Source of the DNA: a virus
IMG/VR virus record: IMGVR_UViG_3300032093_000557
Location: 1-31,352 of that record
Length of the DNA: 31,352 nucleotides
Reading direction: 5' to 3' (one strand)
Below, piece after piece: positions 1 through 31,352 of the stretch (position 1 is the stretch's first letter; each line of letters opens with the position of its first letter). The notes under the pieces were generated by a model that did no database searches, had not been told where the DNA came from, and saw nothing but the letters and a program-made list of their open reading frames with translations. The translations under genes and the position numbers were made by a program.

Positions 1-1431
1 GCGACCAGCAGTTTGAGCAACATTGTCGGTACCAAGTCCCTTAACGATGATAAGGTGATAGTATAAGCTCGCACCGAAGATATGATCGACAACACCATAT
101 CTAGTCATAAGACCAACTCTTGGAGAGAAGTCATTAGGACCGATAGTGCGTTGAATCATAACCGGAATATACGGACAATATACAATGCCTGTATCATAAT
201 ATTCAGAACCTTTGTAACCTAAAAGTGCATACTCAATTGCATCAGCTTGGCTTCTTGCGCCAGCAAGGAGTTGAGCTTCGGTACGAGTATCACGATAGAT
301 GGTGAAACGTCCACCAACAGTACCAACCTTGGCAATACCAGTAGGTTGAGTGTTGACGTTGCCGTTTACAGGCATCCATTGAAACTCTGGTAACATCTCC
401 AAGATTGTGCAAACGCGAGGAGTGGCAACAATGAAGTTGGCAGATCCACGACGGTTACGGATTGCGATGCGGTTAGCCTCGACAATAATCTTGCTGTAGA
501 AGTCACGGTTGCGTTCGCCGAGCCAACGGGCATCAGCGGAAGCAGCGTACCAGAAACTATATCCATTACCTTTACCTGCATTAAGAGCGATCTGGACCAT
601 TCTCATGATCATTTCACGGTCGATTTCGGCCTGAATTTCATAGCTCATGGCATTTGTTAATTCAGAATCAACATCGAGGCCGTTCATGTTCTTCATGTCC
701 TGCTCAAGTTCAACAGACCAGCGAGCAGCAAGACGACGAGTCTTGGCTTCAACAGCTGTTTTAGCGAACTCAAGAGAAACTTGAGGAATATTTCCAGTCA
801 ACTCAAACTGACTTAAAAGTTGTGCAACACCTTGATCTTCGGAAACGAACTTAAAGTCGTTTGCACCTGAGAGGAATGCACCACTAGTGCCAGTAAAGCG
901 GGTATCCAAGGATTGATAACCGAGTTCAGAACCATTGTTTTGACGAGGAACCCCGTCATTTCCAACAGTTACAGGACCAAGTGAAGAGTATCCGTCTAAA
1001 CCTGTTCCACCTAAACTTGCGGTATCATACTTGTAGCGCATTGCGAATGCCAAACCGACTGGACCAGCCATAGGCTGAACACCGACGATCTCATTAGTGA
1101 TAAGCTCAGGGAATGTACGACGAACCATAGGTATTAAAACCTTTGGAAGACGAGCATCACCAGTTGCATAACTATCACTGTTGGAAAGACCAGTTTGGCC
1201 AGGAGCACTTCCACCGTAAACGCCACCGAAAACTCCGGCAGTATTTCCAGCTTCTTCAATGCACCAACGCTCTTGGTTTTCCATGAGAATAGCCGTAGCG
1301 AGACGAGAATGCTCGTCTTCGATTGGCTTCACACGATCTGAACTATAGTTCAAAACCGGTGCCCACTTTTCTAAGAGTGTGTTAGCACGACCTTTGTCGA
1401 TAAATCCTGTTGAGGGTTTGATTGTATTCAT
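1..1431 (-). CDS. 23: Major capsid protein, T4 gp23-like (C-terminus beyond window)
   Basis: The minus-strand frame starts at ATG 1431 and stays open to the window edge, giving 477 codons with no stop, so the 3' end is missing. The translation has gp23 landmarks: LLEKWAPVL near residues 19-27, the ATAILMENQE stretch near 45-54, VQPMAGPVGLAFAMR in the middle, then the helix containing ELEQDMK. T4 gp23 has 521 residues, so most of the protein is present. In this family the prohead protease removes the N-terminus after an (I/L)xE motif; IEE|A at residues 58-61 fits (T4 cuts after residue 65). It forms the hexamers of the head shell. It lies directly after the scaffold gene, as in T4. Its G+C (about 47-50 percent in rows counted by hand) is far above that of most neighbours. 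An AAAGG stretch lies about 19 bases before the ATG, too far for a normal ribosome site. Confidence 0.96.
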   Translation of the reverse strand, partial: MNTIKPSTGFIDKGRANTLLEKWAPVLNYSSDRVKPIEDEHSRLATAILMENQERWCIEEAGNTAGVFGGVYGGSAPGQTGLSNSDSYATGDARLPKVLIPMVRRTFPELITNEIVGVQPMAGPVGLAFAMRYKYDTASLGGTGLDGYSSLGPVTVGNDGVPRQNNGSELGYQSLDTRFTGTSGAFLSGANDFKFVSEDQGVAQLLSQFELTGNIPQVSLEFAKTAVEAKTRRLAARWSVELEQDMKNMNGLDVDSELTNAMSYEIQAEIDREMIMRMVQIALNAGKGNGYSFWYAASADARWLGERNRDFYSKIIVEANRIAIRNRRGSANFIVATPRVCTILEMLPEFQWMPVNGNVNTQPTGIAKVGTVGGRFTIYRDTRTEAQLLAGARSQADAIEYALLGYKGSEYYDTGIVYCPYIPVMIQRTIGPNDFSPRVGLMTRYGVVDHIFGASLYYHLIIVKGLGTDNVAQTAGR

Positions 1432-1510
1432 ATGCTTTTTATTTTACCTTTCTTTTTTTGGATTATGTTTTTCTAGAAAAGAACCGTTCTTTTCCACAAC
1501 TTTAAATTTT

Positions 1511-2401
1511 TTATGATCTTCTGAGTTCTGTTAAGTAATCAGTAACAGGATTAAAGTCCTGAGTGTTTGTGTTTACTGATTCTGTTACGATTGAGGTAGG
1601 AACTTTTGCATCTTTTGATACAGATTTAGTTCTTGCTTGTTCAGCAAGAACAGTTCTTTCTTCATTTTCGTCTTTCTCAAACATTTCCACAACATAATTG
1701 AAGTTTTCTTCAATATATTTTGGGGACTTGTCACATAAAATTTTTGTTAAATACTCTTTCTTGGCTAAAGCCATTCCCTTTGTTTTCTTTTCAAGAAGGA
1801 GTGATGAGTTTGCTTGTTCTACAAGAGTAGAAAGTTTTGCATTTTCATTATAAGATTCATTTAATTTTTCTTGAAGTTCGTTAATTTGACTATTTCCCTT
1901 TTTAAGAACTTCTTTAACATTTTCATTTAGTTGCTCAGGATCAAGATTAAGCATATTCTTGATTTTCTCCAATTGAGTTTTGGCATGTGTGTTTGCAACT
2001 GCTTCTTCCAATTGTTTAACTGGCATTTGTTTTTCTAAATAAAGATCTAAATAATTGCTGATTTGGTCAATTAATTTATTACTAAATTGTTCAGCTTTTT
2101 CATTTAAAGAAGTTTTATAGAGATCAATAACTTCTTCAAGTTTTGCTGTATGGTTTTCATTGATTGCTTCAACTACTTGTTTTAATTTATTGGTGTGATC
2201 AAGATCCAATGCTTCAATTAAATTCTGAAGTTTTTCTGCATGTTCTTCGTCTTGCTTTAAAAGAGCAGATTCTAATTGCAAGGAAACTTTTGTTTCTGTT
2301 TTTTCATTTACTGCTTTTTCGAAAGCTTCTGCGATTGCTGAAGCTGTTTCTTCATTAAGAACGCTTTGATCCAAATTTTTAAGAATCGATGAGATATCCA
2401 T
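1511..2401 (-). CDS. 22: Prohead scaffold core protein, T4 gp22-like
   Basis: A 296-residue protein, almost entirely charged and helical, rich in Glu, Lys, Leu and Asn, and without a predicted membrane segment. Repeating leucine/charge patterns over residues 50-130 suggest a coiled coil. The segment with YLDLYLEKQMP followed by KQLEEAV (near residues 120-140) resembles the conserved part of T4 gp22, the main internal scaffold that is later cut up by gp21 and expelled. Many (L/I)xE tripeptides are present, as expected for a protease substrate. Its place between the gp68-like/gp21 genes and gp23 is the canonical T4 order and is the strongest support. Confidence 0.88.
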   Translation of the reverse strand: MDISSILKNLDQSVLNEETASAIAEAFEKAVNEKTETKVSLQLESALLKQDEEHAEKLQNLIEALDLDHTNKLKQVVEAINENHTAKLEEVIDLYKTSLNEKAEQFSNKLIDQISNYLDLYLEKQMPVKQLEEAVANTHAKTQLEKIKNMLNLDPEQLNENVKEVLKKGNSQINELQEKLNESYNENAKLSTLVEQANSSLLLEKKTKGMALAKKEYLTKILCDKSPKYIEENFNYVVEMFEKDENEERTVLAEQARTKSVSKDAKVPTSIVTESVNTNTQDFNPVTDYLTELRRS

Positions 2402-2413
2402 AGTTATATATTT

Positions 2414-2632
2414 TTATTTACCTTTCTTTGATACAGTTTTCTTGTTTTTTTTACAATCACTGCAATGTTTTTTGTTTTTTTTGCAATCATCGCAACAATA
2501 ATTCTTGTCTTTTACAATTTTTTTAACTTTTTGTTTTACCTTTTCAGTAAGAATTTTTTGTAAGAGAATATCTGCTTCTGCATAATTTTTTTCACAGATA
2601 TGTGTAATGAATTTTGAAATAGCTATCTTCAT
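2414..2632 (-). CDS. 68: Small prohead core protein, T4 gp68-like, with Cys/Lys-rich tail
   Basis: A 72-residue basic protein. The first half (MKIAISKFITHI, then NYAEADILLQKIL and EKVKQKVKK) matches the pattern of gp68-like prohead core proteins of T4-type phages: a short amphipathic domain with an alternating Ala/Leu/Lys helix. Position between gp21 and gp22 agrees. The last 30 residues are unusual: Lys-rich with five Cys in C-C-x2-C and C-x2-C spacing, including the repeated heptad DCKKNKK. That tail could bind a metal, or be a nucleic-acid-binding tail; I cannot tell which. The start ATG is preceded by GTAAATAAATAT, the same string found before the 46-residue gene at 9965. Confidence 0.72.
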   Translation of the reverse strand: MKIAISKFITHICEKNYAEADILLQKILTEKVKQKVKKIVKDKNYCCDDCKKNKKHCSDCKKNKKTVSKKGK

Positions 2633-2640
2633 ATATTTAT

Positions 2641-3312
2641 TTACAAACTTTTGAGTGCATTAATGAATGAAATGACTTGTTCTTTCAAATAAAGATCTTT
2701 ATTGTTTCTTGGAAGGTTGCTGATATTTTTTTCAAATCTTTCAAACAAAGGTTCAAAACTACCATTTTCTGAAAGAATCCATTGTTTTGATTCTAGAATA
2801 CCATTTACGAACGCAGTAGGAACAGATGGATCAGCAACAACATCAACAGCAACAAGTCTAAAATCAGAAACTCTATTGTATTGACCATCAGAATCAAGTC
2901 TACCCAATGCTCTAGAAGAAACACCTAGTTTAACTCCATCAAGAATAAGTGATCTAACAATTTGTCCCATAGGAGTTGAAAGAATTCTAGATTTTCCTTC
3001 AAAAATATTTCCGTTCTGTTTTAATTCTGTCACCATATGACAGATTCTTTCTAAATTGATTTCAGGACTTTGTGGATGATTGAGTTCTCCTGTAGATCTT
3101 TTTCCCACAATCATCTCGTTAGAATATCTATCGACTTCTTTAACCATTTCTTCTAATGGATAAATTCTTTTGTTTTTGTTAGCTTCATTAGCCATTAAAA
3201 ATGGACCATGAATAAATAAATTAGAAGGAGAGTTCCTGTTTTTTTCTTCAACTAAATATTGAACTTCATAGGTTGGTTCTTCAACTAAAAGTCGATAAGC
3301 TTTATTCTGCAT
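2641..3312 (-). CDS. 21: Prohead maturation protease, T4 gp21-like
   Basis: A 223-residue serine protease of the T4 prohead protease type (MEROPS S77). The family landmarks are present: GELNHP at residues 75-80 with the likely catalytic His79, GVSSRA at 130-135 with the likely nucleophile Ser133, and VDVVADPS at 156-163. It assembles inside the prohead, cleaves scaffold, capsid and internal proteins after (L/I)xE, and then itself. Two LVEE strings near residues 9-12 and 20-23 could be self-processing sites. It lies upstream of the gp68-like, gp22 and gp23 genes. The length is close to that of T4 gp21 (about 212). No Shine-Dalgarno sequence is visible; the leader is AT-only. Confidence 0.94.
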   Translation of the reverse strand: MQNKAYRLLVEEPTYEVQYLVEEKNRNSPSNLFIHGPFLMANEANKNKRIYPLEEMVKEVDRYSNEMIVGKRSTGELNHPQSPEINLERICHMVTELKQNGNIFEGKSRILSTPMGQIVRSLILDGVKLGVSSRALGRLDSDGQYNRVSDFRLVAVDVVADPSVPTAFVNGILESKQWILSENGSFEPLFERFEKNISNLPRNNKDLYLKEQVISFINALKSL

Positions 3313-3335
3313 AATATATTATATTATTATTTACA

Positions 3336-3806
3336 CTAATTAAGTGTAATTTCATTCTCTGTTAGTATTAAAAATAAAAAATTATTTTTTTCACACCATT
3401 GTTTAGCAGCATCAAACTTTGCCATATTCATTGCATATTGAACATTTTCATAAACAATAGTTTTTTGTGATTTTTTATTACTAAACACTGGTGGTTGTGT
3501 TTGTTTAAATGGTTTTACTTCTATTAATACCTTTCTTACAGAACCATCTTTTTGTTTTATTGCAGCAACCATATCAACAAAATATCTATGTATTCTTTTA
3601 TCCAGGGGAGATACATATGGAATAATAACAGATTCAGATCCCCATGTTATAACGTTTGGATTTTTATCTAACATTCTCATTGTATTTAATTCCATTTTAG
3701 ATCTATATATAATAGGAAATGTTCCTTTATATTTTGATGGATTTAATGGATTAAATCTACCTTGTTTAAAATCGGTATTTTTTTTAATTAATTTTGGTTT
3801 TATCAT
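3336..3806 (-). CDS. 4: Head completion nuclease, T4 gp4-like
   Basis: A 156-residue protein that matches T4 gp4 (head completion) along its length: GRFNPLNPSKYKG near 16-28, YRSKMELNTMRMLDKNPNV near 34-52, then the nuclease-like core with IIPYVSP, HRYFVDMVA and VLIEVKP. The D-x(n)-E-x-K arrangement (Asp of YFVDM, Glu and Lys of IEVKP) is that of TnsA/restriction-like endonucleases, the fold assigned to gp4. In T4 it acts after DNA packaging, before tail joining. Its ATG overlaps the stop of the gp13-like gene (ATGA, 4 bases), so the two are probably translationally coupled. T4 does not keep gp4 beside gp21, so the order is rearranged here. Confidence 0.9.
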   Translation of the reverse strand: MIKPKLIKKNTDFKQGRFNPLNPSKYKGTFPIIYRSKMELNTMRMLDKNPNVITWGSESVIIPYVSPLDKRIHRYFVDMVAAIKQKDGSVRKVLIEVKPFKQTQPPVFSNKKSQKTIVYENVQYAMNMAKFDAAKQWCEKNNFLFLILTENEITLN

Positions 3807-4699
3807 CCAACAAAAAAGGCGGTAATAGGTTCTCTGTCTATTAAATCTTTTGTAATCTCCTCTTCAAGTTGTTGTTTTTCTGCTATACCCTGACTCATTA
3901 CATCTTGATGATTTACTGTTTGATTACCAAATAGATTAGTTCCACTATATTTTCCTCTTACATGACCAATCGTAATCTTTGATAATGCTAAAACATATTT
4001 ATAAATCCAAAGTTGACTAACAATATCTCTAATTGGCTTTTGTACATGGCAACCAATTAATCCATAATAAATTTGTGATTTAGAAGGTTCTGGTATAATT
4101 TTTAAATATTGTGTTTCTGGTGAAAATCTAAAATAAGGTTTTAATGCTAATAATTTTTCTCTAGTATCTAACCATTCTTTTAATGCGTTCCATGTAATTA
4201 AATCATATCCAACATTTCCTAATAGATGACCAAAATATGCTTGTTGTGCTATTGTATGTTCGATTGTAAAAAGTGTATTAACACCAGAATTATTTCCTTC
4301 TGCAAAAGAAAAAACATCAATTACTTTTCTGTACTCATCCAAATCAAAATCATATGATGCGCTTAAATTTTGATTTGTAGTATTATCAACACGATTCGAA
4401 TTATACATTTCTGGAGTAATACTAAAAAGTTTATCCATTCTAAGACCTTTACCAGTTTCATAAAGATCAGATCTAAAAACTAAATATTCTTCTGTTGTTC
4501 CTCCGAATTTTGTAAAATATTCACAAGCAATATCTATGTTTTCATACATTTGCTCACTGCTTATTTCTACTTCAATTAAAGGTTCTCCTAATGATCTTCT
4601 AACCCTTTGAGCTAAATGATCATAACTTTTAATTTTTGAATTAAAAGTTGTGCTTCCATGAAAAGGGTTAGGTAATACTGGCTGTGGAGGATATGACAT
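3803..4699 (-). CDS. 13: Neck protein, T4 gp13-like
   Basis: A 298-residue protein. After a Pro-rich N-terminus, the segment LAQRVRRSLGEPLIEVEISSEQMYENIDIACEYF (split here as LAQRVRRSLGEPL and IEVEISSEQMYENIDIA) has the pattern of gp13 neck proteins: a short helix, LGxPxIxVE, then a helix ending in an aromatic. The C-terminal part, with WIYKYVLALSKITIGHVRGKY, a Gly/Phe loop and a final helical QQLEEEI, also follows that family. gp13 joins the portal and head to the tail. I cannot fully exclude a gp14-like or other connector role. A candidate late promoter, TATAAGTA, lies 7 bases before the ATG, and the gp4-like gene overlaps its stop. Confidence 0.72.
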   Translation of the reverse strand: MSYPPQPVLPNPFHGSTTFNSKIKSYDHLAQRVRRSLGEPLIEVEISSEQMYENIDIACEYFTKFGGTTEEYLVFRSDLYETGKGLRMDKLFSITPEMYNSNRVDNTTNQNLSASYDFDLDEYRKVIDVFSFAEGNNSGVNTLFTIEHTIAQQAYFGHLLGNVGYDLITWNALKEWLDTREKLLALKPYFRFSPETQYLKIIPEPSKSQIYYGLIGCHVQKPIRDIVSQLWIYKYVLALSKITIGHVRGKYSGTNLFGNQTVNHQDVMSQGIAEKQQLEEEITKDLIDREPITAFFVG

Positions 4700-4706
4700 A
4701 TTATAT

Positions 4707-4714
4707 TACTTATA
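4707..4714 (-). promoter_or_regulatory. Candidate T4-type late promoter before gp13-like gene
   Basis: Read on the minus strand the sequence is TATAAGTA, one base from the T4 late element TATAAATA. It overlaps the stop codon of the beta-helix gene and leaves 7 bases to the ATG at 4699. In such AT-rich DNA single matches are weak; its value lies in recurrence at other virion genes. Confidence 0.35.
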
Positions 4715-7700
4715 TATTTGTAGTGTGTGGAACCAATATACTAGCTTTTTGTATACCTTGGTTAATAACTTTTTGATTGTTAATAATCTGTTGAAGGGTT
4801 CCAGTAGTACCAAACTCTAATTCATTTCTTCCAGTTGTAATTGCATCTGAATAAAGCAATATCGTACCAGCAACATCTACCTTTGCATATATAGTACCGC
4901 TTAAAGTAACACCATTAACGACATCACCATATAAGAATCTGAAGATTGTTCCTGTTAAGGTATCTCCTTCATTTGTATTATTGTCTCTATCGTTTTCAGT
5001 CGGAAATAAAGTTAGAGAAGTTACACCACCAAGTATTAATTCGCTATTAATATTTGTTGCTCTTATCTTAACGTCATCAGAATAAGTTGTTCCGTTTTGA
5101 GCAACAACATTTCCATTAGAAACGAAAAGAATATCTTCACTTAAACCAGAGCATTTTAATGTTAATAGAGTAGAACCATTATATGTTAAAATACTTCCAG
5201 CAGTTGCATCTAATGTAACATTTTTATTAATAGTTATCGAACCAAATGCTTTACCATAGAACGGAACGTAATCAATACCAGATGTTGTAGTGGTCCAGTA
5301 GTTTAAATAATTGTAAATTTTTTCCGATGTATTTAAATCTGTATATGCGGCAACAGTAGCCGGATTGGATGTAACAAAGTTATCAGGTGTATAACTAGGA
5401 GCAATTTCTATTGTAGCACCTGTATTACCATCAACTACAAAGGAACCTTGAATAAACTGATATCCGTATCTTGCTATCTTATATGTCCAAGTACCAGTAG
5501 CATTTGAAGGCAATACAATTGTACCGTCAGTATTTTGATAATACTGTCTTGTTCCCGTGTCATCATAAATTGCTAAATAACCACCGTTTAAATTTACATT
5601 TAAAATGGTTGGAATAAAGTCAACAATTTCTGCATCTGATCCATTAGTTATTGTAGAATTTGTTTTCTTAATTGTAATAATTCCAGTGCCATCATTTTGT
5701 ACTGTATCCATCGTACAATCTGTATATTCAATGGTTGTATTAGAATTTGTATTATATGCAAGAGTTCCTTCCATATAAATACCAGACAAACTTACAGGTG
5801 TTGCTTGGAATAAATTACCGTAGATATCAATTTCTCCAATTGTTGAGCCGCTCGAAAGATAAATGTTACCGGTTGTTCTTAAACCGATAAAATTATTTCC
5901 ACCCGATAACAAAGGAGTTTTAATAGTTAAAGTACTTGAAGCACTTGCATATGCAAAACCAGTAGATGCTGAATTATTAATTACAATATTTTTAGAACCA
6001 AAGTCTAATATGTTTCCGTCTTGTGTATAAAGATCAGTATAAGCAGTTAATGATGGATTTGTAACAGACCAATAATTTGATGCATCATAAAGATAATCTA
6101 GATTATTAACAGTAGAAATAGCAGATACTTGATTCTCCATTAATGTTGTTAAAGTGTTAACTGTTCTGTAAGGGAATGAATCAAAAACAAACCCATAATG
6201 TCTCGCATCACGACAGATTGGTGCGAATGTTAATCCATCTAAATACACTCTAGCAGCAAGAGATGATGTTTTTGCTGTAACAGTCAACGTTAAATCTCCA
6301 TCAATTACAGGAGTAACTGTCAAGTCAAATTTTTGCCATTCGTTTGACATAGGAGAACAACTAAATGTCTGAGTTACTGAGGTCGTTAATGCTTCGTCAG
6401 TAATTGTAATATATGGTAAATCTACACCACCGTAAATAGTATTATATCTCAAATAACCTACATATCTTTGTGGTATACCAGTTTTTGAAGCAATTTTTTC
6501 TGTAACGATATAATCGTAAACAGTTTTTAAAGAAGCTGATGTTGGTTTAAGAGCTGCAATTTCATAAGAAGCGATTCCTCTATTTCTCATGGAATAGTTC
6601 CCACTCAACGAGTAGTATGAATTAAATCTAAAATTTTCTAACGGGTTTTTATTTCTAGCATAGATGTTACTTGCAAAATCTTTAGTAGTTGCAAGGTTAT
6701 CTATTAGTGCTGGTTTTACCGCAGATAGTATACAATTATTTAATGTGTATGTTCCAGAAGCTGTTTCTGAGGGAGCAGCTACAGACGCTAATGGATTCGC
6801 TTGATTAAGCATTTCTATAATACAATTTTCAAACAAAACTGTATCATACACGGTACCAGCACCTAAAATATAAAAATAACCACCACCTGGTTTATTCACT
6901 CTAAACAATGAGTCGTAATTTTGTATTTTTAATGCATTAACAGCAGCTCCATATACATAATCAGTACAAAAAGCTCTAACTCTACTTAACGTAAGACCTA
7001 AAAATCCGTTCGTTATAGAAGAAACTCTAGCACATCTATATAGAACGGAATCGCTAATATTTGAAGTACCATTTAGTCTACAACTAAACGCAATCGATGT
7101 TACGTTATTGCCACCATAAAAAGCAATGTTTTTTATTGTTGTTGTATATGTTGCACCATAAGCTTGAAACACCCCACCAGGGTACTGTGTACCAGAAGTA
7201 GTCGAATATATGCCAATATTATCGATAGTAACAGGTCTTCTTTGATATGTATTGTTATTTAGACCTATGCATCCAATTCCCCCTCCATTGTTGCCTGAAA
7301 AATTATGAAAGCTACAATTTTTAATTTCATAAAGAGAATTATTACCGTTAGCATCAAAATTAAATCCAAATGAATTACATGCTGTGGTACTATTGGGTAC
7401 AAAATATCCAGGTTTGAATGTTATATTACTAGACATATTTCCCACATAAAACCCAGCAGATATATTATCATTGAGAGTGGAATTTATTGTAACCGCATTT
7501 CCGTTTATATTAGTAATTGTACCAATGGTATTACTAAGCAACGTAGTAGAGGAAACAAGACGAGGAACTTCTACAACTAATATATCACCTATTTCCCAAT
7601 TTGTAGTATCAGCAACATTTAAAATGTTAGTACCTGCTGTGTGATTTGTTGTTAGTGTTGTGTTTCTAGTTTTAGATCTTCCACAAATAGTTATACTGCT

Positions 7701-8210
7701 TTGCTGTATACCTGAGGCAGTAGTTCCATCGGAAACTGCTCCCGATCTATTAATAAGACCATATCTATTACCGGTAGTATCAGAGGGAAGTCCAAAAGTA
7801 ATTTCAGCAGTAATTCCAGCAGATGAAATTGGGTCCGTAGAAGAACCCCAATCAAGAGTAGGTATACCAGTACCAAAATTTACAAATATTGAACCATTCG
7901 ATGTAAGAGAAGTTGATTGTGTTCTACTACATTTTAGATTCCCAGCCGATAAGACAATACACGAACTATTTAAAATTGTTGCATTAGTAGCTCCTTCTGC
8001 TAAAGGAGCAGTAGCAAAAGCTCCGTCACCAAAAACTCCAACAACATCATATTCAACCGTATGATTTCCTCTAATAATAAATTTATCGCCTCCACCGGAT
8101 TGTGGAGGAGAACCTGCATCAGCGGTGGGAGTAGTTTGTCCAGCAGCAGCTGTTAACCAAGTTGTTGCAGAACTCCAAAGACCAGATTGTTTAGAAATAT
8201 ACGTTGCCAT
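4710..8210 (-). CDS. Large right-handed beta-helix fibre or tailspike-like protein
   Basis: A 1166-residue protein very rich in Asn, Thr, Ser, Gly and Ile, with no catalytic motif I can name. The N-terminus (QSGLWSSATTWL..., Pro/Gly loop, then FIIRGNHTVEYD) resembles the G8-like opening seen in phage adhesins that begin with SGxWSSxxTW. Residues about 270-520 show runs typical of a parallel beta-helix, with short strands broken by NN, GG and SG turns. Two C-terminal segments repeat a module containing AYTDLYT and AYTDLNT followed by a strand-rich stretch, suggesting internal duplication. It sits just after another fibre gene (1-base gap) and before gp13. It is likely a receptor-binding or glycan-binding fibre; whether it degrades polysaccharide cannot be seen. 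Confidence 0.7.
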   Translation of the reverse strand: MATYISKQSGLWSSATTWLTAAAGQTTPTADAGSPPQSGGGDKFIIRGNHTVEYDVVGVFGDGAFATAPLAEGATNATILNSSCIVLSAGNLKCSRTQSTSLTSNGSIFVNFGTGIPTLDWGSSTDPISSAGITAEITFGLPSDTTGNRYGLINRSGAVSDGTTASGIQQSSITICGRSKTRNTTLTTNHTAGTNILNVADTTNWEIGDILVVEVPRLVSSTTLLSNTIGTITNINGNAVTINSTLNDNISAGFYVGNMSSNITFKPGYFVPNSTTACNSFGFNFDANGNNSLYEIKNCSFHNFSGNNGGGIGCIGLNNNTYQRRPVTIDNIGIYSTTSGTQYPGGVFQAYGATYTTTIKNIAFYGGNNVTSIAFSCRLNGTSNISDSVLYRCARVSSITNGFLGLTLSRVRAFCTDYVYGAAVNALKIQNYDSLFRVNKPGGGYFYILGAGTVYDTVLFENCIIEMLNQANPLASVAAPSETASGTYTLNNCILSAVKPALIDNLATTKDFASNIYARNKNPLENFRFNSYYSLSGNYSMRNRGIASYEIAALKPTSASLKTVYDYIVTEKIASKTGIPQRYVGYLRYNTIYGGVDLPYITITDEALTTSVTQTFSCSPMSNEWQKFDLTVTPVIDGDLTLTVTAKTSSLAARVYLDGLTFAPICRDARHYGFVFDSFPYRTVNTLTTLMENQVSAISTVNNLDYLYDASNYWSVTNPSLTAYTDLYTQDGNILDFGSKNIVINNSASTGFAYASASSTLTIKTPLLSGGNNFIGLRTTGNIYLSSGSTIGEIDIYGNLFQATPVSLSGIYMEGTLAYNTNSNTTIEYTDCTMDTVQNDGTGIITIKKTNSTITNGSDAEIVDFIPTILNVNLNGGYLAIYDDTGTRQYYQNTDGTIVLPSNATGTWTYKIARYGYQFIQGSFVVDGNTGATIEIAPSYTPDNFVTSNPATVAAYTDLNTSEKIYNYLNYWTTTTSGIDYVPFYGKAFGSITINKNVTLDATAGSILTYNGSTLLTLKCSGLSEDILFVSNGNVVAQNGTTYSDDVKIRATNINSELILGGVTSLTLFPTENDRDNNTNEGDTLTGTIFRFLYGDVVNGVTLSGTIYAKVDVAGTILLYSDAITTGRNELEFGTTGTLQQIINNQKVINQGIQKASILVPHTTNI

Positions 8211-8211
8211 G

Positions 8212-9822
8212 TTATAAAATTATTGCTTTCTTTGCTATGAGATTACTTAGCGTAGGATTAGAGAAATTTCCATAGAAAGAATCTTCACTTCCGTCTGTTG
8301 CTATGTATCTATAATATGTTACATCAGTTCCAGTAGTTTCGTATACATATGAATACACTTCACCAGTTCCTATAGTTGCTAATAATGTTGGAGTTGTCTT
8401 GTAACCTCTTACTAATGTCATCCAATCAAGTAAAGTACCTTGAAAATATTTTGCAGATACTGTATCTATTACATTTAAATCGTTGCTTACAAAAATGTTA
8501 TTAGCTGTTAAGTTTACAGAATTAGCACTTACATAAGAATATGCAGTTTGCCAATTACCAGAAAGCTCTTTCAGGTCAGTACCTTGATAGTTCCAATTAG
8601 CAGAATTTGAACTGACTGTTGTAAAAGTAGAATCCCAAAACCCAGTTAAAGATCTAACTAGTAAATCTGCACCAGATGAACCATAAGCAGCTTCCCATTC
8701 AGCCGAGTTTGTTTGAACTGTTGTATAAACAGAATCATAATAACCAGTTAATGATCTAACACCAGTGTCAATAGTAATATTTGATAGACTAACATTTTCC
8801 CATAGTGTGTTTGTTGAGTTTCTTCTTATTATATCACCAGCAGATACACTAGTAATTAAAACATCATGTATTTCATTTAATTCGTATCCGTTTTGAACTT
8901 TAATAAAAGCGATTCCATTTCCATTATTTGCTCTTTCAACAACACCTAAATATACACCATGGTTTGGTGCTATTGGCTTTATATTAGTAAATGAACCTGC
9001 TGTTGAACCCAACCATAAAGAATCTCCAGAATTAAATGATCCTAGAGCTAATCCGTCCATAGAACCACCTATAGTTATGTATCCAGTTTCGTTTGGTGGA
9101 ATTGTCTCGTTTACAATACCAAGAGTTTTAGATGATGTGGATTCGCTAGTATTTGAAGCTAATTTTACTGATAGTTTATCTCCATGAGAACCAAAAGCAT
9201 ATACTACATTTCCTCTTACTAAATTTGTACTTTCTGCATTAGAAACCAATGCTACGACATTAGGTGCAGATACATTAAGTATTCCAGACCCGTCTCCAAA
9301 TATAGTGTTAGTAGCACTTATGTTATTTACATATGTAAAATCAGATGCATGAGAACTTAAATCAGAACCTAAAACAAATACATTTGAATGATTTATAAGA
9401 TTTCCAGATCCAGCAGCAATAAAAGAATAATCTCCACTAGCATTTATTTTATTTTTTAAACCAGAACCTATTAAAGAAAAATCACCAGCAATGTCGTTAT
9501 CTTCACCATTTATTACAGAAGATCCACCACCTGTTATATCATTATTATAACCACCAAGAACAGAAGCATAAACCTGATTGACTGTATTGTTTCCGTAATT
9601 AAAATTAACAGAACTATAGTAATGATTTAATGTATATGGATAATCATTACTATTTAAAAAAGAAACTATAGAAGAAACAGAATCACTTACTGTTTTTGTA
9701 AACAGTTTTCCGTCCACTGTATTAATTCCTAGTTCACCTAATTCTAGAGAACTTAAACGAGGAATAACACCAGAAACGTTGTTTCTTTTTATTAAGATAA
9801 GATTTTCTGTCTCAGAAGCCAT
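8212..9822 (-). CDS. Tail fibre protein with YadA-like head repeats
   Basis: A 536-residue protein. The N-terminus (LILIKRNN..., PRLSSLELGELGINTVDGKLF) is the widespread phage fibre attachment motif, ending in a GELxINTxDGKLF turn. Residues about 75-150 carry degenerate repeats of the YadA/trimeric autotransporter head type (SVLGGYNNDITG, SVINGEDNDIAG, SLIGSGLKNKI, SFIAAGSGNLI), which build left-handed trimeric beta-rolls. Residues about 355-450 hold three repeats built on LTGYYDS, LTGFWDS and LSGNWQT, each followed by an xxVxxNSAxW-like stretch. The C-terminus looks like a short trimerisation or tip domain. It is one of three fibre-like genes in a row and probably a trimeric host-recognition fibre. 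Confidence 0.8.
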   Translation of the reverse strand: MASETENLILIKRNNVSGVIPRLSSLELGELGINTVDGKLFTKTVSDSVSSIVSFLNSNDYPYTLNHYYSSVNFNYGNNTVNQVYASVLGGYNNDITGGGSSVINGEDNDIAGDFSLIGSGLKNKINASGDYSFIAAGSGNLINHSNVFVLGSDLSSHASDFTYVNNISATNTIFGDGSGILNVSAPNVVALVSNAESTNLVRGNVVYAFGSHGDKLSVKLASNTSESTSSKTLGIVNETIPPNETGYITIGGSMDGLALGSFNSGDSLWLGSTAGSFTNIKPIAPNHGVYLGVVERANNGNGIAFIKVQNGYELNEIHDVLITSVSAGDIIRRNSTNTLWENVSLSNITIDTGVRSLTGYYDSVYTTVQTNSAEWEAAYGSSGADLLVRSLTGFWDSTFTTVSSNSANWNYQGTDLKELSGNWQTAYSYVSANSVNLTANNIFVSNDLNVIDTVSAKYFQGTLLDWMTLVRGYKTTPTLLATIGTGEVYSYVYETTGTDVTYYRYIATDGSEDSFYGNFSNPTLSNLIAKKAIIL

Positions 9823-9824
9823 AC

Positions 9825-9965
9825 TTATTTTTTAAGTTGTTTTATGACTGGAATTTTTTCATTATTTTTTGATTCTTTGAAATCAAAGTTTTTATTAAAC
9901 TCTTTTATTTTAGAAGAGTTTATTTTTTCTTTGTTTAAAAGTTTTTTAAAAAAATCAAATATCAT
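9825..9965 (-). CDS. Small basic protein (46 residues), unknown
   Basis: ATG at 9965 opens a 46-residue frame beginning MIFDFFKKLLNK and ending IKQLKK, stop at 9825, two bases before the next fibre start codon. It is Lys/Asn-rich with an amphipathic N-terminal helix. I do not recognise it. Support is positional: it fills the gap between a strong terminator and the fibre gene, and its start is preceded by TTTGTAAATAAATAT, the same string that precedes the gp68-like gene start. It might be a small structural or assembly factor, but nothing in the sequence proves that. Confidence 0.5.
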   Translation of the reverse strand: MIFDFFKKLLNKEKINSSKIKEFNKNFDFKESKNNEKIPVIKQLKK

Positions 9966-9980
9966 ATATTTATTTACAAA

Positions 9981-10019
9981 AAAACCCGAATTGGAAACAA
10001 CCAATTCGGGTTTTTTTTT
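9981..10019 (-). terminator. Strong intrinsic terminator (bidirectional)
   Basis: A perfect 10-base stem (CCCGAATTGG at 9985-9994 with CCAATTCGGG at 10001-10010) closes a 6-base loop, with an A-run on one side and nine T on the other. It therefore works on either strand. On the minus strand it follows the stop of the fibre gene at 10036. It is the only clear rho-independent terminator found in the window. Confidence 0.93.
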
Positions 10020-10035
10020 CTTGTTTTAATTTATT

Positions 10036-11031
10036 TTAAAAACTTCCCCCATCAATGATGAAGTTAGTTAATGTTGATGTTTCAGCTGTACCTGTAATGT
10101 TACCGGTAATTGTTAAGTTTGAACCAAAAGTAACAGAACTGTCTACATCTAATGTACCGGTAAAATCACCATTTACACCAAAAACATTACCTGATGCAGA
10201 AACGTTTCCAAACACTGTTAATTTTTCGTTTGGAGTACTTGTTCCAATACCAACATATCCAGCAGAACCTGTTTTACCATCGATATATAATGCTATATTT
10301 GCATCATCATAAAAGGCAGCAACAGCTTGTTCACCAGTTTGAGTAACTTCTAAAGCTGGACCAGTACCACTATTTGTAATATCAAATGCACTAGTTGTTG
10401 TTACACTAGTATTAAGAGTGGTTGTGTTTCCATTAACTGTAAGATCTCCAGTAACAGTAATATTACCAGAAGCAGTAACATCAACGAAAGTAGCATTTCT
10501 TGAAGAATCAATAACTTCCGTACCATCTATTTGATAAGAATTAGCATCAACATAAGATGTTGCATCAACATAACCAGTTACGATTAAATTATTATCAACT
10601 GTTAATTGGTTTTCAAAATATTTTTCACCTGAAATTGTCTGATTTGTAGAACGATCAACAAAATTTAAGGCAATGCTATCATTAATATCATCTACATAAA
10701 GTTTGGTAACTGCATCATAATCATTTACAGGAGTACCAATATCTGTTAGTACATTTCCATTAAAATCTAAAGTTGAATTAGAAGAAACAGTTACAGATGA
10801 TAAAGTAGTTAAACCAGTAAAAGTTTTATCACCTTCAATTGTTTGTGAAGTAGTGCGATTAACAAATGCACCATCACCACCAATAGCAATAGTTCCTAAA
10901 CCACTAGCACCATAGTAGAGTGTATAGTTCTTTTCGTTGAAACCAAGCTCACCCCCTGAAAGAACTGGCAAGGAATTGAGTGGGCTGTCTGGTAGACGGC
11001 GTTTAATTAAGATTGTATTTATTGTTGACAT
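10036..11031 (-). CDS. Tail fibre-like structural protein with IDGGSF C-terminus
   Basis: A 331-residue protein starting at ATG 11031; a TTG two codons upstream is in frame but is less likely. The N-terminus (INTILIKRRLP, then PVLSGGELGFNEKNYTLYYG) is the same fibre-attachment module as in the neighbour at 8212. The middle repeats tandem beta-strand units such as NQTISGEKYFENQLTV, TVNGNTTTL and VGIGTSTPNEKL, common in long phage fibres and trimeric intramolecular-chaperone fibres. The protein ends FIIDGGSF, a tail-fibre terminus often seen in T4-like aquatic phages. GATAAGTA lies 9 bases before the ATG as a possible late promoter, and the strong terminator lies right after its stop. Confidence 0.75.
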   Translation of the reverse strand: MSTINTILIKRRLPDSPLNSLPVLSGGELGFNEKNYTLYYGASGLGTIAIGGDGAFVNRTTSQTIEGDKTFTGLTTLSSVTVSSNSTLDFNGNVLTDIGTPVNDYDAVTKLYVDDINDSIALNFVDRSTNQTISGEKYFENQLTVDNNLIVTGYVDATSYVDANSYQIDGTEVIDSSRNATFVDVTASGNITVTGDLTVNGNTTTLNTSVTTTSAFDITNSGTGPALEVTQTGEQAVAAFYDDANIALYIDGKTGSAGYVGIGTSTPNEKLTVFGNVSASGNVFGVNGDFTGTLDVDSSVTFGSNLTITGNITGTAETSTLTNFIIDGGSF

Positions 11032-11040
11032 AGGCAAAAA

Positions 11041-11048
11041 TACTTATC
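11041..11048 (-). promoter_or_regulatory. Candidate late promoter GATAAGTA
   Basis: On the minus strand GATAAGTA followed by a T-run, 9 bases before the ATG at 11031. The same eight bases occur 8 bases before the minus-strand ATG at 26094. Similar to the T4 late element TATAAATA. Confidence 0.35.
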
Positions 11049-11098
11049 TTTTTAATTATACAATTTAAAAAAAAAACAAATAATTTTAAATTTTTTTT

Positions 11099-11440
11099 TT
11101 AAAAAAAACCAGCATCAACAACACCAGCTTGAATATAATCTGTTACCTGCTGCCAACCACCAGAAAAACTTTGTTGTATAGTATCCATTTCTTCCGCTGT
11201 TTCCAACCATTTTCCTGTTAATGTTTGCATCAAATTAACTTCTGCAACTTCTTCTGGATTAAGATAAAGAGCAGAGTTTGCTATTAAGTTATTTACTGCA
11301 CTGTCAATTTTGTTTTGATATAAACTAATAGCAATATTAAAAAGATTGTTTATTTCATCAAAATGAGGAGCACTATCATTAACAATTACTGTTAAATCAC
11401 AATTATCTTCTTCGTTTATTATAACAGTTGTATCACTCAT
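11099..11440 (-). CDS. Small acidic protein with fibre-like SGxW repeats
   Basis: A 113-residue acidic protein directly after the portal gene (1 base between its ATG and the portal stop), so probably co-translated. The N-terminal half is acidic with alternating strands (TVIINEEDN, LTVIVNDS), followed by a helix. The C-terminal part contains LTGKWLETAEEMD and FSGGWQQVTDYIQAG, resembling the LTGFWDS and LSGNWQTAYSYV repeats of the fibre at 8212. It ends VVDAGFF, reminiscent of the IDGGSF end of the next gene. This suggests a small structural protein related to the fibres, perhaps a connector or a detached repeat module. I know no family for it. Confidence 0.55.
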   Translation of the reverse strand: MSDTTVIINEEDNCDLTVIVNDSAPHFDEINNLFNIAISLYQNKIDSAVNNLIANSALYLNPEEVAEVNLMQTLTGKWLETAEEMDTIQQSFSGGWQQVTDYIQAGVVDAGFF

Positions 11441-11441
11441 T

Positions 11442-13346
11442 TTAAGTAGGCGTTGATGGTGTTTCTGGTGGTGTCTCTGGTGATTGATTTACTTCGGATT
11501 CAGGTGGAGTAGGTGCACCAGTTACAGGTGTCTCAGAGCCTCCAAATTCAGGTATTTCTGCACTAGTAGAGCCACCACCAACCGATCCACCCGATGGTAA
11601 TCCCTCACCAGCAGCACTAGCTTCTTGAGCGGCATTTTGTGTGGCTTCCATTTGCTCTCTCCAATTTGGTCCAGCTGCTTGAATTTGCTGAAGTTCCCAA
11701 GCTAATGCGGCATCCTTCCTCTTCCATTCCATATTTTCACTTATCGAGGAATCTGACATTTCCAAATAATATCTTTGCGCAAAAGTATTAGAAATTCCTT
11801 CATTTTGAGACATATCACTAAAGTTTTTAAGTTTTAATTCTAATAGTTGTTGTTGTCTAATGGCAAAGAAATTAGAAGGAGGAACCATTTCAAGATTAAA
11901 ATAAGATTCTTGAAGTTTATATTCTTTCCATAATCCGGTTAATTTTAAATGAGTTATAAATGATGTTTTAATTCCAGAACTGAATTGATTTTGAAGCCTA
12001 ACAATAAATTTAGCAAATCTTAATTCCTCTTTAAGAATTTCTGCACCATCTTTAAATGATTCTTGTGGATTCAATCTGCTTGTGGGAACCTTTAAGCTCT
12101 TATAAAGTTTTAATACAAAATAATTTAAATCATCAAGCTGTCCTAAGTTTTGACCACCTTGAAGAACTTGGACATCAGATCCTTGTTCCCCTGCTCTTTT
12201 TGCAAACCAAAAAGAATCTAACATTGATTGTGGGTCATAAACATTTCCAGCAGATCCTCCACCAGATGCACTATTGGCTGATTGACTATCATATGTTTTT
12301 TTAGTCCAATATTTTTGCATTAAACTTTTTACATATGCTTCTGCTTTAGCCGGAGGCATGTTTCCCACATCTATGACAAATTTCAATCTTTCTGGTGCTC
12401 TAACCATTCTATAAATGATAATAGCATCTTCTAAAAGAGATAATAGTTTATATGCCCTTCTACAATTTTCTATAAATGGTAATTTAATTGTTACATTATC
12501 ATTCCATATACCAGAATCTATGTATGTAACCTGATTACCTTCTAATGTAATCATCTGGTGTTGCAAAGTATTTGCATTACCTATATTAGTCGGAAGATTA
12601 TTTGCGTTTGGTGTAAAATTAGGATTTCTTGGATCAGCTTGATTTACAAAATTTATTGGTTTTTGAAATAAGAAATTTTGAATTATATTATTTTGGACAT
12701 TATCGTAAATGGGATTTATGAGTTCACCAGGTATAGAAAGAACACCTATAACACCTTTGTCTTTTCTTTCTTCGTGTACAATATTTTCAAAGAAAATTTC
12801 TCCCTCGGTTAAAAGTTTTCTACAATAACCCCAACCTTTTGAATCAAGATCAAAACATTGTACAAATTTATAAAATTCTTTTTGTATTTCTGTTTTTGTT
12901 TCTTCGTCTATTTTTGTTATATTTGTAAAATTTATTTTTATAACTCTACCATTTTCATCCTTCGTTATAAATTCATCACAAATCTCGTCCAAACAATCAG
13001 ATACTTCTGCAAATGCAGCCATTCTTCTGTACTCTGAAAGTCTTCTTTGTTTATCAACATCCAAATTGGCATATATGTATTGATGATAACCTTTGTCAGA
13101 TCCAAAAACATTAGCAGGATTCATTGCATTGAATCCATCTTGGTTTAAATAAGGACCAACCAAAACAGATTGTTTCATTACATTCATCTGATATCTCTTA
13201 GATAACCTGTCAAACAATTCATACTTCGGATTGTTTGTTTCTGTTTCCATAACATCATTTATAAAAGGAAGTTTTGAAACTAATGAACTCATAAAAGATC
13301 TACCATTATCTTTTTGAATGTTTGCTTGTGGTGTTATTTCTGACAT
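11442..13346 (-). CDS. 20: Portal vertex protein, T4 gp20-like
   Basis: A 634-residue portal protein, longer than T4 gp20 (524). It shows the family pattern: a disordered N-terminus, then YRRMAAFAEVSDCLDEICDE near residues 106-125, a strand-rich wing, the RAYKLLSLLEDAIIIYRMVRAPERLKFVIDVGNMP region (near 300-330), then the clip and stem with LKVPTSRLNPQ. The final roughly 80 residues are Pro, Glu, Ser and Gly-rich and look disordered; they account for much of the extra length. The dodecameric ring nucleates head assembly and is the DNA gate. In T4 it is followed by genes 67, 68 and 21; here fibre and neck genes intervene. An AATAAATA motif lies 11 bases before the ATG. Confidence 0.93.
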   Translation of the reverse strand: MSEITPQANIQKDNGRSFMSSLVSKLPFINDVMETETNNPKYELFDRLSKRYQMNVMKQSVLVGPYLNQDGFNAMNPANVFGSDKGYHQYIYANLDVDKQRRLSEYRRMAAFAEVSDCLDEICDEFITKDENGRVIKINFTNITKIDEETKTEIQKEFYKFVQCFDLDSKGWGYCRKLLTEGEIFFENIVHEERKDKGVIGVLSIPGELINPIYDNVQNNIIQNFLFQKPINFVNQADPRNPNFTPNANNLPTNIGNANTLQHQMITLEGNQVTYIDSGIWNDNVTIKLPFIENCRRAYKLLSLLEDAIIIYRMVRAPERLKFVIDVGNMPPAKAEAYVKSLMQKYWTKKTYDSQSANSASGGGSAGNVYDPQSMLDSFWFAKRAGEQGSDVQVLQGGQNLGQLDDLNYFVLKLYKSLKVPTSRLNPQESFKDGAEILKEELRFAKFIVRLQNQFSSGIKTSFITHLKLTGLWKEYKLQESYFNLEMVPPSNFFAIRQQQLLELKLKNFSDMSQNEGISNTFAQRYYLEMSDSSISENMEWKRKDAALAWELQQIQAAGPNWREQMEATQNAAQEASAAGEGLPSGGSVGGGSTSAEIPEFGGSETPVTGAPTPPESEVNQSPETPPETPSTPT

Positions 13347-13357
13347 TTTAGTATTGT

Positions 13358-13365
13358 TATTTATT
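13358..13365 (-). promoter_or_regulatory. Candidate late promoter before portal gene
   Basis: On the minus strand AATAAATA, 11 bases before the portal ATG at 13346, overlapping the stop codon of the upstream giant gene. It shares seven of eight bases with the T4 late element. AT-rich surroundings make this uncertain. Confidence 0.3.
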
Positions 13366-16300
13366 AATCTTCTTGTAAGAATTCAAGATAATCTTGTTCT
13401 TTATTATCATATGTTAAATTTTCGTAATTCTCTGGATTTTGTTCATCTTTTGGATAATCGTTTGTTGAAAGTCTGGTTTTATCGTATTCTACATCATTAT
13501 AATTTATTTTCAAATAATTTTCATCTAATTCTATAAATCTTGAATCAGATTTTAATTTAAATAAAGAATAATTATTTCCGTATAAATCCATTTTCCAACT
13601 TGTTACAACACCTAAATCAACCAAATATTTTTTTCTTCTATCAAGATAAACATCCTTTGAAACTTCTCCTCTGAAGTTTAATCCACTACCAGTCCATCTC
13701 CTATTTTCATTATAAAATTGAAACGGATCAGTTGCTCTACTAACACCATATTGATTTATTCCCAATATTTCGTATTCACTTTGATATGGTGTGAATTTTT
13801 GTGTATTCTTTGTATTTGTTATTATACCAGAGACTTCACCTGAACCATACGGCATCATCATCCATCTATTATCTATATAAGATATTTTAGTTGGAGATAT
13901 ATTATCAACATTTGATAAACCTCTGGTAATAGGTCCATATTTCTCGGGATCTAAAAATATAGGTTCTATTTTGTTTTTCTCAAGTTCATAAACCTTTGCC
14001 TCATCTATTTGAATATTATAACCTATACCAGCAAAGAAAGGAACACCTAATTTTGTTGGTAATAAATAATGACCAATTTGTTTTTTAGAAACAAAATTAT
14101 TTGTGTATGGGATAGTTGCTATTGTTGGAAAGTTTACATTGTCCAAATGTGCATATGGATTTTTTGCTTGTAATATTTTACCGGAAAGTAATTGTGAATA
14201 TGTTGGATTACATTTATATAACAAGAAAAGATCTTGATTAAAAGAAAAACCATTTCTAGCAAAATAATTATATTTTGCTGGTTTGAACTCGTAAGTTTCT
14301 TCTAATAAAAGATCTGATTTTTCAAAAGTTCCTTTTGCTATGTATTCTAAAGAATCATTTTTAAATAACTTGGATAAATTTGAATATTGTTTGGAGAATT
14401 CTATTTTATTCCATTGATAATTTGTTTTATTTTCTTTAAATGAAATTTTATGAGAGAATTTAACTCTTTCTGGGCTTCTTCTTACATACTCAATATGATC
14501 GCTATATCCGAGAATCATGTCAGAAACTTCTGGTTGTTTTATTGGCAAATAATCCAACCATCTAACATGACCACCCATGTAAATGAGTTCTTTATTAAAG
14601 TTATTATCGTTATCTTCATCTACATATGCTTTACCCCAAAATGGTTTAGCACCTTTATAAACATCTATACTATCATTAATATATTTGTTGTTAGAATAAT
14701 CCCACCCTCTCAATGGTATTTTTATTGTAAAATACTTAGATGGTGTTGAAAATGAAATATATTCATCTAAAGGCGAAGAATAATTCATCGATTCTCTATG
14801 AACATATGCTATATTATCATTAGGTCTTAAAATAATGTCACTATCTTCTTCTGTAGAAATCCAATCACCGTTTCCATTTCTAACCATTTTCATCCATTTT
14901 GATCTAACATCACCACATTGGGATATTCTGTAAACAATATCTCTTATGACTCTTTCAATATTGTCAAATTCATTTACATTTAAATATTTTTGTAAATTAA
15001 AATATAACCCTTTTGTTGCAATAGTTTCCATTACATTGTTTAAAACAGAAAGAGGTCCAACATCAATCGATTGAATTTGAACTATGGATTCGTTTGTTAT
15101 TACCCAACTTGATCCATTCCATTTATATGTAGTGTTAATATCGTCAATATAATAGGCATCATTTTTAGCAACATCTGTTATATTGTTTAACTCTGAAAAT
15201 GTATTAAGACTAGCTATTAAATTTAAATTTCCTGTAATTTCATCTATATAAGAAGGTAGTAATATATTACCATACTTATCTTTAGCTAAGTCTGATGTCT
15301 CATTTCCATCACTAATAATGATAATTCTTTTTATTGCATCAGGTCTAGGTTGATTAAAAACAGGAACTCTTTGAGCATTTACAATTGTTGCATTTACATC
15401 AGAACAAAATTTATTTAAATTTAAAACGCTTTTTTTATTATTTTCTGTTATTTGTGTTGTTAAAAGATAGTATGCAAATTTTACAGCATCGTATATATTT
15501 GTTCTATACGTAAACTCGTTATTTTCATTATAATCCTCTAATATATTCAGAAAAGAAAACATGTCTGGAAAAAAAGAAATATAAGATGCTCTTATTTGCC
15601 TAGAATCAAAAGCAACTATACCTACCTGAACATTGTCAGAAACATTTGAAAGAATAGATTTTACAATTTCTTTAGAAGTATCTAAATTATATTTTTGTGA
15701 TTGACTTATATCAACACATAAAACTATATCATATGGTTGAGATGATAAACATTTTGCGTGTTGTTTCTTGTAATCATAAGAAATTACTAATTTTGGTCCA
15801 GAATTATCTACTTTTTTAAGATGTGATCTAAAATAAGTGTATCTTCTACCAGTCTTTAAAACCATCATTGCACCTGTTGATGTTTTCCAAGAACCAAACC
15901 CAAAACCAACTAAATTTGAATTTAAAGAATTTAATTGGAAAAAGGAAAATTGAGGACTTGATTTATAATCAAGACATCTTGTATCTTGCCAAGTAGTAAA
16001 ATCAAAATCTTCAGCAAGACCTTGTGGATCTGCATAAAGAACATCACACATTCCATCATAATCTGTTACATTTTTACCCTTATGTCCTATCGGGGAATAT
16101 AAAACAGATTTACAAGTACATAAATTCCAAAAATCTACATTATTTGTTATTGGTTTTGGATTTGAATAATCTTGATTTATGTAGTAATCTCTGTTCCTAT
16201 CATCATATTCACAATTTGTTTGATGGCTTGAATAATAAAAAACCTCATCTGCTAAAGTATCTTCTCCACACCATATAAAAGATACTCTTTTACCCGAATC

Positions 16301-18127
16301 TATAACAGTATGCAAACCATTTTGATTAGGGCCATCTATATATTTTTCACAACAAGTTGCTTTTGTTTTGTATACAGGTATCTCATTCTCAAATACATTT
16401 AAATCATTTATACTTATATTTTTAAGCCAAGCAGCTTCTACTGGTTTACCGCTTCTTTTATCTAATTTATATATCTGGTCGGATTCTTCTAATGTTCTTC
16501 CAGCGACAGCACCTCTAAAACATTCTTCAGTATCTAATGTTTTTAATTCAACAGGATCACAAAAATCATTTGTGATTGTTAATGGAATATTTTCGAGATC
16601 ACTTTCAATTTTGATTAAAGGCCAAAGAATATTGTTTAAACCATTTGTTATGGGTATTTCTGTTTCTTCAAATTTATATAAAAAAGCTACTTCTGTTTTA
16701 CCAATTAAATCATTATATGAAGGAAATTTTCCTGGTATATGTTTTTGTTTTATAATAACATCAGAGTCTAATGCTGTTTTATCTGAATAAGCTCCTTGTT
16801 TATAAAAATTTGTTTGGTTTAAATACGTATTATCACTGGATAATGGAGGTAATGGAAGAGTGTAATAATTATTTAAAATTATACTTTTTTCTCTATCTGA
16901 TAAAAAATAAAAGTATTTATTTGAATCATCATTCGTTAAAAATCCTCTCCATTGATTTGTGTTTTTTGTTAAATTAAATCCAGTATAAGGCCAAATAAAT
17001 CTTCTGTTTTCATTCGGATCAACGGTAAATGAAACATTTATTTCACTATATTCTGTTCTTGGTCCCATTAACCAAGCACCTTCAACATATCCTTTTTTGT
17101 CTGTTAGAATTATGTCAGATTCTTTAAAAGATCCACCTCCAGTTGCTCCGTTTGAAATTAAATTTGATTTATTTATTTCTATAGGAGCGTATATATTTTC
17201 AATATTTTCTATCGAATAAACTTTGTCTCCGCTTGGCCAAAAAAACCAGTTATTACCTTGTTCAAGATTTATAACTGTTGTGAAATCAGCGGTCAATTCT
17301 GTTTCAGCTTTTATAGCAGTAAGACCAAAAAGATCATTACCCATATATTTTTCATTTAATGAAATGGTATTAATCGCATTTAAATATTCATATTCTGTGG
17401 TATCATCTTCTATATCTGCATTTAAATTTAAAAATTCTTGATAAAATTTTGATAAAGGATCATTTGCTCCTCTTTCTTTTACTGATGTTGATAATAAACC
17501 AAGAAGTTGATTTCTGTTTATCTTACCTTTATATGGAAACGTATTTAATAAATTATTGGTATTAACAAAATCCTCTATGTTTGATTTTGGGGATTGATCA
17601 AAATAGTTTGACTTGTCGTAAAGTTCTTCTATTTCTATATAGAATAAACTATTAACGTTTTTTAATTCTGGTACTAATCCAGTTAATTCTTTATAAGGTA
17701 CAGGAGCTATTCTATCTTTGGATGTAAAACTTCTTAAAATATATTCATATAAAAGTTTTTCTATACCTCTATTCGAGGAAGTTAAATTATATTTTAATTT
17801 TGAATCTTTTAATGCTTTTCTTTTTTCATTAAAAGATTTTGCAAGTTCTTTTATTTTTGTTGTAAAATAAGGAAGAGAATTTATTAAATCTTCTCTGTTA
17901 TTAAAGTCTATTTGTGATAAAAATCTATCTCTTTTCTCGTCACCAAATACATAATTTATTTCTTTTAAAAGCTGAACATACTCATTTCTTAAATTTGATG
18001 TTGGTAATTTTTTTTTGTTATACCATTCTCTTAAATAATTTGAATATTGATAATGGTCATCAGTAGCCGAAAGACCATTTTTGGCCAACCAATCGGTATA
18101 AGATAATGGTTTATTTTCATCATTCAT
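13364..18127 (-). CDS. Giant virion protein with von Willebrand factor A domain
   Basis: A 1587-residue protein. Residues 1-250 are helical and charged. Residues about 270-600 are strand-rich, with repeated xFIWP-type segments and two copies of an ESDxI...D...VEGAWL / VEAAWL unit (near 340 and 550). Residues about 520-805 hold roughly a dozen Cys (including CCEK and LCTCK), while the first 520 residues have none. A VWA domain follows: the MIDAS residues D806-x-S808-x-S810 (DISQS), T876 (RTNIYDAV) and D940 (ISDGNE) are all present, so it should bind a divalent metal. A DEDNDNNFNKE loop further on may bind calcium. The C-terminal 400 residues are strand-rich. It sits just upstream of the portal gene and downstream of a fibre-like gene. 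I infer a baseplate or tail-associated structural protein that grips a ligand through the MIDAS, perhaps at the cell surface; its exact T4 counterpart is unknown. Confidence 0.78.
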   Translation of the reverse strand: MNDENKPLSYTDWLAKNGLSATDDHYQYSNYLREWYNKKKLPTSNLRNEYVQLLKEINYVFGDEKRDRFLSQIDFNNREDLINSLPYFTTKIKELAKSFNEKRKALKDSKLKYNLTSSNRGIEKLLYEYILRSFTSKDRIAPVPYKELTGLVPELKNVNSLFYIEIEELYDKSNYFDQSPKSNIEDFVNTNNLLNTFPYKGKINRNQLLGLLSTSVKERGANDPLSKFYQEFLNLNADIEDDTTEYEYLNAINTISLNEKYMGNDLFGLTAIKAETELTADFTTVINLEQGNNWFFWPSGDKVYSIENIENIYAPIEINKSNLISNGATGGGSFKESDIILTDKKGYVEGAWLMGPRTEYSEINVSFTVDPNENRRFIWPYTGFNLTKNTNQWRGFLTNDDSNKYFYFLSDREKSIILNNYYTLPLPPLSSDNTYLNQTNFYKQGAYSDKTALDSDVIIKQKHIPGKFPSYNDLIGKTEVAFLYKFEETEIPITNGLNNILWPLIKIESDLENIPLTITNDFCDPVELKTLDTEECFRGAVAGRTLEESDQIYKLDKRSGKPVEAAWLKNISINDLNVFENEIPVYKTKATCCEKYIDGPNQNGLHTVIDSGKRVSFIWCGEDTLADEVFYYSSHQTNCEYDDRNRDYYINQDYSNPKPITNNVDFWNLCTCKSVLYSPIGHKGKNVTDYDGMCDVLYADPQGLAEDFDFTTWQDTRCLDYKSSPQFSFFQLNSLNSNLVGFGFGSWKTSTGAMMVLKTGRRYTYFRSHLKKVDNSGPKLVISYDYKKQHAKCLSSQPYDIVLCVDISQSQKYNLDTSKEIVKSILSNVSDNVQVGIVAFDSRQIRASYISFFPDMFSFLNILEDYNENNEFTYRTNIYDAVKFAYYLLTTQITENNKKSVLNLNKFCSDVNATIVNAQRVPVFNQPRPDAIKRIIIISDGNETSDLAKDKYGNILLPSYIDEITGNLNLIASLNTFSELNNITDVAKNDAYYIDDINTTYKWNGSSWVITNESIVQIQSIDVGPLSVLNNVMETIATKGLYFNLQKYLNVNEFDNIERVIRDIVYRISQCGDVRSKWMKMVRNGNGDWISTEEDSDIILRPNDNIAYVHRESMNYSSPLDEYISFSTPSKYFTIKIPLRGWDYSNNKYINDSIDVYKGAKPFWGKAYVDEDNDNNFNKELIYMGGHVRWLDYLPIKQPEVSDMILGYSDHIEYVRRSPERVKFSHKISFKENKTNYQWNKIEFSKQYSNLSKLFKNDSLEYIAKGTFEKSDLLLEETYEFKPAKYNYFARNGFSFNQDLFLLYKCNPTYSQLLSGKILQAKNPYAHLDNVNFPTIATIPYTNNFVSKKQIGHYLLPTKLGVPFFAGIGYNIQIDEAKVYELEKNKIEPIFLDPEKYGPITRGLSNVDNISPTKISYIDNRWMMMPYGSGEVSGIITNTKNTQKFTPYQSEYEILGINQYGVSRATDPFQFYNENRRWTGSGLNFRGEVSKDVYLDRRKKYLVDLGVVTSWKMDLYGNNYSLFKLKSDSRFIELDENYLKINYNDVEYDKTRLSTNDYPKDEQNPENYENLTYDNKEQDYLEFLQED

Positions 18128-18131
18128 TTAA

Positions 18132-19148
18132 TTAAGAAATAATTTCAGTTAAAGTCATTGTTGAAATAGCTCTATAACTATAATCATCATCATCATTATC
18201 GCTCCAAGCTCTATTGATCCATGTAGGACCTCCAGAGTGTACAGCATATGGGCTATACGCTCTGGCTTGAATTTTATATGTTAATGATAGAGCAGTTACA
18301 TTACTTAAATCATCAATATAATCTAATGTTACTGGTTGTATTCCATGGTAATTGTCCGCATCCATGTTTCCAACTCCAACCGATGTAGCAAGAACTCTTT
18401 TGCCAGCAGCATCGGGTAAACCTATGGGAGTACCCTCTCTTAAAATTCTAAAAGCAGGTCCACCATAAGGATAATATGTATTAGCAGAAATATTTGCTTG
18501 AATTCTGACTTTGTTTGTATTTTTAAATCTTGTTATATTTAAAACCAAACCATCAATATCCATCCAACTTGTTGCACTGTTTATTACTTGTTGTGTATTT
18601 GTTTTTACTGCTTGTTTTGTTTGTATAGGAAATCCTGATGGTAAATTTGAAATAATATTATCAGAAATAGTTGAGGGATTAATACCAACATAAAGTCTAG
18701 TATCATTATCACCATTTCTTATGATTAAACCATTTTCACCAGAAATAGTTCTAAATTTTAAATTTGAATTTGATGTGTTTTTACCAGCATAAACACCAAC
18801 TCTATTTGTTGCATCTGTTAATATATTCTCAGCATCAACTTTTGCATCTATTAAAATGTTATCTGTTTGTTGTGTTAATACAATGTCAGTACCAGCTTTT
18901 AGTCCTCTAAAATTTAAAACAGTTGTGTCTTGTTTGCTTGTTGTGAAATCTTTGTAAATCTCACATCTGTCATCGCCAGAACCAGCATTATCAGCTTCAG
19001 TTTTCAATCTAAGAATATAAGAAGCATTTAGTTGTTTTGTAGCATAAACACCGTCTCTAACCTTTTCATCAACAACAAGCAAATCTCCTGATTCCAAATT
19101 ATTTTTTTCTATTTTTGGTAATTCACGTATTTTTAGTCCTTGTGCCAT
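18132..19148 (-). CDS. Fibre- or baseplate-associated structural protein
   Basis: A 338-residue protein opening with LKIRELPKIEKNNLESGDLLVVDE, the pattern of phage structural proteins that start KIxxLPxI...L...D.LLVVD. The N-terminal 150 residues look like a beta-structured attachment and shaft region. The C-terminal 150 residues (from about 190) form a compact strand-rich domain, with aromatic and Gly/Pro loops, resembling a jelly-roll or C1q-like tip. It ends 4 bases before the ATG of the giant VWA gene, so co-expression is likely. A fibre with a globular tip is the best guess; an adhesin for the baseplate is an alternative. Confidence 0.55.
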   Translation of the reverse strand: MAQGLKIRELPKIEKNNLESGDLLVVDEKVRDGVYATKQLNASYILRLKTEADNAGSGDDRCEIYKDFTTSKQDTTVLNFRGLKAGTDIVLTQQTDNILIDAKVDAENILTDATNRVGVYAGKNTSNSNLKFRTISGENGLIIRNGDNDTRLYVGINPSTISDNIISNLPSGFPIQTKQAVKTNTQQVINSATSWMDIDGLVLNITRFKNTNKVRIQANISANTYYPYGGPAFRILREGTPIGLPDAAGKRVLATSVGVGNMDADNYHGIQPVTLDYIDDLSNVTALSLTYKIQARAYSPYAVHSGGPTWINRAWSDNDDDDYSYRAISTMTLTEIIS

Positions 19149-19165
19149 AACTTATAATTATCTTT

Positions 19166-19435
19166 TTATATAACAGGATACAATGCACTTCCATCCAGTT
19201 TTTTTTGTTTCTTTGGATTATCTGTTCCTGTTAAAATATATTGTGGGTTTTTATCAGTAGATTCTGACATTTCCAGTTTTATTATATCATCTTCATCTAG
19301 TTCTTCTAACAATTCGGTTCTAGGAACAAAAACAGGTGTTTCTTTAGATTCTACAATAGATATAGGATATCTACCTTTATAGATTCTATTTTTATAATAA
19401 TACTCTTCGGCTATGTAAAAGGGTACATCAAACAT
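19166..19435 (-). CDS. Small acidic protein, first gene of the minus-strand virion block
   Basis: An 89-residue acidic protein (FYIAEEYYYKNRIYKGRYP, then TELLEELDEDDIIKLEM) ending at 19166. It has no membrane segment or motif I recognise. It is the first gene of the leftward virion block, 17 bases before the fibre-like gene at 18132-19148, and its ATG at 19435 faces the ATG at 19473 across 37 bases. It may be a small tail component, but the sequence shows only that it is a plausible, compact protein in a structural operon. Confidence 0.6.
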   Translation of the reverse strand: MFDVPFYIAEEYYYKNRIYKGRYPISIVESKETPVFVPRTELLEELDEDDIIKLEMSESTDKNPQYILTGTDNPKKQKKLDGSALYPVI

Positions 19436-19472
19436 TATAATTAATTATCCAGAAAGACTAAATATTATAATA
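19436..19472. promoter_or_regulatory. Divergent intergenic region
   Basis: Only 37 bases separate the divergent start codons at 19435 (minus) and 19473 (plus). The stretch is AT-rich with TATAATTAATTA on one side and TAAATATTATAATA on the other. Both directions must be driven from here or from within neighbouring genes. No TTGACA box or Shine-Dalgarno sequence is visible. Confidence 0.45.
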
Positions 19473-20414
19473 ATGAATAAATTTGATAAAATTATAAAGG
19501 AGGCATCGGAAGGAATGTCTGAAAATAAAGGTGGTACTGGTGGAATAGCACAAACTATAGGAAATATATACCAAGGAGCAAAACAAGTTGCAACAAATCC
19601 AAGTTTGAGTCCATTAATTAATATTGCAACATCTTTTTTTACTGAAAGAAATAAAATAAAACCCGTTGAAAGATCTTCGGTAGAAATTATGTTTAGAGAC
19701 ACAAGATTAGGAACAAAAGAAGCTCTAACTAACCCTGTTTTTTCATTAGATGCAATTGTTTTATATGATTCAAATGTAACAGACAAAAAAACACCAAGTA
19801 AAGGCAAATTAGTAGGTAGAGCAGTAAAACAAAGTGATCCAATTGTTAAAAATTTTTTAGATTTTTTACAAAAAAATAATTATAATCTTCCTCCGATTGA
19901 TAATAATTCAGGGAGAAGATTTTGGGTTGTTTTATCTCCACAGGGAGATAAAACGCTAAATACGATACTAACAAAATGGCAACAATTTTCAAACGCAGTA
20001 AAATCTAAATTTAATAAAGTAATAGGAAAATCAACACCTCAACAGCCTCAACAGACTCAACAGCCTCAAATTATACCAGACAATGAAAAACAACATTATA
20101 CATTTTATATTGCTGAAAGTGTGATTTCTAATAATATTGGAAAATTCACAATATCAGATAATCCTAATTATGATAATTATGCACAATGGAATACATCAAA
20201 CACATATTTAGAAATGGTTGACCAAAAAAAGGGAGGTGTTCTTCATAAACTTGTGCCAGTAAAAGAAAAAAATAATTTCAGTAGACTTTTACAAGCTGGT
20301 CCGGAAACTGCGTATGGAGTTTGGTATTTCTGTAAAGATTTAGAAAAATTACAATCAAGCGAAAAAGAAGAAAAGGAAACAACTTCATCATTTAATCTAA
20401 ACACAAGAACATAA
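19473..20414 (+). CDS. Candidate internal (packaged) head protein with capsid-targeting-like leader
   Basis: A 313-residue protein. The first 10 residues, MNKFDKIIKE followed by A, match the layout of T4 internal-protein leaders (10 residues ending IxE|A, removed by gp21). Residues about 20-50 are Gly/Ala/Asn-rich and amphipathic. Residues about 60-150 form an alpha/beta-looking domain (SVEIMFRDTRLG..., FSLDAIVLYDS, RRFWVVLSP). A Pro/Gln linker (QQPQQTQQPQ, near 190) leads to a second domain with YTFYIAESVI and YLEMVDQ. I do not recognise either domain. Position at the start of the plus-strand block, facing the virion operon, fits a late gene. Alternative: an ordinary structural protein. Confidence 0.6.
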   Translation: MNKFDKIIKEASEGMSENKGGTGGIAQTIGNIYQGAKQVATNPSLSPLINIATSFFTERNKIKPVERSSVEIMFRDTRLGTKEALTNPVFSLDAIVLYDSNVTDKKTPSKGKLVGRAVKQSDPIVKNFLDFLQKNNYNLPPIDNNSGRRFWVVLSPQGDKTLNTILTKWQQFSNAVKSKFNKVIGKSTPQQPQQTQQPQIIPDNEKQHYTFYIAESVISNNIGKFTISDNPNYDNYAQWNTSNTYLEMVDQKKGGVLHKLVPVKEKNNFSRLLQAGPETAYGVWYFCKDLEKLQSSEKEEKETTSSFNLNTRT

Positions 20415-20422
20415 AATTTGTT

Positions 20423-20451
20423 TTGACATTACAAAAAATTATCCGTAATGT
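20423..20451 (+). promoter_or_regulatory. Sigma70-type promoter with dyad (for lipoprotein gene)
   Basis: TTGACA at 20423-20428, a 17-base spacer, TAATGT at 20446-20451. ATG follows at 20461, so the predicted transcript start (about 20458) leaves almost no leader. ATTAC and GTAAT (12 bases apart) form a dyad overlapping the promoter. The 15 bases at 20437-20451 are the exact reverse complement of 23017-23031. Confidence 0.75.
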
Positions 20452-20460
20452 ACAAGGAGT

Positions 20461-20688
20461 ATGAAAAAACTACTCCAAACAATCATTCTAACATCAATAT
20501 CATTCTCATTTGTTGGTTGTGCATACCATACAACTCGTTCATATACTTATGGTTCACCTGAACGTGTGGTAGTAGAAAAACAGCCAATAATTATTAATCA
20601 AGCTCCACGATATCAACCAGTTAGACGTGCTGCTCCAGTATATGCACCAGTTCCAGAGTTTCAAACTGTATCATTTGTGTGCTATTGA
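20461..20688 (+). CDS. Small outer- or inner-membrane lipoprotein
   Basis: A 75-residue protein with a lipoprotein signal peptide: basic MKKLLQ, a hydrophobic run (TIILTSISFSFV) and a lipobox FVGC with the lipidated Cys at residue 20. The mature part (about 55 residues) is Tyr, Pro, Arg and Val-rich, with no fold I recognise. It should be exported and anchored in the cell envelope of a Gram-negative host. It has its own sigma70-like promoter and no ordinary ribosome site: the AGGAG just before ATG is too close, and it may not even be transcribed. Small phage lipoproteins such as T5 Llp block superinfection; that role is possible here but unproven. Confidence 0.82.
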   Translation: MKKLLQTIILTSISFSFVGCAYHTTRSYTYGSPERVVVEKQPIIINQAPRYQPVRRAAPVYAPVPEFQTVSFVCY

Positions 20689-20711
20689 TTTTGTGAATGG
20701 TTATTTTTATG

Positions 20712-20719
20712 TATAAGTA
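20712..20719 (+). promoter_or_regulatory. Candidate late promoter TATAAGTA
   Basis: TATAAGTA followed by TTATAC, 12 bases before ATG 20732. One base from T4 TATAAATA. The downstream gene encodes a protein with a gp21-type leader, which supports late expression. Confidence 0.45.
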
Positions 20720-20731
20720 TTATACATAAAC

Positions 20732-21754
20732 ATGAAAAGAAAAGATGATTTATTATTAGAACAACTTTATCAAGAAGGAATAATTGAAAGATTACGAGGA
20801 AAAGGTGCAGCTTTAGTAAAAGGTGCTGGTGCTGGACTCCAAAAATTTGGATCGAAAATTGCTGGGACAGAAGCTCCAAAAATTTCTGCAAGAGCAGAAT
20901 ATGCAAAGGCACAACAAAAATCTCTTTTAAATTCTTTTAAGAGAAAAGTAGAATCTGAAATAAAAGATTTTTATAATGATTTAAAAACTTTTAAGGTTGA
21001 TCCAGACCCAACCCAATTAGAAAAAGATTTTCCTGTTATTGCTCAGAAACTAAAAGTAATTCAAAATCTAAGAGACTATCTTTCCGATCCAGAAAAATAT
21101 CCAAAACCATCTACAATATCTCCGGATTTCGAGGTTCTTCCTCCAGAAAGTTCAGCTGAACAAAAACCTCAACAACAGCAATCTCTTCCATCAACAGGAG
21201 AGAAACTGGCATTACCAAACAATAATAGAATGGGTCTTCCTTCTCCAGAAGAAAAGGATGCATCAAAATCGAATGAAGAATTTTTAGCAGCAAGAGGAGT
21301 AGCACAAACACCAACTCAAGAAAAACCTACAAGTTCACCAGTGTCTGATTCTCAAACACCAGAAGAAAGAGCGGGTTTAGAACAAGTAACACAACCACCC
21401 AAACAAAATCCAGTAAATAGAATGACTTATAAAGGTGCGGAATATAGTAGGGACGAAGAAGGAAATTGGATAAAACATATTAAAGGAAGTAAATTTGGAA
21501 ACAAACAACCTTTAGATGCACAAAGAAATAGAAATTTAATTAAAAATTTAAACAGTTCCGCTGTTTCATATACAAAAGAAGAAAAACCTGTGGGTTCCGA
21601 AGTAGCAGCAAAAAAAGCAGCAAAAAGAGCACCAATGGCAAAATCTAAAATCGAGGCTGATAGACTAAGGGAAGGTGATCCAAGCAAAGGAGCATTAATA
21701 GGAGATTCTTATAACCCATTTGCAGAATTTTTAAAAGGATATCAATTAGTATGA
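20732..21754 (+). CDS. Candidate internal head protein, disordered, capsid-targeting-like leader
   Basis: A 340-residue basic protein. The leader MKRKDDLLLE (10 residues ending LLE) has the layout of a gp21-cleaved capsid-targeting sequence and nearly matches MKLKDDILLE of the minus-strand gene starting at 26094. Next come a Gly/Ala/Lys amphipathic region (near 18-45), a helical segment (near 55-115) and about 150 residues of Pro, Gln, Ser and Glu low-complexity linker. A basic C-terminal part ends in YNPFAEFLKGY. No enzyme motif is visible. The stop overlaps the next start (ATGA), so the two are coupled. T4 injects disordered or small internal proteins of this kind; I infer packaging, not function. 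Confidence 0.62.
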   Translation: MKRKDDLLLEQLYQEGIIERLRGKGAALVKGAGAGLQKFGSKIAGTEAPKISARAEYAKAQQKSLLNSFKRKVESEIKDFYNDLKTFKVDPDPTQLEKDFPVIAQKLKVIQNLRDYLSDPEKYPKPSTISPDFEVLPPESSAEQKPQQQQSLPSTGEKLALPNNNRMGLPSPEEKDASKSNEEFLAARGVAQTPTQEKPTSSPVSDSQTPEERAGLEQVTQPPKQNPVNRMTYKGAEYSRDEEGNWIKHIKGSKFGNKQPLDAQRNRNLIKNLNSSAVSYTKEEKPVGSEVAAKKAAKRAPMAKSKIEADRLREGDPSKGALIGDSYNPFAEFLKGYQLV

Positions 21755-23013
21755 ACACACATCAAGATATTAAAACATTAAATGATTTGTATTATAAAAG
21801 AGTTTTCTTAAAAGAAGATTCAAATAATCAACAAGAATCTCTTTCTACTTTGTTTTCTGCACTAAAAGGAAAAGAGCAACAAGTAAAACAAATTGCACAA
21901 GAATTAGAACCAGTTATAGATAAAGCATTAGAAAATCCAGAAGAAGCTGCAAATTTAAAATCAGAAGATATCAAAGAAATACCACAAGAGTCATATATAG
22001 CCGAAGGTATTTTTAAAAGAGGAGTATCAAATGTAGCAGGAATGGCAAGAACATTTAAAGGTGCTTCTGATAAAGATAACAATTTTCAAACAAATCGAGT
22101 CAATAAAAGGTACGAAATGTTGAAAAACAAAGTAGAAAAACATTTAAGAGAACTTGAAAGAGATTTGGATGTTAGCTCTGATTATGATCAAACTGTTAAG
22201 AATGAAATAAAAGGAATGATATCTCGTCTTTCTTCTGAAGAGTTTGGAAGTATAACACCAAAGCAATCAAAGTTTGGAGACTTCAGACACAAAATGGGAA
22301 GAGGAGTTGAATGGTTAGGAACAGCCGCTACATTGGGTGGTATTGCTGCTGTTTTGGGTGCAGGTATAGCAGGTGCTGTTGGTGCATCAGGAATCGCAGC
22401 AGGGTTAATACAAGGTGCTGTAGTTGGTGCTGTAAGAAAAGCTGGTGCAGACATTATTAACGGAAAAAAACCAACTGTAAAAGAAGTTGCAACGCAAGCT
22501 GCAATTGTTGCCGCATTAGGTGGAGTTACAAACCTCCCTGTAACTCAAGAATTCATATCAAACAATTTAGATGCTATTTATAATCATCTATTTGGTGGTG
22601 ATGAAGTAGGATCAACAATTTCCGATTCTATTCCTGATGATTCTATTCCTGATGATTCAGAGGTCTTAGATCAAGAGTTTTTTAGCGGTTCAACATTAAA
22701 TCCAGAAGATTATTTTGAAAGATGGCATGATTCATCATTCGATTTCGACTCTGATTTAGATCAGAGTAAGTTGGATTTTGATAATGCTTTATTTAATAAA
22801 GGTTTAAAAGGTATTGGAGAGTGGTCAGATGGTCCTTCTCCCGCAATAGTTAATGCAGCATCAGAAGCTAATTTAGATGCTGATGATTATGCAAAATTAA
22901 CAGAAAAATTAAATGGCTTGACTGATGATCAGTTAAATAATTTTAAAAAGAACTTTGAATCAAATCCAGCAAAATACGCAAAAGCACTTATAAAAACTTT
23001 AATGAAAAAATAA
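21751..23013 (+). CDS. Candidate ejected protein with Gly/Ala hydrophobic segment
   Basis: A 420-residue protein, coupled to the gene before it through ATGA. The N-terminus (MNTHQDIKTLNDLYYKRVFLKED) has an LKE at residues 20-22 that gp21 could cut. Residues about 90-150 are helical and charged. Residues about 190-235 are a long Gly/Ala/Val/Ile segment (starting TAATLGGIAAVLGAGIAG) that could insert into a membrane or pack as an alpha-helical hairpin. An acidic linker follows, with a perfect 15-base tandem duplication giving DSIPDDSIPDDS, and then a helical C-terminal domain. The layout (basic leader, membrane-active middle, acidic linker) would suit an internal virion protein released into the envelope. 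No recognisable enzymatic domain was seen. Confidence 0.6.
   Translation: MNTHQDIKTLNDLYYKRVFLKEDSNNQQESLSTLFSALKGKEQQVKQIAQELEPVIDKALENPEEAANLKSEDIKEIPQESYIAEGIFKRGVSNVAGMARTFKGASDKDNNFQTNRVNKRYEMLKNKVEKHLRELERDLDVSSDYDQTVKNEIKGMISRLSSEEFGSITPKQSKFGDFRHKMGRGVEWLGTAATLGGIAAVLGAGIAGAVGASGIAAGLIQGAVVGAVRKAGADIINGKKPTVKEVATQAAIVAALGGVTNLPVTQEFISNNLDAIYNHLFGGDEVGSTISDSIPDDSIPDDSEVLDQEFFSGSTLNPEDYFERWHDSSFDFDSDLDQSKLDFDNALFNKGLKGIGEWSDGPSPAIVNAASEANLDADDYAKLTEKLNGLTDDQLNNFKKNFESNPAKYAKALIKTLMKK
22624..22653 (+). repeat. Perfect 15-base tandem duplication
   Basis: GATTCTATTCCTGAT occurs twice back to back (22624-22638 and 22639-22653), in frame, doubling the peptide DSIPD in an acidic linker. It probably arose by slippage. 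Confidence 0.9.
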
Positions 23014-23042
23014 TTGACATTACGGATAATTCTCTGTAGTTT
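23014..23042 (+). promoter_or_regulatory. Sigma70-type promoter with dyad (for metzincin gene)
   Basis: TTGACA at 23014-23019, 17-base spacer, TAGTTT at 23037-23042; ATG at 23054, 11 bases after the -10. The dyad half-sites are ATTAC and GTAGT, 12 apart. Bases 23017-23031 are the exact reverse complement of 20437-20451. Confidence 0.7.
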
Positions 23043-23053
23043 CAATTATTGTC

Positions 23054-23587
23054 ATGAAAAACATTATTGTTATTGCTGTCCTTATTGGTGGATTCTTTTA
23101 TTTCACCAATGATAAGTCTGTTTCAATCGAGTATTATTATGATGGTAATTATCCAAACGAAATTCAGAAAGGATTGGATTATTGGGGATCGAATAGAATG
23201 GAATTTATAAGAACAAAAAATCCAAGAAATGCTTTTTTACATATCCAACATGTTGACCCAAAATATATTAAAAATAAAAATTGGGTTGCACAATATGTTC
23301 CAAGAACAAAGACTATAATGCTTAATAATTATTATGACAAGTATTTGAAAGGTAATTATTTATCAGCAACAGTTGCACATGAGGCTGGTCATTTCATCGG
23401 TCTAGCACATAATGACGAAACAAATTCCATTATGAACTATAAATTAGAATATAGTAAAACAGCACCATCATTTCTTGACAAACAAAGAGCAAATGATAGA
23501 ATTACTTTATTGTATTATAAAAAGAAATTCAGTAACTTTATAAACGAAAATGATGACTACTCTTACATTGGATCAAGCTATAAATAA
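23054..23587 (+). CDS. Metzincin-type zinc metalloprotease, exported or membrane-anchored
   Basis: A 177-residue protein. An N-terminal hydrophobic helix (IIVIAVLIGGFFYF, residues 4-17) after a single Lys is a signal peptide or anchor. The zinc site HEAGHFIGLAH at 109-119 (His109, Glu110, His113, His119) and the Met-turn SIMNY at 125-129 are the marks of the matrixin/astacin-like metzincins. A short strand-rich half precedes it, and the length fits a minimal catalytic domain. It should act outside the cytoplasmic membrane on peptides or envelope proteins; the substrate cannot be seen. It has its own sigma70-like promoter 11 bases upstream and probably near-leaderless mRNA. Its last 38 bases overlap the next gene. 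A viral metzincin is uncommon. Confidence 0.88.
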   Translation: MKNIIVIAVLIGGFFYFTNDKSVSIEYYYDGNYPNEIQKGLDYWGSNRMEFIRTKNPRNAFLHIQHVDPKYIKNKNWVAQYVPRTKTIMLNNYYDKYLKGNYLSATVAHEAGHFIGLAHNDETNSIMNYKLEYSKTAPSFLDKQRANDRITLLYYKKKFSNFINENDDYSYIGSSYK

Positions 23588-24269
23588 TTGTACTCCTATA
23601 GAATGTTCAATGCCTTCCATTGAAGTATCAAATAGATACAAAATAATTTCAACAAAAAATGTTTTACAAAAAGCTATTGAAGATGGTTGGAAAATTTTTG
23701 AAACATATAAATCAGGAAAAAAGATAACATCTCAACACTTTGTTTTAATGACACATGATGTTATATTAAATAATGATGTTGTATCAAAACACTCTATACC
23801 ATTTATTTGTCTAACAAATAGTCATAATGGAAAAAATAGTTTCAAATATGTTCTTGGTTATTATTCATTTGTGAATAATATTAAGATCTTTACAGAAGAT
23901 GCTTACATGGAAAATTGTATCGTTAATCACAAGAAGGATAATGAAACAGATGCTCTTAAAAAATTAAATCAAACTAAAATATATTTCAGAAGTTTTTTTG
24001 ATACACTTAAAACATTTCAAAACAAATTCTTATCAGAAAATGAAACAAAAACATTTGAATTATATGTTAATAAGATTTCTAACAAAACTATAACAATAGA
24101 TTACAATAAAGAAAATAGTTTGTGGTTTATATCAAATATGATTCATATTCAACTGAGAAAAAACTTCAAATCAAACATGATATTTTCTCAAAAGATTTGG
24201 AAAGCAATGTGTGCTTCTCTTATTTTCGATGAAGATAATCTTAAATCATTTTTAATAAACAATGAATAG
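23550..24269 (+). CDS. DUF932-like phage protein
   Basis: A 239-residue protein. The start at 23550 overlaps the metzincin end; an in-frame ATG at 23610 would avoid this, but the residues before it look natural. Features resemble the DUF932 / phage-plasmid-like family: an early SNRYKIISTKNVLQKAIEDGW (SxxYxxIxTxxVxxxxxxxGW), QHFVLMTHDV, and a NSHNGKNSFKYVLGYYSFVNN stretch (NSHDGxxxx...G..R.V..N). The remainder is helical. The family is common in phages and plasmids and has no established function. The stop overlaps the deaminase start by 8 bases, so these genes are likely one transcript. Confidence 0.5.
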   Translation: MMTTLTLDQAINNCTPIECSMPSIEVSNRYKIISTKNVLQKAIEDGWKIFETYKSGKKITSQHFVLMTHDVILNNDVVSKHSIPFICLTNSHNGKNSFKYVLGYYSFVNNIKIFTEDAYMENCIVNHKKDNETDALKKLNQTKIYFRSFFDTLKTFQNKFLSENETKTFELYVNKISNKTITIDYNKENSLWFISNMIHIQLRKNFKSNMIFSQKIWKAMCASLIFDEDNLKSFLINNE

Positions 24270-24669
24270 AATTTTGTGGGATGACTATGCTATGAGATTA
24301 GCAATCGTTGCTTCATTAAGGTCAGAAGACCCTTATATGAGAGTTGGTGCTTGTGGTCTGAATAAGCAAAATAGAGTTATAGGAGTTGCATATAATGGTC
24401 TTGCTTCTGGTAAAATTGTTGATACTGAATTTTGGAAAGACAGAGATAAAAGAAGACCATTTATGATTCATGCAGAAGCAAACCTTCTTTCTTTAATTAA
24501 GAAAGATGAGTGTCATTTACTTGCTTGCACACTTTTGCCTTGTTCAAACTGTGCAACCCTTATAGCTGCTCATGGAATTAAAAGAGTGATCTATTCAGAA
24601 TTATACGATAAAGATAAAAAAGGTCTGGAAATTTTTGATTTCTATGGAATTGAACATAAAAAGATTTGA
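24262..24669 (+). CDS. Deoxycytidylate/cytidine deaminase
   Basis: A 135-residue zinc deaminase of the dCMP deaminase type. The zinc site reads HAE (in FMIHAEANLLSL, near residues 74-76) and PCSNC (near 92-96). The N-terminal VGACGLNKQNRVIGVAYNGLASG is the family's nucleotide-binding strand and loop. dCMP deaminases turn dCMP into dUMP to feed dTTP synthesis; T4 carries one (cd). It is shorter than T4's (193), so the insert that binds the allosteric dCTP/dTTP may be missing. It overlaps the DUF932-like gene and is followed by a tiny gene. Alternative: a related nucleobase or RNA-modifying deaminase. Confidence 0.85.
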   Translation: MNRILWDDYAMRLAIVASLRSEDPYMRVGACGLNKQNRVIGVAYNGLASGKIVDTEFWKDRDKRRPFMIHAEANLLSLIKKDECHLLACTLLPCSNCATLIAAHGIKRVIYSELYDKDKKGLEIFDFYGIEHKKI

Positions 24670-24671
24670 TT

Positions 24672-24791
24672 ATGAATACAGAAAACACAGAAGATGTTTC
24701 GGAAGTATCAATAAAACCTATTAAAAATAAATGGTTTTATTTAATAAAAACATATTTAAAGATTTTTTATTACAAAATAACTTTAAGATAA
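24672..24791 (+). CDS. Small protein (39 residues), possible
   Basis: ATG 24672 opens 2 bases after the deaminase stop and closes at 24791. The peptide starts MNTENTEDVSEVS (acidic) and ends with an aromatic, basic helix (WFYLIKTYLKIFYYKITLR). It might associate with a membrane. I do not recognise it. Evidence is only its spacing, codon use similar to its neighbours, and that it fills the gap before a late-promoter-like site. Confidence 0.4.
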   Translation: MNTENTEDVSEVSIKPIKNKWFYLIKTYLKIFYYKITLR

Positions 24792-24793
24792 AA

Positions 24794-24801
24794 TATAAAT
24801 A
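24794..24801 (+). promoter_or_regulatory. Exact T4 late promoter element TATAAATA
   Basis: TATAAATA followed by TTTTTG, ending 18 bases before ATG 24820. This is the full T4 late (gp55) consensus, though it occurs in AT-rich sequence. Confidence 0.55.
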
Positions 24802-24819
24802 TTTTTGTAAATATCTTAT

Positions 24820-25185
24820 ATGTTAGATTTAAAATTATTGATAGAAAAGATTTTATTAGAAAGTCTTATTAGAGATAGATTAATTTCGATTTATAATAAA
24901 ACAATAGACGTAAAAAAAGAATATGAAAAGAATAAAATTCGATTCAAATCATCAAGAGAGGAATCTAAAAAGAATCTCAATCATTATATTTTAAAAAGAA
25001 TTGAGTTAAGATATCAATTGGGTGATTTGTTAAAAGGTAAACCAGTTTTATCAAAAGGTAAAGTTTTAGAAACAGAAGAAGACTTAGACGAATATATTAT
25101 AAACAAAGACGCTCAATTTAATGATTTAATTGTTCTTAGTTCCAGACTTTTACCAAATTCACAAAGTTTTACAGGTCCACTATAA
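24820..25185 (+). CDS. Small helical protein upstream of deaminase-fold gene
   Basis: A 121-residue, Lys/Glu/Leu-rich, helical protein of unknown function. Its N-terminus (MLDLKLLIEKILLES) contains LIE and LLE, possible gp21 sites near residues 9 and 14, similar in layout to the other leader-bearing proteins but less exact. A coiled-coil-like segment covers residues about 20-70. An exact TATAAATA lies 18 bases upstream of the ATG. Its stop at 25183-25185 is followed one base later by a TTG that opens the deaminase-fold gene. Confidence 0.6.
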   Translation: MLDLKLLIEKILLESLIRDRLISIYNKTIDVKKEYEKNKIRFKSSREESKKNLNHYILKRIELRYQLGDLLKGKPVLSKGKVLETEEDLDEYIINKDAQFNDLIVLSSRLLPNSQSFTGPL

Positions 25186-25186
25186 C

Positions 25187-25594
25187 TTGAATAAATTTAA
25201 AAGATTAGAAGATATATCCAAATCTTTGGTAGATTATAATTCTTCCAAAAGATGTCATCATTTTTCATTTGTTTTATATAAAAACAGAATTGTTTCTATT
25301 GGCTATAATTCTAAAAAAACTCACCCAGTAAATTTAAAAAACAGAAAAAAAAGTTTAAAGACTGGTGAGGATTTCTCTGACCAAAAATATGTTTGCAGTG
25401 AATTTAGTGCTATCAATAAATTAAAGAATATGACAAATATAGATAGCAAAAAATGCGTCCTTGTTAATTTAAGATACAATAGGAATGCAGAAATAGCACT
25501 TTCAAAACCATGTATGTCTTGTGAAAACCTTTTAAAATATTTTAGTTTTAAAAAAGTTATATGGACAGATGATAATGGTAATTACATTTGTTGA
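25187..25594 (+). CDS. Cytidine-deaminase-fold protein with non-ATG start
   Basis: A deaminase-fold protein of about 135 residues. The zinc site reads CSE (YVCSEFSAINKL) and PCMSC (KPCMSCENLLKYF), with the usual helix after each, and a strand SFVLYKNRIVSIGYN before the first. No in-frame ATG precedes the domain; the choices are TTG at 25187, one base after the upstream stop, or TTG at 25130, which would overlap the previous gene by 56 bases. I chose 25187. It could also be reached by translational coupling or by a frameshift from the upstream gene, which would fuse the deaminase to the helical protein. Unlike the HAE enzyme at 24262, this CxE form resembles cytidine deaminases and nucleic-acid-editing relatives. 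Its 3' end overlaps the opposite-strand gene. Confidence 0.7.
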   Translation: MNKFKRLEDISKSLVDYNSSKRCHHFSFVLYKNRIVSIGYNSKKTHPVNLKNRKKSLKTGEDFSDQKYVCSEFSAINKLKNMTNIDSKKCVLVNLRYNRNAEIALSKPCMSCENLLKYFSFKKVIWTDDNGNYIC

Positions 25595-26094
25595 GAAGAA
25601 ACCTGATTTGGTTGTTCATCTCTTGCGTCTTTAAGTTTTTCTATATCTCTTTGAGCCAAGATAGTATCTAATTGTTTTTTTAAATTAGGATCTTGTGTAG
25701 TATCTCTAATTTGTTCTAATTTAGTATAAGGATCTTCTGAATTATCTTGTGTAATTGGTCCACCAGTCTTAGCATAAGATGCTTGTCTGGTTTGTGAAGT
25801 TGTTGATGGAGCGATATTTTTATTCTGTGGGTTTACATATCCACCAGTCTTAGCATAAGATGCTTGCTGGGTTAATGTATTTTCATCTAATTTTGTTTTC
25901 TTTTTTCCTTTTTTACTATCTGTATAACCTGTTTTCTTTTTAACTCCTTTAACACATTTTTCAAACTTTTCTGGTTCTTTTTTCTTCCCACCTGTAGAAG
26001 CATTACAAACAGCCCAAGGATTAACCTTTTTCTTTGCTTCTTCTAAAACAGTTGAATATGCTTGTTCAAGTAAAATATCGTCTTTTAATTTCAT
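25582..26094 (-). CDS. Candidate packaged small protein with capsid-targeting-like leader
   Basis: A 170-residue basic protein, start at ATG 26094: the leader MKLKDDILLE (10 residues, ending LLE) nearly matches that of the 20732 protein. An ATG 10 codons earlier adds a poorly fitting extension. Residues about 20-60 read KKKVNPWAVCNASTGGKKK and EKFEKCVKGVKKKTGY, the conserved NPWAVC...F..CVKxVKK phage peptide, with two Cys. QASYAKTGG occurs twice in the middle (see repeat). The C-terminus is acidic and helical. GATAAGTA lies 8 bases upstream. I infer a minor packaged protein or DNA-binding internal protein; the NPWAVC family has no known function that I can state. It overlaps the convergent deaminase gene by 13 bases. 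Confidence 0.65.
   Translation of the reverse strand: MKLKDDILLEQAYSTVLEEAKKKVNPWAVCNASTGGKKKEPEKFEKCVKGVKKKTGYTDSKKGKKKTKLDENTLTQQASYAKTGGYVNPQNKNIAPSTTSQTRQASYAKTGGPITQDNSEDPYTKLEQIRDTTQDPNLKKQLDTILAQRDIEKLKDARDEQPNQVSSQQM
25760..25866 (-). repeat. 26-base direct repeat inside the 26094 gene
   Basis: CCACCAGTCTTAGCATAAGA plus TGCTTG occurs at 25760-25785 and again at 25841-25866. In the protein this gives QASYAKTGG twice. The rest of the two units differs, so it is a short in-frame duplication. Confidence 0.85.
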
Positions 26095-26102
26095 GTCAAT
26101 TA

Positions 26103-26110
26103 TACTTATC
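26103..26110 (-). promoter_or_regulatory. Candidate late promoter GATAAGTA
   Basis: On the minus strand GATAAGTA then TAATT, 8 bases before ATG 26094. The same eight bases precede the fibre gene at 11031. Confidence 0.4.
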
Positions 26111-26144
26111 AAAACTATTGACAATAATACAAGTACTGTATAAA

Positions 26145-26444
26145 TTATCTTTTGTAAAAATCTTTAAATGTTTGTTTAAAGATTTTTTCTCCTTCACCAT
26201 TTTTTTTCAAATCCAATGAAAATTTTAAGTTATCAGGCTCGGTTAAAAACTTTTCTATTAGTTTTTTATCTTTTAAGAAGAAGGATTTTACGATTTCTGG
26301 ATCGTATTCTTTGAGTAATTCTTCTAATATATTTAATTGTTTAATAACATCCTCCTTTGTATCAAGGATTGATGTTGCCAGATACCCATTAAGAAAACCT
26401 TTATATGATCCATGAACATATTCTATTGTTTTTTTAAATTGCAT
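26145..26444 (-). CDS. Small helical protein, unknown
   Basis: A 99-residue protein starting at ATG 26444 (MQFKKTIEYVHGSYKGFLNG). An upstream in-frame ATG at 26531 would add 29 Cys-rich residues and run across the promoter of the opposite-strand ligase gene, so the shorter start is preferred. The protein is Lys/Leu/Glu-rich with alternating helices (VIKQLNILEELLKEYDPEIV, then KKLIEKFL). I recognise no domain. It lies divergent to the RNA ligase gene and directly upstream of the leader-bearing gene. Confidence 0.55.
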   Translation of the reverse strand: MQFKKTIEYVHGSYKGFLNGYLATSILDTKEDVIKQLNILEELLKEYDPEIVKSFFLKDKKLIEKFLTEPDNLKFSLDLKKNGEGEKIFKQTFKDFYKR

Positions 26445-26524
26445 TATATTGTATTTAACACAAAACACTGTTTTAATACAACACCATGTTTTATTACCGC
26501 ATAGATTTTCCTCAAATTTATTTC
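26445..26524. other. Short intergenic region between divergent genes
   Basis: About 80 bases between the 26444 start and the promoter of the ligase gene. It contains ACCGCATAGATT (26496-26507), which also occurs at 27911-27922 in the RadA promoter. I find no TTGACA at the correct distance here, so I do not call it a promoter. Confidence 0.5.
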
Positions 26525-26553
26525 TTGACACTACATTGAATTAAAAGTAAGAT
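26525..26553 (+). promoter_or_regulatory. Sigma70-type promoter (for RNA ligase gene)
   Basis: TTGACA at 26525-26530, 17-base spacer, TAAGAT at 26548-26553; ATG at 26564, 10 bases later. CTAC after the -35 and GTAA at the -10 are weak versions of the dyad seen in the other promoters. Confidence 0.75.
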
Positions 26554-26563
26554 TGTTGTTATT

Positions 26564-27574
26564 ATGAAATTGGCATCTATTGAAACGATTAAAAAAATAC
26601 GTGAACATCCAAATGCTGATTCTTTACAAATTTGTGAATTGCTTGGATGGCAAACTGTTGTAAAAAAAGGAATCCATAAAGAAGGAGATAAGGTTGTTTT
26701 CATTACGATTGATTCTATTGTTCCTCGTTGTGAGTGGTCTGAGTTTTTGGTAGATCAAAAGAATCCAAATAAACCTTTGCGTATAAAGAATATTAAACTA
26801 AGGGGAGAATATTCTTCTGGATTGGTAATACCTTTAACGGAATTTCCTATACAATTTACAGCAGTTGATGAAGGACACGATGTAACTGAACTTCTTAGTA
26901 TAACCAAATATATTAAAGAAATACCAGCAAATCTTTCCGGAGAGAACGCAGGAGATTTTCCGAGTCATCTTGCACCAAAGACAGATGAGGACAATGGACT
27001 GAATGATCCTTCTCTTGTTGAAGAAGTTTTTAATTCAGATAATGAGGTTACAATAACATCTAAGATAGATGGTTCAAGTTGCACATTAGTTGTTGAGGAT
27101 GGAAAACTCGTTCAAGTCTGTTCAAGGAACCTATCAAAGAAAGAGACAGATAATTCAACATTCTGGAATGCCTCTAAAAAATTAAAATTTCCAGATGGTT
27201 GGAATGGTATTATTCAAGGAGAACTTGCAGGAAACGGAATCCAAAAAAATCAACTAAAATTGGAAGGTATTACCCTTTTTGTCTTTCAAATTTCACAAAA
27301 TGGTGTTTATATGACCTATGATGAGATGAAGAATTTCTGTGAAAATACTCTTGAATGTAATGTTGTTCCCCTACTTGCGAAGTTGAGGGTAGAAGAAACA
27401 ATTAGACTCTGGACTAATCCACTTGCAAAATTACAGGAATACACAGACAAACAAAAATATCCAAGTGGACTAGATGCAGAAGGAATTGTTGTAAGACCTT
27501 CTAATTACATTAGAAGTAGAAATTCAAGAAGACCATTAGGATTCAAACTAATTAACAGAAATTACAAAGACTAA
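26564..27574 (+). CDS. RNA ligase, Rnl5-type with N-terminal OB domain
   Basis: A 336-residue ATP-dependent RNA ligase. Residues about 1-110 form an OB-fold domain of the type found at the N-terminus of the Deinococcus RNA ligase (DraRnl, Rnl5): IREHPNADSLQICEL, then GDKVVFITIDSIVP and LRIKNIKLRGEYSSGLVIPL. The nucleotidyltransferase domain follows: motif I SKIDGSS with the AMP-accepting Lys167, QGELAGNGI (motif III), LFVFQI (motif IIIa), EGIVVRP (motif IV) and LGFKLINRNY (motif V). It therefore has all the residues needed to adenylate RNA and seal a nick. T4 phages use RNA ligases to repair tRNAs cut by host anticodon nucleases; this enzyme's likely partner is unknown. The own promoter 10 bases upstream implies early expression. 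Confidence 0.88.
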   Translation: MKLASIETIKKIREHPNADSLQICELLGWQTVVKKGIHKEGDKVVFITIDSIVPRCEWSEFLVDQKNPNKPLRIKNIKLRGEYSSGLVIPLTEFPIQFTAVDEGHDVTELLSITKYIKEIPANLSGENAGDFPSHLAPKTDEDNGLNDPSLVEEVFNSDNEVTITSKIDGSSCTLVVEDGKLVQVCSRNLSKKETDNSTFWNASKKLKFPDGWNGIIQGELAGNGIQKNQLKLEGITLFVFQISQNGVYMTYDEMKNFCENTLECNVVPLLAKLRVEETIRLWTNPLAKLQEYTDKQKYPSGLDAEGIVVRPSNYIRSRNSRRPLGFKLINRNYKD

Positions 27575-27581
27575 ACTATTT

Positions 27582-27725
27582 ATGAGCGCAGGAAAAGGAG
27601 ATAAACCAAGAAAAGTGAATAAAAAACAATTCGATAATAATTTTGATAATATCAAATGGAATAAAGAAGAGGAAAAAATTCCAATTAAAAATAAAAAAGG
27701 AAAAGTTTCTTATGTTTATAAATAA
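27582..27725 (+). CDS. Small conserved phage protein (MSAGKGDKPR type)
   Basis: A 47-residue basic protein: MSAGKGDKPRKVNKKQF, then an Asn/Asp/Lys-rich middle and KGKVSYVYK end. The opening GKGDKPR is a pattern I know from small uncharacterised proteins of many myoviruses. ATG is 7 bases after the ligase stop. Its last 14 bases overlap the following membrane protein start. No function is known to me. Confidence 0.6.
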   Translation: MSAGKGDKPRKVNKKQFDNNFDNIKWNKEEEKIPIKNKKGKVSYVYK

Positions 27726-27885
27726 AATCTATTCGTTTTTAAGAATTTTATTATACGAGTTCTGGATGGCATATTATTATGTAATATATTCTCCTAAATT
27801 ATTGTTTTATCTTGTTTTAAGAGAATTATTATACATAATAGTAATGGTAAATTCTTTAATCGAATTGGTTTTTAAAAAAAGATAG
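27712..27885 (+). CDS. Small membrane protein, two hydrophobic segments
   Basis: A 57-residue protein starting at ATG 27712 (MFINKIYSFLRILLYEFW...), very aromatic and Leu/Ile-rich, with basic residues at both ends. The middle (YYYVIYSPKLLFYLVL) and the end (LLYIIVMVNSLIELVF) look like two short membrane helices. Upstream in-frame codons exist but would overlap the preceding gene more. I do not recognise it. It could be an inner-membrane effector or a small holin-like protein, without evidence for either. Confidence 0.5.
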   Translation: MFINKIYSFLRILLYEFWMAYYYVIYSPKLLFYLVLRELLYIIVMVNSLIELVFKKR

Positions 27886-27894
27886 AATTTTGTT

Positions 27895-27922
27895 TGACTA
27901 TACCAGTAAAACCGCATAGATT
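27895..27922 (+). promoter_or_regulatory. Sigma70-type promoter (for RadA-like gene)
   Basis: TTGACT starting at about 27894-27895, 17-base spacer, TAGATT at 27917-27922. ATG follows at 27931, 8 bases later, so the predicted transcript begins within about two bases of the start codon. CTAT and ATAG within it form a dyad. Confidence 0.7.
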
Positions 27923-27930
27923 GATAATCC

Positions 27931-28650
27931 ATGATTGACCTAAACATATCCAATACCAAGTTTGATAAAGCTAAAAATATCGAAATACCAAAGGAATACT
28001 CATTCAGAATGAAGAGTGGTATCAAAGAAGTGGATAATCTTTTGGGTGGTGGTTTTGTTGCAGGACAAACCTTCACACTTGCTGGAACAGCAGGAAGTGG
28101 AAAGACTACCCTTCTACTTCAATTACTTGAAGGATTCAGCACAAATGGAATCAGAGCAGCATATATTTCCGGTGAAGAACCAGTTCATCAACTTGCGTTC
28201 ACATCAAAGAGGATCAATACCAACAATGTTCTTCTTGCCAATATGAGCATCATAGAGGACATATTTGATGAAGTGGTGAAGAATGATTTTCATATTATTA
28301 TTCTTGATTCATTCCCGTCTATCACAAGTAGGAAGGGACTCAAAAAAGTTCAACTCGAAACATACCTTGCCAATTATATTACATTCATGGCAAAGAAAAC
28401 AAAAACAGTCGTAGGAACTGTTCTACATTGCACAAAGAGAGGAACATATAAAGGAACAACACTATTTCCACACAATGTAGATTCAAACTTCATGTTCAGA
28501 AGAAACAAATTTGATCAATCAATATGCGAAATTGAGATTACAAAGAATAGATTTGGTTCAACAGGAACAAGAAATTTCCGAATGAAAAGTAATGGAATTG
28601 ACTTTACTTTGATTTCAGAAGAAGAGATAAGCAAACAACAAACAAAATAA
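27931..28650 (+). CDS. RadA/KaiC-like RecA-fold ATPase, minimal
   Basis: A 239-residue RecA-fold ATPase. Walker A GTAGSGKTT at 52-60, the ISGEEP switch at 79-84, Walker B IIILDSF at 122-128, and the KNRFG motif at 205-209, which is the signature of RadA (Sms). Bacterial RadA is about 450 residues, with an N-terminal zinc finger and a C-terminal Lon-like domain; both are absent here. RadA drives branch migration in recombination; a stripped phage version could serve recombination-dependent replication or repair. A KaiC/DnaB-helicase-like role is the alternative. Codon use is a little less AT-biased than in neighbours. Its promoter and near-leaderless start are described separately. Confidence 0.82.
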   Translation: MIDLNISNTKFDKAKNIEIPKEYSFRMKSGIKEVDNLLGGGFVAGQTFTLAGTAGSGKTTLLLQLLEGFSTNGIRAAYISGEEPVHQLAFTSKRINTNNVLLANMSIIEDIFDEVVKNDFHIIILDSFPSITSRKGLKKVQLETYLANYITFMAKKTKTVVGTVLHCTKRGTYKGTTLFPHNVDSNFMFRRNKFDQSICEIEITKNRFGSTGTRNFRMKSNGIDFTLISEEEISKQQTK

Positions 28651-28654
28651 TAAA

Positions 28655-29155
28655 ATGAATACTAAAAACATCGACACAAAAATAACCGATCTTATTCGGC
28701 AAACAGATGATATTCAATTCCTTGGAATATACAAGGAATTTCTAACATTCAGAAGGAAACACTTTGTTGAGTTCTTTCTTCTGAAAAAGATTCCATTTAT
28801 AAACAATCTTATGGAATGTATTGAGGAGGAGATGGATAGTAGAGAGAAGATAGAGGAAATGGCAAGCCAAAAGACAGATGAGATTCTTCCAGAAAAAGAA
28901 GAGCAAGAATGGAAAAAAGAATGGAAGAAACAAAACGAAAAAGAAAAAGACACAGGTATAAAGAATGATTTCAAAAAGGTTCTAATGTATGTGGCGGCAT
29001 TTCATATTTGTTTATTCACATTCTTTATTGCACAAAATGCTTTCAAAGAAGAAGATATAAATCAAAAAAGAAACGAGAATATGCAAGAAGCACTATACCC
29101 AAACCCAAACAAAATTAAAGGCCCAATATCAGATTCACTCGGAAAAAGAAAATAA
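28655..29155 (+). CDS. Membrane-anchored protein, charged N-terminus, unknown
   Basis: A 166-residue protein starting 4 bases after the RadA-like stop. Residues 1-95 are highly charged, with a Glu/Lys-rich stretch (EEMASQ..., EKEEQEWKKEWKKQNEKEK) likely to be a coiled coil. A single hydrophobic helix, VLMYVAAFHICLFTFFIA (near residues 109-126), follows, then a short polar tail with NPNKIKGP. It probably sits in the inner membrane with the charged part in the cytoplasm. No family recognised. It appears to be in the same transcript as the RadA-like gene. Confidence 0.55.
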   Translation: MNTKNIDTKITDLIRQTDDIQFLGIYKEFLTFRRKHFVEFFLLKKIPFINNLMECIEEEMDSREKIEEMASQKTDEILPEKEEQEWKKEWKKQNEKEKDTGIKNDFKKVLMYVAAFHICLFTFFIAQNAFKEEDINQKRNENMQEALYPNPNKIKGPISDSLGKRK

Positions 29156-29158
29156 TAT

Positions 29159-29797
29159 ATGAAAAAAGATAAATCAAAAGGATGGTTGGCTGACATTTAC
29201 AAACAAATGGAAGCACAAAGAAAAAAACTGGAAAACAAATGGACATTAGAATACGATCAAGATAATAAAGACTTTATTATTGATAGTGCTGATTTATCAT
29301 TTGAATCAACAACAGATGATTGCATCTTTAATGAAAGAGAAAATTCAATTATATTGGGAGTTTTTGATACAATGACAGAATGTGTTGAATACTATAATAA
29401 TATAATAAAAATAAAAAACGAACGAGATCACGATGAACATGGTCATGTTGATCCTAAATATGATGGAACATATCTATTAAGAATGGCTGATTGTTCAAAT
29501 AGTCTTATTGATAACCTAATAAAAAAGGAAGCAGGGATAAAATCAATAAAAGAATTAAGACAAACAGGATATAAGGTAAGAGTAATGCACGAAAGAGACA
29601 GCATTAAAATCCAGACAATAAATGGAATTAGAAATTTCTATAATGCAAGAGGAGGATCAACAACAATACAAATCACAACACCAACAGGAATAACAATAGA
29701 AGGAAAATCCAGATGCTCTGAAAAAGAAAACTTTTGCAGAAAAACAGGAAATAGAATAGCAATGGAAAGAGCATTTGAAAAATTAAACAAAATTTGA
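29159..29797 (+). CDS. Conserved phage protein of unknown function
   Basis: A 212-residue soluble protein, 3 bases after the preceding stop. The first 30 residues are basic and helical, followed by an acidic region and several strands (DSIKIQTINGIRNFYNARGG, then TTIQITTPTGITIEG). The C-terminus GKSRCSEKENFCRKTGNRIAMERAF resembles the GxSxCxxxDxFxRKxGRxxAxxRAL-type motif found at the end of some phage proteins. I cannot name its function. The Cys pair may be structural. Confidence 0.5.
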   Translation: MKKDKSKGWLADIYKQMEAQRKKLENKWTLEYDQDNKDFIIDSADLSFESTTDDCIFNERENSIILGVFDTMTECVEYYNNIIKIKNERDHDEHGHVDPKYDGTYLLRMADCSNSLIDNLIKKEAGIKSIKELRQTGYKVRVMHERDSIKIQTINGIRNFYNARGGSTTIQITTPTGITIEGKSRCSEKENFCRKTGNRIAMERAFEKLNKI

Positions 29798-29821
29798 CAA
29801 TAACAAAAATATAAATAAATA
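29794..29821 (+). promoter_or_regulatory. Overlapping sigma70-like and late-like elements before 29827
   Basis: TTGACA at 29794-29799 (overlapping the previous stop) is followed by TAAATA after 16 bases, and an exact T4-late TATAAATA lies at 29810-29817, 9 bases before ATG 29827. Which of the two is used cannot be decided by eye. Confidence 0.4.
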
Positions 29822-29826
29822 AAAAT

Positions 29827-30009
29827 ATGGAAAACGAACAAATAATCACAGAATATAACGAAAACACAGATGTTCCCTTCATTGAAGATGAAGAAAAAAC
29901 AAATTCAGAATTTTCAACAGAAGAAGAAAAGAAATTCAAAGGTTCAAATGTAAAAGTGTTCATAACAGAACCAAAATCAAATATTAATATCAATAATGAT
30001 TATATCTAA
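29827..30009 (+). CDS. Small acidic protein, unknown
   Basis: A 60-residue acidic protein (EYNENTDVPFIEDEEKTNSEF, Glu-rich middle, then KVFITEPKSNININNDYI). It is predicted to be mostly disordered. Its stop lies inside the next small frame, at 29996. An exact late-like TATAAATA lies 9 bases before its ATG. Nothing about its function can be read. Confidence 0.45.
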   Translation: MENEQIITEYNENTDVPFIEDEEKTNSEFSTEEEKKFKGSNVKVFITEPKSNININNDYI

Positions 30010-30154
30010 TAACTACATAATAACATACCGGAAAAAGAATAAAACAATATCAAAACAAATAAAAAGAATTGATATTAAAGAAATAAAACAAAAAAATATA
30101 ATCAATATATGCAAATCACAAGGGTATTATTATTTTCATTCTTCGCAATACTAA
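29996..30154 (+). CDS. Possible small basic protein (52 residues)
   Basis: ATG 29996 opens a 52-residue frame overlapping the previous gene by 14 bases. It reads YIITYRKKNKTISKQIKR, then IDIKEIKQKNIINICKSQGYYYFHSSQY. The layout, YRKK...IKEI...CKSQGYYYF, resembles short phage proteins with a strand, a helix and a GxYYF end. Without it the stretch 30010-30108 would be empty. It overlaps the start of the membrane protein at 30109 by 46 bases, which lowers the odds. Confidence 0.42.
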   Translation: MIISNNYIITYRKKNKTISKQIKRIDIKEIKQKNIINICKSQGYYYFHSSQY

Positions 30155-30339
30155 TAGTAGGATTAATAGTATTATTTCCATTCTCACTAATATGGGCAGT
30201 CAATAACCTGTTTTCATTATCAATTCAATACAATCTAATAAATTGGCTATCATCACTAATAATAATAATTCTATTTGGAAATACATCTAAAACAATCAAA
30301 ATAAAAAAAGAAAAAAAATCATGCTGTAAAGAAGAATAA
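30109..30339 (+). CDS. Small inner-membrane protein with Lys/Cys tail
   Basis: A 76-residue protein with two clear membrane helices: VLLFSFFAILIVGLIVLFPFSLIW (near 6-29; split as VLLFSFFAILIV and GLIVLFPFSLIW) and INWLSSLIIIILFG (near 44-57). The tail is basic (TIKIKKEKKSCCKEE) and carries a CC pair. Two helices with a short basic tail is a layout shared by holins and small envelope proteins; there is no evidence here for lysis genes. It overlaps the possible small frame at 29996. Confidence 0.55.
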   Translation: MQITRVLLFSFFAILIVGLIVLFPFSLIWAVNNLFSLSIQYNLINWLSSLIIIILFGNTSKTIKIKKEKKSCCKEE

Positions 30340-30352
30340 TACCTTTTTCTTT

Positions 30353-30381
30353 TTGACATTACAAAAAAAAATATGTAATCT
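30353..30381 (+). promoter_or_regulatory. Sigma70-type promoter with dyad (for 30389 gene)
   Basis: TTGACA at 30353-30358, 17-base spacer, TAATCT at 30376-30381, ATG at 30389, 7 bases later. The dyad ATTAC-N12-GTAAT is perfect. A TTG inside the -35 box can be read as a start codon of the same frame, but it is then upstream of the transcript. Confidence 0.78.
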
Positions 30382-30388
30382 GTGTTCC

Positions 30389-30682
30389 ATGAAAATAAAA
30401 ACCATGAACACAGACGAATGGACTGAATGTTTCAGCCCATTAAAAAACCACATAGAAACAAATTCCTCCTATGAAGGAACCATGTTTGAAACCTATGGTG
30501 AAGAACTAAACTTCGTAAGAACAAAGGCAAAACATAATCCATTTTGTGTCTGGACTCTCATGGATAGTGATGAGGATGATGACACAATTATTGTGGAAGG
30601 ATTCCATTTTGTCAATAGACTTGGATATTTCATCACAGAGATTCCATTTGACAAAGAAACAAATTATGTGGTAAAAGATTAA
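30389..30682 (+). CDS. Conserved small phage protein, unknown
   Basis: A 97-residue protein starting at ATG 30389; a second ATG at 30404 is also possible (22 bases after the -10). Text: DEWTECFSPLKNH, YGEELNFVR, HNPFCVWTLMDSDEDDD, VEGFHFVNRLGYFITE. The pattern NPxxVWTLxD...GxHxVNRxGYxxTE is one I have seen in small uncharacterised T4-like phage proteins. It begins a new transcript, separate from the block before it. Confidence 0.6.
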   Translation: MKIKTMNTDEWTECFSPLKNHIETNSSYEGTMFETYGEELNFVRTKAKHNPFCVWTLMDSDEDDDTIIVEGFHFVNRLGYFITEIPFDKETNYVVKD

Positions 30683-30689
30683 TTCCTAT

Positions 30690-31163
30690 ATGAATATCTT
30701 CGTATTAGACAAAGACCCAATAAAAGCGGCTCAGTATCATAACGATAAGCACACAATTAAAATGATCCTTGAACATACTCAAATGCTCTCAACAGCAATA
30801 AGAGTTTGTTCAAATGACAAGGTAGACGGAATATATAAAATCGCCCATATCAACCATCCTTGCTCCAAATGGACAAGACAAACAAGATCAAACTTTCTTT
30901 GGTTGTGCGAAATGACAGAAGAACTATTCAAAGAATATACAAGAAGATATAACAAAAACCACAAATCCTACGATACATTCATCACCTGTAAGAATAATGC
31001 CTTCTATATTCCAGACGGAAATCTAACACCCCATTCGCAAGCGATGCCAGAAGAATACAAAAATCCAGATCCTGTCATTGCTTACAGAAAATACTACATA
31101 AATGACAAAAAAGAATTTTCCACATGGAAATTAGGAAATATACCAGATTGGTGGAATGTATAA
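30690..31163 (+). CDS. Conserved phage protein of unknown function (DKH...NHPCSxW type)
   Basis: A 157-residue protein in a family I recognise from aquatic phages but for which no function is settled. Conserved blocks: MNIFVLDKDPIKAAQYHNDKH near residues 1-21 (split as MNIFVLDKDP and AAQYHNDKH), MILEHTQMLSTAIRV, HINHPCSKWTRQTRSNFLWL near 52-71, EYTRRYNKNH, and a Pro-rich end with AMPEEYK and YRKYY. Several invariant-looking His and an Asp could form an active site, so an enzyme is likely, but I will not name the reaction. It lies 7 bases downstream of the preceding gene. Confidence 0.65.
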   Translation: MNIFVLDKDPIKAAQYHNDKHTIKMILEHTQMLSTAIRVCSNDKVDGIYKIAHINHPCSKWTRQTRSNFLWLCEMTEELFKEYTRRYNKNHKSYDTFITCKNNAFYIPDGNLTPHSQAMPEEYKNPDPVIAYRKYYINDKKEFSTWKLGNIPDWWNV

Positions 31164-31166
31164 AAA

Positions 31167-31295
31167 ATGACAGCAAAACAACAAGAAACAATTCTAAGGA
31201 CATTTCTTTTTATTAAAAACCTAAAGGACATAAAGGATAAAGAAAAAATCCTAAACGAATTAAAAGAAACATACCCATTCCTAAATAAGATTTAA
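31167..31295 (+). CDS. Small helical protein (42 residues)
   Basis: ATG 31167 lies 3 bases after the preceding stop and opens a 42-residue frame: MTAKQQETILRTFLFIKNLKD, then KEKILNELKETYPFLNKI. It is an amphipathic helix pair. Spacing and composition fit a real operon member, but I recognise no family. Confidence 0.5.
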   Translation: MTAKQQETILRTFLFIKNLKDIKDKEKILNELKETYPFLNKI

Positions 31296-31304
31296 TTCCC
31301 ATAT

Positions 31305-31352
31305 ATGCCATCATACTCAAAACATATACAACAATACTACACACCAGCCAAT
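31305..31352 (+). CDS. Start of a further gene, cut by the window edge
   Basis: ATG 31305 opens MPSYSKHIQQYYTPAN, still open at the end. It follows the previous stop by 9 bases, with the leader CCCATAT. The fragment is too short to identify. Confidence 0.4.
   Translation, partial: MPSYSKHIQQYYTPAN

Follow-up and report, generated by a model that had tools for sequence, protein, structure and literature searches.

Several genes in the window analysed here (a 31,352-nt stretch of DNA from an uncultured virus) begin with similar short leaders, which raises the question of whether these leaders address otherwise unrelated proteins to the phage head. The preliminary description had listed five such N-termini and all are present: MNKFDKIIKE/A in 19473, MKRKDDLLLE in 20732, MKLKDDILLE in the minus-strand gene 26094, LKE at residue 22 in 21751, and LIE and LLE in 24820 (Table 1). 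As it also stated, the leaders of 20732 and 26094 are identical at eight of 10 positions and the window contains a gp21 gene. The leaders are very probably capsid-targeting propeptides of packaged, gp21-trimmed and delivered proteins. From the sequences, we strongly infer packaging and processing of the leader proteins and infer their injection into the host. The proposal of gp21-processed head-targeting leaders is strongly supported for 19473, 20732, 21751 and 26094, and 24820 is undecided.

Table 1. Head genes, leader genes and late-promoter-like elements of the window (a slash marks a predicted cut; promoter-like elements were read from sequence)
Feature	Position	Strand	Description
Major capsid protein	1..1431, open at window end	-	predicted propeptide end WCIEE/AGNTAG
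gp22-like scaffold protein	1511..2401	-	adjoins gp21 and capsid gene
gp21-type prohead protease (S77)	2641..3312	-	Pfam PF03420 Peptidase_S77, E=1e-27
CTAAATA	19458..19464	+	late-promoter-like, 15 nt 5' of 19473 start
19473	19473..20414	+	313-aa protein, T4-type short leader MNKFDKIIKE/A, leader codons 19473-19502
ATAAGTA	20713..20719	+	late-promoter-like, 5' of 20732
20732	20732..21754	+	340-aa basic, probably disordered protein, extended leader MKRKDDLLLEQLYQE/GIIERLRG
20732, predicted cut	codons to 20776	+	after E15; alternative after E10, codons to 20761
21751	21751..23013	+	420-aa protein, variant leader ...LYYKRVFLKE/D, predicted cut after E22, codons 21751-21816
TATAAATA	24794-24801		upstream of 24820
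GTAAATA	24807-24813		upstream of 24820
24820	24820..25185	+	121-aa protein, N-terminus MLDLKLLIEKILLES, candidate leader (sequence reading only)
26094	25582..26094	-	170-aa basic protein, extended leader MKLKDDILLEQAYSTVLEE/AKKKVNPWAV
26094, predicted cut	codons 26038-26094	-	after E19; alternative after E10, 26065-26094
ATAAGTA	26103..26109	-	late-promoter-like, 5' of 26094

The window encodes both a gp21-type protease, which also matches the head maturation protease family phrog_207 (E=1e-58, PHROG), and a T4-type capsid protein with an (I/L)xE propeptide. This propeptide ends in [IL]xE in 46 of 50 relatives; across the 50, the next residue (P1') is A in 27, G in eight, S in six, N in four, T in four and V in one. 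The scaffold-like gene matches PF25623 T4_CASP (E=0.0012, below the curated cut-off) and the head scaffolding protein family phrog_237 (E=0.004). In a layout scan, the N-terminus of the window gp21 itself (MQNKAYRLLVEE) has a Y-x-x-L-V-x-E layout like that of the leaders. Each of the three leader contigs that reach 195 kb or more carries gp21, but only five of the 37 leader contigs do, mostly because these contigs are fragments. Asking whether gp21 accompanies every leader contig was therefore uninformative, and a lineage test was used instead: 78% of the non-leader genes in 62 leader loci have homologues in gp21-positive genomes.

In T4, residues 4 and 7 of the leader MKTYQEFIAE/A drive targeting and residues 8 and 10 processing, according to PMC9026906. 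19473 carries a genuine leader of this type with a predicted gp21 cut at E10/A. Its F4-x-x-I7-I8-x-E10/A11 arrangement is the T4 IPIII layout, with the expected residues at T4 positions 4, 7, 8 and 10, and M1, N2, K3, F4, D5, E10 and A11 are invariant in its relatives (72% and 33% identity). The AlphaFold model of this protein has a mean pLDDT of 32, too low to be informative.

The leaders of 20732 and 26094 are of another kind; both match a leader profile (HMM) and their bodies fall into different clusters. The window holds these two clear extended-leader genes and two related leader genes. At least 205 viral proteins share this N-terminus, on bodies belonging to at least 107 unrelated BLASTP clusters, 75 of which are singletons among the matches listed. 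Their consensus is M[KR]xKDQILLExAYxx[IV]L..E; in the family alignment, information per residue is high up to residue 17, conservation is over at residue 20 and the background level is reached by 21. The DNA pattern used for fishing required residues 2, 4, 5, 7-10 and 13, which inflates their apparent conservation. The [ILVFMY]xE motif at 18-20 lay outside this pattern: among 103 cluster representatives in register, 77% have it ending at residue 18, 19 or 20, versus about 2% per position beyond, and 27 have no recognisable second site. An LLKE variant, with E at Y+7, also occurs within the family.

Family members score 19-52 bits with the profile, T4 candidates never more than 12.5 and shuffled N-termini at most 12.9 (none above 18), which puts the shared leader well outside chance. 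The profile scan detects four to 10 extended leaders in each of seven long gp21-positive genomes and none in the gp21-positive G010, and one 45-kb contig holds 14. A tblastn search with the leader peptide alone, of low sensitivity at 24 residues, gave no match in 50,697 phage records, and 257 Gb of bacterial genomes gave 20 matches to the DNA pattern, taken as background.

The T4 layout Y4-F7-I8-E10 aligns with Y13-[IV]16-L17-E19 of the extended leader, a shift of nine residues; therefore, the exact 10-residue form is not found in the extended class. The leader of this gp21 lineage is a variant of 18-20 residues in which a T4-like core follows a new prefix, M[KR]xKDQILLE, whose KDQILLE has no T4 counterpart. 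T4-like leaders would then fall into two classes: short T4-type leaders of 8-11 residues (19473) and extended leaders of 18-20 residues (20732 and 26094, with 21751 as a variant). Since the shared leader is such a longer variant, the earlier wording of a 10-residue gp21-type leader fits 19473 only.

The proposed cut at residue 10 likewise stands for 19473, whose E10/A is kept in relatives. Extended leaders are most likely cut not at E10 but further on, at a second site (E15-E22) that coincides with the end of conservation. Family alignments place the cuts probably at E19/A in 26094, E15/G in 20732 and E22/D in 21751. The (I/L)xE motif is found as IKE/A in 19473, LEE/A in 26094 and LKE/D in 21751, and the conserved site of 20732 reads Y-Q-E/G, with neither I nor L at P3. 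Body starts are constant while leader length differs: AKKKVNPWA always follows [LI]xE in the 26094 family (LEE/A, INE/A, IVE/A), and the other constant start is E/GxWDRL, four more members of the 20732 family having E directly before G-x-[WIL]-[DE]-R-L (YQE/G, YQE/G, VNE/G and IEE/G). A relative of 21751 in G002 (42% identity) reads IYFKRVLLKE/E at the equivalent place. Furthermore, P1' after the 18-20 site is capsid-like, being A, G, S, N or T in 64% of representatives (background 30%).

Leaders are also swapped at the predicted cut: MKNKDQILLENLYTE/MAYPVSFSF has a counterpart in MKSFKQYIKE/MAYPVSFSF (bodies about 88% identical), MNRDHKLLEEAYRQVRLFE/SPE in MISFKKYFLLE/SPE, and the chimera MRSKDQILLDNISFKQYFLE/KYKRM in MNFDYMVE/KYKRM. 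Such natural exchange is indirect support for the leader sufficing to package a foreign protein. The alternative of a cut at E10, with residues 11-20 staying on the mature protein (for instance as a head-docking helix), is unlikely. L8-L9-E10 is conserved and fits (I/L)xE, in the 20732 family no nearby (I/L)xE site but E10 is retained throughout, and phiKZ-type propeptides have several cut sites according to PMC9026906. However, P1' after E10 is E, Q or D in 48% of representatives, residues found there in none of the 50 capsid proteins; conservation continues to residue 17-20 before it ends, and both leader exchanges and body starts coincide with the second site.

Many leader genes also share a late-promoter-like upstream element. 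Of these genes, 68.5% of all leader genes have NTAARTA in the preceding 32 nt, compared with 26% of other genes (p=7e-30), with a peak at 12-15 nt from the ATG. In the window, 20732 and 21751 belong to one operon, the start of the latter overlapping the stop of the former. With a second-site cut in the extended class, leader proteins would be made late in infection, alongside head proteins, and the leader would dock each of them into the prohead core ahead of shell closure. The gp21-type protease would then cut after hydrophobic-x-Glu, with loss of the leader peptide, and the mature body would remain with the packaged DNA and enter the next host upon infection. Both leader classes would perform one and the same job.

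The leader proteins might instead be parts of the prohead core consumed in assembly, like T4 gp67 and gp68, and thus cleaved and undelivered. Some bodies are indeed disordered and Lys-rich, and T4 core proteins are degraded by gp21 (PMC9026906). However, at least 107 unrelated bodies, with CCA-adding enzyme, Nudix hydrolase, GNAT and ADP-ribosyltransferase-like (PARP-like) domains among them, look unlike scaffold, and leader-gene content varies from genome to genome, which makes this role quite improbable. The common N-terminus might also carry no head signal and instead direct docking or localisation to another machine, or act as a shared element of expression; this is very unlikely. The prefix without T4 counterpart would agree with another machine, but the conservation is at the protein level across unrelated genes, and a head propeptide would be expected to combine the T4 layout, a terminal (I/L)xE, swaps with T4-type leaders and late-promoter-like elements. 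Chance would require only that N-terminal hydrophobic-x-Glu motifs be common. For the short motif alone this has some force: (I/L)xE ending at residue 10, found in 3.3% of 2003 called genes versus 1.2% per internal position, is weak evidence when taken alone, and a short-leader regular expression matched 4.3% of N-termini, compared with 1.9% of internal Met segments. As a stand-alone detector, this expression was enriched yet gave about 1.9% false positives and was therefore not relied on by itself; 19473 escaped it, since the gene caller had picked a later start. However, the extended leader is absent from T4 and from shuffles, which already contradicts chance for 20732 and 26094, and the critical residues are kept in the relatives of 19473, so that, 24820 aside, chance is scarcely credible.

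Capsid-targeting propeptides, the preferred reading, would make the bodies a delivered cargo. Since enzymes occur among the family bodies, delivered enzymes are plausible. In one leader family the body is PARP/ART-like (Pfam E=1.8e-4; AlphaFold pLDDT 61), and its best fold matches are PARPs at a weak E of about 0.06; the ADP-ribosyltransferase assignment is weak, and a search of isolated phages gave no homologue of this body. For GP88 and the nucleotidyltransferase body, the same kind of search gave the phiN3 tRNA nucleotidyltransferase, which lacks a leader and begins directly with its enzyme domain. A defence-gene library gave no clear match. In the window, bodies had been described as disordered, Gly/Ala-rich or basic; four leader candidates are basic (pI 9.2-9.4) and 21751 is not (pI 4.9). 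The window bodies have no internal-protein match in Pfam or PHROG, and 19473, 20732 and 26094 have no homologues in isolated-phage records.

The system appears to be a variant of known T4 internal-protein targeting, its new parts being the extended leader and a much larger cargo set. Like the capsid-targeting sequences of T4 IPI, IPII and IPIII, the leaders are N-terminal, end in (I/L)xE and have equally spaced aromatic or hydrophobic targeting positions; as in T4, unrelated bodies go with a gp21 protease of the same family. The window bodies are not homologues of IPI, IPII or IPIII and are likened to them by mode of working only. Unlike the T4 signal, the extended class adds its prefix and reaches 18-20 residues. 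T4 has three internal proteins, and at least ten are known from its relatives (PMC12373910), whereas this lineage has at least 107 body clusters and as many as 14 leader genes within 45 kb. T4 Alt, a packaged ADP-ribosyltransferase cut by gp21, is a precedent for a packaged enzyme, although no sequence relation of the weakly assigned ART-like body to Alt was shown. phiKZ and SPN3US likewise have ejected cargo, and a protease related to gp21 cuts many of their head proteins after x-x-Glu, but several of their propeptides exceed 100 residues and their sites are S/A-x-E; the excerpts of PMC5694885 and PMC9026906 describing them report no short shared leader. Among the P1 Dar proteins, which are injected defence proteins, DarB also has an N-terminal head-targeting signal, of between 9 and 30 residues (PMC9024508); Dar N-termini have no BLAST consensus, whereas the leader family has a strong one.

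Because the bodies of injected phage proteins have nothing in common, such proteins are difficult to detect. With a leader recognisable in raw sequence, the hunt becomes a text search, as already applied to T-even internal proteins. Here, the leader marks at least 107 body clusters of uncultured phages, the majority of them with no known function, and gives each a predicted mature N-terminus; therefore, one virion proteome could test all of them. The data suggest a wider address system that has two exchangeable classes and of which the T4 signal of ten residues is one form. If so, the tag would make the delivered set readable directly from metagenomes. We also lean towards the broader view that, in this widespread uncultured T4-like lineage, the extended leader is a universal address tag, freely exchanged with T4-type leaders, by which a large and fast-changing enzyme set is loaded into the head and delivered for counter-defence or takeover as soon as infection starts.

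The N-terminus of 24820 is a possible leader, and a search for proteins related to it gave none. An unrelated protein of G040 starts with MKKIKLLIEEILDA.

The N-termini named in the preliminary description were all found in the 31,352-base window of this virus record. Genes 19473 and 20732 matched no PHROG or Pfam family, genes 21751, 24820 and 26094 gave at most sub-threshold matches, and no match to 19473, 20732 or 26094 turned up among isolated phages. Among viral contigs, a 130.8-kb record encodes a relative of 19473 (71% identity), and 210.6-kb and 40.4-kb records encode relatives of 20732 (34%), 21751 (42%) and 26094 (51%); the gp21 protein has 71 relatives. The adjacency of the matrixin-like gene, directly 3' of 21751, is kept in contig G002. 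Two deaminase-like genes and a probable RNA ligase gene surround the leader genes. The acidic protein has a KDQILLE-like start and may be another head-protease substrate.

Features of the window and of compared genomes (G) and loci (L); ↓, predicted gp21 cut
Location	Strand	Feature	Motif or N-terminus
Window	-	T4-type head module: capsid protein, gp22-like scaffold, small gp67-like protein, gp21 protease; portal further on	
Window 23054-23587	+	Small matrixin-like zinc metalloprotease (PF00413, E=1.7e-6); N-terminal membrane or signal segment	HEAGHFIGLAH
Window 24262-24669	+	Deaminase-like protein	HAEANLLSL...CSNC
Window 25130-25594	+	Deaminase-like protein	CSEFSAINKL...CMSC
Window 26564-27574		Probable RNA ligase	
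Window 29827-30009	+	Acidic protein, 60-75 aa	MENEQIITEYNE
G002 35332-35559	-	Acidic protein, 60-75 aa	MSKKDEQIITEYNE
NC_000866 18966-19130 (T4, L151)		gp61.1, 54 aa	MKTFKEFIKE↓D
G017 31845-34547 (L106)		880-900-aa protein; cytidyltransferase-like C-terminal region (phrog_3041)	MNF(R/K)EFF(T/S)E↓A
G010 12951-15593 (L144)		880-900-aa protein	MNF(R/K)EFF(T/S)E↓A
L196 2804-11604; G040 20780-42899		14 extended-leader genes of a 45-kb contig, eight in one almost unbroken run	

As described in PMC9026906, the first ten residues of T4 IPIII (MKTYQEFIAE) are enough for packaging, residues 4 and 7 serving targeting and residues 8 and 10 processing, and gp21 cleaves after (I/L)xE. This spacing recurs as Y13, [IV]16, L17 and E19 in the extended leader (M[KR]xKDQILLExAYxx[IV]L..E, the class to which 20732 and 26094 belong), and 19473 shows it in the T4 register (F4, I7, I8, E10, then A11), its relatives (72% and 33% identity) keeping F4, E10 and A11. 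The window gp21 N-terminus, MQNKAYRLLVEE, has the same layout as the T4-like leader core. In the lineage, 46 of 50 capsid proteins have a propeptide ending in [IL]xE, followed in the 50 by A, G, S, N or T and once by V. T4 gp61.1, whose N-terminus is nearly a copy of the T4 targeting leader, is a candidate packaged protein of T4 itself.

A profile built from ten leaders detected many others in several long relative records and none in T4, the control. A DNA pattern for the first 13 residues matched more than 119 viral stretches, against 20 sites across the bacterial and archaeal genomes searched (257 Gb). Altogether, the extended leader occurs on at least 205 proteins, whose bodies form at least 107 BLASTP clusters. 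Conservation at residues 2, 4, 5, 7-10 and 13 is inflated, since most of the proteins were selected with a pattern that required these residues, and residues 12 and 16-20 were left free; conservation falls to background from residue 21. In 77% of cluster representatives, the Glu of a hydrophobic-x-Glu site is residue 18, 19 or 20, versus about 2% per position beyond. Seven long gp21-positive genomes carry 4-10 extended leaders each; G010, T4 and shuffled N-termini carry none. The 45-kb contig is a possible cargo island. Open-access literature searches found no description of this leader.

The strongest single observation is the exchange of leaders: N-terminal comparison reveals one body behind either an extended or a T4-type leader, with the junction at the predicted cut. 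For instance, MKNKDQILLENLYTE↓MAYPVSFSFEEFN in L203 corresponds to MKSFKQYIKE↓MAYPVSFSFEEFN in L267, L195 and G040 (bodies 87-89% identical) and to MATFSEYLFE↓EYPQNFSFGEFN in G051. Likewise, MNRDHKLLEEAYRQVRLFE↓SPEIVG is paired with MISFKKYFLLE↓SPEYID and MLSFEKYYLLE↓SPEYVN, and MRSKDQILLDNISFKQYFLE↓KYKRMSAGMD with MNFDYMVE↓KYKRMSAGMD, MRSKDQILLDNISFKQYFLE being an extended-leader prefix fused to a T4-type core.

The cut had been placed at E10. However, across cluster representatives the residues that follow a second site are like those of the capsid protein and those that follow E10 are not, and body starts align at the second site (E15 in 20732, E19 in 26094, E22 in 21751). In the 26094 family, [LI]xE always precedes the body start AKKKVNPWA (only the G002 member lacks the AKKK start) despite varying leader length. 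The window protein has LEE↓A; other members have LEE↓A, INE↓A or IVE↓A, and in L189 INE↓A stands behind a long insert. All five 20732 family members have E before G-x-[WIL]-[DE]-R-L (three YQE↓G, VNE↓G, IEE↓G), and 21751 shares KRV[FL]LKE with its relative. E10 may still be an additional site; phiKZ propeptides have several (PMC9026906). The AKKKVNPWA domain also lies inside longer proteins (L155, L189, L205, L238) directly behind [IL]xE (IVE↓A, ITE↓A, LIE↓S), an arrangement suggestive of internal gp21 cuts that free it.

Most leader genes are preceded by NTAARTA, similar to the T4 late promoter TATAAATA. It lies within 32 nt 5' of 68.5% of 200 leader genes versus 26% of 1196 others (p=7e-30), peaking 12-15 nt from the ATG, and precedes 19473, 20732, 24820 and 26094; 21751 is downstream of 20732 in one operon. 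Shine-Dalgarno-like GGAG is not enriched upstream of leader genes across all loci (14% versus 18%). Given this and the short distance to the ATG, late mRNAs may be nearly leaderless. All three leader contigs of at least 195 kb encode gp21, and 479 of 611 non-leader genes in 62 leader loci have homologues in gp21-positive genomes.

These data argue strongly for head targeting and processing of the leader proteins, which, by analogy with T4, would probably be injected into the host; the 24820 N-terminus is a possible leader. Most of the 107 body representatives belong to no named family; the others include a CCA-adding/poly(A) polymerase with an HD domain, a Nudix protein, three GNATs, a PARP/DUF3990-like protein, GP88, an M91-like peptidase and a DUF5661 domain. 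In Sinorhizobium phage phiN3, the nucleotidyltransferase has no leader, which suggests that the leader is a module added to such proteins. Since T4 IPI-III, which share only their leader, block type IV restriction enzymes (PMC12373910), counter-defence would be the likeliest general role of the cargo. The cytidyltransferase-like protein of G017, behind a T4-type leader, is a candidate large packaged enzyme.
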